Origin: Buxus sempervirens
Taxonomy: Eukaryota; Streptophyta; Magnoliopsida; Buxales; Buxaceae
Assembly: GCA_947561395.2 (NCBI GenBank)
Contig: OX387187.1
Location: 32,159,829 to 32,223,828, forward strand
Length of the DNA: 64,000 nucleotides
Direction: 5' to 3'
The notes under the pieces are model-generated. The model did no database searches and was not told the DNA's origin. It saw nothing but the letters and a program-made list of their open reading frames with translations. Below are positions 1 to 64,000 of the stretch, one piece after another. Position numbers and translations under genes: made by a program. Every line of letters starts with the position of its first letter. The stretch's first letter is position 1.

Positions 1-314
1 TGAATCTATTGGAAATAGTAGTTCATATTTTGGGTTGAGAGTTCCCTCCCATGTGCTGTGAAATGAGTTGGGCACATAGAGAACAATGGGGTTGAAGGGT
101 GCAAGGGTTGGTATGGTAAAGGGTATTTTTAGGATTTCAAAAATATTGAGATATACATTGATGTAACCCTATTTGACATTTTTTCATAGTGGTAATTTTT
201 CCGTACACAGTGAACATAGGCACATTGCCGAACCACTTAAATTTTCTGTGTTCTTGTTCTTCTTCTTCTTTCTATTTCTTTTTTTTTACTATTCATATTG
301 CAAGATTCTCAACA
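1..314 (+). mobile_element. 3' part of a Copia-type LTR (truncated by window edge)
   Basis: The stretch has the composition of a Copia LTR tail: a CCGTACACAGTGAACATAGG-like block, GCCGAACCACTTAAATTTT, then TTGTTCTTCTTC and an end in CAACA at about 314. This U5 style is familiar from plant Copia LTRs. No primer-binding site follows, so it is a solo LTR or fragment. The family assignment is from memory of such ends. Confidence 0.4.
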
Positions 315-928
315 TAATCAACTAGAAATCAATTAATCACATCAATTTTTTGGTGCTACCAATAAGACTTTCAAACAACACCAAACAGATGGACCTACCT
401 AGTAACAAAACTTGCAGCCGTTCATAAGTATGTATATGTTAGCTTATAGAATTTGCATTAAATTATGAAACTCACACAACACTAGTAGCTTCAGCTATCT
501 CTTCTGCAAGCTTTTCAGGGTTGCTTGAGATGCTGACTCTTGCCCCTCATTTGGACCAAAAACTTAGAACTTTTGCTTTTGCTTTATCTCCTTTCTTTAC
601 ATCCTGTGACAATTCAAAGCATAAGGAATGAAAAGTTCTCATCTTATAAGGAAGGGAAAGAGAGAGAAACCTAATTAGACGATATCATTGAATAAAGTAT
701 CAAGTATCTTTTGAAGGAATGTATTTCCAAAAACCCACCGCTGGTGGTCCACCTTAAAGTGGATAGTTGGTGATGTATGCCTAAGAGTGAGGAGCTTGTT
801 TTCTTCCTTGGAGGATCATAAACACGCATGGTTGTTGAAGTGCTGAAATGTTCCTCACATCACTCAGGCAAAGGCTCCAACCATCAGATCATGAAATTTG
901 AATATCATTGGATATATATATATATATA
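315..928. other. No recognisable gene; possible short captured coding remnant
   Basis: On the minus strand about 615-480 reads DVKKGDKAKAKVLSF, one stop, then GARVSISSNPEKLAEEIAEA. The first part resembles the start of an S1 RNA-binding repeat (GDxVxAKVLSFD), so a dead fragment of an S1-domain gene is possible but unproven. The rest is AT-rich with no other signal; 911-928 is an (AT) run next to the Helitron end. Confidence 0.2.
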
Positions 929-956
929 CTAGTAATGATCACGCGCGTTGCGCGTG
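929..956 (-). repeat. Helitron 3' terminal hairpin and CTAG end
   Basis: On the minus strand CACGCGC, AAC, GCGCGTG forms a perfect 7-bp stem with a 3-nt loop (956-940), followed by ATCATTA and CTAG (932-929), then T. This is the standard Helitron 3' signature. Confidence 0.65.
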
Positions 957-3525
957 AATAATGAGCAACAGAATGTAACAAGAAAAAGAAAAGTTATAGA
1001 TTTGCAATAAAATGTGCTGTCATAAAAATCAATTTTATAAGAAGTTTCAACATCAAATGGACAAAATAATTGTATAAATAAACACTGATTTTTTCTATAC
1101 AAAGTATGCTATATGTTAAAAACACTGTAACAGCAATTATTGACATGATTGTTATCAGGTTAGTTTTATATATCTGTACACAAAAGAGTTGCACTTCATC
1201 AGTAGCCATTCCCTTGAGATGCCTTGAATAATTCTAAGTTGGTCCATTTTGGAGAAACTCGGGTCCTTTTATTTTGGGGCATTTAAAGCAATCTGAACCT
1301 CTAAAAACAGGATATTGTCATTAAAAAATAAAATATTTCAGGTGCAGGTGGCAAAAGAGAGATGATCACGGTTACATCCATAATATGAACCACCTGGCTC
1401 ATGAACTTGATAATCTAAAAAGTGGCGGAACCGTGAAGACCAGTTGAGATTTCGTCCATGAAAAGAGATTTTGCTAGTCCAAGCAGCATTTTCCCTGGGT
1501 TTCAATAAAATCAAAGTTATGTAAGAGAAATACTAAACAAGCAACACAGTTTCTCGATTAAACACATCATTTTGGAGGTCTAAACACAAAATTTTGCATA
1601 CCAATCTTGACATATATACTAAGAAGAGTTCCGAATGTATAAATAACTGTTTCAGAGTTTTTAACTGGAGAAAAAGCCCTCATTTGGGCCAAAAACAAAC
1701 CAGAACAAACTGAATAGTACATATGGATATAAGCACAATATAGTACCAGTTTAATTAACAATCAGATAATGAGGATATGATACAAACTGAACAATCTGAA
1801 GGAACATAACAGTGATGGGTGCAGACAATTTGCTTGTTTCAATAGATGTTTTAATGGCATCTGATTAGATTAAAAAAAGTATCTAATTAGTGAAAAGAAA
1901 CTTTTAGAATAAAAAAGATACAAATGTCCAATTTTATGTTCAAAGATTCTCTTAGGCATAGTAAACTGTAAAATCTTAAAATTACTACATTCCTTTGCAG
2001 GCTTATTTTAGAAAGAAAATGTAATCACAAACCCATTTCATACATTTCAACATCTACATCGTCAGCTCACTCAATTTGTAATTATAAATAATATAACATT
2101 TGATCCCATTCATTTATTACCTTGACAAAACAAGTTATAGAACAAGAACATCATGTTGAACCTATATCAAATCCTAGAGTTGTAAATTTGGATAGAACCA
2201 TGTGTCATTAAAACAAGACCCTCTCTCTTACTAACCATTTGACAACCTTCAATTATCACAATCCCAAACCTTTGCCCAAAAGTTTTTTATTTGGGATAAA
2301 CAAGATACCATTTTTAAGATCGTGTTCTTCATACCACGTATCAAGGGAAAAAAATAAGTAATGTATAACATAACATTTAGGTCTAAATCCATGAAAAAAA
2401 CTTGACGACATAGTCCAACATATGAAATCATGGCCTTGCCATCTCTTGTATGTATATGAGTTGAAGTTGCAGAGAAGTAACCTCTGCCATAGCTCTGAGA
2501 GAAGAATGAAATTAATAAAAAAAAAAACATATAATTTGTACCATAGTTAAGGAAATGTAATGCAAACTTCAAGATTAAATGATACCTTTGTGGCCAAAAT
2601 GCATAACAAAAATTTGACGAAATAAGAGACTTCTAAGTCAAATCTGAAGAACCCATCTCCATCATCTCACAATTGAAGTACTGAAATAAGGATTGGACTA
2701 AAACATTTCCATCCTTCTCCAACAGGATACTAATATGATCCTTATTCATTTTCAAGTTCTTGGAGTAGGTTATATTAGAAGGGAAGGGGAAAAAGTCAAC
2801 CATAACCTATTTCAAACTATAGATTTAATTTAATTTTTATAAAAGAGCTAAAAAAAACTCAAATGTTTAATGTTGCAAAAATTGAATCTTTGAAATGAGT
2901 AACTCATGGAAAAATTATAATTTATAATACTAAAGCAGTAAAGCAACAGAAAAAATAAAAATAAATAACAAGATTTATATAAACATTCCTGCATCATCAT
3001 TCATTGTCCACAAATTTCCCAATAGAAAAATAACAAGTTCATGACCTGCAAAGTGGACATAAAATAATAACATATCAAGAATTTATCTGATTAGACAATA
3101 TCCAAAAAGCCTCTTTTGGCTACATCTTATTCATGCTTTTATAAATATATTATTTATGGATAAAAAATATATATTCATGTATAAGAGATTAGTCTAACCA
3201 TTTCAATATTTCCCTTTGATGGCTGAAGATGGAATATACTCTATGCTATCAACACCAAATTTCAACAAAATCTTCACAACTGTAGTTGTATTGACCATTC
3301 CTAGCCAAACGTAAACTTTTTCGAATTGTAACTATGTAAATAATGTAACCCAAAGTGACCTAAAGTGACCTAGTGTTATCACATTGTAAGGCCAAGCAAC
3401 TTCTCAACCCTCACATCAAACAATGTAACCCAAAGTGACCTAGTGTTATCAACAACTTTAATTTGCATTCTACCATTGACAAAAGTCAAAGACATTAATA
3501 AATAAAAGAACATAGAATTTATACA
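957..3525. other. Helitron interior, AT-rich, no gene seen
   Basis: No open frame here looks coding. The only structure is a dispersed repeat (1532-1705, see separate entry) and short direct repeats such as TGTAACCCAAAGTGACC near 3345 and 3424. It may hold introns or the 3' region of the RPA1-like passenger, which reads toward it. Confidence 0.4.
1532..1705. repeat. Dispersed 170-bp repeat, copy 1
   Basis: Runs from ACTAAACAAGCAACACAG to about GGGCCAAAAACAAACCAG and closely matches 8972-9135 in the same orientation, with scattered substitutions. Both copies are inside the Helitron. Identity of the source is unknown. Confidence 0.8.
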
Positions 3526-3946
3526 CTAAATGCAACAAGACAAGTAAAGGTTAATTAGAACAAACCTATGCTTGTATGTCTCTCTTGGTAACTTGAATGC
3601 TTCGCAAATAAACAAACCATTGATAAGCTCTAATTTTGTATTGCAATCTAAAAATGCAATATACCAAGGGTCTTGCCGAGTGCTAACTGACACAATTTGT
3701 AGTTTACACTCAAACATGTTGTTCTAACATTGTCAACAACACTAAACATTAATAAAGTGAAAATCGAAGTATAAATAATCAAATTAAAGTATGTAGAAAA
3801 ATTTACCTGCACAGTTGGCTCGAATTTTAGAATCTCATTGATAGTTAGACACTCATACTTGAGTTTAACAACTTTCAACAGAACATTTTGTTTAACTTGA
3901 ATCGCAAATTGGTTAGCCATTGCCCTAGTGAAAGAAATGAATCTAG
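3526..3946 (-). pseudogene. RPA1-like (replication protein A large subunit) C-terminal fragment
   Basis: Replication protein A 70 binds single-stranded DNA; plant Helitrons often carry RPA1-like genes. Two minus-strand exons are visible. The first (about 3946-3807) ends in YECLTINEILKFEPTVQ at a GT donor (CAG/GTAAAT). The second (3723 down to about 3545) starts after an AG and reads NNMFECKLQIVSVSTRQDP then WYIAFLDCNTKLELINGLFICE and YKHRFVL. This fits the start of the C-terminal OB-fold: the TIxEI motif, FxCK, CNxKLExxNGLxxC and the YxxRxxL segment. Of the four zinc ligands expected in this fold two appear lost. The rest of the gene is missing or decayed and a solo LTR sits just upstream at 4129-7308. 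It is a Helitron passenger, not a working host gene. Confidence 0.72.
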
Positions 3947-4694
3947 ATAACCAATGACTGAGTTTAAAACCTTGAACTAATTTGCAGGCATAAATCATTC
4001 GATTGATTATTATCTTTCTAATTCAATAATAATGTTTAATAGGTTTCACAATTATTTTTCCATTTTAATTTTTTTTAAATTATTTTTACATTTTAATTTT
4101 TTAAAAACAAGTAAAACAAATCTCAAACTGTAACGCCCCAGATCCGAGTCACATGAAAAACCTGTAATTCGTCTCCAGAGGTTAATTTAAAACACAGGAT
4201 CGCAATATCAGAGTGAAGGAAAAACATGAATACAACAATAACTATATAACAGAGTGCGCTAAAATATTCCCAAATTAAAATAAAACTCACATGTCCAAGT
4301 AACTACCCGCAAGTAACGAGCTCTCCAAGAGTATCTGAAAACAAAAACGAAAGCAACGGGATGAGATACGAATATCCCAGTGAGCAGCACATGCATGCAC
4401 AAATACATTTTGTGCAGTTCTAAAACATGCCACGATTTCAAACCATATACAACGATGATAACACGTATAACCCAACAAAACTTCAACGATCTAATTTACT
4501 TCCGTGAGGAAAACCATCGCATAAACCAAGCGGTAAAGACGATATCAATCATGCATATAGCCGTAAAGTCACGTATAACCAGGTAGCAACATATCGAAGA
4601 AAACATAGTTCAACAACTCAAAAGATATAACTCGGGTCCCAACCCGTATCAACAATAAAGTCACATCATAACCGATGCCCACGCCTCCCAATGT

Positions 4695-5116
4695 ATATCC
4701 GGCCTACTCAGGGTTTCGGATATTGAAATGATAGCGTCATCCAATGCCGGCCTACTCCGGGTATCGGCATCGACAACACCATACCACTCAGGGTCATGAT
4801 GCTGCTCTACACTGGCAGGAGGTACAATACCCAAAAATCGGTAAACAATATTCCATGAGCCATAGATACCAACAAACCAGCGAATAAAACATATCACGTC
4901 AAACAAAAATCAAATACCAACATTGGTCAATGTCATGTAGTTGCTTGGATTGGTTAATCAACATGCCAGAGCGACATCCACACCTCCATGTACACAGTTC
5001 CGGCCTACTCAGGGTATCAGACACTCTGAAATGACGGCCTACTCAGGGTATCGTCATCCAATGCCGGCCTACTCCGGGTATCGGCATCGACAACCAGGCC
5101 TACTCAGGGTTTCTGG
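4695..5116. repeat. Hairpins with a constant 15-nt loop and changing stems
   Basis: The loop GCCTACTCAGGGTTT (or ...GGGTAT, ...CCGGGTAT) recurs six times. Each copy is flanked by arms of different but matching sequence: ATATCCG/CGGATAT (4695-4723), ATGCCG/CGGCAT (4744-4770 and 5061-5087), ATGACG/CGTCAT (5031-5057), CCAG/CTGG (5094-5116), plus a weak-stemmed copy at about 4997-5023. The loop also holds a small CCT/AGG stem. The region comes as two related blocks (4690-4840 and 4980-5130). Confidence 0.85.
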
Positions 5117-5276
5117 CTGCTCTACACCAGTCGTGGCAACACTCCATGGCCATGCCATTACACCAATAAAACAAAATACATCACATTACTAAGCTTAGAC
5201 TCTGGATCCAGGACAAGCTAAACCAAAACCGATAAATAACCAATTAAAACTCCGCATTTAGTACACATCACCCGTT

Positions 5277-5415
5277 GTTCCAACCAGAACATCAACTCAC
5301 ACAAGTGTTCCAACCAGAACAGTAATTCTTCCCAAGTGTTCCAACCAGAACATCAACTCACACCAGTGTTCCAACCAGAACATCAACTCACACCAGTGTT
5401 CCAACCAGAACAGCA
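5277..5415. repeat. 30-bp tandem repeat with GTTC/GAAC arms
   Basis: Five units start at 5277, 5307, 5338, 5368 and 5398. Each begins GTTCCAACCAGAAC, a short hairpin with GTTC and GAAC arms, followed by a variant of ATCAACTCACACCAGT. Confidence 0.88.
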
Positions 5416-6193
5416 ATTCATATAATTCGAAGGTTCCCCATCTCACAACAACATTTTCATGCAATAACTTCCTTAAGTGCACCGTGCATTCAAAGGTGAA
5501 CTAGCATAATAGTGTAGATGAAATTTCAGTAAAACAATTATGGTTTCAAAACTGACTTTTCAGAAGTAACACATTATACAGATTCTACTACAGCATCCAA
5601 TCTTCGATTAAACATAAATCAGCAGAACATCTATATTCTCAATTTTGCTTTCATAATCCAATCAATCAAAACAAATGTTATAAAAACCTCAAAACACATT
5701 TTAGATGAGTGGAATAGTCTTAGGATCCCATATAAGGTCACCATACCAAAAAGCAATTAATTCTGAGATAAAAAGTTTCGGACCTCAAAATATTCTAAGT
5801 CTGGTTAAAAACGTTGACTTTTGGTATATAATTTTTCTAGACAAATCCACAAGGAGTTTCGGGCTCAAATTTTGGTTGTAGTCTATTGATGGGTAAACAC
5901 ATCTCCTAGAATTTTCTGGGCTCCTGAATCACTCATCTTGGTATTAAACCCAAACCGGGCTTTTTGATTAAAACCGGGATTTAGGCATGAACTGGAAAGT
6001 TGACTTTTTATTGGCTGGGAATTAGACCTTGGAAGTATTTTTATTGGTTCCAAATGGGGGGTAAAACCTTATTTACATGTAAAGACTTAAGTAAATGGAG
6101 CAATAAATACACATGACATTTACTTAAATGTCTTTCATGTAATTAAGGGGCTATTTTCAACAAATTCTATAATTTGGTAAGTGTATTGGACTA

Positions 6194-6418
6194 GGCGCTC
6201 ACTTCCTTAGGTAGGCGCCAAGTGGGCGGTGGCTCCTTTCATTAAAATGAGGCTGGCGCTCACTCGTGGTCGGGTGGGCGCGAGCTAGGCACCAGACGGG
6301 CGCGAGAAGAGCGGGAGAAAGGCGCTCGGATTTGAGGTAGGCGCGAGCTAGGCGCGGGGTGGGCGCTAGCTCGACGCCGGGTCTTCTTTTCTTGGCGCTC
6401 ACCTCCTAGGTGGGCGCC
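6194..6418. repeat. GC-rich palindrome cluster upstream of putative TATA
   Basis: A degenerate GC-rich island in an AT-rich LTR. At 6394-6418 GGCGCTCACCT, CCT, AGGTGGGCGCC makes an 11-bp stem (one T-G wobble) with a 3-nt loop; a related unit lies at 6194-6219. Several GGCGCGAGCTAGGCGC-like units lie between. Core promoter follows about 100 bp downstream. Confidence 0.7.
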
Positions 6419-6515
6419 AGGTAAGCACCAAGTGGGCGGTAAGTCCTTTTCGGTTCCAGTTCTCTGTTAATCCCAGAAATCCATCTCTGGCTGTAATTTT
6501 TCAGTCTGTAACCAC

Positions 6516-6523
6516 TTATATAG
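6516..6523 (+). promoter_or_regulatory. Putative LTR TATA box
   Basis: TTATATAG in the context CACTTATATAGCC. Placement after the palindromes parallels the Ogre-type LTRs. Orientation of this LTR is not certain. Confidence 0.35.
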
Positions 6524-7313
6524 CCTCCTAATATTCCCAGGATACATCCAAACCTAATTTGAATTTAATCTACATGATTTCCCAGTTATCCCCAATTTCA
6601 CTGTGCAAAACCAAAACCCTCCGTAACTGTGTTGCCCAGAAAACCTCAATATCAATGCAATTCAACACCATGATATCATTCAATGAATATACGAATAAAT
6701 CCGAAACCTCGGTTGTAAAACAATGCCACTCACCTTTCGATGCTCCCAAGTCCTGGAAACGAGAAACCCAGAAAACCCCGAACCCAATCGACCGTCGGCT
6801 TGCTCTAGTCGAACAGAGGTTCGCTCGCGAGGGAAAGACTCCTCCGACTTTTGATCCGCGAAACTCACTGACCGTAAATATTCTCCACCTCGACTCTCCC
6901 ACAGCACTTCTCCTGCTCCTTCTCTCGAAGAGCCCTAAACGAAACTGCAGCCGCAACCTTTCAACTCAAACTATCCGCAAATGAAAAGAAAACCCTAATT
7001 AACTCGCTAGGTATTTATACTTACCTTATATACACTTGATTTGGTGAAATGCTTGCCCACCAAGATTCCTACCTATTCAACTCATCTGAGTGTGCGATCA
7101 GGTAACTGCCACTCCACAGATAACCTACACCAACATCTTCCCCAAATAAATAAAATTTTCCCATTTTAAATAATTCATCCTATTTAGATTTTTGAAATTA
7201 ACTCTAATTAATTTCCTTTTCTCTGTTTCTAAAGTTCTTCATTAATTAAATAAGTTTTAAAAGCATAAAATCCTAAATTTTAATGTTATTAAAATTCGGG
7301 ATTTTACACAAAC

Positions 7314-8971
7314 CGCAACTAATCATAGATTTACAAACAATAAAGATTACAGGTATAAATCATTTACATAATAGATATATTTAAACTAAATGAACACATA
7401 CAGTGATTCATATGATTACATAAAAGATATTCTTTGCCTTTTCCTATTTGTAAAACTAAAACAAATTTAATTCAATTATCATACTATTATTACAACAAAA
7501 AACGATTCCAAATTTAGATATCAAGGTAGAAATACTTTGTGCAACAACAGTGCATAGGAAATTGAAAATGATCTTATCAGGTAAGAAATTCACAAATAAA
7601 ATATGGGATATATATACTACCACTAAAAAATTGGCAATTACCTTTTTTCCACATCTGTACTTTTCAATAGTTGTCCGCTATTCTTGCCTTGGCCGCTTGT
7701 ACCATCATCATCTATGGCCTTCTTAGATGCATTCTTCATAGAATCTACATAAATAAAGAATACAGATAAAGTTCAAAGTTATACACAGTAAAACACTAAG
7801 CAATACATCTGTTACGAGATAAGAGTAAACAAACAACATTTGACATCAAACCTCGCATTGTCCTCTTCTTTTTTTAAACCAATGAACTAAGCAAGAAATA
7901 TGTTACAAAACATTAAAATTTTATAATTAATGAACATTAGTGGACCATAAAAAATGAACTTAACACGAGACAAATAAAATAAACGAATATAAAACAATCA
8001 TTGAATTTTAACGAGTACCATCTTCATCTTCATCAATACTAATATCAACTATGTTAGGTTGCACACCACTTTCTCTTTCTGCCATATCCCAAATTTCGTA
8101 ATCAACATTGACAAAACCGAATACATGAGTTACAATTATGGATTTTTTTCAGCTAACAACTATAATTTCTCATAGCAATTTTTTATAGAACTAAAACCTT
8201 AACAGCACAAATACTGATTCAGCATTTCTCAAAGCAACTATTCAGCATGTTCACTGGGATTACTTCAAAAGGATACGTACACTTAAAGTAGATGAAAATC
8301 ATGTATATATTTGGTTATTATTTGGAGTAAAAGAAAGAGTCTATTATATCCAAAGATGCTAACAAAATAAAAGAGGCCAATTATAAAAAATAAAGTCTAT
8401 TTTTAATTGCTATGAGCGATTAAGCTGATGCTGTATAATTTATATGAAAGATACATAATAATCAATCGAAAATACAGAGACTTGCAACAAATGAAATTGA
8501 AAAAAAAAACTACTTGTTGAATAATTTCCGCATAACTTTACTATGTGCATTTTTTATTTTTGCTTTGGCTTGGTTAATGTGTTAACATTTCTTTTTGGGC
8601 TAGCCTATCAGAATACTCGTCGTACGCTTGGTCAAGCTGCTACTTCTTCTGTGATGTACATGCTTATAGAGGCGCTTAAGAAAAGGAAAAAAAAAAAGCA
8701 ATTAACAATATGAGCACATAAGGAAATTTAAATTCTCCCTCACCAAGCTCCCCCAAAATGCCTTCACCCAGAAAGAGATTCCATACTAAACAATACTTGA
8801 GGATTGAAAGCTCTTCCAAAGTATTTATTTATTTTCTTTAAATAAATATGATGGAAATTCACAAATCTGCATTTGAGACAAACCAGACCTTGTTTATGAA
8901 ATGATTAATCAAAAGAATATTTTTCAAAGCTAAATTTAACACAAAATTGATATTCAAGGTCTTGCAAACCG
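7314..8971 (-). other. Helitron interior with two exon-like acidic segments
   Basis: On the minus strand about 8108-8020 reads VNVDYEIWDMAERESGVQPN and then an acidic DISIDEDEDG, ending near a GT; about 7746-7640 reads DSMKNASKKAIDDDGTSGQG followed by a basic stretch. They could be upstream or linker exons of the RPA1-like passenger, since they lie 5' of it in the same orientation. I do not recognise a domain. The remainder (8150-8971) is AT-rich with no gene signal. Confidence 0.25.
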
Positions 8972-9135
8972 AAACAAGCAACACTGTTTCTCGAATAAAC
9001 ACCTCATTTGGGAGGTCTAAACACAAAATTTTGCATACCCATCTTGATATATCATACTAAGAAGAGTTCAAAATGTATAAATAACTTTTTATAGATTTTT
9101 AACTGGAGAAAAAGTCCTCATTTGGGCAAAAAATG
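8972..9135. repeat. Dispersed 170-bp repeat, copy 2
   Basis: Matches 1532-1705 in direct orientation; see that entry. Shared landmarks include AAACACAAAATTTTGCATAC and TAACTGGAGAAAAAG. Confidence 0.8.
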
Positions 9136-11074
9136 AACTAACACAAATTCAACAAGAGCATTGCAATGGGAAATCATTATAATATATTCCTAAAAACAAA
9201 AATTGCTAGTTCCTCAACTGGAATTAGCTATGGCGATGGAAAAAAATCAAAATAAGTTGTGTGATGGAAAAAATGGAAGAAGCAAGTGTAACCCTTACTT
9301 GGAAGTCGATTTATTCAACTGGCAAAGCTCAAACCAAGAACGAGAACAAACACAGATTTGCTTGCTAGTGCTTTCTAAGTACTTTTGGACCAGGGATTCA
9401 ATAGGAGCAATACCAATTACTGCAATGAGTTGCTAAATCTGAAAATACACTTGCATTAAAGCCATTACTGTCTTTTCAATCTGAAAAGACATTTGAAACT
9501 ATTCTTATGCAGATACAACTGGTGCATTTTAGTAACTTCTTTATCTGAAACAAAACAATGAAGAGCAAGCCACTTCAAGAACAAAAGATGGTATTAGAAA
9601 AAGGAAACAAAAAACCCACCAAAAAAAAGTGGGGTAACAAAAGAATTGAAGAAAACCCATTACATTGATCAAGAACTACAATATAATCACCAAAGCCTTT
9701 CTTGGAGTGATAGTGATTTCCATTGTAAGAGACATGGAAACATCTTCGCCAATAGGCCAAGGATCTCTAAGCAGTGACACTTGAAGAGTGCTCCGATGCT
9801 TGAAGGAGGATTTAGAATGACTGGTGTCCCCTCAGAAGTTTCTTTTTTCATGTGGACAGCTTCTCCAGACAAAGGTTTACTGCCTACAAAGCTTCCCAGT
9901 CTAAGGGTAGTTAGCATAAAGTTCGGACAAAAAGGTTGCAATCAAAAGATGTATAAGAATTAGAATAGCCGACAAAGATGATAAAAGTGTTACAGGTAGT
10001 TACAATATTGCAAGTACAAATGCATGGGAAATACAGATTCTCTTGTGGCTTTAAACCTATTTCTCTTGACCATTTGCATTACAACTTTTCAAATTATTCT
10101 AGGAGCCTTTCCGAGTCTTATTTCTTACATTATCTGAACTCTGTTTCCCTCTTTGTCAAGAATGGATCTAGCAGAATCACCCTGTTGTATATTAGAAATT
10201 AAAGCACGTGCAAAAAGAAATTATTTTCCATTTCCAATCTGCAGCCAAAGTCTCTATCAATTGTAGAGAAGGGAATCAATCAGCTTCTAAGATCACAAAC
10301 TATGTAACTAACTCATTCTCATACTACTATAATTAATATATTTAAGTTTCTATTAGAGGAGGAAAAAAAAGCCTGGATCCTTTAAATAGTGGATTGAATC
10401 ATCTACATGTAGAGCATGTAGAGGTCTTGTGAAGGCGGTCACCATATACTTCCCTCAACAAGAAGATAAGCCATTTTTATAGTTATGCTATGTTGGAATG
10501 ATCAAAGTTTTGTAAGAGTTTCATTGCTTAACAACTATTGTGCACTTACATGCCAAATTAGCATAGGAAAAATTTCGAAAGACTCTGTTATATTGGAGAA
10601 TATTAAATTGGATGAAAAAGGTCCATTCTTTTAAAATGTGAAGGTCAGGTTTCTCAATGGGATAGCATTTACTTGTAAAACAGTAGTTCACATCATTTAA
10701 TGATATAGCAACTTACATGACATCATATTGAGGAACTCATTGAAACCTTACCCCGTTATAAACTGCTGAGAAAGAAATGTTGGCAAATTCACCACTCTCT
10801 CATGAGGAAAATATGTTTGAATTATATACTCCTAACATCCAAATATAGAGGCTATTTAGTTAATTTTAGTATTGCTAGTTTAATGCAGACATCAAGATTT
10901 TATATCATAGAATAAGAGTTTAGGATATTATCTAGGGTGGATAGCTTTCCTTTAATCAATTGTTCTCTAATATGGGTGCTTGGGTCAATGCACATCTGGT
11001 CAGGTAGTGTGGTCTCTTAAAGTATTATATTTAAGAGGCCTTTGTTTGACTGGGAACTGGAGTTAAATTGTTTC
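9136..11074. other. Helitron interior with a duplicated exon-like segment
   Basis: Segment 9799-9873 recurs at 13393-13464. On the minus strand it reads KKETSEGTPVILNPPSS, which looks coding and is in the Helitron orientation; on the plus strand it reads GVPSEVSFFMWTA, reminiscent of the zf-RVT tail of plant LINEs. I cannot decide which is real. Nothing else between 9136 and 11074 looks like a gene. Confidence 0.3.
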
Positions 11075-11169
11075 TTCTCTGTAGACACCCCAAATTGCAC
11101 AAACAATCATAAAAAATCATCATCTCCTTGAAAGCCAGCACAAAATTTGGAGAAAATGAAATTTTACCT

Positions 11170-11311
11170 GTATCCGGCAACTCAGGCCGGATACAAGTAC
11201 ATTCCTTCGTATCCGGTCTCAACTGCCGGATACAAGGAACCTTTAGTGCATCCGGTATCATATACCGGATACATTAAATCTCTAGTGTATCCGGCCTGAG
11301 ATGCCGGATAC
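11170..11311. repeat. Four-unit palindrome array, 39-bp period
   Basis: 25-bp units start at 11170, 11209, 11248 and 11287, exactly 39 bp apart. Each is GTATCCGG (GCATCCGG in unit 3), 9 nt, CCGGATAC. Unit 3 has GGTAT, CAT, ATACC at its centre, giving an almost complete 11-bp stem. The array is about 155-300 bp upstream of the LTR TATA box. Confidence 0.95.
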
Positions 11312-11467
11312 ATTAGTTTTTGCTCAAAATTAGGGTTTTCCGAGAGAAATCACTTTTTACCATCATGTCCCTCATTAAATGAGGGGGAATCTCAGAAACA
11401 GCCTTAGGGTTAAGGTTGGGGGGTTCTAGATATTAAGTTGTGTCTACCAACAACCCTAGCCTTTGCC

Positions 11468-11649
11468 TATAAATAGGAGGCCCCTCCTCAAGCAAATGGC
11501 CAAGTTTTTGGAGATTGAAGAGCTCCGAGTGAAGAAGGGAACCGCTGCCGGATTGCTTCTAGAACCCCAGGTAAGCCTCAACCCTCCTTTATTTTCTGTA
11601 TTTAATTTCTTAAATCTAGATCTCTTCTTCTACCTTTCTGTAGAATAAA
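11468..11649 (+). promoter_or_regulatory. LTR core promoter, leader mini-intron and poly(A) signal
   Basis: TATAAATA at 11468-11475 is followed by a leader in which CAG/GTAAGC (donor at 11571) and a pyrimidine tract ending TTTCTGTAG (AG at 11642-11643) outline a 73-nt intron-like segment. AATAAA follows at once at 11644-11649 and would serve as the poly(A) signal of the R region. The same arrangement is seen at 23988-24169 and in the other family copies. Splicing is inferred. Confidence 0.6.
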
Positions 11650-13372
11650 GCCTTGTTTGTGTATGGAAATCCTTCCCCGGCTCAAAGTATCTCGAGACTC
11701 CCCCTAGCCACAAAACGTGGAGGCAGGATCTAGGAGAAACGAGACTGGGGATTGACCCTAGTACTAGAACCCATCTTGTATAAACCTTTTGATTGAATGC
11801 AAACCGTTTCATATTCAAAGTACCCTTGATTATCTTGAAGAACCGTGTTTAACGAGGAGAGAGAACAAAGGGAAACGATAATGGAACGGAACCCTAGGCT
11901 GTTCTAGAACCTTATTTTGTTGAATCTATATGAATGCTATATTGTTGTATTGATATTGTATGAATTTTCACTCTTGCACACATATTGCACTATTTTGGCG
12001 GGATAGGCTCACATTTGGGGATTTATTAGATTCATTGTGATAAATCTCTAATAAATGGCCTCAATCAATTCTGGAATGTTTGAAAATGAATTTTAAAGGT
12101 TTTGTGTTCATCCTGCACGAATTGCATACACTTTGTCACATTTTTGTATTGGTTTATCTCAAAATAGGGTTTACTTGACAGCAACTGTACCCTAACTTCG
12201 GACACTCATAACTTCATCATCCGGATGAATTTTGGAGTGATTCCAGAACCATGGGAAAGGTGAGGCTGTCTAGTTTATATCCACCAAATTTCATTGATTT
12301 CTATCAAGCAGATGTTTGACACCTCTCTATCGAAGTTGATTGGTCAGTTCCGGTTTAAATACAGAACTTGTCACTTCGACGGAGCGCCATGTGTTTGTTT
12401 TAAATCCGATTCGAGTGATTTTTGTTTCTGGGCACTCCTTTATGAGTCTATTTTTAACTCCATTTGGTTTCATAATTTTTTGATTTAAATTGTGTCGTGG
12501 AAAGCAGATTTACTCAGAACTGCTCAACAGCACTTTTCTGGATCAATCTGTGATCCTCGCGGCCTGTTCGGGAAGTCACCCAAGGCACATCTGAATGAGT
12601 TTTTGTATGAGGCCAGTTTCTTTTGAAAGATGGCCATACAGGCTTGATTGACACCAAATTTCACGGATTTCTATGTAGTAGATGTTTCTAGGTGATTTTC
12701 CAAAGATGCCCACTTGTCACTTTTAATCATCCCCAGCAGCAACTTTAAAGGAGCATAACTCCTAGGTTTTCAACCGGATCAACTTGAAATTTTGCATAAA
12801 TCTCTTATTTACCATGATCTTTCAAATGGATTTGGTTTGATTCAATTTAAAATTGATTTTGAATAATTTCAAGACAAATGGCATTACTTTTTACCAAATT
12901 TCTCGGATTTGCCTCAATTTGGTTTTGTGCAACTTTTGCTATGATTTCCATCTTTTTGTGATATTCCAGAAGTGATATTGACATAAGAGAAGATCTAAAA
13001 TCCATTTGGATCTTCATGTGAATATATCATACACTTCTTTTTTTTTCAAGGCTTTTTCATGATTTTTTAGCAAGCTTCCTATTTTCTTTTTAGCATGAAC
13101 AAACACTTGGCAACCACCTTGTGTGGGTGAATGGGGGTGCCTAACACCTTCCCCCGTTCATAATCTAATCCCCTTACCCATCTCTGGATTTGATTTTCAA
13201 GTAGGGTTATTTTTACCCTAGAATTTGCCTTTTAACCCTTTTTGCACATTTTTGATGATTTTGGTGTCCATTCTCACCTCCAAATTATGAATTGTGGCGA
13301 CTCTCCCATTTTTGCGTTGAGCCCGTGTGTTGACGGAGGGAGATCACTCCGGTGATTTTTCCATGTCTCACA

Positions 13373-14365
13373 TTCTCTATGTAGATACTTGTTTGAAGGT
13401 GGATTTAGAATGACTGGTGTCCCCTTAGAAGTTTCTTTTTCATGTAGACGGCTTCTCTCGGCAAAATGATGATCATGAATTATGTGTTAAGTGGAAAGTG
13501 ATCAATAACAACATGCATGCCATGTGCTAGGTGGATAGAGGATACCTTAATTTATACATGAAATTATCACGAATGTGTGGCCCCTTTTTAAAGAAGACAT
13601 GCCTATGTTAGCTTGCACAGGGTAAAATAGAGGATACCTTTACATGCTGGGATTACAAGTAAGATAGATGGAGGCGGGAACTATTAAATCAGTGCTTGAT
13701 TCCGTTTCTCAAGGCTCAAATCGAATTAGATTGAAATGCAAACTACTAATCATTGTGAACAAATTCAAAGAAAAAAAAAAGACATGAAACAGAAAATTTG
13801 TCAAACAGATTATAGGCATTAGTAAATTAAGTTAAACAATCAAAAAGAACACATCAACAAAAACAAATGAATCGTCAAACATTTTTCATAGAGGCAAATA
13901 GTTGTGCTTACCTAAGAGTGATGGCCGCGGCAGAAGAATACCAGAAAATCCGAGGCCCGCTGAAATGGATGTTTGAAGGAGGAGTTAGGAAGTAAAGAAA
14001 ACCGAGAGGCATACTTTCCATTTATGTGCTCTGCCGCTTGAGTTTGCCTCCGTTTGAAGACAAACGGACGTACTCTCCGCTTCGTCTTATGCGTTTTGGT
14101 TTGTAATTAGGCTGCCACATCACAGATGACGTGGAGCTACCATGGTTCATACTTCAGAGCTTCAAATTTGAAGCTCTCTCGTGAGTTCGCGCAAAAAAAA
14201 CCACTGGGTATGGGTATGTGCCGTAACAATAATTAAGGACGACGGGGTTCAATAAAGATATGCGTTTTGTTTTTATTTGTAAATGAAAATCCTTTTTTTT
14301 AAATATAAATTCCCCTAATTAGGGACGACCAAAAAACAACCAATCCACTTTTATAAGTAGTAGGA
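13373..14365 (-). other. Helitron 5' region with duplicated segment and possible first exon
   Basis: Contains the second copy (13393-13464) of the segment at 9799-9873. On the minus strand CATCACTCTTAG/GTAAGC near 13910 is a good splice donor, suggesting a leader exon upstream of it. AT-rich otherwise; ends at the probable Helitron 5' TC. Confidence 0.35.
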
Positions 14366-15594
14366 TTTGAAGTTAGTTTTCTTCAAAAATGGCTTAACTT
14401 GACAGCAACTGTACCCCAACTTTGGACACTCATAACTTCATTGTCCGGATGAATTTTGGAGTGATTCCAGAACCATGGGAAAGGTGAGACTGTCGAGTTT
14501 ATGCCTACCAAATTTCATGAATTTCTATCAAGCGGATTTTTGACACCTCTCTATCGAAGTTGATAGGTCAGTTCTGATTTGAATACGGAACCTGTCACTT
14601 CGACTGAGCGCCATGTGTTCGTTTTAAGTCCGATTCGAGTGATTCTTATTTATAAGTTTTTCTTTGAAAGTCTATCTTCAAATCCAGTTGGTTTCATAAT
14701 TGTTTGACTCCATTTGTGTCGTGAGCAACAGATTTACTCAGAGCTGTTCAACAGCACTTTTCTGGGTAAATTTGTGATCTTCGGGGCCTGTTCGGGAGAC
14801 AACCCAAGGCACATCCGAATGAATTTTTGTATGAGGCTAGTTTCATTCAAAAGATGGCCATACAGACTTCACTCACACCAAATTGCATGAATTTATATGG
14901 AGCCAATTTCGCTAGGTGATTTTCCAAACTTGCCTACTTGCCACTTTTAATCATCTCCAGCAGCAACTTCAAAGGAGGCATAACTCCTAGGATTTCAACC
15001 GAATTCAATTGAAATTTTGCATGAGTCTCTTATTTACCATAATCTTTCAAATGGATTTGGTTTGATTCAATTTAAATTGGATTTGAATGATTTCAAGACT
15101 AATGGTTCTTGCTTTTACCGAATTTCCCGGATTTAACTCAACTTGGTTTTGTGCAACTTTTTCTTTGACTTCCATCTTTTGGTGATATTCCAGAAATGAT
15201 ATTGACATAAGAGAGGATCTGGATTCCATTTAGATCTTCATGTGAAGATATCATACATTTGCCCTTTTGCAAGGTTTTTAATGATTTTTAGCAAGCTTTC
15301 TTACTTTTTTGCATGAACAAACACTTGGCAACCACCTTGTGTGGGTGAATGGGGGTGCCTAACACTTTCCCCTGTTCATAATCTAATCCTCTTACCCATC
15401 TCTGGATTTGATTTTCAAGTAGAGTTATTTTTACTCTAGAATTGGCCTTTTAGCTCCTTTTTGCTTATTTTTGAATCTTTTGGTGTCCATTCACACCCCA
15501 AAAATTTGAATGGTGGCGACTCTCCCACTTTTTATGTTGAGCCCCGTGTGTTGACGGAGGGGAAACCATCCCGTGATTTTTCCCATGTCTCACA
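14366..15594 (+). mobile_element. Truncated Ogre-type LTR (3' half)
   Basis: Matches the second half of the Ogre-type LTR and ends CATGTCTCACA at 15594. It abuts the Helitron 5' end. Its right flank CTCCCGAAGACTTC is Copia LTR sequence equivalent to 48975 onward, so the LTR had inserted into the left LTR of the Copia element below. Confidence 0.82.
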
Positions 15595-15697
15595 CTCCCG
15601 AAGACTTCAAATTCTTCTCCCGAAGAATGATGATTCAAATGATACTTAGAAATCTATTCTTGAACGTCCAAGGAGTTGACTCATCATCAAACTCATG

Positions 15698-15774
<77 letters not shown>

Positions 15775-16163
15775 TGAAAAACACTCAACAGATTTGTTAA
15801 ATATTGTAACACTGTTACAACTGATAAGGAACAGATAAGATATTCTCTTAACTGTTTTTCCAGATTCGAAATTTCTTATCTGAAAAGATAATCTCTTAAT
15901 TGGATAATATTTATCAGATCAAAGAGATGCAAAACTTATCTGAGAAATCAGAATTAATTTAAATCTCATTAACTTAGAGATAAGAATTAATTCACACTTT
16001 AAAGAGATAAGGTTGAATCATGTTAACCACTATCTTTAAAGAGATAAGACAAAATCAGATTAACAACTATCTTATCAAACAATCTACGAATTTCAAAAAG
16101 TTTCTCAGCAAATATCTGGTCAACAAATTAATGCCACATCATCAAAATCCAACAAACTTAACA
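15595..16163 (-). mobile_element. 3' LTR remnant of the SIRE-like Copia, with long (AT)n
   Basis: Homologous to 48980-49492. Starts (minus strand) TGTTAAGTTTGTTGG at 16163. The left end is cut off by the Ogre-type LTR at 14366-15594. It contains (AT)36 at 15701-15772; the partner LTR has only (AT)10 at 49081-49100. Confidence 0.85.
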
Positions 16164-16342
16164 ATCTCCCCCTTTGGCATTTGTGAACAAAATAACACTA
16201 GAATTAAACCAAGAAGAAGTAAAAACAACCAGATATTAACAAGCAGAATTTAAACTGTCCAAACACAGAAATTACCGAAACAATTACAAGTTCAAGATTT
16301 CTAAAGACAGATCCCTACAGCAACTTAACTTCTTTTTGACAT

Positions 16343-17921
16343 TCAATTTTCTCCCCCTAGTTTGTCACACATAATGCCAAGAAAACATATACATAAGAAA
16401 GAGACACCAAACTGATTCAAAAATCCAACTAGTTGATCCTCCTTGGCCGACAATTCAACCTGCCTTTGAGAGAGCTGAATTTTCTCATTCCGAACACACT
16501 CCAACTCATGCTTAAGATACTGGATAAGCTGAGAAGATGCAACACTTGGAGAAAATGAAACACCCGAATGATCAACAGCAGGAGGAGCTTCACCCTCATG
16601 AATTGGAGCTGGAGAAGAAGGCTCATTAGGAACATCATCAGGAGCCTCATGTGCAGGAGCCTCAGACTGGTCTTCATGAAGATCACTCACATGAGAGCCA
16701 CGAAATAGCTTCTTAGAGATTTTAAGATGAGGCTTAGGATGAGCCGGAAAATCAGAAGCTTCAACTATGACATGTTGGGACTTAAGGATTTCACAAATGA
16801 GGGAAGGAAATGGAAGAACACCATATGTGGAAGAGATATTTGCTTGACTACCAATGAGTTCAAAAATATTCTTCCCAATGTTAAAATCCATACCCCCGTA
16901 CCAACCATGAACAAAAGAGATCCTAAATCAGATGATATAGTGGTGGAATGGTGACTAGGAATCCAATTTGCTAATGAAATCTTATGAAGGATTGCATAGC
17001 GAAGACTCAATTCAGAGGATTTGAAAGGCCTGTTCTTAGGCCATTGATGTAAAGCAGAGCCAGATAGTTCTCTAACCACCAAATTCATATCAAGCTGTCT
17101 ATCAATCTCACGAGAAGAGTGAGAATAAGAGGGGACAAACTCATAAAAAGCATTAATACGAGAAGGAGAGAAATCAAATTCAGTACCACAAACATAAGCT
17201 TTGCAGAATTGGGAAGAAATAGGATCAGAAAAACCCACTGAAAGATTAGAATAAAATTCGACAACCAAATTTGGGATAAACGATGAATTTTAGACATTGT
17301 ACCAAAAAGGCCCTGATTTGGCAAAAACTCCACAATGCCCGCACGCTGATGGCTTGGTATATCAATCACTCGCTCAAAATGCAATTCACGAATGTTATAA
17401 TTTAACCACATTTGTCCATGAGTAACTGAAAGAAATCGAGCAAAACCTGGAGTAGAAGCCTCTGCAGGAACAAAATCTGTATGCGGTGGACGATTAGATC
17501 TTGCTGGAGAATCATCTTGCAAAGGTGAATCTGGCCTTGACTCAGCAACATGTGCATTTAAGGATGGTTGAGCACGAACATTCGAACCCTTCTTACCAGA
17601 TACTTTTCTCTTCAACAAGTGAATCAAAAAATCAGAAGAAGAGGAAGACGACGTCTGTGTTCGCCTTGGTGGTGGTGGCATAGTGAGACGAGAAGAGGAA
17701 CCGCCTGTGTGAAGATACTTCGAGGGATACCACGAAGGTAGAGTAGGCGGTGCCACACCTGTAGACGAGACTGGCGACGATGATTTCTGTTGAGAAGAAG
17801 AGGAAGAAGATGATTCAACCGCAACAGGGGAAGATGCCAATTGATGCGAAGAAAGACGACCAGCAATGGAGCCTGATGCGCGTCGAGTGGTCACCATTCT
17901 GCATAGGCACGAAAATCTCAC
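16343..17921 (-). pseudogene. Extra ORF region after pol: putative plant transposon protein domain
   Basis: Between pol and the 3' LTR, same strand as pol. The start reads MVTTRRASG followed by a Ser/Pro-rich low-complexity region; the middle has VVEFYSNL and GTEFDFSPSRINAFYE, the pattern of the domain annotated in plants as putative plant transposon protein (FYaN, then FSPeaIN). The C-terminal part is acidic and ends in a short coiled coil (QYLKHELECVRNEKIQLSQR). SIRE-type elements often have a third, env-position ORF. It is a fossil spread over about three frames. Function unknown. Confidence 0.55.
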
Positions 17922-18757
17922 AAGAAACAGGGGTTAGGGTTTTGACAAGGACGATGAGGAAAGAGGAGGGAAAAAATGCAATACAAAAAAAAAAAAAAAA
18001 CAAACACCCCGCTCATTTAAGCCCAAAAAAAAATCAACACTCATGAACTTTGGATATTGCATAAGACAAACCCATTTCAAAAGACAGTTATGAAAAATAA
18101 CTGGCAATACAGAACACATGTTGCAACACACTGAGAATAGGATCATAATGTTCGAACAGTCAATACTTCAACCTCCCAAAAATCATTATTTAAAACGAAA
18201 ACTAAAGTATACTGAATTTTGAGATATACTGATCAGACATTTAAACCAATAGTGTGTGTGTGAGCAGAAGCAATCTGTCTGTATCTGTTCTCCCAGTAAT
18301 TTCCAATTTGTTGAAAACAAGACATCATGAGACAAACCATGAGAATTCAATAGTGGCCCCAATTTTTGTATCTCCATTTTTTTTTCTCTCGGTAGCTTTC
18401 ACTCTGACATGAAGGCAGCTTTTTTCTCATGGTAGATCGTCCTCTACATATTTGTGATACATAGGCCCAGATTACTCAAGGATAGCTTCACACAAAATGT
18501 AGGTAGCTTTTTCCGAATTCACAATTTTTGTACCACAAAATCTAATTTAGATATTGTTCAAGATGTGCTAATCACAAGATGTACTGTACTAAGAGATTCA
18601 GAACAGAAAAATATATGCTGATATGCACTATTTTATTAGCTTGATAATCAAGATCAGTATATATCAAAACTAAAAAAAAATCAGATTTAGAGAATTAAAA
18701 AATAATTCTTGGAAATATGAAACATTTTCAGTCTGAATTTGATACTATTCTGAGTAT
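17922..18757. other. Spacer between Copia pol and extra ORF
   Basis: AT-rich, no coding signal; includes an A-tract near 17985-18000. Belongs to the Copia element. Confidence 0.5.
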
Positions 18758-21700
18758 TTACATCAAGCACAAGCCTAAGGTCTTCCTTAAGAATTCAAAT
18801 TTTATGGAATCAAGAGCCTTAGTAAAGATGTCAGCGTGTTGTTTTTCAGTTACAACATGTTCTAGAACAACAGTACCCTTTTCAACCAACTCTCTAATGA
18901 AATGATGTCTAATATCAATATGATTAGGTCTTGAGTGTTGAACAGGGTTCTTAGAGATGTTAATAGCAATAGAGTTATCACAATAGACAGTAAAACTATC
19001 CTGTATGATACCGTAGTCCTTGAGCATTTGTTTCATCCAAAGAAGTTGTGTGCAACAACTCCCAGCAGCTATGTATTCAGCTTCAGCCGTGGACAAGGAT
19101 ATGGAGTTCTGCTTCTTGCTGTACCATGACACCAGGTTATTGCCAAGATAAAAACACCCTCCAGTGGTGCTCTTGCGATCATCTGCATTGCCTGCCCAAT
19201 CTGCATCACTAAACCCAACAAGATTAGAATTAGTATCTTTGGAATACCAAATTCCATACCCAACCGTTCCATTAACATATCTGATGATTTTTTTAACAGC
19301 AGCCAGATGGGACTTCTTAGGATTTGCTTGATACCTGGCACAAATTCCAACACTAAAGCATATATCAGGCCGAGTAGCAGTTAAATACAATAAACTACCA
19401 ATCATACTTCGAAATAAACTGGTATCCACAGAAGTTCCAGTTTCATCTTTGATTAGCCTTATTTTGGTTCCCATTGGAGTTCTCAAATGTTTGGAACTCT
19501 CCAAACTGAATTTCTTTACAAGATTTTTAGCATACTTACTTTGTGATATAAATATCCCATTGTCAAGTTGCTTAATCTGTAAACCCAAAAAATAATTCAG
19601 TTCACCCACTAAGCTCATTTCAAATTCATTTTGCATTTGAAACACAAATTCATCAACTTTTGCTGGAACAGTAGATCCAAACACGATGTCATCAACATAG
19701 ATTTGAGCAATAATGATGCCATGACTAAGTTTCTTAACAAATAGTGTTTTGTCTACTCCCCCTCTCTCATAACCTTTTTCAACCAAAAAGGTGGTTAGAC
19801 GCTCATACCAAGTTCTAGGAGCTTTTTTCAGACCATACATAGCCTTTTTCAGTCTATACACATGATGAGGATGATGAGGATCCTCGAATCCTTTTGGTTG
19901 TTCAACAAATACTTCTTCATTTAACAAACCATTTAAAAAGGCACTCTTGACATCCATTTGAAAAAGTTTGAAATCTAGCAAGCATGCTATGGCAATAAGT
20001 AACCTAATAGATTCTAACCTTGCTACAGGAGCAAAGGTCTCATCAAAGTCAACCCCTTCAATTTGAGTATAACCTTGAGCCACTAATCTGGCTTTATTTC
20101 TTGTAATATTACCAAGTTCATCAGATTTATTCTTGAAGATCCACTTGGTACCAATTACATTGAAATCTGTGGGTCTAGGAACAAGAGCCCAAACATCATT
20201 TCTTACAAATTGTTCTAACTCTTCTTGCATAGCAATTATCCAGAATTCGTCAAGGAGAGCTTCCTTAACATTTTTGGGTTCAAGAGATGAAGTGTAACAC
20301 ACATACCTGACCATGTCTTGGTAGTTTACCTTTGGTCGACCTCTTGTACGAATACAATCACCAAGATTTCCAATGATTGAGTCTGCAGGATGATTCTTCT
20401 GAATGCGGGATGAAGGTTCTCGATTAGTTTGATCTGCAACATCAAAAGAACCAGATTCAAAATCTGTGGGTCCTGTATTAGAGTCAGGTGCAGAATTACT
20501 CCCTGTTTCAGTGTCTGTTGCTATATCAGTTGCAACAGTAACTTCTGTACCAGAAGGTTCATGAGGAAAAACTTCCTCCTCCCTGCTGTAATCTTCAGCT
20601 TCCTTCAAGAGACTTGTTATAACATCCTCCTTAGAGTGATCTGCAAAATCTTTACAATCATCAACCACAATATTAATAGATTCCATAACAATATGAGTTC
20701 TCATGTTATAAACTCTGTAGGCTCTACTGTTTGTGGAATAACCCAGAAATATTGCCTTGTCACTTTTGGCATCAAATTTGCCCAGATGGTCATGATCATT
20801 TAGAATATAACAAGTGCAGCCAAACACATGAAAATAACTGAGATTGGGTTTCTTTCCTTTCCAAATCTCATAGGGAGTTTTGGTAGTACCAGGCCTAAGA
20901 TAGACTCTATTTACAGTGTAGCAAGCTGTGTTAACAGCTTCTGCCCAAAGTCTCATAGGAACTCTTTTTGAATTTAGCATAACCCGAGACATTTCTTGAA
21001 GAGTCCTATTTTTCCTCTCAACAACCCCATTCTGTTGGGGTGTTTTAGGTGCTGAAAATTCATGAGCTATTCCAAGATTAGTACAAAAATCAGCAAAGAT
21101 AGTGTTTTCAAATTCTCTTCCATGATCACTTCGTATCCTCACTATTTTTCCAATATTGTAACACTTCTCATTTTGAAGTTTAATACACAGGATTTTAAAC
21201 ACTTTAAAGGTATCTGATTTTTCTTTAATAAAGTCAACTCAAGTGAGCCTAGACCAGTCATCAACACAAACAAACACATACCTTTTTCCAGATATACTTG
21301 CTACCTGCATTGGACCCATAAGATCCATGTGAAGTAACTCAAGTATCCTTGCTGTAGACACCTGTTGTAATGGTTTATGAACAGATTTCTGCTGTTTCCG
21401 AATCTGACATGGTCCACATATTCCAACCTGTTTTTGATCCAGCATTGGTACTCCTCGAACAATACCTGTATTAACAATCTTGATCAGATTTTTGTAGTTC
21501 AAATGTCCAAGTTTTTCATGCCATAATTCAGTTTTATCTAATGAAAGTTTATTACAATTGTGTGGTTGTGATAAAATATAACAATTATCAGCAGATCTGT
21601 AACCCTTTAAAACACATGTTTCAGCTTCATTAACAACATAACATTTGTTCTTTGTGAATCGAACAAACAAGTTCTGATCACACAGTTGACTAATGCTTAT

Positions 21701-22000
21701 CAAGTTAGCCTTTAGCCCTTCCACATGAAGTATGTTCTTTAGTCTGGGAAAACCTTCCATATCCAAGTTTCCTTTACCAAGAACAAGTCCTTTGACACCA
21801 TCACCGAAAGTCACCTGACCTGACATGGTACTTTGATATTCTGCAAGAATGTCTTTGTTCCCTGTCATATGCCTAGAACATCCACTATCAAAATACCACA
21901 CATCAGTAGCACACGACAAGGAAATATGAGTAACAAAACATTTGAAATTGTCCTTTCTTACCCAAACCTTTTTAGTAATAGCAGATTTAAACTTGTTCAT
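18758..22000 (-). pseudogene. Copia pol: protease, integrase, RT, RNase H
   Basis: The protease is marked by WYFDSGCSRHMTG (near 21890). Then come the gag-pre-integrase motif ELWHEKLGHLNYKNL, integrase start LLHMDLMGP and SDHGREFEN with QQNGVVERKNRT. RT shows KARLVAQGYTQ, FAPVARLESIR, QMDVKSAFLNG and YVDDIVFGS. RNase H shows SLSTAEAEYIAAGSCC and HIDIRHHFIREL with the C-terminal HADIFTKAL. Order PR-INT-RT-RH is diagnostic for Copia. The main open block covers 18758-21202 and a second 21239-22000; the element is a fossil with a small number of breaks. Confidence 0.93.
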
Positions 22001-22039
22001 TTTTTATGTATTATTGGTACTCATTTCTTTCCTAATAGC

Positions 22040-23566
22040 ATTCAAATATTTGAAGCATCTAGGACGAATATGACCAACCATACTACAAAAATGACAAACA
22101 GGAATAAATTTCTTTGACTTAGATGGTCATTTGGTTCTCTTACCAGACCCAAGAGGAAATTCTGATGTTGACCCAGATCTCACAAAAGTCATTTTTGAAG
22201 CAGAGTTTTTTTTCAGTAAATCCAATACCTTGATGATCACCATGAGCCTTTCCAAGAGATAGTGCATGATTGAGATTCTCAGTACCTGAGTTCAGCATGT
22301 GAATATTCTTTTGAGTTCTTTTTAACTCAATTCTGAATTCCTGTACTTTCTACTCCTTCATATCAAGAAGTTCTTCACAGTTGGTTATAGTCCTGATTAG
22401 ACTCTCTTTTTCTTTAAGAAGTTTGGCAACTTGAGCTTCTAATGACTTGTTCATTTCACAAACCCAGATCCACTTCTCATACATTTTCTTATACATTTCC
22501 TGAATGGTTTCAGTACTCAAGTCATCATCATCATCACTGCTAGAACATGTTTCAAAATCAGCAGCTTTCTCTTTGTGACCAACAACAAGATGTTCTTGCA
22601 TTTTACTAGTGAAAGCAATGTGATTACTGATAAGTTCATCTTCTTCTTGACTGTCTTCTGTTTCTTCATCACTCCAAGTTATATTCAACGATTTCCCTTT
22701 CTTTTTCAGAGTGTTTGCACATTCAGATTGAATATGGCCAAACCCTTCACACTCACGACATTGTATTCCTTTGTTCTTCCTCTTTATTTCAGTAGAGTGT
22801 TCATCTGACTTGCTTCTTCTTGCATTGTTGAATCTGCCAGGTCTGGTAGATGGATCCTTCCTATTCATCTTTTTCAAAAAATTTCCAAAGTTTTTTGTTA
22901 GTAAAGCAATTGAATCATTGAATACATCAGTTTCTTCATACTCACCTTCCTTAGTCTGAGATTGCACTTCAGCTTGAAAAGCAATGCTCTTCTCCTTCTT
23001 TCTTTGCTTCAGATTCATCTCAAAGGTTTGTAAAGACCCCATCAACTCATCCAGTCTCATTTTGTTTACATCGTGAGCTTCCTCAATTGCTGTAACTTTA
23101 TAAGCAAATCTCTCCGGTAATGACCTTAGAGTTTTCCTTACAAGCTTTGAATCGGAATATTTTTCTCCAAGAAGAAAAGCTTCATTTGATATATCACATA
23201 ACTTGGAATTAAAATCGGCAATCTGTTCATCCTCGAGCATCCTCAGATCTTCAAACCGAGAAGCTAACGTCTGTAGTTTTGAAAGCTTGACTGTAGTAGT
23301 ACCTTCATGAGCCGTTTGTAAAATATCCCAAGCCCTCTTTGCTGATCACACGTAGAGATCAGTTTGAATTGATTTGCATCAACTCCATTAAAAATTGCAT
23401 TCAATGCCTTAGAGTTTTTAGATGACAACCGATCTTCTGCAACTGTCCAAGTTTCTTCTGGTTTGAGAATAATATTTCTTTCATGATCAATTATGGTGGG
23501 AGGAGTCCAATCTGTCAGAATTGCACGCCACGCCCGTTCATCAACAGCTTTGATGAATGCTCTCAT
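22040..23566 (-). pseudogene. Copia gag with CCHC knuckles
   Basis: Begins at MRAFIKAVDERAW near the PBS side (23566). The central UBN2-type gag region reads LCDISNEAFLLGEKY and LRSLPERFAYKVTAIEEAHD. A CCHC knuckle CRECEGFGHIQSEC lies near 22750 and a second one, CHFCSMVGHIRPRC, near 22080. The C-terminal region between them is acidic with a coiled coil. It is a fossil with a few breaks. Confidence 0.88.
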
Positions 23567-23600
23567 TTTGACTTTCTAGTAAGAATAGTTTGTTCCATCC

Positions 23601-25911
23601 TGTAGACACCCCAAATTTCACAAACAATCATCAAAAATCATCATCTCCTTGAAAGCTAGCACAAAAATTGGAGAAAATGAAATCTTACCTGTATCCGGCA
23701 ACTCAGGCCGGATACAAGTACTTTCCTTTGTATCCGGTCTAAAGTGCTGGATACAAGGAGTCTTTAGTGTATCCGGTATCATATACCGGATACATTAAAG
23801 CTCTAGTGTATCCGGCCTGAGATGCCGGATACATTAGTTTTGCTCAAAATTAGGGTTTTCCGAAAGAAATCACTTGTTACCATCATGTCCCTCATTAAAT
23901 GAGGGGAAATCTCGGAAACAGCCCTAGGGTTAAGGTTGGGGGGTTCTAGACATTAAGTTATGTCTACAAACAACCCTAGCCTTTGCCTATAAATAGGAGG
24001 CTCCTCCTCAAGCAAATGGCCAAGATTTTGGAGATTGAAGAGCTCCGAGTGAAGAAGGGAACCACTGCCGGATTGCTTCCAGAACCCCAGGTAAGCCTCA
24101 ACCCTCCTTTATTTTCTGTATTTACTTTCATAGATCTAGATCTCTTCTTCTACCTTTCTGTAGAATAAAGCCTTGTTTGTGTGTGGAAATCCTTCCCCGG
24201 CTCAAAGTATCTCGAAACTCCCCCTAGCCGTAAAACGTGGAGGCGGGATCTAGGAGAAACGAGACTGGGGATTGACCCTAGTGCTAGAACCTATGTAGCA
24301 TAAAGCCTTTTGAATGATTGAAAACCGTTCTATATTCAAAGTACCCTTGATTATCTTGAAGAACCGTGTTTAACGGGGAGAGAGAACAAAGGGAAACGAT
24401 AATGGAACGGAACCCTAGGCTGTTCTAGAACCTTATTTTGTTGAATCTATATGAATGCTATATTGTTGTATTGATATTGTATGAATTTTCACTCTTGCAC
24501 ACATATTGCACTATTTTGGCGGGATAGGCTCACATTTGGGGATTTATTAGATTCATTGTGATAAATCTCTAATAAATGGCCTCAATCAATTCTGGAATGT
24601 TTGAAAATGAATTTTAAAGGTTTTGTGTTCATCCTGCACGAATTGCATACACTTTGTCACATTTTTGTATTGGTTTATCTCAAAATAGGGTTTACTTGAC
24701 AGCAACTGTACCCTAACTTCGGACACTCATAACTTCATCATCCGGATGAATTTTGGAGTGATTCCAGAACCATGGGAAAGGTGAGGCTGTCTAGTTTATA
24801 TCCACCAAATTTCATTGATTTCTATCAAGCAGATGTTTGACACCTCTCTGTCGAAGTTGATTGGTCAGTTCCGGTTTAAATACAGAACTTGTCACTTCGA
24901 CGGAGCGCCATGTGTTCGTTTTAAATCCGATTCGAGTGGTTTTTGTTTCTGAGCACTACTTTATAAGTCTATTTTTAAATCCAACTGGTTTCATAATTTT
25001 GTGATTTAAATTGTGTCGTGGAGAGCAGATTTACTCAGAACTGCTCAACAGCACTTTTCTGGGTCAATCTGTGATCCTCAGGGCCTGTTCGGGAAGTCAC
25101 CCGAGGCACATCCGAATGAGTTTTTGTATGAGGATAGTTTCTGTTGAAAGATGGCAATAAAGACTTCATTGAACCAAATTTCACGGATTTCTATGTAGTA
25201 GATATTTCTAGGTGATTTTCCAAAGATGTCCACTTGCTACTTTTAATCATCCCCAGCAGAAGCTTTAAAGGAGCATAACTCCTAGGTTTTCAACCGGATC
25301 AACTTGAAATTTTGCATGAATCTCTTATTTACCATGATTTTTCAAATGGATTTGGTTTGATTCAATTTAAAATTGATTTTGAATAATTTCAAGACAAATG
25401 GTATTGTCTTTTTTTTTACCAAATTTCCCGGATTTGCCTCAACTTGGTTTTTTGCAACCTCTACTTTGATTTCCATCTTTTTGTGATAGTCCAGAGGTGA
25501 TATTAACATAAAAGAAGATCTGGAATTCATTTGGATTTTCATGTGAAGATATCACATATTTGTCCTTTTTCAAGGTTTTTTATGATTTTTTAACAAGCTT
25601 TCTTTTTTTCTTTTAGCATGAATAACACTTGGCAACCACCTTTTGTGGGTGAATGGGGGTGCCTAACAACTTCCCCCGTTCATAATCTAATCCCCTTACC
25701 CATATCTGGATTTGATTTTCAAGTAGGGTTATTTTTACTCTAGAATTTGTCTTTTAGCATTTTTTTATCTCTTTTTGATTATTTTTAATTCTTTTGGTGT
25801 CCATTCACACCCTAAACAAATGGATGGTGGTGACTCTCACTCTTTACGTCGAGCCCCGTGTGTTGACAGAGGGATGATCATCTCCGGGTGATTTTTTTCC
25901 CATGTCTCACA
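23601..25911 (+). mobile_element. 5' LTR of the giant Gypsy element
   Basis: TGTAGACACC to CATGTCTCACA, 2311 bp. Contains the palindrome array (23691-23832), TATAAATA at 23988-23995, a CAG/GTAAGC donor at 24091 with AG at 24162-24163 and AATAAA at 24164-24169. Confidence 0.95.
23691..23832. repeat. Four-unit palindrome array, 39-bp period
   Basis: Units start at 23691, 23730, 23769 and 23808. Unit 2 has one stem mismatch; unit 3 is a perfect 11-bp stem with loop CAT. Confidence 0.95.
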
Positions 25912-25913
25912 AC

Positions 25914-25930
25914 TGGCGACTCTGCTGGGG
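25914..25930 (+). promoter_or_regulatory. Primer-binding site, arginine-tRNA type
   Basis: TGGCGACTCTGCTGGGG starts three bases after the LTR. This PBS is the type I recall for Ogre/Tat elements, primed by tRNA-Arg. Confidence 0.75.
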
Positions 25931-27429
25931 ATTTGTGGATTTAAGCCATTTTGTGTATATTCATGCTTTTTACTTATTTTTGAATGCTTGCTACTTTGTT
26001 TAATTCATTTGTGTATATTCTTGTATTTCAAATCAGATTAGGATGCTTTTGAATTTTATATGAATCTAGTCATGTATGTTTTGCTTGATGTTGCCTAAAG
26101 ATTGATTTAGGATAAGCCTATCTTGAAGCATGATTTTGATGCATTTGGTGATAACATGCTCTAATTTGAATTTTGAATACCATGGTTTGAACATGAGAAT
26201 TAGAAGCATGAAATCTAGGAGTTCAGAATTTTTGGGTATTCAAACATGATTCTCATAAAGCATGCTTTTTTGTGCTTAAAACTTTTTTTATTATGCCATG
26301 CCTTTGATTTGGGGTATAGGGGGATTTGATTTGAGCATGAAAATCAAGAACATGAAATCTGGAATTTTAGTGCACATTGTGGATTTTTTTTTTAGCATGT
26401 TCACCAATATACCATATCAAGTAGTTGCCAAATTTTTAGGCATTAATTTGGGGTATATGAGATGCACTTTTGAGCATGAAAATTCTGGAAATTTCAGTGT
26501 ATATTTGGGGGGTTTCAAGCATGTTTAAATGATCAAAACCTTTCTTGTATCATGTCAAGTAGTGCTAAAGTTTTAGGCTTCAATTTGGGGTAAATGGTAC
26601 ACTTTGAGCATGAAAAAGAGCATGAAAATCCAGGTTTAGGGAATGCTTTTGGATTTCAAGCATGCTTCCATGGTTTAATTGTTGTTTGTACAAATAACAT
26701 GTTTTGTATACCACTTTTTGGGCATGTAATATTTTTGTGCATATTTAGTTGCTTTGGTTTTCTTGCTTGCTTGTATTTAGCTTCATTATTTTTGTCATAT
26801 GTACCTTGGCTTGAAATTGAATGCATGGCTACGAAAAAGAGTGGCAAGGGGCTGGGACGTTGTGAATGTTACCACAATTTTAAAATTGCACTTGAGCACT
26901 TGAAACAATTTGCACAGCCTACCCTTTACCTATTTGGAAGTTGAACCATGAATGTGTGTAGCTTGGCGCACCGAGGTCGTTACTTCGGAAAGCGAAAGTG
27001 AAAACATTTACCTTAGAATTTGGGTCAATGATGTGATGACAATGGGATCTGTGATTCGATTCCGGGCATCACTAGACTTGAGTTCTAAGTTGCCAATTAA
27101 GCCAAAACCCAAAAACCATACACTTGAAGGTGGAGAAACATGTTTTCAGCTAAAAGCACACAATTGCGTTTGGGGAATTGGGTGTAAATGTGGGAAGGCC
27201 GTTTGCATGTTTTACAGGCCAAGGTATAATGTGAATACCATATTGAATGAAGGTAATACAAGGTGGAAGGTAAAGCCATGTTCTTTTCATAAATTTGGGG
27301 ATTTTTACAAATATGATGTCCAAGCCCAATTTGGGGCAAGTTTTGAAGGTCAAGTTAAGGCGAACACCAAGTGGGAATGAAAAAAACCAAATCTGGTGAA
27401 AAAATTGAGTCAAAATGGCCATTTCGGCA
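25931..27429 (+). repeat. Leader region with degenerate 135-150-bp repeats
   Basis: About four diverged direct repeats occupy 26150-26680, each built from ATTTGGGGTA, a GAGCATGAAAAT block, an AATTTCAGTG-like block and AAGCATG. An open frame at 26952-27380 (142 codons) contains CVWGIGCKCGKAVCMFYRP but resembles nothing I know and may be chance. Ogre elements have an ORF of unknown role in this position. Confidence 0.5.
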
Positions 27430-27571
27430 ATAACCGGCAACTCAGGCCGGTTAAGAATAATCTTGTGCATATCCGGCATATAATATCGGACACAAAGGAC
27501 TATGTGTGTATCCGGTCATAATGGCCGGATACATTAAGACATATCCTTATCCGGCGATTAATACCGGATAC
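27430..27571. repeat. Internal four-unit palindrome array upstream of gag
   Basis: Units at 27430, 27469, 27508 and 27547, again exactly 39 bp apart although not in an LTR. Unit 1 has TAACCGG/CCGGTTA, a compensated change from TATCCGG/CCGGATA. TATA-like runs follow near 27660-27690. Confidence 0.92.
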
Positions 27572-27839
27572 ATGCAGAAACTGAATAAATGGATTTTTTC
27601 AGCCCGAATTTTCAGAATAAAATGCCTAAATACTGTGGATAATCCTTAGGCACCCCAAAGAAAATATAAAAATGAAAATATATATATTCTTTTAGGATTA
27701 AACCTAAGGTTGAAACTCAAAGAACAAGCTAAGGTGTCATATTTTTTTATATCAATTCAATTCAAACATGTGTCAATCAAGTTGTGGAACTTGAAAACTG
27801 AGAAAATTCAGCAAATTTCAAAAAAAAACAAAAAACAAA

Positions 27840-28640
27840 AAAACCTTTGGTTGGTTATTTTTATCAATCAAAGTCAAAATTTTTTAAGACACTTGGAAGC
27901 CTCAGAATATTCCAAAAACCTTTGTTTGGTCACGAGAACCACTCAAAGTCAAATTTTTTAGGACACTTGGAAGCCTCAGAATATTCCAAAAACCTTTGTT
28001 TGGTCACGAGAACCACTCAAAGTCAAATTTTTTAGGACACTTGGAAGCCTCAGAATATTCCAAAAACCTTTGTTTGGTCACTAGAACCACTCAAAGTCAA
28101 ATTTTTAGGACACTTGGAAGCCTTAGAATATTCCAAAAACCTTTGTTTGGTCACGAGAACCACTCAAAGTCAAATTTTTTAGGACACTTGGAAGCCTCAG
28201 AATATTCCAAAAACCTTTGTTTGGTCACGAGAACCACTCAAAGTCAAATTTTTTAGGACACTTGGAAGCCTCAGAATATTCCAAAAACCTTTGTTTGGTC
28301 ACGAGAACCACTCAAAGTCAAATTTTTTAGGACACTTGGAAGCTTCAGAATATTCCAAAACCCTTTGTTTGGTCACGAGAACCACTCAAATTCAAAATTT
28401 TTTAGGACATTTGGAAGCCTCAGAATATTCCAAAAAAAAAAAAAAAAAACCTTGGTTGGTCTTTTTCGTACCAATCAAGTCAAAAAAAAAAAGTAGGACC
28501 TTTGGAAGCCCTAAAATATTCCATGAAAAAAACCTTGGTTGGTCTTTTTCGTACCAATCAAATCAAAAAATTTTGGGACCCTTGGAAGCCCTAAAATATT
28601 CCAACAAAAAAAAAACGAAAAAAAAAAAAAAAACAAATCT
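27840..28640 (+). repeat. 74-bp tandem repeat array, about ten units
   Basis: Core GGACACTTGGAAGCCTCAGA recurs with the equivalent base at 27888, 27961, 28035, 28108, 28182, 28256, 28330 and 28405, then two diverged units near 28496 and 28577. Period 73-75 bp. Because 74 is not a multiple of three, the open frames through it cycle through all three translations, so it is leader rather than coding. Poly(A)-like tracts break up the last units. Confidence 0.93.
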
Positions 28641-28806
28641 GGATTGGTGTTCACCTAACCTACTTGTCTACATGTATAGGGGTGTGACTCAAGTTAAACG
28701 GAAGCTAACATGTTCTGTTAATTTTTTTTACCCAGGTACATTTACTTGCAACCAGGTACACTTATTTGCAACCATTGCTCCTGTGACCAGATCCAAAGCT
28801 CGCATC

Positions 28807-30420
28807 ATGAACACTGAAGAGAACCAAGCCCAAGCTACTGTCCCCACTCAAGATTTTGCTCAGCTGCAGGAGCAAGTGGCCGGTCTGGCCAAGATGCTGG
28901 GTAACCTACTGGCGGCTCAGGCCCAACAGGCCCAGGCCCAAAACCAAGCCTCTACCTCCCATCAGGCACCACCACCTCAGGCCTACATACCGCCTCCGGT
29001 TCAACCCATGCCTGAGCCCATTTCTGAACCAGTCCCTGAACCCATTCTGATCAGGGAAAATACAGCAGAATCAGAGAAAGAACTGGAAAAGGAGAAGGCC
29101 AGAGATGAGATGGAAAAGAAGATTCTACTCAGGATAGAAAGGATCCAGGCAGAGCTGAAGGAAATGAAGGGGGGAAGCAGCCATGGAGGCACCACCTTCA
29201 AAGACCCATGCATGTATCCTGACGTATGTCTACCGGCCAAGTTCAGGTGCCCGGACTTCGACAAATTTGATGGCACAGGCTGCCCATTGAGCCACTTGAA
29301 ATTATACTGCGGGGCCCTATGCCAATTTGGCCGGGATGATGGCATACTGATCCAACTCTTTCAAAGGAGTCTGACCGGGTCAGCTCTCAGGTGGTTCGCT
29401 ACAGTGGACCATGAAAGGATCAGGAGGTGGAAGGACCTAGCCGATGCCTTCTTAGACCAATATAAATTCAACTCTGAGATCGTGCCGGACTGGTACGACA
29501 TGATGAGGATGAGCAAGGGGAAGGATGAACCGGTACGGCAGTACGCCAAGAGGTGGAGAGAGGCCGCCTCCCAGGTCAGGCCACCTATGCAAGAACCGGA
29601 GATGATCTCCACATTCATGGGCACACTGGGGCAGCCCTTCTACAACCATATGGTGGGCCAGATCACCACCAACTTTGCAGCCCTAGTGCAAGTGGCGGAC
29701 TGGATCGAAGAGGGGGTCAGGTCAGGGAGGCTGATAGACTACTCTACTCTGGCTGGGCAGTCTGATTCCTCGGCCTCCATGGCCCAGAAGAAGGGATCCA
29801 GATTCAAGAAGACTGGGGCCCGAAAAGAAGGAGAAGTGAACCTGGTCCAGGCTCCTCCAGCCAAGAAGCCGCTCCACGTCAACATCTCTGCACCCCAACA
29901 GGCCCAGCAGGCCCAGCAGTCTTATCAGACCCTGCTGAATGTCAATTTCACCCCCTCTGTACCAGCAAACCCAAGAAGGGCTTTTACTAGGGAGGAAAGG
30001 GAGGCCTGGTTAGCAAATAGAAAGAACCGGGTTTTCACTCCTCTCCCAATATCTCTGTCCCAGCTGCTGCCAACCCTGCTAAAGGGTGAATACCTGACTC
30101 TGAAAGAGCCCAACCCGAATGCCCCGAAGGGGAGGAATTTTGATCCAGCCGTCACATGCGACTATCACATGGGTGCACCGGGGCACTCTACTGACACTTG
30201 CTGGATGTTGAAGCATGCAGTCCAGGACCTGTTGGACCAGAAGGCCATGGTGTTTAATACTGCTGCACCAGCCCCGTCCGGAAATGACATTGGGCAAAAC
30301 CCTCTGCCTTACCACAATGGGGCAGGCCCATCCAATTCTATCACTGTCATAACCACCACCAGAAGGGCCTTTGACCTATCACAGCTTATAGCTCCAGTTG
30401 GGACCACTGTCCAAGTCTGA
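28807..30420 (+). CDS. Gypsy gag of the giant element
   Basis: Start chosen at the Met of MNTEENQAQ, because the upstream open frame is only tandem repeat. 537 residues. The N-terminal part is Gln/Pro/Glu-rich with a coiled coil (about residues 85-125). The capsid-type Retrotrans_gag region covers about residues 150-320 with FDGTGCPLSHLKLYC, RWFATVDHERIRRW and RWREAASQVRPP. A Tat-type knuckle CDYHMGAPGHSTDTCWMLKH is near the C-terminus (about residues 455-475). It packages element RNA in the virus-like particle. Confidence 0.9.
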   Translation: MNTEENQAQATVPTQDFAQLQEQVAGLAKMLGNLLAAQAQQAQAQNQASTSHQAPPPQAYIPPPVQPMPEPISEPVPEPILIRENTAESEKELEKEKARDEMEKKILLRIERIQAELKEMKGGSSHGGTTFKDPCMYPDVCLPAKFRCPDFDKFDGTGCPLSHLKLYCGALCQFGRDDGILIQLFQRSLTGSALRWFATVDHERIRRWKDLADAFLDQYKFNSEIVPDWYDMMRMSKGKDEPVRQYAKRWREAASQVRPPMQEPEMISTFMGTLGQPFYNHMVGQITTNFAALVQVADWIEEGVRSGRLIDYSTLAGQSDSSASMAQKKGSRFKKTGARKEGEVNLVQAPPAKKPLHVNISAPQQAQQAQQSYQTLLNVNFTPSVPANPRRAFTREEREAWLANRKNRVFTPLPISLSQLLPTLLKGEYLTLKEPNPNAPKGRNFDPAVTCDYHMGAPGHSTDTCWMLKHAVQDLLDQKAMVFNTAAPAPSGNDIGQNPLPYHNGAGPSNSITVITTTRRAFDLSQLIAPVGTTVQV

Positions 30421-30644
30421 TTTTTCCCAAAGGATGAAGAAGAGGAGATCAACATGGTCTTCCAGAAAAATAATCCAACTGCTGAGGACATAAGTTCCTC
30501 CTTAAACCGGGTCTCATCTCTGATGGCCCAGATGAATACTGCAAGGCCCCATCCAAGCCGTCCAAGGCTCCACTGGTTTTCAACCTTGACCCCAACATTG
30601 CTTCCATCACTTCTTCTGTCCCCACCAAATCCAAACTTCAACCC

Positions 30645-31979
30645 TTGGTTGTAAATGTGCAGCCAGCCCAGACTATCCCTAAACCGGCCCATAAATCCCG
30701 GTCCAAACTCCAGCCACTAGTGGTCAACATCCCCAAATTAGCCTATTCTGAGGCCGCTGTACCATGGAATTACAGCGAGGGAACCACGGCTACGGTTCAA
30801 AAGGTCAGGAACCAGAACCAGGAGGAGGTGAACCTCATGACGAGGTCGGGGAAATGTGCAGGGGGTGAAGAGAAGGAGAAGGAGACAGAAGTAGAAAAAG
30901 AGAAAATAGAAAAAGAAAATGAAAAAAGAAAACAAAAAGGAAAAAACAAAGTGGGAGAAGACACCCCCCAGGGTGCAGAAAATGAGGCGGCCGACCTCAT
31001 AAAAATAATAAAAAAGAGTGAATTCAATCTTGTGGATCAGTTGAACAAGGTCCCAGCCCAAATTTCAATACTGGGCCTTCTGCTGAATTCGGAAAAGCAT
31101 AGGGATGCATTGCTAAGGGTGCTACAAAGTGCACATGTGTCCCAGACAATTGATCCAGACCAACTTGGCAAAATGGTTGGTCAGATCTTGTCACATAACG
31201 TGATAAGTTTTTCTGAGGGTGAAATCAGCCCAAGTGGGTGCCACCACGTTGACCCTTTGCACATCACTGTGTTTTGTAAGGGCAGCATGGTAGCACGGGT
31301 CTTGATTGACAATGGATCGGCATTAAATGTCTGTCCGTTAATCACTTTTGTCAAACTGGGTCTGAACCAGTCACGGATCAAACAAAATGGGCGGATAGTG
31401 AGGGCTTTTGATAGCTCCAAGACCCACTCCCTAGCAGAGATTGAACTGCCGGTCACAATTGGGCCGAATATCTTTAACATCACATTTGAGGTGATGGATA
31501 TACCCGCAGCATTCAATTTGCTCCTAGGGAGGCCGTGGATACATTCGGCTACGGCAATACCATCCACGCTCCACCAAATGGTGAAATATGTCAAGGGGCA
31601 AAGGGTGATAACAGTCCTAGCCGAAAACTTGGTGCCGCCCACCGTGTCACCTGATGTACCCTTAATCAATGTAGACTTGACTGTCGACAAGATTGCATTC
31701 CCCTCATTCCAATTTGAGGTGGTAAATTTCATACCTGGGGGGTGTGAGAAAAAGAAAGAAAAAGGGACTACTGCTGAGAGAATGGTGAAGAAAGTGATGG
31801 AAAAATACCACTTTCACCCAGGGAAAGGCCTGGTAATAAGCTTGCAGGGAATGGTGGAGCCAATCAAGGCAAACAAGCTGGTTCCTAAAGCAAGGTTGGG
31901 CTTCAAGCCCAGAGGCTGGAGAAGACAGAAACATGAGGAAGGAGAGAGAGAAGAAGCAGAAAAAGTTTCCCTCATTTAA
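30645..31979 (+). CDS. Gypsy aspartic protease region
   Basis: The core reads ARVLIDNGSALNVCPL (catalytic D-x-G-S type motif) and later FNLLLGRPWIHSA, the flap and C-terminal motif seen in Tat/Ogre proteases. Upstream is a charged Glu/Lys-rich stretch (EKEKETEVEKEK) and downstream a G-patch-like FHPGKGLV. The segment lies between gag and pol, where Ogre elements are known to keep gag-pro apart from pol and to use splicing. Confidence 0.85.
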   Translation: MVVNVQPAQTIPKPAHKSRSKLQPLVVNIPKLAYSEAAVPWNYSEGTTATVQKVRNQNQEEVNLMTRSGKCAGGEEKEKETEVEKEKIEKENEKRKQKGKNKVGEDTPQGAENEAADLIKIIKKSEFNLVDQLNKVPAQISILGLLLNSEKHRDALLRVLQSAHVSQTIDPDQLGKMVGQILSHNVISFSEGEISPSGCHHVDPLHITVFCKGSMVARVLIDNGSALNVCPLITFVKLGLNQSRIKQNGRIVRAFDSSKTHSLAEIELPVTIGPNIFNITFEVMDIPAAFNLLLGRPWIHSATAIPSTLHQMVKYVKGQRVITVLAENLVPPTVSPDVPLINVDLTVDKIAFPSFQFEVVNFIPGGCEKKKEKGTTAERMVKKVMEKYHFHPGKGLVISLQGMVEPIKANKLVPKARLGFKPRGWRRQKHEEGEREEAEKVSLI

Positions 31980-32026
31980 AGGAAAATTTTCCTAAACCCT
32001 CCTGTATAATCCAACTGTCTCAGCCC

Positions 32027-33108
32027 ATGGACCAATCCAAGCCTCCATACCACAACATCAACCCATTTCAGAAACCCTATATTCCGACCCTGCAACCCTA
32101 TAACCCGTATCCAGTACTGGAAGCAGCAGATGGGCCTGGGCCACAGCCCGAGCAGCAGTTGGACTATTCTGAAGATGTGGGGGCCTTCTTCGCCATGACT
32201 GAAGGCGAAAAGACTGATGGTAACATGGACCTGCCGTTCATTGACTGGGCTGCAGTGAAGATTCCAGATGAGGTCATATCTGGACTGAGCCCTATAGCAG
32301 AAAAGGGCAGTACCCACCCAGTGATGATGGCATCGGATTCTGGGCCCGAGGAGCAGGCTTGCACAATTTCCCCTGCTCCCGAAAAACTTTTTTTGAATAA
32401 TTGGGAGGAAACTCCCCTTACCTTTGAAGCAGCGTTTGTTCGGCAAACAGATGCGGCTCCCCCAAAAAAAAAACTCCAATAGTGGATTGCCATTCCCCTG
32501 AAGGTTCTAATGGGCCTTCGTCTTCAGGGGGATTATGTTTAGAAGGCCCACAAAAAACCCAAAAAGATTTTTCTATTTTTTCTAGGAAATTTAATTTTTT
32601 CAAAAAGGTCCAAACCATTTATGAGTCATATTATCAAACTGAATTGGACCAGGTTGAATATGACTTCGACCTTGAGCTCGACTTTGATCTCATGGGGGTC
32701 GAAGAAGAGACCGAGGTCGAAGAGGAAGACCTTCCAAAAGAAATTGAATATCAATTGGAATGTCATGAAAAGGGGGTCCAACCTAATATTGAGGAGACTA
32801 TATCCATAAACCTTGGGACCAAAGATGACCCAAAAATTGTGAAAATCGGGTCGTACTTGTCTGATGTGCAGAAAAATGAAATGTCACGGTTCTTGGCGAA
32901 CTACAAGGACGTGTTTGCTTGGTCGTATCGGGACATGCCGGGGTTGGACACAGACATGGTGGTGCATAAGTTGCCAATTTTGCTAGGGGTTAAGCCAATC
33001 AAGCAGAAGCGGAGAAGATTGAAACCTGAGTGGACCCTGAAGGTCAAGGACGAAGTGGTCAAACAGTTCCAAGCCGGATTTCTGGCAGTCTCTACGTACC
33101 CTGAGTAG
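32027..33108 (+). CDS. Linker and N-terminal part of the RT region
   Basis: 32027-32482 is Pro/Asn-rich with no known domain. 32482-33108 contains an acidic stretch, then IGSYLSDVQKNEMSRFLANY, KDVFAWSYRDMPGLD and KPIKQKRRRLKPE, the conserved lead-in to Gypsy reverse transcriptase. In Ogre elements the region between protease and RT holds an intron. This element is a fossil; the frames are listed separately. Confidence 0.75.
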
Positions 33109-33120
33109 CTCGCAAACATA

Positions 33121-36069
33121 GTGCCGGTACCAAAGAAGGACGGAAAAGTCCGAATGTGCGTGGAATATAGAGACTTGAACAAGGCAAGCCCAAAGGACGA
33201 TTTTCCGCTTCCACACATCGACATTCTGGTCGATAATACTGCGGTACATAGCCTGTTCTCCTTCATGGATGGGTTCTCTGGATATAATCAGATCAAGATG
33301 GCTAAGGAGGATCAAGAGAAAACAGCATTTATCACACCTTGGGGCACATTCCACTATACAGTCATGCCATTCGGACTCAAGAATGCCGGGGCAACATATC
33401 AGCGGGCCATGACAGCACTATTCCATGACATGATCCACAAGGAGATGGAGGTCTATGTGGGCGATATGATTGCCAAATCATGCAAGGAGGAGGACCACTT
33501 GATCAATCTGAAGAAGGTGTTTGATCGGCTCAGAAAGTACAGTCTACGGCTTAACCCAGCAAAATGCGTCTTTGGGGCTACATCAGGAAAGTTGCTCGGG
33601 TTTATTGTGAGCCGAAGAGGAATTGAAATTGATCCGGCTAAAGCCAAGGCCATAATTGAAATGCCAGCACCCAGAACAGAAAAGGAGGTTCGTGGTTTTC
33701 TCGGAAGAATTCAGTACATAAGCCGGTTCATAGCACAGCTCACTGCTATCTGTGAACCAATTTTTAAGCTTCTGAGGAAAGATAACCCGACGGTCTGGAA
33801 TAAGGATTGCCAGCAGGCCTTTGATACGATCAAGGAGTATTTATTGAACCCACCTGTGCTAGTGCCACCAACTCCAGGAAGACCACTGAACCTGTACTTG
33901 TCAGTGTTGGAAACGTCAATGGGATGTGTCCTAGGGCAGCATGATGAGACTGGTAGAAAAGAAAGAGCCATTTACTATCTGAGTAAAAAATTCACAGAAT
34001 ATGAAGCCAAGTACTCACCATTGGAGAAGACTTGCTGTGCTCTAGTGTGGGCAACTCAGAGGCTAAGGCATTACTTCCTTAGTCACTCCACACTATTGAT
34101 ATCCCGGATGGACCCACTGAAGTATTTATTTGAGAAACCGGCACTGACTGGCAGGACGGCTAAGTGGCAACTACTACTGTCCGAGTTTGACCTCACGTAC
34201 ATCACTCAGAAGTCGATCAAAGGTCAAGCCATAGCGGATCACCTGGCTGCACATCCTTTGTCAGAATATCAACCCTTGAAGACCAACTTTCCAGATGAGG
34301 CAATTTTGTACACTGAAGAGGAGGAGAGTGAGAGTTCTTGGCAGATGTTCCTTGATGGGGCCGCCAATATGAATGGGAACGGAATAGGGGCAGTCTTGGT
34401 TAAACCAGATGGTTCACACATCCCGATTGCAGTAAAGCTGAGATTCCAGTGCACCAATAACATAGCAGAATATGAAGCATGCATAATTGGATTGCAAGCG
34501 GCCATGGATCATGGAGTAGAGGAACTTGACGTATACGGGGATTCGAGTCTTATCATCTTCCAAACAACTGGTGAGTGGAAAACCAAGGATCACAAATTGA
34601 TCCCCTATCACCAGTATTTGGAAGAAATAAGCACAAATTTCACTCGAATTTCCTTCAACTATATGCCAAGGGCCAAAAATCAATTTGCGGATGCTCTAGC
34701 AACATTGGCTTCAATGGTCAGCATACCAGAAGGAGTAGACATCAGACCGCTAGAAATTGAGGTTAGAGATGAACCGGCTTACTGTCTCGTTCTAGAGGGA
34801 GCACCAAAAGAAGAAGCACCGTGGTTTCAAGATATCAAAAATTTCTTGAACAATCGGAGTCTGCCGGGAAATGCCACTGCTACTGAGAAGAGGACAATAC
34901 AGAGATTGGCTGGTCAATTTCTGCTAAGTGGTGGACATGTGTACAAGAGGTCGCATAACGATGTTCTGCTAAGATGTGTAGCCAAGGCTGAGTTGGAAAT
35001 GCTGATCGAGACCGTACATGGAGGAGTCTGTGGGCCCCATATGAGTGGGCACATGTTGGCAAAGAAGATCCTGAGGCTGGGATATTACTGGACGACCATG
35101 GAACATGATTGCTGTATACATGTCAGAAGGTGCCATCAATGCCAAATCTATGCAGATAATAAGCATGCACCCCTTGGTGAGTTGCACAACATGACATCAC
35201 CGTGGCCCTTCTCTATGTGGGGCATAGATGTCATCGGCATGATCTCCCCTAAGGCATCGAACGGACACAGATTCATCCTGGTAGCGATTGATTACTTTAC
35301 TAAATGGGTAGAGGCAGCCTCATATGCAAACATCACAAGCAACCATGTTATTAAATTTTTGAAGCACAACATCATTTGTCGCTATGGACTGCCAAGTGCT
35401 ATAGTATCGGATAATGCTTCAAATATTAAGAACAAGGACATGAAGAAGATGTGTGAGCAGTTTCAGATCATCCACCACAAGTCAGCTCCGTACAGACCAA
35501 AGATGAATGGGGCAGTAGAAGCAGCAAATAAAAATATAAAGAAAATCATTCAGAAGATGGTAGTGAGTTACAAAGATTGGCATGAAATGCTACCACTTGC
35601 TCTACATGCTTACAGAACCTCGATCCGGTCTTCAACTGGGGCAACCCCGTACTCCCTAGTCTATGGGATGGAAGCAGTCTTGCCCGTGGAAGTAGAGATC
35701 CCATCACTCCGAGTGCTCATGGAAGCAGAATTAGAAGAAGCCGAATGGGTACAGTCAAGACATGATCAACTTAACCTGATTGAAGAAAAGTGGTTGAAAG
35801 CGCTTTGCCATGGTCAGTTGTACCAGAAGAGAATGGCCCGGGCCTACAATAAGAAAGTGAGGCCCAGAACTTTCCAAGAAGGAAACTTGGTGCTAAAGAA
35901 AATTCTACCATTTCTGGAAGATCCTCGTGGTAAGTTCAAGCCCAATTGGGAAGGGCCATATGTCGTCAAGAAAGTCCTATCAGGGGGTGCACTCATCTTG
36001 GCAGAAATGGATGGGTCAGATTTTCCTGAGCCAATTAACTTTGATGCAGTAAAAAGGTATTTTCCTTGA
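33121..36069 (+). CDS. Gypsy RT, two RNase H domains and integrase
   Basis: RT shows KVRMCVEYRDLNKASPKDD, FSFMDGFSGYNQIKMA and FITPWGTFHYTVMPFGLKNA. The first RNase H follows (LYLSVLETSMGCVLGQ, KYSPLEKTCCALVWA). Then an archaeal-type second RNase H starts FLDGAANMNGNGIGAVLV with NNIAEYEACIIGL and VYGDSSLI, a hallmark of the Tat lineage. Integrase has the HHCC zinc region (HVRRCHQCQIYA), core WGIDVIGMI and DNASNI, and APYRPKMNGAVEAANK. The 3' end carries a basic chromodomain-less tail. The frame is long and mostly intact. Confidence 0.93.
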   Translation: MPVPKKDGKVRMCVEYRDLNKASPKDDFPLPHIDILVDNTAVHSLFSFMDGFSGYNQIKMAKEDQEKTAFITPWGTFHYTVMPFGLKNAGATYQRAMTALFHDMIHKEMEVYVGDMIAKSCKEEDHLINLKKVFDRLRKYSLRLNPAKCVFGATSGKLLGFIVSRRGIEIDPAKAKAIIEMPAPRTEKEVRGFLGRIQYISRFIAQLTAICEPIFKLLRKDNPTVWNKDCQQAFDTIKEYLLNPPVLVPPTPGRPLNLYLSVLETSMGCVLGQHDETGRKERAIYYLSKKFTEYEAKYSPLEKTCCALVWATQRLRHYFLSHSTLLISRMDPLKYLFEKPALTGRTAKWQLLLSEFDLTYITQKSIKGQAIADHLAAHPLSEYQPLKTNFPDEAILYTEEEESESSWQMFLDGAANMNGNGIGAVLVKPDGSHIPIAVKLRFQCTNNIAEYEACIIGLQAAMDHGVEELDVYGDSSLIIFQTTGEWKTKDHKLIPYHQYLEEISTNFTRISFNYMPRAKNQFADALATLASMVSIPEGVDIRPLEIEVRDEPAYCLVLEGAPKEEAPWFQDIKNFLNNRSLPGNATATEKRTIQRLAGQFLLSGGHVYKRSHNDVLLRCVAKAELEMLIETVHGGVCGPHMSGHMLAKKILRLGYYWTTMEHDCCIHVRRCHQCQIYADNKHAPLGELHNMTSPWPFSMWGIDVIGMISPKASNGHRFILVAIDYFTKWVEAASYANITSNHVIKFLKHNIICRYGLPSAIVSDNASNIKNKDMKKMCEQFQIIHHKSAPYRPKMNGAVEAANKNIKKIIQKMVVSYKDWHEMLPLALHAYRTSIRSSTGATPYSLVYGMEAVLPVEVEIPSLRVLMEAELEEAEWVQSRHDQLNLIEEKWLKALCHGQLYQKRMARAYNKKVRPRTFQEGNLVLKKILPFLEDPRGKFKPNWEGPYVVKKVLSGGALILAEMDGSDFPEPINFDAVKRYFP

Positions 36070-36991
36070 GTGAATATTTCTAAGAAATGATCCGAGGCCA
36101 TTTTTCTTTATTTCCTTCAAAATTCAAATCCCTAGTCCAGCCAAATTGAGTCGGTTCGTTTCTTTGATAAACCCAAACCGGATTTACAGTCAAATTGGGG
36201 CAAAATTAATTGGGGCAAAAATTAAGGAAAAAAGAAAAACATAGAGGAAAAGCATTGAAATTAGCAAATGAAAGCCAAGTGTGAAAAAAGATGCAAAGAA
36301 TGCAATTTGGGGAAAAATGGGTAAATCTATCATGACTGTAAGTCCAGTTGACCTATTTCCACACTTGAAAATTTTTGGGCCTTTAATACCCTTTCTTTCA
36401 TAAACTGAGCCTAGCCTTTATTTCGTCCTATTTTTAAGCCCTCGGTGATCTTAGTTTATTAATTCAAATATCAGAGTAAGATGGGTGATGACGGAATGCA
36501 GAAGCCGGCCCTAGTGAAAACCGTAACTGGCGCTAGGGGCAATATTGGCAAAAAGAAAAAGAAAAAAATCAGAGGTTGAGTTGATCATGGAGATCTGAGC
36601 CTGAAGCAGAGTTGGCATGAGCAGAATGGGGACAGTTTTGACATTTGGGGATGACTCTAAAGGTCCTAAGATGGACGGTTCTGATCCCTCAGTATTTTGT
36701 GGACTACCCTTTTCATTATTTAACCTGGTTTAATTCCTTTAATTATAGGTGATTAAGTGCATGGACCAAATTTCAAAAATAAAAAAAAATATAAAAAGGA
36801 AAAGCTATACTTTGGCCAGTGATGATAAATCAAATACTTTTCATAAAACCTTTGTTTTTACAAGCATATGAGAATTCTGAGGCCAATAATATAAAAATTT
36901 TATTTTGAATTAAATCCTTTGTCTTTCCATTATTGGAGTTTGCTTTTGTACAAAGGTAGAAAAAAATAAAAAATGTGTGCAGGAAATAAAG
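36070..36991. other. Spacer between integrase and antisense gene A
   Basis: No coding signal on either strand. Would be 3' UTR of the sense transcript and downstream region of the antisense gene. Confidence 0.55.
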
Positions 36992-38742
36992 CTAGTCTCT
37001 GTCTCCTAGCCACTCCTTAAGCTCCCGAATCCGAGCCGCCTGAGCTGCAATGACTCCTGAAGCCCCCTCTGCAGCGGGATCACTTAGGAAGGAAATGACC
37101 TCATTTGAAAGGGCCTGTCTAATCCGCATACTCCTCAGGCTGGCCAAAGTATCCTGGTACTTCTGCCGTATCATACGGACCTCAAAGCGACGGGCCTGCC
37201 TCTGCTCCTCCAACTTCTCCTCCATGGCAGTACGGCGGGATATCTGCTCCTCAAGTTGCCTCTCCAGATAAATGCCCTGTATCCTGAGCTCCTGGGCCTC
37301 CCGTACCCATATCTGCTGAAGCCGCTTATGAGAAGCCCGCTCAGACTCTAGAATATCCTCATAAGTGGGAGCCAAGACTGCATGAGGATCTTCGGGTACT
37401 GGTGCCTGACTTTGTATCTACTCCTTGATCCAGAAGAGATAATCCTTCACATGGGCTTCTGAGAAGACTGGACCACGCATGAAGCGGACATAGGACCACT
37501 CCTTCATCAACCAGGCATTCAGCTTCATAGTATCTGGAGAAAGGGGCCCAAGACGATCCTCATACCCACTTGGGATGATAATCCCCTGGGTCGTTCGGAA
37601 CTGACGAAGGACCCTCAGAGGAAGATATAGCACTGCATGTCTCAGGCTAGCTAGGATCAGAAAGTTGCGGTCAAGGAAGCTAATCACTGTCTCTGCATTG
37701 GGCTGGTAAGTACCAGGCCATCTCACCTGGTCATCCTGAAGTGAGCCCAAGAAAGTGAACCAGCCCTGTTTGCCCCCTGGAATATCTGGACATCCCCGGT
37801 TGCTCATCAAGATAGGGACTTTCAGGCTCGGGAAGAAGTGTCGATTGATTTCTTCAATCTGACTCAGATGATCAAGTAGCCAAAGCTGCAAAGGAATAGA
37901 GATATATCAGCACATTGTAAAAAGAAAAAAAGCAAAAAAGCAAGAAAAAAGCAAAAAAGCAAGAAAAAAGCAAAAAAGGCAAAAAGAAAGCCAAAAAGCA
38001 AAAAAGAAAACAAAAAAGAAAAAAATATTTTTACCTACAAGATCGGAGCACATGCTAGGAAGCGTTTCGACTTCCTATTATAGCAATCAGTCAAGGCCTA
38101 ATACATCCCAGCCAAAACCATAGGGGCCAACCTCTCCCTCTCCCTAACCTGGCATATCACTGAAATCAAGGCCAAGTCCACCTCATCATCATCCCATGGG
38201 AAAAGCAACTGGTTGACCACTATCAGGGTCAAGGCATTGAATCGGGCCTCCTTGTTCTCCCCTCTCAAAAGCCTCTCAGTCAAAAAAGCCTTAGATAGGG
38301 TTAATAGGGTGTCAGAATCCCCTAAGTCCTTCTTCCCTATGCCCAAAAATGTAGAAGCTTCCTTCTTGTAACTGGGCCTAAGAGGTGGATTCACCACCTT
38401 CTCATCAAACCTCAAGCCCAGAATGGTCTCCACCTCCTCAATGGTTGGAGTCATCTCATGGTTCCCAAAACGGAACAAGTTGAGGTCGGGAACCCAATGA
38501 CCAATCATGGCCTCTATGATTTCCCACTTGAAGGGAACCTTGGGAATGAGCAGGGTGTGGCCTAGATTTGTAGAATCCCATCTCCTCTCCTCATCTAGGG
38601 TCATAGAGTTAACCCATCTTGTGTAAAAAGAATCCATGGGTTTATACCTAGTAAGATTTGGGGGTTTTGATCTAAAAGGTTGTTTTGCAGGGGAGGCAGT
38701 GTGGACAGACAATAATGGGGCAGAAGATGACCCGGATTCCAT
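36992..38742 (-). CDS. Antisense gene A: plant-mobile-domain-like, several exons
   Basis: Three open blocks on the minus strand are listed as seen. 38742-38098 starts MESGSSSAPLL and contains FYTRWVNSMTLDEERRWD, FKWEIIEAMIGHWVPDLNLF and HEMTPTIEEVETILGLRF, the pattern of the aminotransferase-like plant mobile domain (MAIN/MAIL relatives). 37891-37418 contains LQLWLLDHL and PILMSNRGCPDIPGG. 37375-36992 is a coiled coil rich in Arg/Glu. Gaps hold pyrimidine-rich tracts (minus strand) as expected of introns; one is a GCAAAAAA-type repeat (37920-38030). Its own TATA box lies at 38853-38860, so I start at Met 38742 and not at the upstream Met 38835, which would precede the likely start of transcription. 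Extra antisense ORFs with this domain are known from Tat-lineage elements. Molecular role unknown. Confidence 0.7.
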
Positions 38743-38852
38743 TGGAGTTGATGGGAGCAAGCTAGAACTCAAGAGGAGGAAGAAAAAGGCGAAAAAGGGG
38801 TTTTCTAAACTCAAAAACTCGTAAAAAATGAGCAAATCCTGATGCTGGTTGC

Positions 38853-38860
38853 ATTTATAG
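38853..38860 (-). promoter_or_regulatory. TATA box of antisense gene A
   Basis: CTATAAAT on the minus strand, 110 bp before Met 38742 and 12 bp from the palindrome array. Confidence 0.6.
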
Positions 38861-38871
38861 TAGTTTTTTAA

Positions 38872-39013
38872 GTATCTGGCATATCAGGCCGGATACAAAG
38901 CTTTCCATTCATATCCGGCAAAGAATGCCGGATACAAAGAGGTTTTAGCGTATCCGGCATATTATGCCGGATACAAAGAAAACTCAATGTATCCGGCCTG
39001 ATATGCCGGATAC
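38872..39013. repeat. Internal four-unit palindrome array at antisense promoter
   Basis: Units start at 38872, 38911, 38950 and 38989 with the same 39-bp period as the LTRs. Unit 3 is a perfect 11-bp stem (GTATCCGGCAT, ATT, ATGCCGGATAC). The array lies directly upstream of the antisense TATA box. Confidence 0.93.
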
Positions 39014-39234
39014 AAAGAAAAATAGTAAAAAAAAAGAGAAAAGGATGAAAAATCCGGATTTTTACCTGTTTTACCTGTGTACAATTCATAATTGCATAAA
39101 ATTGAAAACAAAAGAAGTGCAAGACAATAGAAAATGATTAAAAAGATTTTTTCATATATATATGCAAATTTTCATACAATGTGGGGTATAAATACATGAG
39201 AAAAAAAAACAAAGAAAATCCTAATCTACTACTC

Positions 39235-41887
39235 CTATGCAGGATCATCCCCGCGTCCTCGGCCGCGTCCACCTCTACGGCCTCTCCCCCAAAGCGATCG
39301 GGCCTTAAAGTAGGCAAGAATGCGCTCGGCTGCATGGCGAGGATGCCGACCCACCACCTGCTGGAGCTGATACTCCAAGCAATACTCCTCGAGGTCTGGG
39401 GGCGGAGCAGGAGCAGAGTCAGAAGAAGCCTCTGGCTCAGCGGCAACCGGCCCAACTAGGCCCTCATCCATAGTAGGCTCTGCTCCCATAGCTCTAGAAG
39501 GCCCAGCATCAGCAGCAGAGGGACCAGGAGCAGAAGTAGCTGGGTCCACAGAAAAAATCAGAAAATCAAGACATAAGGAAGAACCAAAGAGGAAAATTAA
39601 AAGAGAACATACCCGGAATGTTTGCAGCAGGAAGAGGAGGATCCGGCTCAGCAGGACCAGCCGCTGGGGCATCCTCAGGATCAGCAGCCCGAGCTGGAGA
39701 CGGATCAGGAACAAAGAAGTCATGCTCATGGACTGGGCCCTGCACAAGTCAAAAAGCTATATCAGAATAACAGAAGCAGGGAAATGAGAGAAATGAAAAT
39801 ATGAGAAAACCAGATACCTGTCTAGCCTGGAGCTCAGCAACTAGGGCCTCCAGCTCCCTGATCCGGGCATCCTTCTGGGCCACGACCGCATCATGCTCAG
39901 CGATCATATCATCGATCGCGGCCCGCTGGCTCTCGAACCGGTCCTGGATGATGTTTAGCTCGTGTACCTGCCAACAAGGACAGAATTGGGGTCAGAAATG
40001 CATAAAGAAAAGAAGTGGATAAAAACAGGAGGATCACAAGACTCACCGTATCCTCGTGGATCCAAATACAGATCCCGCCTATCTCAGTCACCCCGGCACG
40101 AGTGGGTCGATCCATCAAGCATCCGATGGAAACTCTCTGGATCCACTCGTCGTAATCCCCATCTACTGTGAGCCCCTCCGCATCCATGAAGTGATCGAGT
40201 TGATCCACGTCGAAGCCCGGGAGGAGTGTGTCGGGCCCATAGGAGGAGGAAGAACGGGGATGCGAAGTGTGCCCGTGTGTTGGAAGTACAGGCGCTATCC
40301 TAAGTACATCACCCTACCAAGCCTCCCAAGGAAGCACTGGTAGGGCTGACGTCGGAGATCTCTCTCGAAGGCATCCTGTACTGCCATCTCACGGGCAACT
40401 CCAACATCCACGTCATATGGACGGGATAGAATGAGCTGCAAAGAAGCAAAGTTGTCAGATACAGTCAAGAGACAGGAATAAAAGTAAAAGGAAAAGGGGT
40501 AGAAGATTTACATCAGATCGGCGAGCACGGTCCAAGTGCACCCGAGCAGTGCGAGGCTGACTCCTATCAGCATCTCGGACCTGGGCCGACCACCGCAAAG
40601 CCACGGGAAAATCATCAACCTCAGGAACTGGGGAGGGACGGAAGAAGGTCATGTAGGTGTACATAAACACCTGGAAAAAGGGAAATCAGGCAGAAATAAA
40701 GAGGAATAAAGCCTAAAAAATTAAATCAGACAGATAAATCCAATACCTGCAGAATCTGCCAGAAGAACCGGCAACTGACTCCATCGCCTCTCGGGGATGC
40801 TAGGCCTCGAACCACTCGGCACAACCCGGCCAGAATGGTCCCATAAATGAGTCGACCCCATGCTAGCTGACGGGTCTGGCGGAAATCCCTCAAGGCATCC
40901 AAGAAGAGTGGGCTGACACTGGTAGTATCCTCTGGGAAGAAGCAGCTCCCAAGCATCAGCAGGAATACATGGCGGAAGATAGGGACAAAGCGGCATCCTC
41001 CACAGCAACAGTCTCGTGCCTCCCCTCAAAATGTCGAGCCAGGCTCTCCCGCAGCCAACTAATGGAGAGACGGCCACTCCGCCCATCCCAAGCAGCATGG
41101 GGCAGATCCTGATATCCCAGGAGGAGGCCAACATCCTCTGCAAAAGGCCGATCCAAGACGATGGTCCGCCCCGTCAAAGGAATGCCGGTGATCATCACGA
41201 AATCTGAGGGGCGGATCCCTAGCTCCACGTCCGGTAAATGGAATGACTGGGTCTCCGGGAAGTATCTCTCCATCATGGCGAATATAAGTGGACGATCAGC
41301 TCTGAAGGAGGGAATACTGATAAAGTGATCCAGGTGGTACCTCCCGAACTCGCGTCTGAGTGCCGGAGAGAGAGACTGTGCCAACTCGCTGAATCTGCCC
41401 CAGCTGCCTCGCAAATGAGAGGAATGATAGGGGAGCGGCACATCTGCCCTGATGCACATGGAGGGGTGGCTATCCAAGCCACTGAGAAGCTCTGTATCAT
41501 GAACAGAGGCCCTCAGCTCCTTAGAGACCCCTGACAAAGCCACGGCAACACCCTCCTGAGCTGCACCTCTGGCTCTACCTCGGCCTCTGCCACGACTTGC
41601 CCTCAGGGGCCTGATCCTGAACTCTGCCTCGGCCTCTGCCTCGACCTCGAGCCGGTGCAACCGTAGGCTAATTTCCAGAGAAAGGTGTGAAGGTTGTGAA
41701 GGAAAGGAGAATAGAAGAAAGAAAAGAGAGAAAGAGCTTGAAAGCCTACCTCCGCAGAGCTCTCTCGGGAGTCACCTAATGGCTCAGACAAGGTGGCGCT
41801 AGAACTCGCCTCTGTCCGAGCCCGCGAGGTAGAAGGCTGGTCAGCAGGGTCAACCTCCTCTCTAACTCGGGAATGACTCCTAGCCAT
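39235..41887 (-). CDS. Antisense gene B: MAIN-like plant mobile domain protein, many exons
   Basis: Minus-strand blocks: 41887-41740 (MARSHSRVREEVDPADQ, Ser-rich); 41660-40956, with an RGRGRGRA basic tract, then FGRYHLDHFISIPSFRADRP, MERYFPETQSFHLPDVEL and MITGIPLTGRTIV, matching the core of MAIN-LIKE plant mobile domain proteins (W/YrPETHTFHLPxGE, then LGLPVDG); 40956-40721 (LGSCFFPEDTTSVSPLFL, WGRLIYGTILAGL); 40670-40500; about 40435-40320; about 40208-40030; a coiled coil near 39960-39830 (RIRELEALVAELQARQ); and 39547-39235 ending GRGRRGGRGRGRGDDPA. Blocks are separated by 70-130-bp gaps with AG or GT borders. Expressed MAIN/MAIL proteins act in silencing and genome stability in Arabidopsis; function here is unknown. 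Confidence 0.72.
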
Positions 41888-43006
41888 CTATAAGCAACAG
41901 GGAAGTGTTTTATAAATTTCAGTTCAAATTTATCTAGAATCCTACTTTGCTTTTAATCTAGATTCAGTTCAAATTGATCAAAAATTTCAATTTGCTTTTG
42001 GGTATAGGTTCCAACTCTAGTTCATCAAGAATCTTGCATGATTTTTTGAATTTTCAGGAATTGGGTTTTAGTTCAAAGTCTTTTAGAAAATATTCCTATA
42101 TTATTCTAAAACATTTTTGTTTACAAAGCCTAATATTTGATAATTTACTACAGGATTGCTACATTGGTGCAAGAGTAAAGGGTCTGAGCTAAATCAAGGA
42201 TCGGAATAAACTGTGAAGCCCAAAGGTCCATCCAGGAAAAGCCCTAGCAGTTAAAGCCCCTCATTGGTCAAGAGCATGCTAGGGTCCGATCGGAAAAGAA
42301 CTAGATCACAGCATGCTAAGTTCTCAGACACTGTCAAAGATATCATGTTCTAAAAATTGCAGCTCGATAACAGCATGCAATCAAACACAAGTGGAAAACT
42401 TGCTTTGAAAATATCAAAGGGATAAGGCCAAAGGTGGTCTAGAACAAGTCATGGGTAGATCATGTCAAGTGGAGCATTACTTTAAGTTAGGAATCAGAGC
42501 ATGGTTGAAAACAAAATCATATCATCCAGAGCATGTTGAAATCATGAGATAAGAAATCCTTCATCATTGACAATTCAAAAAAAATTCAAAAAGTGAAAAG
42601 TCAAAGCTACTGGATTCAGACCGGAAGCTGACAATACAAAACAAAGCATGGCATTAAGCAATTCAGTCTGGCATCTAGTCCATGTTGCTTAGTCACTATC
42701 AATGTGGGCATACTTCAAAGAAAATGTTTTCAGGCCAATAGGCATGCAGCCAATGGGATGTTCAAAATTGGTCACCTCAAGCAAACAAAAACAATCAATT
42801 GCAAGCATATGGTCAGGCCAAATGTCAAGCCAGGTACCAAGACATCACAAGCATGACAATTCAGAATAAGGTTCATAAGTAAATGATGCTAGAAATCATG
42901 GTTGTGTAAAATAACCAATGGCAAGATCCGGAGCATGAGAATCTATCAAAACAGTAAACACATGCTTAGTGGAATTTCGGTGGATGGGAATTGAACTCAC
43001 TGTTAG
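41888..43006. other. Upstream region of antisense gene B, rich in GCATG
   Basis: No coding signal. Many AGCATG/CATGC hexamers (for example near 42268, 42313, 42374, 42537) echo the leader repeats at 26150-26680. Probably promoter and non-coding element sequence. Confidence 0.45.
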
Positions 43007-45304
43007 TGTAGACACCCCAAATTGCACAAACAATCATCAAAAATCATTATCTCCTGGAAAGCCAGCACAGAATTTGAAGAAAATAAACTTTTACCTGTAT
43101 CCGGATACTCCATCCGGATACGAGTACTCCTTCCCGTATCCGGATACTCATACCAAATACATGTGAGCCTTAGTGTATCCGGTACCATGTACCGGATACC
43201 TTAAGGCCCTTTGTTATCCGGTCTGACATACCGGATACCTTAAGTTTGCTCAAAATTAGGGTTTTCCGAGAGCTTTTCACTTTTACCATCATGTCCCTCA
43301 TTAAATGAGGGGAAATCACGGAAATGACCTTAGGGTTAAGGTTGGAGGGGTTCTAGACATTAAGTTGTGTCTACCAATGACCTTAGCCCTTGCCTATAAA
43401 TAGGAGCCTCCTCCTTGAGCAAAGGGCACACAACTCTTGTTTTGAATTCTCGCAAAGAAGAACTCCAAGAGAAGAAGAAAACCGCTGTGGAATCGCCTCC
43501 AGAACTCAGGTAAGCCTCAACTTTTCTTTTTATTTTCTGTCTTTACATTCCTAGATCTAGATCTCTTCTTCTACCTTTCTGTAGTGTAAAGCCTTGTTTG
43601 TATGTGTGGAAATCCTTCCCCGGCTCAAAGTATCTCAAGACTCCCCTAGCCGTAAAACGTGAAGGCGGATCTAGGAGAAACGAGACTGGGGATTGACCCT
43701 AGTGCTAGAACCCATGTAGCATAAGGCCTTTTTGATTGATTGAAAACCATTCCATATTCAAAGTACCCTTGATTATTTCGAAGATCCGTGTTTAACGGGG
43801 AGAGAGAACAGAGGGAAACGATAATAGAACGGAACCCTAGGCTATGCTAGAACCTATTTTGTTGAATCTATATGCATGTGGTATTGATCTTGCTTGGTTT
43901 TTCACTCTTGCACATACATATCACTATTTTGGCAGGATAGGCTCATAGTTGGGGTTTATTGCATTTATTGTGATAAATCTCAAATAAATGGCCTCAATCA
44001 ATTCTGGAGTGTTTTTAAATGTTTTTCAAAGGTTTTGGATTCATCTCACACGAATCTCACACACTTTGTCAATTTTCGGATTTGATTTTCTTCAAAAGTG
44101 GCTTAACTTGACAGCACCTGTACCCTTACTTCGGACGCCCATAACTTCATCATCCGGATGAATTTTGGGGTGATTCTAGAACCATGGGAAAGGTGAGGCT
44201 GTCTAGTTTATGTCCACCAAATTTCATGAATTTTCATCTAGCGGATTTTTGACACCTCTCTGTCGAAGTTGAGTGGACAGTTCAGGTTCAAGTACAGAAC
44301 TTGTCACTTCGACGGACCGCCATGTGTTCGTTTTAAGTCCGATTCGAGTGATTTTTATTTCTGAGTACTCCTTTTTGAGTCTATTTTCAAATCCAGTTGG
44401 TTTCATAATTTTTGGATTCCATTTGAATTATTGGTAGCCGATTTACTCAGAACTGCTCATTTGCACTTTTCTGGGTAAATCTGTGATCTTCGGGGCCTGT
44501 TCGGGAGACCACCCAAGGCACATCCGAAGGGATTTTTGTATGAGGCTAGTTTCTTTTGAAAGATGGCCATACAAACTTCAATCACACCAAATTTCGTAGA
44601 TTTTTATTGAGTGGATATTTCTATGTAATTTCTCAAAGTTGCCCACTCATCACTTTTAAAAATCCCCAGCAGCAACTTCAAAGGAGCATAACTCCTAGGA
44701 TTTTTATCGGAATGAAGTGAAATTTTGCATGAGACTCTTATTTACTGTAATCTTTCAAATGGATTTGGTTTGGTTCAATTTAATATTGGATTTGAATGAT
44801 TTTAAGGCAAATGGCATACTTTTTACCAAACTTCCCGGATTTGATTCAACTTGGTTTTGAGCGACTTGTGCTTTGATTTCCATCTTTTTGTGGTATTCCA
44901 GAAATGATATTGACATAAGAGAGGATCTAGAATCCATTTAGATCTTCATGTGAAAATATCATACATTTGACCTTTTTCAAGGTTTTTCATGATTTTTAGC
45001 AAGCTTTCTTACTTTCTTTATGCATGAACATATACTTGGCTACCACTTCGAGTGGATGAATGGGGGTGCCTAACACCTTCCCCCGTTCATAATCTAATCC
45101 CCTTACCCATCTCTGGATTTGATTTTCAAGTAGGATTGTTTTTATCCTAGAATGTTTCTTTTGTCTCTTTTTTGCTTATTTTTTATCCTTTGGTGTCCAT
45201 TCTCACCCCAAAATTATGAATGGTGGCGACTCTCCCACTTTTGCGTTGAGCCCGTGTGTTGACGGAGGGATGATCACTCCGGTGATTTTTTCCCATGTCT
45301 CACA
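43007..45304 (+). mobile_element. Solo LTR, Ogre-type, target duplication GTTAG
   Basis: TGTAGACACC to CATGTCTCACA, flanked by GTTAG at 43002-43006 and 45305-45309. More diverged from the flanking LTRs than those are from each other, so it is a different source copy inserted into the giant element. The AATAAA after the leader AG is not conserved here. Confidence 0.92.
43097..43238. repeat. Four-unit palindrome array, 39-bp period
   Basis: Units at 43097, 43136, 43175 and 43214. Unit 3 is perfect (GTATCCGGTAC, CAT, GTACCGGATAC), with central pairs differing from other copies yet still complementary. Confidence 0.93.
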
Positions 45305-46239
45305 GTTAGGAACAATGAAGAAGGGGGCGACAAGGGCAAGCCTCGGAATTGGATGGAATACCGCTGGAAGTCATCAACAAGACGCCGGACTGAGAAGGCA
45401 ACAAAGCTGGGGACGAAGTCGTCGAGCAAAACCAAATGTAAACAAGGTGCTGAACCAGGGCAGAGTCGCGACAATAAGTGAATGTCGCCAGAACCAATGC
45501 CAGTCACCGGAGCTCAAAGAAGCGTCGGACGTCGCCGGAGAAGAAAGAAAAACCGTCGGGCGACGAAGGGGGAGAAGAATGTAGCTGGTGTTTGCAAACG
45601 GAGAAGGAAGAAAAGAAATGAAAAGTCACGGTCGCGTGCGACTTAAGTAAACCTTGTGTATCCGGTAACTTAGACCGGATACACACAAGGTCATTCGTAT
45701 TCGGTATGTTATACCGGATACAAAAGAAAAATAGAAAAAAAACAGAAAAAAAGAAAAAGGAGAAGAAAAATAGAAAAAAGGGCAAAGAAAAGAAAAAAAA
45801 AAGAAAAAAGAAAAAAAAAAGGGAAAAAAGAAAGAAGAGAAGGAGCAAAAATGTGCTACAACTTCTATTTTCTCACAAAAATCCTATTTTTGTCTTGAAA
45901 TCCACCTCACAGCCACAAGAGCTCAGTGGAATTTGGGACAACCTTGGGAAATGTGCTAGTCAAAAGGATGATATCCACTCAATTTTCAACTTGGTTTGAT
46001 AAAAAAATCAATTTTCAAGAAATCTTATTTTTGGGCTTAAAATCCACCTCACAGCCACAAGTGCTCAGTGGAATTTAAGAACTCTTGGAGAGATGCCCCC
46101 CTTAAAGTTAGGGCTTTTTGGCAAATCTTCACCCAAAATTTGCTTTTTTACAAAATTGAATTAAATCAAGCAAATCATGCTTAAGGAAGTGCAATTTGGG
46201 CTTGTCTAATCATTGCAGCTCACTGCTTCGCAGCTCCCG
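45305..46239. other. 3' spacer of the giant element with array, A-rich tract and duplication
   Basis: Contains a two-unit palindrome array (45658-45721), a purine tract of AAAAAG type (45722-45850) and a 140-bp direct duplication whose shared core is CCACCTCACAGCCACAAG (45900 and 46046). An antisense open frame at 45306-45497 may be the remnant of a third antisense gene, since an array again lies on its upstream side; this is weak. Confidence 0.5.
45658..45721. repeat. Two-unit palindrome array
   Basis: Units start at 45658 and 45697, 39 bp apart. Unit 2 (GTATTCGGTAT, GTT, ATACCGGATAC) has one wobble. Confidence 0.9.
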
Positions 46240-46253
46240 CAAAGAGGGGCAGT
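46240..46253 (+). promoter_or_regulatory. Polypurine tract
   Basis: AAAGAGGGGCAGT directly precedes the 3' LTR, the position of the plus-strand primer. Confidence 0.75.
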
Positions 46254-48528
46254 TGTAGACACCCCAAATTTCACAAACAATCATCAAAAATCATCATCTC
46301 CATGAAAGCCAGCACAAAAATTGGAGAAAATGAAATCTTACCTGTATCCGGCAACTCAGGCCGGATACAAGTACTTTCCTTTGTATCCGGTCTAAAGTGC
46401 CGGATACAAGGAGTCTTTAGTGTATCCTGCCTGAGATGCCGGATACATTAGTTTTGCTCAAAATTAGGGTTTTCCGAGAGAAATCACTTGTTACCATCAT
46501 GTCCCTCATTAAATGAGGGGAAATCTCGGAAACAGCCCTAGGGTTAAGGTTGGGGGGTTCTAGACATTAAGTTATGTCTACAAACAACCCTAGCCTTTGC
46601 CTATAAATAGGAGGCTCCTCCTCAAGCAAATGGCCAAGATTTTGGAGATTGAAGAGCTCCGAGTGAAGAAGGGAATTGCTGCCGGATTGCTTCCAAAACC
46701 CCAGGTAAGCCTCAACCCTCCTTTAATTTCTGTATTTACTTTCATAGATCTAGATCTCTTCTTCTACCTTTCTGTAGAATAAAGCCTTGTTTGTGTGTGG
46801 AAATCTTTCCCCGGCTCAAAGTATCTCGACACTCCCCCTAGCCGTAAAACGTGGAGGCGGGATCTAGGAGAAACGAGACTGGGGATTGACCCTAGTGCTA
46901 GAACCTATGTAGCATAAAGCCTTTTGAATGATTGAAAACCGTTCTATATTCAAAGTACCCTTGATTATCTTGAAGAACCGTGTTTAACGGGGAGAGAGAA
47001 CAAAGGGAAACGATAATGGAACGGAACCCTAGGCTATTCTAGAACCTTATTTTGTTGAATCTATATGATTGCTATATTGTTGTATTGATATTGTATGGAT
47101 TTTCACCCTTGCACATACAATCCACTATTTTGGCGGGATAGGCTCACATTTGGGGATTTATTACATTCATTGTGATAAATCTCTAATAAATGGCCTTAAT
47201 CAATTCTGGAATGTTTGAAAATGAATTTTAAAGGTTTTGTGTTCATCCTGCACGAATTGCATACACTTTGTCACATTTTTGTATTGGTTTATCTCGAAAT
47301 AGGGTTTACTTGACAGCAACTGTACCCTAACTTCGGACACTCATAACTTCATCATCCGGATGAATTTTGGAATGATTCCAGAACCATGGGAAAGGTGAGG
47401 CTGTCTAGTTTATACCTACCAAAAATCATGAATTTCTATCAAGCAGATTTTTGACACCTCTCTGTCGAAATTGATTGGTCAGTTCAGGTTTAAATACAGA
47501 ACTTGTCACTTCGACGGAGCGCCATGTGTTCGTTTTAAATCCGATTCGAGTGGTTTTTATTTCTGAGCACTCCTTTATGAGTCTATTTTTAAATCCAACT
47601 GGTTTCATAATTTTTTGATTTAAATTGTGTCGTGGAGAGCAGATTTACTCAGAACTGCTCAACAGCACTTTTCTGGGTCAATCTGTGATCCTCGGGGCCT
47701 GTTCGGGAAGTCACCCGAGGCACATCCGAATGAGTTTTTGTATGAGGCTAGTTTTTGTTGAAATATGGCCATACAGACTTCATTGACACCAAATTTCACG
47801 GATTTCTATGTAGTATAGTTTTCTAGGTGATTTTCCAAAGATGTCCACTTGCTACTTTTAATCATCCCCAGCAGCAGCTTTAAAGGAGCATAACTCCTAG
47901 GTTTTCAACCGGATCAACTTGAAATTTTGCATGAATCTCTTATTTACCATGATCTTTCAAATGGATTTGGTTTGATTCAATTTAAAATTGATTTTGAATA
48001 ATTTCAAGACAAATGGTATTGTCTTTTTTTTTACCAAATTTCCCGGATTTGCCTCAACTTGGTTTTTTGCAACCTCTACTTTGATTTCCATCTTTTTGTG
48101 ATATTCCAGAGGTGATATTAACTTAAAAGAAGATCTGGAATTCATTTGGATTTTCATGTGAAGATATCACATATTTGTCCTTTTTCAAGGTTTTTTATGA
48201 TTTTTTAACAAGCTTTCTTTTTTTCTTTTAGCATGAATAACACTTGGCAACCACCTTGTGTGGGTGAATGGGGGTGCCTAACACCTTCCCCCGTTCATAA
48301 TCTAATTCCCTTACCCATCTCTGGATTTGATTTTCAAGTAGGGTTATTTTTACTCTAGAATTTGTCTTTTAGCATTTTTTTTATCTCTTTTTGCTTATTT
48401 TTAATTCTTTTGGTGTCCATTCACACCCTAAACAAATGGATGGTGGCGACTCTCACTCTTTACGTCGAGCCTCGTGTGTTGACGGAGGGATGATCATCTC
48501 CGGGTGATTTTTTTTCCCATGTCTCACA
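46254..48528 (+). mobile_element. 3' LTR of the giant Gypsy element
   Basis: 2275 bp, nearly identical to 23601-25911; it is shorter mainly because its palindrome array has three units (46344-46446) instead of four. TATAAATA at 46602-46609. Confidence 0.95.
46344..46446. repeat. Three-unit palindrome array
   Basis: Units at 46344, 46383 and 46422, spacing 39 bp. The unit with centre TATCATATA present in the partner LTR is absent. Confidence 0.93.
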
Positions 48529-48632
48529 CATCCAACAGAGGTGGCCGTGAGACTGATCTTCCTTCCTTCATAGCATCCATTTCTTGCACAACAGATCTTT
48601 TCCCAAAAATCTCACCAAAAATAAAATTAGTG

Positions 48633-48648
48633 ACCTGCTCCGATACCA
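48633..48648 (-). promoter_or_regulatory. Copia primer-binding site
   Basis: Minus strand TGGTATCGGAGCAGG, the initiator-methionine tRNA type, next to the 5' LTR end (TCTAACA). Confidence 0.85.
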
Positions 48649-48650
48649 AT

Positions 48651-49492
48651 TGTTAGATCTATTAGTGATATACCAAGATGAACACAAGGAGATTTTAACG
48701 AGGTTCGGTATTAACCTATTCCTCGGGACCACGTCCAGATGATGAACAATCCACTAAAGATCAAAACGATTACAAACACCAATAAGGTCTTACACAATTA
48801 AAAGAATCCCTCTTGAATTTGTCGCCAAAGTGTAGAATCTTCTTTAGGGTCTTGTTCAGCGAGCTCCCCTCGACTTTAAGATAGATTGAACTCCCTTCAA
48901 TCTACAGAGTGCAGCAAGGCTCCCCCTCGACTTATGCATGCATGATTGAACTCCCTTCAATATGCACTTGTCTTCTCCCGAAGACTTCAAATTCTTCTCC
49001 CGAAGAATGATGATTCAAATGATACTTAGAAATCTGTTCTTGAACGTCCAAGGAGTTGACTCATCATCAAACTCACGTTCATATATATATATATATATAT
49101 CCTGAAAAACAGTCAACAGATTTGTTAAATATTGTAACACTGTTACAACTGATAAGGAACAGATAAGATATTCTCTTAACTGTTTTTCCAGATTCGAAAT
49201 TTCTTATCTGAAAAGATAATCTCTTAATTGGATAATATTTATCAGATCAAAGAGATGCAAAACTTATCTGAGAAATCATAATTAATTTAAATCTTTGTTA
49301 ACTTAGAGATAAGAATTAATTCACACTTTAAAGAGATAATGTTGAATCATGTTAACCACTATCTTTAAAGAGATAAGACAAAATCAGAATAACAACTATC
49401 TTATCAAACAACCTACGAATTTCAAAAAGTTTCTCAGCAAATATCTGGTCAACAAATTAATGCCACATCATCAAAAGCCAACAAACTTAACA
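48651..49492 (-). mobile_element. 5' LTR of the SIRE-like Copia
   Basis: On the plus strand it runs from TGTTAGATCT to AACTTAACA. Intact partner of the remnant at 15595-16163. (AT)10 at 49081-49100. TACTC follows at 49493, but the opposite flank is lost. Confidence 0.9.
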
Positions 49493-50526
49493 TACTCTAC
49501 AAGCCCAAAAACAAATGCAATAAATGGTAGGGCCCATAAACCATGAATCTTCCTGTAGGATATTGTAAGGTTTTTTCTGCTGTAAATGATACAACCCAGA
49601 AATAAACCATTAAAGTTAAGGCACCTGAAGAGGCCTTAAAATGTAAGAATTTGATTCTTTGTTTACCTAAGGAGAATTTTCATGAGCCATAGCAAAGAAT
49701 GACGAAGTTATAGTTTATTTCTTTTTTTTTTTTATGAAAAAGAAAAATTATGACGAAGAAGCATAGGAGGAGAAAAAAAATTGAAATAGGAGATTAGGTC
49801 TATCTTTACTTGTAACTCGGCAACAATGCATCCCAAAAAATTATGGCCCATACAACAACAAAAATCTTTGCTTATAAACTCCAACTCCGTTAAGGATCTC
49901 GAATCCATCCCATTTTTCATGTTTCTTGCTCGAAAACCAAAATTAGGGAGCCATATTTTACTTTAAACTTCATTACAACTAGTAGATAAAGAGGGGGCCT
50001 TATAGCCTCACAATAAGCAATTTTAGACTGAGGATGGTGAAATGTTGAAATTGAACCATCATTGAAGTCAATGGTTTTACGGTCCTAGCTAGATGTTAAG
50101 CGCATATTAATGAAGTTTCCGTGAGTCTTGGAGCAACGGTTAGGCATGAATGTAACAGATGGCAAATATTAGATAAGGAAAATGATATATATGGGAGCTT
50201 TTTTTTTTTTTCAAATATAGGAGAATTTTTTGGATCTGAAACCTTTAGGGTATGTTTGGAAGTTTATGTTTCTTGGAAAAAAAATGAAATGTTGAAATTT
50301 TCATTTTTATAGTTTGGTTGGCACAAAGAAAAGTAATTCAAACAAAATTTTCTCTTCCTTTCTCTTTAGAGGTAAAAAAATTTTCTTTCCCAGAAGTACA
50401 TATTTTGAAAGAAAAGAAAAGAAAGCCACCATTACCTCTCCCATCACTACCACCACCCACCGTCATCACCACTCTCATCAAAACCACCAATGGCACCCCT
50501 GCCACCACCCCACCACCGTCACTACT
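49493..50526. other. Unannotated spacer ending in CAC/CCA-rich repeat
   Basis: No gene recognised. A T/A-rich region with a long T run at 50200, then from about 50437 a CCACCATCACC-rich segment duplicated at 55781-55862. Confidence 0.45.
50437..50526. repeat. 80-bp CCACC-rich segment repeated on the other side of a solo LTR
   Basis: Contains CATCACCACTCTCATCAAAA and CCACCAATGGCACCCCTGCC; 55781-55862 has the same order with a few changes. Longer than a target duplication, so the locus held a tandem copy before the insertion or was duplicated with it. Confidence 0.75.
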
Positions 50527-50873
50527 TGTGAGACATGGAAAAAATCAGCTATGTGACTTCCTATCATCACACGGGATTTACAAAATGGGAGAGTCGCCAC
50601 CATTCTTTTTAGGTGTGAATGGACACCAAAATCATCAAAATAAACAAAAAGGCAAAACTAGACCAAAAAGAATTCTACTTTAAAATATAAAATCAAGAGA
50701 TGGGTAAGGGGATTAGATTATGAACGGGGGAAGGTGTTAGGCACCCCCATTCACCAACACAAGGTGGTTGCGAAGTGTTGTTCATGCTCAAAATAAAGAA
50801 AGCTTGCTAATTAAAATAATCAAAAAGGCTTGAAAAGGATTAAACACATGTATGATCCCTCTACATGAGAAGT

Positions 50874-53657
50874 TGTAGACACCCCAAAATTGCACGATTT
50901 TTGATAAATCTTGAAGGAGAGAAATATTTTATTGGAATTTTCAATTCTTTGCATTGGGTTTGAGATACTTAACCCATTTGAATCCAAAGCGGAAAAGGAA
51001 AAGGCCCGAATTCAATCTTTTGTGCAAAGTCAAACTTTTTCCGGTTGAATTTTGTTGACTTTTGACCCCAGAAAATGAAATATTTTTTAAAGCCAGATTT
51101 CAAGATAATTTTTCCCGGTAATCAGGTTTTTAGCCATGTTATTGCATAAAAGAATTTTTTGAGATTTTAAATCTTGACGAATACCTTGGTTTTAACATAT
51201 TGAACCTTTTTTCCAGACCTGAAAAATCAGAATTTTGCCTACAACTGGAAAGTTGACTTTTTATTCACTTGGAATTTGGGTCTGGAACTATTTTTAATGG
51301 ATTCAAATGGGGGGTGTTTGCTTATTTACATGCAATATCTTAAGTAAATGGAAATTAAAAAATACGAGGACATTTACTCAAACGATATTACATGTAAATA
51401 AGTATTGCCTGTGTTAAAATTTGGAAAAAAGGCTTTTTTCCTTGTATCCGGCAACTCAGGCCGGATACAAGTACCTTTCTTTGTATCCGATGGAAAATGC
51501 CGGATACAAGAAAGCTTTAGTGTATCCGGCATTATATGCCGGATACATTAAGGCCCTTGTGTATCCGGCCTGATATGCCGGATACATAAGTTTTGCTCAA
51601 AAATTAGGGTTTTCCGAGAGAAATCACTTTTTACCATCATATCCCTCATTAAATGAGGGGAAATCTCAGAAACAGCCCTAGGGTTAAGGTTGGTGGGCTC
51701 TAGACATTAAGTTGTGTCTACCATCAACCCTAGCCTTTGCCTATAAATAGGAGGCTCCTCCTCAAGCAAATGGCCAAGAAGTTGGAGATCCAAGAGCTCC
51801 GAGTGAAGAAGGGAATCGCTGCCGGATTGCTTCCAGAACCCCAGGTAAGCCTCAACCCTCCTTTATTTTCTGTATTTACATTCCTAGATCTAGATCTCTT
51901 CTTCTACCTTTCTGTAGAATAAAGCCTTCTTTGTGCGTGATAATCCTTCCCCGGCTCAAAGTATCTCGAGACTCCCCCTAGCCGTAAAACGTGGAGGCGG
52001 GATCTAGGAGAAACGAGACTGGGGATTGACCCTAGAACTAGAACCCTATTTGCATAAGCCTTGTGATTGATTGTAAACAGTTTCATATTCAAAGTACCCT
52101 TGATTATCTTGAAGAACCGTGTTTAACGGGGAGAGAGAACAAAGGGAAACGATAATGGAACGGAACCCTAGGTTGTTTTAGAACCTTTTTTGATGAATAT
52201 GTATGCATGCTATATTGTTGTATTGATCTTGTATGGATTTTCACACTTGCACATACATTGCACTATTTTGGCGGGATAGGCTCACATGTGGGGATTTATT
52301 ACTTTCATTGTGACAAATCCCAAATAAATGGCCTCAATCAATTTTGGAATGTTTTTAAATGATTTTTAAAGGTTTTGTGTTCATCTTGCACGAATTGCAC
52401 ACACTTTATCACATTTTTGCATTGGTTTTACTCAAAATAGGGTTTACTTGACAGCAACTGTACCCTGACTTCGGACACTCATAACTTCATAATCCGGATG
52501 AATTTTGGAGTGATTCTAGAACCATGGGAAAGGTGAGGCTGTCGAGTTTATGCCTACCAAGTTTCATTGATTTCTATCAAGCAGATTTTTGACACCTCTC
52601 TGTCGAAGTTGATTGGTCAGTTCAGGTTTAAATACAGAACTTGTCACTTCGACGGAGCGCCATGTGTTCGTTTTAAATCCGATTTGAGTGATTTTTGTTT
52701 CTGGGCACTCCTTTATGAGTCTATTTTTAAATCCAATTGATTTCATAATTTTTTGATTTAAATTGTGTCGTGGAGAGCAGATTTACTCAGAACTGCTCAA
52801 AAGCACTTTTCTGGGTCAATCTGTGATCCTCGGGGCCTTTTCGGGAAGTCACCCAAGGCACATCCGAATGAGTTTTTGTATGAGGCTAGTTTCTGTTGAA
52901 ATATGGTCATACAAACTTCATTGACACCAAATTTCACGGATTTCTATGGAGTAGATTTTTCTAGGTGATCTTCCAAAGTTACCTACTTGCTACTTTTGAT
53001 TTTCTCCGGCAGCAGTCCTAAAAGAGCCATAACTCTTGGGATTTCAACCGGAATTAATTAAAATTTTGCATGAGACTATTGTTTACCCTAATCTTTCAAA
53101 TGGATTTGATTTGATTTAATTTAAAATTGGATTTGATTAATTTCAAGAGAAATGGCCTTACTTTTTACCATATTTTCTGGATTTGCCTCAACTTGGTTTT
53201 GTGCAACTTTTGCTGTGATTTCAATCTTTTTTGTGATATTCCAGAGGTGATATTAACATAAAAGAAGATCTGGAATTCATTTGGATTTTCATGTGAAGAT
53301 ATCATATATTTGTCCTTTTTCAAGGTTTTCATGATTTTTTACCAAGCTTTCTATTTTCTTTTAGCATGAATAACACTTGGCAACCACCTTGTGTGGGTGA
53401 ATGGGGGTGCCTAACACCTTCCCCCGTTCATAATCTAATCCCCTTACCCATCTCTGGATTTGATTTTCAAGTAGGGTTATTTTTACTCTAGAATTTGCCT
53501 TTTAGCACTTTTTATCTCTTTTTGCTTGTTTTTAATTCTTTTTGTGTCCATTCACACCCTAAACAAATGGATGGTGGCGACTCCTACTCTTTACGTCGAA
53601 CCCCACGTGTTGACGGAGGGATGATCATCTCCGGGTGATTTTTTCCCATGTCTCACA
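50874..53657 (+). mobile_element. Solo LTR with extra 5' block, target duplication GAAGT
   Basis: TGTAGACACC to CATGTCTCACA, with GAAGT at 50869-50873 and 53658-53662. At 2784 bp it is about 500 bp longer than relatives: 50890-51420 is a different U3 start. Part of it (about 51240-51415) matches 5985-6150 in the unrelated solo LTR 4129-7308. TATA at about 51742. Confidence 0.92.
51444..51585. repeat. Four-unit palindrome array, 39-bp period
   Basis: Units at 51444, 51483, 51522 and 51561. Unit 3 is perfect with centre GGCAT, TAT, ATGCC. Confidence 0.93.
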
Positions 53658-55536
53658 GAAGTCCAATGAATCTTGGACATTTTTTTATGGAAGTATCACT
53701 TCTAGGACATCACCATTAATTGCAAATCAAAATAAAACTTGAATACAAGCAAGTTGAGGCAAATCCAGAAAACTCAGTAAAATATGGAGCCATTTGACCA
53801 TAGATCATTCAAATCAAATTCAAATTGAATCAAACCAATTCCATTTGAAAGATTATGATAAATAAAAGATTGAGGAAAATTTTCAAGGAGATCCGATTAA
53901 AATCCTAAGAGTTATGCTCATTTGAAATCTGCTGTTGTAAATCGATAAAAGTAACAAGTGGGCAACTTTGGAAATCCCTTTGGGGAGATTGGCTTCATAT
54001 AAATCCTTGAAAATTTGCATGAATGAAGTATGTAGTGCCATATTTCAAATGAAACTGGCCCCATACAAAACTTCATCCTGATGTGCCTTGGGTAACCTCC
54101 CGAACAGGCTTCGAAGATCACAAATTAGCCCAGAATTGTGCTATTGAGCAGTTCTGAGTAAATCAGTTACCCACGACACAAATAAAAGCAAAAAAATTTG
54201 AAACCAACTGGATTTGAAAGTAGACTCCCAAAGGAAAACACAAAAACTAAAACCACCTAAATCGAACTTAAAACGAGCAGATGGTGCTCATTCAAAGTGA
54301 CAAGTTCAGCAATCTGGCATGAACTAATCTGTCAACTTTGATCGAATGGTGTCAAAAATCCACTTCATAAAAATGGCTGAAGTTTTACAGACAAGAACTA
54401 GACAGTCTCACTTTTCACATGTCTTTAGAATCACTCCAAAATTCATCTGGATGATGAAGTTATGAGTGTTCGAAGTTAGGGTACAGATGTTGTCCAGTTT
54501 TGACATTTTTAAGTAAAATCAACTCAAAACAGTGATCAAATGTGTGTAATCCGTGCCATCCAAACCAAAATCATTTGAAAAAGTATTGAAAAGCCTCCAG
54601 AAGGAAATAGGGCATGAATTTGGCTCACCGTTCTCTTTGATTGGAGAGAATATACCAAAACCCCCAAAATGGAGCAAAAATGCCCAAAACTAAGAGGTTA
54701 GACCATGAGGTCTTCAATACTCAAAGATAAACTTGCTTAAATCTTTTTGAAAATCATTAAGAAATGTCCCAGAAATGCTTGGGGCCATTTATTTCAGATC
54801 TATCACAACGAGTATGATAGATCCAAAATATAAGCCTATTTTGATAAAACAAGTGCGATGTGTGCATATGTAAAAATCATCTCTTTAAATCAACACATTA
54901 CATCATATACCATTAAAAGTACATTAATCAAATGGGTTTCTATGTCTAGGGTTCCATTCCCATTCTCGTTTCCCTTAGTTCTCTCTTCGCCTTTTTCGGC
55001 TAGAAATAATCTTGGGGTACTTTGAGTAGGGAATGTGGTTCACACAACAATAGGCCATTCAAGGGGTTCTATGACTAATGGTCAATTCCCATTTTCGTTT
55101 CCCCTAGGTCTCTCTTCATGTTTTACGGCTAAAGAGAATCTTGAGGTACTTTGAATAGGGAAAGGGGTTTCAAGCACAAACAGTAGGCCATTATTCTACA
55201 GAAAGGTAGAAGAAGAGAACTAACCCTAGAATTTAAAAACAGAAAATTAAAAGAGGGTTAGGGCTTACTTGGGTTCTGGAAGCAATGGCGTAGAGGTTCC
55301 CTTCTTCACTTAGAGCTCTTCAATCTCCAACTCTTGGCCATTTGCTTAAGGAGAAGCCTCCTATTTATAGGCAGAGGCTAGGGTTAGGGGGAACCCTAAT
55401 GGTAGACACAAAATGATGTGTAGAATCCATCAACTTAAACCCTACGGCTATTTCCGGGAATTCCCACTCTTAAAACAGGGATAAGACATTAAAAAGTGAA
55501 AACTTTCGGAATTCCTCAATTTTGAGCAAAACACTT

Positions 55537-55666
55537 GTATCCGGCAACTCAGGCCGGATACAAGCACTACTCTTTGTATCCGACATATAATGTCGGATAC
55601 AAACCAATCTATTTATATGTTGGATACAAACCAATCTATTTGTATCCGACAATTATTGTCGGATAC
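55537..55666. repeat. Palindrome array in the older reversed LTR
   Basis: Full units at 55537, 55576 and 55642 and a partial one between. Two units carry CCGAC with GTCGG in place of CCGGC with GCCGG, so both arms changed together; both are perfect 11-bp stems. Confidence 0.9.
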
Positions 55667-55780
55667 ACATGCAAAAGCTCCTATTCAAATTTTTGTTTCA
55701 AATAACAAAAGAACACTTGTTTTTTTTTTCATTTGGCCAATTACTCAACATTTTATGTGGTGAAATTTGGGGTGTCTACA

Positions 55781-55907
55781 CTACCACCACTCACTATCAT
55801 CACCACTCTCATGACAACCACCAATGGCACCCTTGCCAAAACCCCACCACCATCAAAACGCACCTATGATATGAGATGATCATTTCCTTCAATAAAGTAC
55901 TATTACC
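55781..55907. repeat. Second copy of the CCACC-rich segment and short spacer
   Basis: See 50437-50526. The remainder to 55907 is the left flank of the Copia LTR below. Confidence 0.65.
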
Positions 55908-56127
55908 TGAAAAATAGACTCTTTTACACCTAGAGGGGGTGAATAGGTGTAAACAATTGCGGAATAAAAACTTCTACTAATTAAAGGCAAGTCCTTAATT
56001 AATAAGCATGCACAAGTTTTAGAAAAATGGCAAATATTTCAATAGCCGACGCCACACAAAATTGCAAACAGTAAATTAATCAACACAAGAAATTTTGGTG
56101 ATAAAGGGAAAACTCTATGAGAACTCT
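55908..56127 (-). mobile_element. Copia LTR, left piece, split by the CACTA element
   Basis: Reverse of the 3' part of the LTR at 58676-59708: shared ACACCTATTCACCCCCTCTAG and ATTAATTAAG blocks. It continues at 63962-64000 (GGAGCCACC end), so the CACTA element jumped into it. Confidence 0.85.
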
Positions 56128-56249
56128 CACTAAAAAAAGATGCAAATTTAGTGGCGGACGTTAAGAGACTTTTAGCAATGGTCTTCTATGGACCACCACT
56201 TAAAGTCATTTTTAAAGGAAAAACCAAAAAAAAAAAATAACTTTGATCA

Positions 56250-56255
<6 letters not shown>

Positions 56256-56314
<59 letters not shown>
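56256..56314. repeat. (TC)n microsatellite
   Basis: About 29 TC units, followed by a degenerate TCTC-rich segment to about 56450. Open frames through it are Leu/Ser low complexity, not genes. Confidence 0.95.
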
Positions 56315-56320
<6 letters not shown>

Positions 56321-56459
56321 TCCCTTCTCTCCTAAGCGAATGTCTCTGTCTCTCAGTATCTCTGAAAGCTCTCCATCTCTCTCGATCTCTGTTCTGTCTC
56401 TCCTCTCTCTATTCCCTATCCTTCTCAGTCTTTCGCATACTCTCTCTCTCTTGCTATTA

Positions 56460-57124
56460 ATTCAATGTGTTCAAGGGCAGATCGAAGCATCAATGAGATA
56501 TGGATCAAGTCATCTATGTTTAAAAACTATTTCATCCATCTTCTTTCTCCTTTTATGAATTTGGAGAAGCTGATCTCATTTGGCTTGGAAATCATTTCTT
56601 TCTCTCAAATCCGCGATGTCAGAGGAAGAATTTGGGGCAATAAAATCAGAGCATTGATTTTTGGTGGATCTGTTATTCATTTGTGAAGTATCTCTAGATA
56701 TTGCCGTCTAACAATAGTTTTTTTTATTTCTAGATCTAGAAATGATGAAACTGTTCATGCATCTGGCGTTTGTGCTAGATCTAGATCGTGCATATATTCA
56801 TCATGAATTTTGTTTATCATTTCTTTTTCTTCCTGCTTTTTAGTGGTTCGTGCTATGCCTTTTTGGAGCGATTGGCTTGAATAGCCACCAAGTGTTGAAG
56901 AATTTTGTGTGGAAAAAAGTCACGCTTGATTGTTTGTAGGATTCTCTTTTCAATTTCCTGTTGTGAAAAATAAAAGTTATTACTAATGACCAACAATTTA
57001 ACAGCCAAATTATTTGTTATTCTTTTGTTTCAACCTTTCTAACTTCAAGTTATTTTTGAAAATGAGATCTGTGATATAGAAATATGTTTTTATAATCTTT
57101 AATCATGTCAATATTTAGAACCAG
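56460..57124. other. CACTA cargo of unknown origin
   Basis: A 73-codon plus-strand frame at 56465-56686 has no domain I recognise. The rest is T-rich and intron-like up to the captured exon at 57125. Confidence 0.3.
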
Positions 57125-57253
57125 GCAAAGTTTGCAATTTCAGAATTTTCAGGAAATGGTACTGGAATTGTGGCTGCCACTAACACTTTCATTACCACTT
57201 CCTTTCTGGATTTTGTTGCTGAATGGGGTGACAAATCATTTTTCTCCACAACA
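57125..57253 (+). pseudogene. Captured exon fragment of PAM71/GDT1-like chloroplast transporter
   Basis: The plus strand reads AKFAISEFSGNGTGIVAATN, then TFITTSFLDFVAEWGDKSFFST. This matches the second UPF0016 repeat of plant PAM71 (GDT1-like protein 1), where SGNGAGIVAAAN leads into FVAEWGDKSFFSTIALAAAS. The ExGDK motif (EWGDK) of the cation-transport family is intact. PAM71 moves manganese or calcium across the thylakoid membrane. The fragment covers one exon only: it stops at the ST of FFST, where a splice junction would fall, and runs into unrelated sequence. An AG precedes the start. Captured by the CACTA element and not functional alone. Confidence 0.85.
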
Positions 57254-58675
57254 GATGAACCTACGATATATCTATCTCCTTGGTTAATGATTAAATGATT
57301 CCTTAAAGGTAAAAACATATGACAGGAGGGAGGAAGCCAGAATCTCCTTATCTACCATGATAAAACATCATAAATGGGAACTATTTGATGGCTTCAACCT
57401 GGGACATTAGTTGAAAACTTAAATTGTTAGTTAATTGTTACCAACTGTTTAATTGTCTTTATTCTGGTCTGTCTACTATGTCTACCTTGCTTCCAAAAAT
57501 TTTGATGCTTAATGAAGAAAGTTGTAAGTTTATAAATTTCAGGTTCTATATAGGATTTTTATTTTTTGGATCTCTTGTCTTGCCTTTCCAAGTGGATCTC
57601 ATGTAGTTTCTTCTACAGGATCTTGGAGGTGTTGGAGTCTTCCTGTTATGATGTTGACTCTATTATAATCCCCATGAAGTGATTGAGGATTAATAGTCCT
57701 TGAGAGAGAGCTGTTATCTAGCAACATGGCCTGATATCTTCACAATATTGGGTAATTTCTCCATTGGTCTCCTTTCTTCCATCTGGTTTCATTACTTGCA
57801 TCTTAATTTCCTTGCTACTTATATTTTTGTGCAGAAAAACAAAAAAATTTATGTGACATCTCTTATCATCCCAAAGCAAGAGTCAACCTCTGATTCGGTA
57901 ACTCATTGATTTTATGTGTTGTATGGAACTATCTCACGTCTTCTTTGTTGAATCAAGTCTTTCTAAATTTTGTGCTAAATATATATATATTTGTTAGTAC
58001 CAGACTATAAATGAGGAGGAGATATTTGATGCTCAAGATAAGCTCTCTTTGTTCTGTTGGGTTGGATTCATGTGAGTATTTAATGATGACCAAAATAACA
58101 ATTGTGTTCTCGTTTATGAGCATAATTATATTCACTATACTTCATTTCTTTATGTATGGTGATGTCCCTTTTGTCCATATTGCTTTTGTTAATATATTTT
58201 GTTATCCCCTTTGTTGGGAGGTTGATAGAATAAGGTATGCCTGATTACTGTACAGATCTAACAGAAAAATTTTATGCCAACGGGTCTGTTTTTTAGATAA
58301 TTTTAAGCAAACAATGATTTTAAATTTGTTTTTTGATACAGTGACATTTTGGTGCTATTTTGTCCTGTTACTATTTTATAGTACCCATTTTGCTTGTTAT
58401 CTTCTTGACCTAAAGGCTTTTCTTAGTAGGCTTTTACTAAATGTGATCTTTTCATCATAAGCAACTTCCATGTGACGCTTTATAGGAATTTACTTTGAAT
58501 GAAGTACTCCTTTTAGGAAGCAATGCTAAAGAGGCTTGATGTGCCTTGGATAATTGAGTGTGTTCTCTATGTATTATTTTTTCTTATGAAAATTAATCTT
58601 ATCTACACTTGGCATGCGTGATGTATCAGAGTAGAGATTGTGTGACAATATGGGTGAATTGCAACATTTTAATTC
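57254..58675. other. CACTA cargo, intron-like, no gene recognised
   Basis: T-rich sequence with scattered AG/GT sites. It could hold intron sequence of the captured transporter gene. The AATTC at 58671-58675 is the target duplication of the nested Copia. Confidence 0.4.
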
Positions 58676-59708
58676 TGTTAGGTTTAATATTTTAGTTTGG
58701 CTTAATTTAGTGCCAAAAAATGTGTTTAGAATGTTTAGTTTGAGTCCAAGAAGATATGGTTCAAACAGCGTCAAAATCGGAGTCAAATTGAAGAAGTTAT
58801 GCCCAAAGTTTGATCAACATTCTCTGGCCGTTCGAACGTTCAATTTCTGGAGAGTGGCGTTTGACTAACGTTCTCTGGCCGTTCGAACGTTCATGTTCTG
58901 CAGACAAACCCGAGCTAGCGTTCGACCAACGTTCTCTGGCCGTTCAAACGTTCAATTTTTAAAGGGTGGCGTTTGCCTTGCGTTTGCTGAGCGTTTGAAC
59001 GTTCAAACAACAAAATTTCCGAAAAGTTACGAAAAATTACATAACTTACTCGTTTCAATTCGAATTGACTTCAAACTTTTTGGGGAACCTTTAAATAGGA
59101 TTAGGGACCTTCTAAACCTAAGAGACCCACGTTTTAGAAGCCCTAAATATCCTTTTATCTTATGAAAACCCTTCTTCTAGGTTTTCATCTTTTGAGCCAT
59201 AAAACCTTTCTTTTCTTCTTCCTTCCTCTACCTTGGAGTTCCGGGTTGGGGAGATTGATCGTGGGAGTTCCTACGGATACCAGGAGAGTTCGTTTGGATG
59301 ATCGTGTGAGAAGATCTTCAGAGTTATGAGGTGTTGCTGTGGAGCAAATCTGAGGAGTTCCTCAGATATTCAAGTCTGTGAGATGTAAAGTCTAGCATAG
59401 GGATCTTAAGTCGTCTAAACTACAGGTTGTAAGTCTTCTTTTCATATTGGATTTTTTAGGTGGCTCCTGCATAGCCCGGAGGGTTTTTCTTTAGTGAGAG
59501 TTCTCAGAGAGTTTTCCCTTCGTCACCAAAATTGCTTGTATTGTCTCTTTACTTTATTTGCAATTTTGTGTGATTGGTTATTAATTTATCAAGACTTGTG
59601 CATGCCTATTAATTAAGAACTTGTTTTTAATTAGTAGAATTTTATTCCGCTGTGCTACACCTATTCACCCCCCTCTAGGTGTATTTAGAGTTAAAACCCT
59701 GTTTTTCA
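58676..59708 (+). mobile_element. 5' LTR of gag-only Copia, with palindromes
   Basis: TGTTAGGTTT to GTTTTTCA. CGTTCGAACG palindromes at 58829-58838 and 58880-58889, a variant at 58941, and a perfect 16-bp GTTTGAACGTTCAAAC at 58992-59007. TATA-like TTTAAATA at 59090-59097. The CTCTGGCCGTTC block repeats at 58822, 58873 and 58934. Confidence 0.88.
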
Positions 59709-59751
59709 ATTGGTATTGGAGCGAGTAACCAGATCCTTGACTCTGTTAGTC

Positions 59752-61545
59752 ATGGACAAGTCTTCCTCTGCCCCACCCTTCTTTGATGGTGGTAATTATG
59801 CATATTGGAAAGTTCATATGAGAGCCTATCTTAAGGCCATTGATGAGAGGGTATGGGGAAGTGTTGAGAGATGATGGTCTCCACCCACTATTACCATAGA
59901 TGGTGAGATTAAACCCAAATACCCAAGCCAATACACTAGGGAAGAGTTAATTGAAGTCAACCACAATAGTAAAGGTGTCAATGCACACTTTAGTGCAATT
60001 TCTGTTGATGAGTTCAAACGGGTGTCCACTTGTCAGAACGGTAAAGAAATTTGGGAAATTCTGGAAACCACTCATGAGGAAACTGTCCTCGTGAAGAATT
60101 CTAAATTACAGATGCTTATCACTAGGTTTGAAGAATTGAAGATAGGAGAGGATGAACCCTTTGATGAGTTCTATGCCAAACTCAGTGATATAGTGAATTC
60201 TAGTTTCAACCTTGGTGAGAAAATTCCTCCAAACAAAGTTGTGAGAAAAATCCTTAGGTTTCTCCCTGAAAAATATAGACCCAAAGTCACAGCCATAGAG
60301 GAAAGCAAAGACATTGACAAAATTAGGATTGAAGACCTAATAGGATCAATTCAAACCTATGAGTTTACTTTACCTCAAACCAAAAAGAGCAAATCCATTG
60401 CTCTTAGAGCCATGAAAGGAAAGACTTATAATGAGTCTGATGATGAGGAGATTGCCCAATTTGTGAAGAGTTTTAGAAAGATGTTTAAGATTAGGAAAAA
60501 CAGAAAGGGCAATGAATGGTCTAGGGGGACTTCTAGCAAGGAGAGGAAATTTTGGAAAGAACCTAGGGAAACCAAAGACATTCATGAAAACACAACTTAG
60601 CAGGTAAAGTGTCATGGTTGCCAAGGGTTTGGCCACATAAGAGCTGAATGTCCTACTTACAAGAAATTGAAAGGTAAGGAAAGTGGGAAAGCAATGAATG
60701 CTACCCTGTCTGATAGTGAGACTGAATCTGAACATGAGAAGGACTTTGTATCTGAAGAGGGTTCAAACTACATGGCCTTCACTTCTATTGTGGGAAGTGA
60801 TGAAGGAAACACTCTTCAAGACTCAAAACCACTTGAGAATAATATTGGTTCTCAAAGTGAGTCTGAAGATGAGGAAAGCCTTGAAGAGGCTTATGAAAAG
60901 CTTTTTAATGAAAGCCTGAAAATAAAGAAACAAAACAAGGCCTTTCTCAAAAAGCTCAATGAAGTAGAACTTGTCAAGGAAGGACTTCAAATTAAATTGG
61001 ATGAGTCTACTTCACATGTTGGTGAGTTGAAGTTGAAAATTGAAACCCTTGAGTCTCAAAACATGTCTCTGAAATTTGAGTTAGAAAAATCCAAATCTCA
61101 GTTGCAAAACTTCTCTTTTGGTTCTCAAAAGCTTGATCACATGCTTGGTATGAGTCAAACAGTGACTGATAAGAGAGGTTTAGGATTTCAGGATGCTCCT
61201 TCATCTTCAAAGACTAAAAAGGCAAAAAGGCCTACCCAAAAGTTCAAAAGGTCTAAACCTAAGGCATCTCTTCCTAGGGAATCTCAATCTCAGAAATTCA
61301 TTCCCACTTGCCACCATTGTGGTGTTCTAGGTCACATAAGACCTAATCGCTGGAAATTAGGAGAAGAGCTTACTCAATCTTGGAATTCTCCTTCTAGACA
61401 ATCCAATGTGGATTTGTCTAAACAAGTAAAGGTTTTAGCTGAACAAACTAGGCTTCTTTCTGAACAACTAGTGTCCTTGCCCAAGAAATCCTCTTCTAAC
61501 CAACAAGTTTGGGTAAAGAAGAGTGATTTGACTACTCTTCCTTGA
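59752..61545 (+). pseudogene. Copia gag of the nested element
   Basis: Starts MDKSSSAPPFFDGGNYAYWK. UBN2-type gag with ILETTHEETVLVKNSKLQML, FDEFYAKLSDIVNSSFNLGE and KILRFLPEKYRPKVTAIEES. CCHC knuckle CHGCQGFGHIRAEC near 60612 and a second knuckle-like CHHCGVLGHIRP near 61310. Between them lies a long acidic coiled coil (60700-61120). Fossil with about two breaks. Confidence 0.88.
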
Positions 61546-62116
61546 GTAGGTTTTGTGTTGCATGCATTGGCCCTGTTTATATTGCTTATCTTATCCTTTG
61601 CATGCATGTTTTCTTTTGTTTTTATTTTTCTGGTTTTTGATTTTAGTTTAATTGTTTTTTGATTTAAAATTTTTCAGAAAAAATACAAAAAGATTTTCTA
61701 TTCTTTTTATTTTTGGTGATTTGTGTCATGAGCATGTGTTTGTGAAAATAATACATTTTTATATTGAGAGAATTAATTGCTTAAAAGAATTGTTTTGCAA
61801 AATCTATTTCAATGATCTCATATAAATGCACAAAGGTTGATTGATCTTTTAGTGTGTTTTGCACTTCACTTACACACACCAAATACAATTAAGCAAGCTT
61901 AATTTTTTCTTTTTCAGTGAGTGTGTGGATAGGCAATCCTTGATTTACTCTTGTCTATCTTAAGTTAAAAAGATCCTAGCATGTGACCTTGTGTTAAAAA
62001 GAGATTTCTCCTTTTTGTTTAAAAGAAATAGTTATATGAAAAGAACTTTGGGATGAGCTGTAAACCCCAGACATCTTGAGTTCAAAAAGAAAGAGAAATA
62101 CAAGGAGTAAAATTCG
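61546..62116. other. Tail of the gag-only Copia
   Basis: T-rich non-coding sequence between gag and the shortened 3' LTR. Confidence 0.5.
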
Positions 62117-62892
62117 GATTGAGCGTTCGAACGTTCAATTTTTAAAGGTTGGTGTTTGCCTCGTGTTTGCTGAGCGTTCGAACGTTCAAGCAGCAAAATT
62201 TCCGAAAAGTTGCGAAAAATTACATAACTTACTCGTTTCAATTCGGATTAACTTCAAACTTTTTGGGGAACCTTTAAATAGGATTAGGGACCTTCTAAAC
62301 CTAAGAGAGCCACGTTTTAGAAGCCCTAAATATCCTTTTCTATTCTGAAAACCCTTCTTCTAGGTTTTCATCTTTTGAGCCATAAAACCTTTCTTTTCTT
62401 CTTCCTTCCTCTACCTTGGAGTTTCGGGTTGGGGAGATTGATTGTGGGAGTTCCTACGGATACCAGGCGAGTTCGTTTGAGTGATTATGTAAGAAGATCT
62501 TCAAAGTTCTGACGTGTTGCTGTGGAGCAAATCTGAGGAGTTCCTCAGATACTTTCAAGTCTGTGAGATGCAGAGTCTAGCATAGGGATGTTGAGTCGTC
62601 TGAACTACAGGTTGTAAGTCTTCTTTTCATATTGGATGTTTTAGGCGGCTCCTGCATAGCCCAGAGGGTTTTTCTCTAGTGAGAGTTGTCATAGAGTTTT
62701 CCCTTCGTCACCAAAATTGCTTGTGTTGTCTCTTTACTTTATTTGCAATTTTGTGATTGGTTATTAATTGATCAAGACTTGTGCATGTCTATTAATTAAG
62801 AACTTTTTTTTAATTAGTAGAATTTTATTCCGCTGTGCTACACCTATTCACCCCCCCTCTAGGTGTATTTAGAGTTAAAACCCTGTTTTTCA
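62117..62892 (+). mobile_element. 3' LTR of the gag-only Copia, 5'-shortened
   Basis: Matches 58935-59708 closely, including GCGTTCGAACGTTCAA palindromes at 62125 and 62172, the TTTAAATA box and the GTTTTTCA end. Confidence 0.9.
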
Positions 62893-62897
62893 AATTC

Positions 62898-63961
62898 CTT
62901 GACTCTTTTTTAGTATTTAGTTCCTTCTAACTGTTGTTTTTTGGTATCTCTATCTTGTAATCCTATCAATTAGGGTTGCAAATGAATTAGGCTCTGATTA
63001 GATCTTGGGACACCAGTTATAATGATCATGGATTACCTGAATCAGATTTATAAGAGACTAAATTCTTCTAATTTTAATATAAAGGATCAAAGTTGAAGTT
63101 GGATTTTTATTGCCAAATCTTCTTGATTATCAGTTTATCACTATTAATACTGGCTTTTCATGAAATATAAAAATTTCGTATTTTTTTAGGTGAAATTTTC
63201 TAAACTTTCTCCAAGCTACCCAAATTTAAGCCAAATAAAAATTTTCCTTCAATTCTATGGTGATTCTCTATTTTAATGATGGTTTCTATAATACTATGGA
63301 CTAGATGTTTTTAAATGTCTTATACTCTGTTCAAGGCAGTATGAGTTTTTATTGATGTGTTCTAATGAAAGGAACTTGTTTTTTTTTTTTTCAGGTCTGC
63401 AGTGAAGAAAGATGTCTTCACTGACTACTTTTCGTTGCTACCCATTGCTCTAGCTGTTGCTATTGGAAGATGTGAATTTTTTTTGTAGATTTTATGTAAA
63501 AATTCAGCAATGTCACTTTTTATTGATGTGATCTTTGGGTTTTTTAGATCAATATACTGCTGTGATTTTTTTATGTTATTTGTTTGAATTTCTGTTTTAT
63601 TACATTTATTATGAATCAATATGATGCTTTTTTTTGGGTTCTTAATTTGTGGGAGCAAGAGGTAGGAGGTGGGGCAGTGGGCAAAGGGCAAGGCAATAGG
63701 GGTAGGGGACAACAAGCTAGGGGCAGGGAGCATGAGGGCAGCCTAAGCAGGGGCAGCAGTGGTAGTAAGGGGTAGTTGGAGAGAGGAACGTAATAACTTT
63801 TTTTTAAACAAGATGACCCTTTTGTGGCAGTCAAAAACTGCCGCTAAAAACAAACATGACCGCCGCTGGGCCTCCGTCAGACCCTTAGCTTTTGTAGTGG
63901 TGGGTTTTTATGATTTAGTAGCGGTCTTTGACTGCCGCTAAAAGTCCTTATTTTTATAGTG
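62898..63961. other. CACTA right arm with one exon-like segment
   Basis: After a T13-CAG acceptor at 63382-63396 the plus strand reads SAVKKDVFTDYFSLLPIALA and VAIGRC (about 63399-63473), which looks like a captured exon but matches no gene I can name. 63660-63780 is a GGGGCAGxGG-rich stretch. Subterminal repeats with CCGCTAAA and AGCGG follow. Confidence 0.35.
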
Positions 63962-64000
63962 TCTCAAAGAGAAAAACCCTCCAGGCCATCAGGAGCCACC
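63962..64000 (-). mobile_element. Continuation of the split Copia LTR, cut by the window edge
   Basis: CTCAAAGAGAAAAACCCTCC and GGAGCCACC are the reverse of GGTGGCTCCTGCATAGCCCG and GGAGGGTTTTTCTTTAGTGA in the LTR at 59459-59495, collinear with the piece at 55908-56127. Confidence 0.8.

Follow-up and report, generated by a model that had tools for sequence, protein, structure and literature searches.

The retrotransposon, its LTR copies and its genes

The window, i.e. the whole 64-kb stretch of DNA that was analyzed, harbors a 24.9-kb Ty3/gypsy retrotransposon of the Tat type together with further copies of its LTR, and the evidence below pertains to this one window and this one LTR family. 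The genes and LTRs are listed here, together with the palindrome arrays located in the copies outside the element's own LTR pair.

23601-48528, plus strand: Ty3/gypsy element, Tat type, 24.9 kb, with TSD CATCC on both sides; holds a nested solo LTR
23601-25911, plus strand: 5' LTR, 2311 bp, starting with TGTAGACACC and ending with TGTCTCACA; a PBS-like stretch follows 25911 (by eye)
28183-30420, plus strand: gag ORF, stop to stop, with Retrotrans_gag (PF03732) in 28291-30420 (Pfam)
33121-36069, plus strand: pol ORF with RT, RNase H, a second RNase H-like domain and integrase (Pfam RVT_1, RT_RNaseH, RVT_3 and rve)
36992-38742, minus strand: antisense gene 1, ATG at 38742, DUF7745/plant mobile domain (PMD) in its first ORF (38883-38098)
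40956-41887, minus strand: antisense gene 2 (predicted), ATG at 41887 right after an acceptor-like CTTATAG; PMD-like ORF 41771-40956 in another frame
46254-48528, plus strand: 3' LTR, 2275 bp, with the polypurine-like AAAGAGGGGCAGT just before it (by eye)
11080-13372, plus strand: solo LTR, TSD TTCTC; array 11170-11311, TATA-like box 11467
43007-45304, plus strand: solo LTR nested inside the element 23601-48528, TSD GTTAG; array 43097-43238, box 43394
50874-53657, plus strand: LTR copy without internal region, TSD GAAGT; array 51444-51585, box 51741
50527-55780, minus strand: more diverged LTR, interrupted by the 50874-53657 insertion; array 55537-55666, box 55370

The element is bounded by a TG...CA LTR pair and a 5-bp TSD, with the PBS and PPT recognized by eye only. 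Its two LTRs are 95.7% identical, with 56 substitutions over the 2210 bases aligned from the array flank to the LTR end. By self-comparison and by their end sequences, the LTR copies throughout the region share TGTAGACACC at the start and TGTCTCACA at the end. For the copy at 50874, the alignment to the other LTRs begins only about 28 bp to the left of its array, and an earlier part of it (51223-51402) matches 5970-6147 at 76%.

The pol ORF contains a second RNase H domain, which we take to be the marker of the Tat lineage, and the element is assigned to the Tat type on the basis of this domain and not of a tree. The best 120 of 5169 proteins related to the pol ORF (E 1e-50 or better) are 58-67% identical to it, and the named ones among these 120 are from plants, except for one labelled Salmonella enterica, which is probably plant contamination of a bacterial record. 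With such LTR lengths and an internal region of 20.3 kb (about 18 kb when the nested solo LTR is subtracted), the element exceeds the size ranges given for Retand in the available excerpt of PMC11963269, i.e. 315-1,194 bp for the LTR and 7,380-12,869 bp for the internal region.

Between the 5' LTR and the internal array at 27430, two plus-strand ORFs of 116 and 142 aa are found at 26594-27380, for which the only Pfam match is a weak one to Cyclotide (16.9 bits, below the cut-off of 25). A 74-bp tandem repeat (27868-28436, 7.7 copies, 96% match) separates the same array from gag, and the stop-to-stop gag ORF begins within this repeat.

Both antisense genes lie between pol and the 3' LTR. For the PMD, which is reported from Ogre-type eORFs, they score 34.6 bits (gene 1, just below the cut-off of 34.9) and 31.6 bits (gene 2, below the same cut-off), and DUF7745 in the first ORF of gene 1 exceeds its own cut-off (43.8 bits against 26). 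The remaining ORFs of gene 1 (37906-37418 and 37417-36992) gave no Pfam match. Since its PMD-like ORF lies in another frame and scores below the cut-off, gene 2 is a predicted model that may be broken. When ten ORF pieces were scanned at E 0.1, TRP28 (PF04195) was not among the matches, DUF7745 and PMD being found instead; NCBIfam gave no match for the four pieces scanned, and a protein search with the antisense exons returned 465 candidates, none at E 0.001.

Anatomy and placement of the palindrome arrays

All nine arrays described in the earlier note are present in the sequence, at the coordinates given there. By searching the window for a unit pattern of GTATCCGG, 9 nt and CCGGATAC, with up to three mismatches, we found 31 matches, where 100 dinucleotide shuffles gave 0.02 on average and never more than 1; after the addition of a unit at 27430 that the pattern search had missed, 32 scorable units were distributed over the nine arrays. 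The register consists of 9 nt inside the unit and 14 nt between units, and the resulting 39-bp period is exact in 22 out of 23 steps. The sole exception, in the array at 55537, measures 66 bp and coincides with a truncated unit. As a raw count, a further 20 half-sites with at most one mismatch lie elsewhere in the window. The arrays of the element itself are the following.

23691-23832, plus strand: 4-unit array in the U3 of the 5' LTR, ending 155 bp ahead of its TATA-like box (23987)
27430-27571, plus strand: 4-unit internal array in the interval between the 5' LTR and gag, without an assigned promoter
38872-39013, no strand assigned: 4-unit internal array between pol and the 3' LTR, 12 bp before the CTATAAATG that antisense gene 1 has at 38860 on the minus strand
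45658-45721, no strand assigned: 2-unit internal array about 0.5 kb before the 3' LTR, upstream (on the minus strand) of the predicted leader of antisense gene 2
46344-46446, plus strand: 3-unit array in the U3 of the 3' LTR, ending 155 bp ahead of its box (46601); a 39-bp unit has been lost in phase

Certain parts of the earlier description have to be adjusted. Eight of the arrays had been regarded as being at full spacing, and their steps are indeed 39 bp, but the array at 45658 has just two units and that at 46344 just three. The array at 55537, described as reversed, belongs to an LTR that is entirely minus-strand; when read in LTR orientation, its units line up with those of the other arrays. 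Perfect 11-bp stems, said to be many, are found in 6 of the 32 units. The array at 55537 also contains a repeated spacer, which together with the in-phase loss of a unit at 46344 points to repeat turnover.

Unit 4 approximates the reverse complement of unit 1, with 1-2 mismatches in five of the eight comparable arrays and 7-10 in the other three (27430, 43097 and 55537). As the last unit thus resembles the first one inverted (e.g. in 23691-23832 and 38872-39013), the array as a whole is inverted in its organization.

The arrays had been presented as a property of every copy of an LTR family. This holds for six of the nine, which lie within LTR U3 (11170, 23691, 43097, 46344, 51444 and 55537), while one third (27430, 38872 and 45658) are internal to the element 23601-48528. 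From the end of the LTR arrays to CTATAAATAG the distances are, in the order given, 156, 155, 156, 155, 156 and 167 bp. More generally, a CTATAAAT box is found at most 170 bp from seven of the nine arrays, on either strand; CTATAAAT occurs eight times in the window, counting both strands, and six of these occurrences are in the LTRs in question. No TATA-like box of the scanned form adjoins the arrays at 27430 and 45658.

Two of the internal arrays precede antisense reading frames. On the minus strand, the four units of the array at 38872 are followed after 12 bp by CTATAAATG, and then by a pyrimidine-rich stretch, the ATG at 38742 and the DUF7745 ORF. The array at 45658 is followed on the same strand by a pyrimidine-rich stretch, a donor-like GTGAGT, about 1.1 kb, an acceptor-like TATAG and the ATG at 41887, where the donor-like GTGAGT falls on the empty site of the solo LTR nested there (43007-45304).

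Divergence and paired change within the units

Variable columns were counted in an alignment of the five plus-strand LTR copies, with the minus-strand LTR (50527-55780) as the sixth. Among the five, 7/64 columns were variable in the half-sites, 21/36 in the 9-nt centres and 22/42 in the 14-nt spacers, as compared with 29/148 in the stretch from the array to the TATA-like box and 133/738 in a 741-bp LTR stretch downstream. The half-sites are thereby less variable than the centres (P=1e-6). Compared with the downstream stretch, their lower variability fails to reach significance among the five LTRs (7/64 vs 133/738, P=0.17) but reaches it once the sixth is included (13/64 vs 311/735, P=0.0005). 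Centres and spacers, on the other hand, are both more variable than the downstream stretch among the five LTRs (P=2e-7 and 1e-6, respectively).

Mean pairwise divergence among the five copies gives a similar picture, with 0.047 for half-sites, 0.29 for centres, 0.286 for spacers, 0.087 for the stretch from array to box and 0.083 for the downstream stretch. The 28 bp to the left of the array are also more diverged than the downstream stretch (0.196 vs 0.083), so that the rapid divergence of centres and spacers is to some extent a property of the region. With the minus-strand copy as the partner, the excess is less marked (half-sites 0.123, centres 0.405, spacers 0.602, downstream 0.355). In comparisons with the most diverged copies, centres and spacers differ by up to 0.51 and 0.60, and yet the 39-bp step is kept. 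In other words, the half-site letters and the register are kept, and the intervening sequence turns over faster than most of the LTR compared.

The scarcity of indels in the array part of the LTRs is suggestive of a kept register, although it provides a weak test of spacing: 0-1 were seen vs 2.8-4.3 expected in the four pairs that include the 43097 copy, 1-2 vs 2.4-2.9 in the three remaining pairs that involve the minus-strand copy, and 0-1 vs 0.6-1.9 in three close pairs. Taken as a gauge of half-site hypomethylation, CpG decay gave 2/37 half-site cells vs 18/194 elsewhere in the LTR (P=0.75).

These divergences bear on a rival account, in which the arrays are a functionless structural tandem repeat that arose through slippage and was then duplicated inside the element, as the tandem arrays of other Tat elements may be. 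About half of the recent Retand elements have tandem arrays in the interval from pol to the 3' LTR, with no function stated for them in the excerpt of PMC11963269, and the turnover seen at 46344 and 55537 would be expected of such a repeat. The preservation of the half-sites (0.047) against centres and spacers at about 0.29 and a downstream level of 0.083 in the five copies would not, and neither would the recurrence of arrays by TATA-like boxes on both strands, and we hold this account to be decidedly improbable.

Unit-to-unit gene conversion was likewise considered as the source of the variation between units. In four LTR arrays, the distance over centre plus spacer was 0.10-0.51 between units at the same position, 0.58-0.69 between units at different positions of two arrays and 0.58-0.64 within an array. 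Since units at the same position are closer to one another than units at different positions, conversion within arrays is rejected as the sole cause among these four; when two internal arrays were compared, the distances for same and different positions were alike (0.57 vs 0.55).

The units were further said to show compensated stem changes in every copy. Within the 8-bp arms of the 32 units, 18 out of 256 unit-by-pair cells differ from the canonical pair, and only three of these are changed on both sides and paired, whereas 14 are changed on one side and one is changed on both sides and unpaired. As mismatches (15) thus outnumber paired changes (3) in the arms, compensation in every copy was an overstatement, although double changes as such do exceed the controls. 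Among the 27 distinct units, 15 double-changed cells were found vs 7.3 in shuffles, of which 0 out of 500 reached as high a number, in a control that ignores relatedness. The excess pairing is found at the position pairs 9/17 (P=0.008), 8/18 (P=0.027), 4/22 (P=0.04) and, marginally, 11/15 (P=0.057), and is absent at 10/16 (12/26 vs 12.4 expected), 12/14 and the remaining arm pairs.

Relatedness was taken into account in a count restricted to the arrays that lie in LTRs (six arrays with 22 units), based on an LTR tree assumed from LTR identity, (55,(43,(51,(11,(23,46))))), and averaged over 200 resolutions of ties. This gave about 7.0 branch-by-pair cases changed on both sides, of which about 6.0 were still Watson-Crick, and about 21 changed on one side only. 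Six slid controls, some of them with fewer pairs, gave 0.5-2.6 double changes with 0.0-0.74 still Watson-Crick, so the claim of covariation is borne out at this level. In one resolution, the six double changes comprise three at 9/17, two at 8/18, which may be a single event, and one at 11/15. CpG sites are the most prone to mutation, and the four altered cells at the CpG pairs 6/20 and 7/19 are all one-sided, which argues against double deamination as the whole cause of the paired change. Covariation within the units is consequently real, but it is modest and not universal. For the coupled changes in the centres, the candidate causes are a preference for symmetry, the extrusion of hairpins and hairpin-templated correction.

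The last of these candidates would have one arm copied onto the other in replication or reverse transcription, so that symmetric changes arise by mutation, without any selection on pairing. It would account for the coupled changes in centres that are otherwise free, and the short loops are suitable for it. With 15 of the 18 altered arm cells still unpaired, however, such correction would be inefficient, and it leaves both the nearly fixed half-site letters and the fixed period unexplained; as an account of the arrays we find it improbable.

A different cause of paired change would be RNA hairpins that act in the transcript, e.g. in packaging, export or stability or as a source of small RNA, where the copy in the U3 of the 3' LTR and the internal arrays would all be included. 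In addition to the excess of paired changes over the controls, the array of the 5' LTR, the only one folded, gave -92 kcal/mol, as compared with -35.9 on average for shuffled sequences (z -13.6), in a fold where units 1 and 4 pair with each other. That duplex is broken, however, in the arrays at 27430, 43097 and 55537 (7-10 mismatches), and a conserved cloverleaf by pairing of units 1 and 4 is rejected, as it fails in three of the eight comparable arrays. The half-site letters are themselves nearly fixed, beyond what pairing alone would call for. Moreover, the one-sided arm changes comprise four G-T, seven A-C and three other mismatches, and the four G-T against seven A-C, although small numbers, do not favor wobble on the sense strand. 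Since antisense gene 1 has its TATA-like box downstream of the array at 38872, its transcript would not include that array. Rfam yielded no match in the window, on either strand, at the gathering score. Of the two readings that had been offered for the arrays, a site for a dimeric protein in DNA or an RNA hairpin, the DNA site fits better, and the hairpin is rather unlikely.

A putative shared control site and comparable systems

On balance, we lean towards the arrays being promoter-proximal sites in double-stranded DNA for a dimeric or oligomeric regulator, shared as operator or enhancer by sense and antisense genes. The half-site letters are nearly fixed, the register is fixed, seven of the nine arrays lie near TATA-like boxes on both strands, and more than one likely transcription unit has a copy, all of which argue for an array of DNA sites. 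The near-complementarity of units 1 and 4 in five arrays would suit a DNA site that is free of orientation. On the other side of the balance, a dimer with independent half-sites does not require any correlated change at 8/18, 9/17 and 11/15.

The mechanism would be as follows. A dimeric or oligomeric, sequence-specific protein, either a host factor or one encoded by the element, would read the GTATCCGG/CCGGATAC half-sites in their fixed register. The U3 array of the LTR would serve transcription of the gag-pol unit, while the array at 38872 would serve antisense gene 1, directly before its TATA-like box, and that at 45658 antisense gene 2, before its likely leader. Jointly, the arrays would constitute a common operator or enhancer by which sense and antisense genes are co-regulated.

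Repeated elements in U3 are familiar from plants, as Tnt1-type copia elements have U3 boxes, i.e. repeated promoter elements that set the transcription of the LTR element. The present arrays resemble these in being repeated U3 elements of a plant LTR element, and differ in being 39-bp dyad arrays that are repeated at internal antisense genes. LTR U3 is treated in general terms in the excerpt of PMC10794571.

Mobile elements with arrayed binding sites are also found outside the LTR class, and the putative control site shares several features with them. The VANDALs, which are DNA transposons, provide a case of a binder encoded by the element itself; in an anti-silencing target array of the VANC type, such a binder brings about a loss of DNA methylation. 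According to the excerpt of PMC5735166, the motif targeted by VANC is dense in several noncoding regions of the element, spreads by the formation of tandem repeats and serves as the binding site of a protein that the element encodes; for VANC21 the motif is YAGTATTAY, with its copies arrayed in a single orientation. As far as that excerpt goes, the likeness lies in a short repeated motif that occupies several noncoding regions of one mobile element by way of tandem repeats, and the difference in the dyad site, the fixed 39-bp period and the LTR element found here, for which the binder is only hypothetical. By analogy with the VANC arrays, an element-encoded binder would be an attractive candidate. 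The element might then even be a self-contained regulon, in which the antisense PMD/DUF7745 protein or proteins, alone or with a host partner, would bind both the arrays of the LTR and those of the promoters from which they are themselves expressed. The retrotransposon would thereby sense or activate itself in trans as VANDAL does, and centres and spacers would change fast to escape homology-based silencing. This extension, drawn by analogy, we consider distinctly unlikely.

The setting of the internal arrays is otherwise that of Tat elements, in the excerpted sources on which the comparison is based. Retand has antisense ORFs, among them an antisense TRP28 (PF04195) ORF in 97% of clusters (PMC11963269), gene23 of Grande is transcribed in antisense from its own promoter (PMC7264820), and the plant mobile domain is found in 57% of Ogre elements (PMC6317226). 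A long region between pol and the 3' LTR with antisense ORFs is common to these and to the present element, whereas palindromic arrays in a fixed register, common to the LTR and to likely antisense promoters, are found here and not in Retand, Grande or Ogre as described in those excerpts. The function of Tat-type antisense genes is stated to be unknown, and a regulatory role has been proposed (PMC11963269, PMC7264820, in the text available). A defined, repeated site that the LTR has in common with an antisense promoter, in a fixed register, would offer a concrete bait for the regulator, and makes this proposal directly testable.

Another promoter motif linked to plant mobile domain proteins is the Arabidopsis DOWN motif, which is genetically tied to the PMD proteins MAIN and MAIL1 and occurs as CATGCAGTTT in the MORC1 promoter (PMC7156037, PMC9899485, both as excerpts). 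DOWN was rejected as the repeated site, the half-site here being GTATCCGG/CCGGATAC and not CATGCAGTTT.

Palindromic arrays of fixed period common to LTR and antisense promoters were described in none of the matches listed from the open-licence literature, as represented by titles and the starts of abstracts. An exact 47-base pattern covering one and a half units had 0 matches in the collections viral_contigs and genome_contigs. Short patterns from the pol protein gave 4 and 9 stretches in these two, respectively, none of them confirmed as a relative, and a plasmid search returned no match. As none of the three is a collection of plant genomes, these searches are silent on other plants.

Lastly, two further repeats are found in the window. 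A direct repeat pair (58941-59709 and 62124-62893, 94% identical) flanks an ORF at 60667-61545, and the region 58941-62893 is possibly a short second LTR element. A 412-bp duplicate, 97.8% identical, is found at 15753-16163 and 49081-49492, with one copy on each side of the element.
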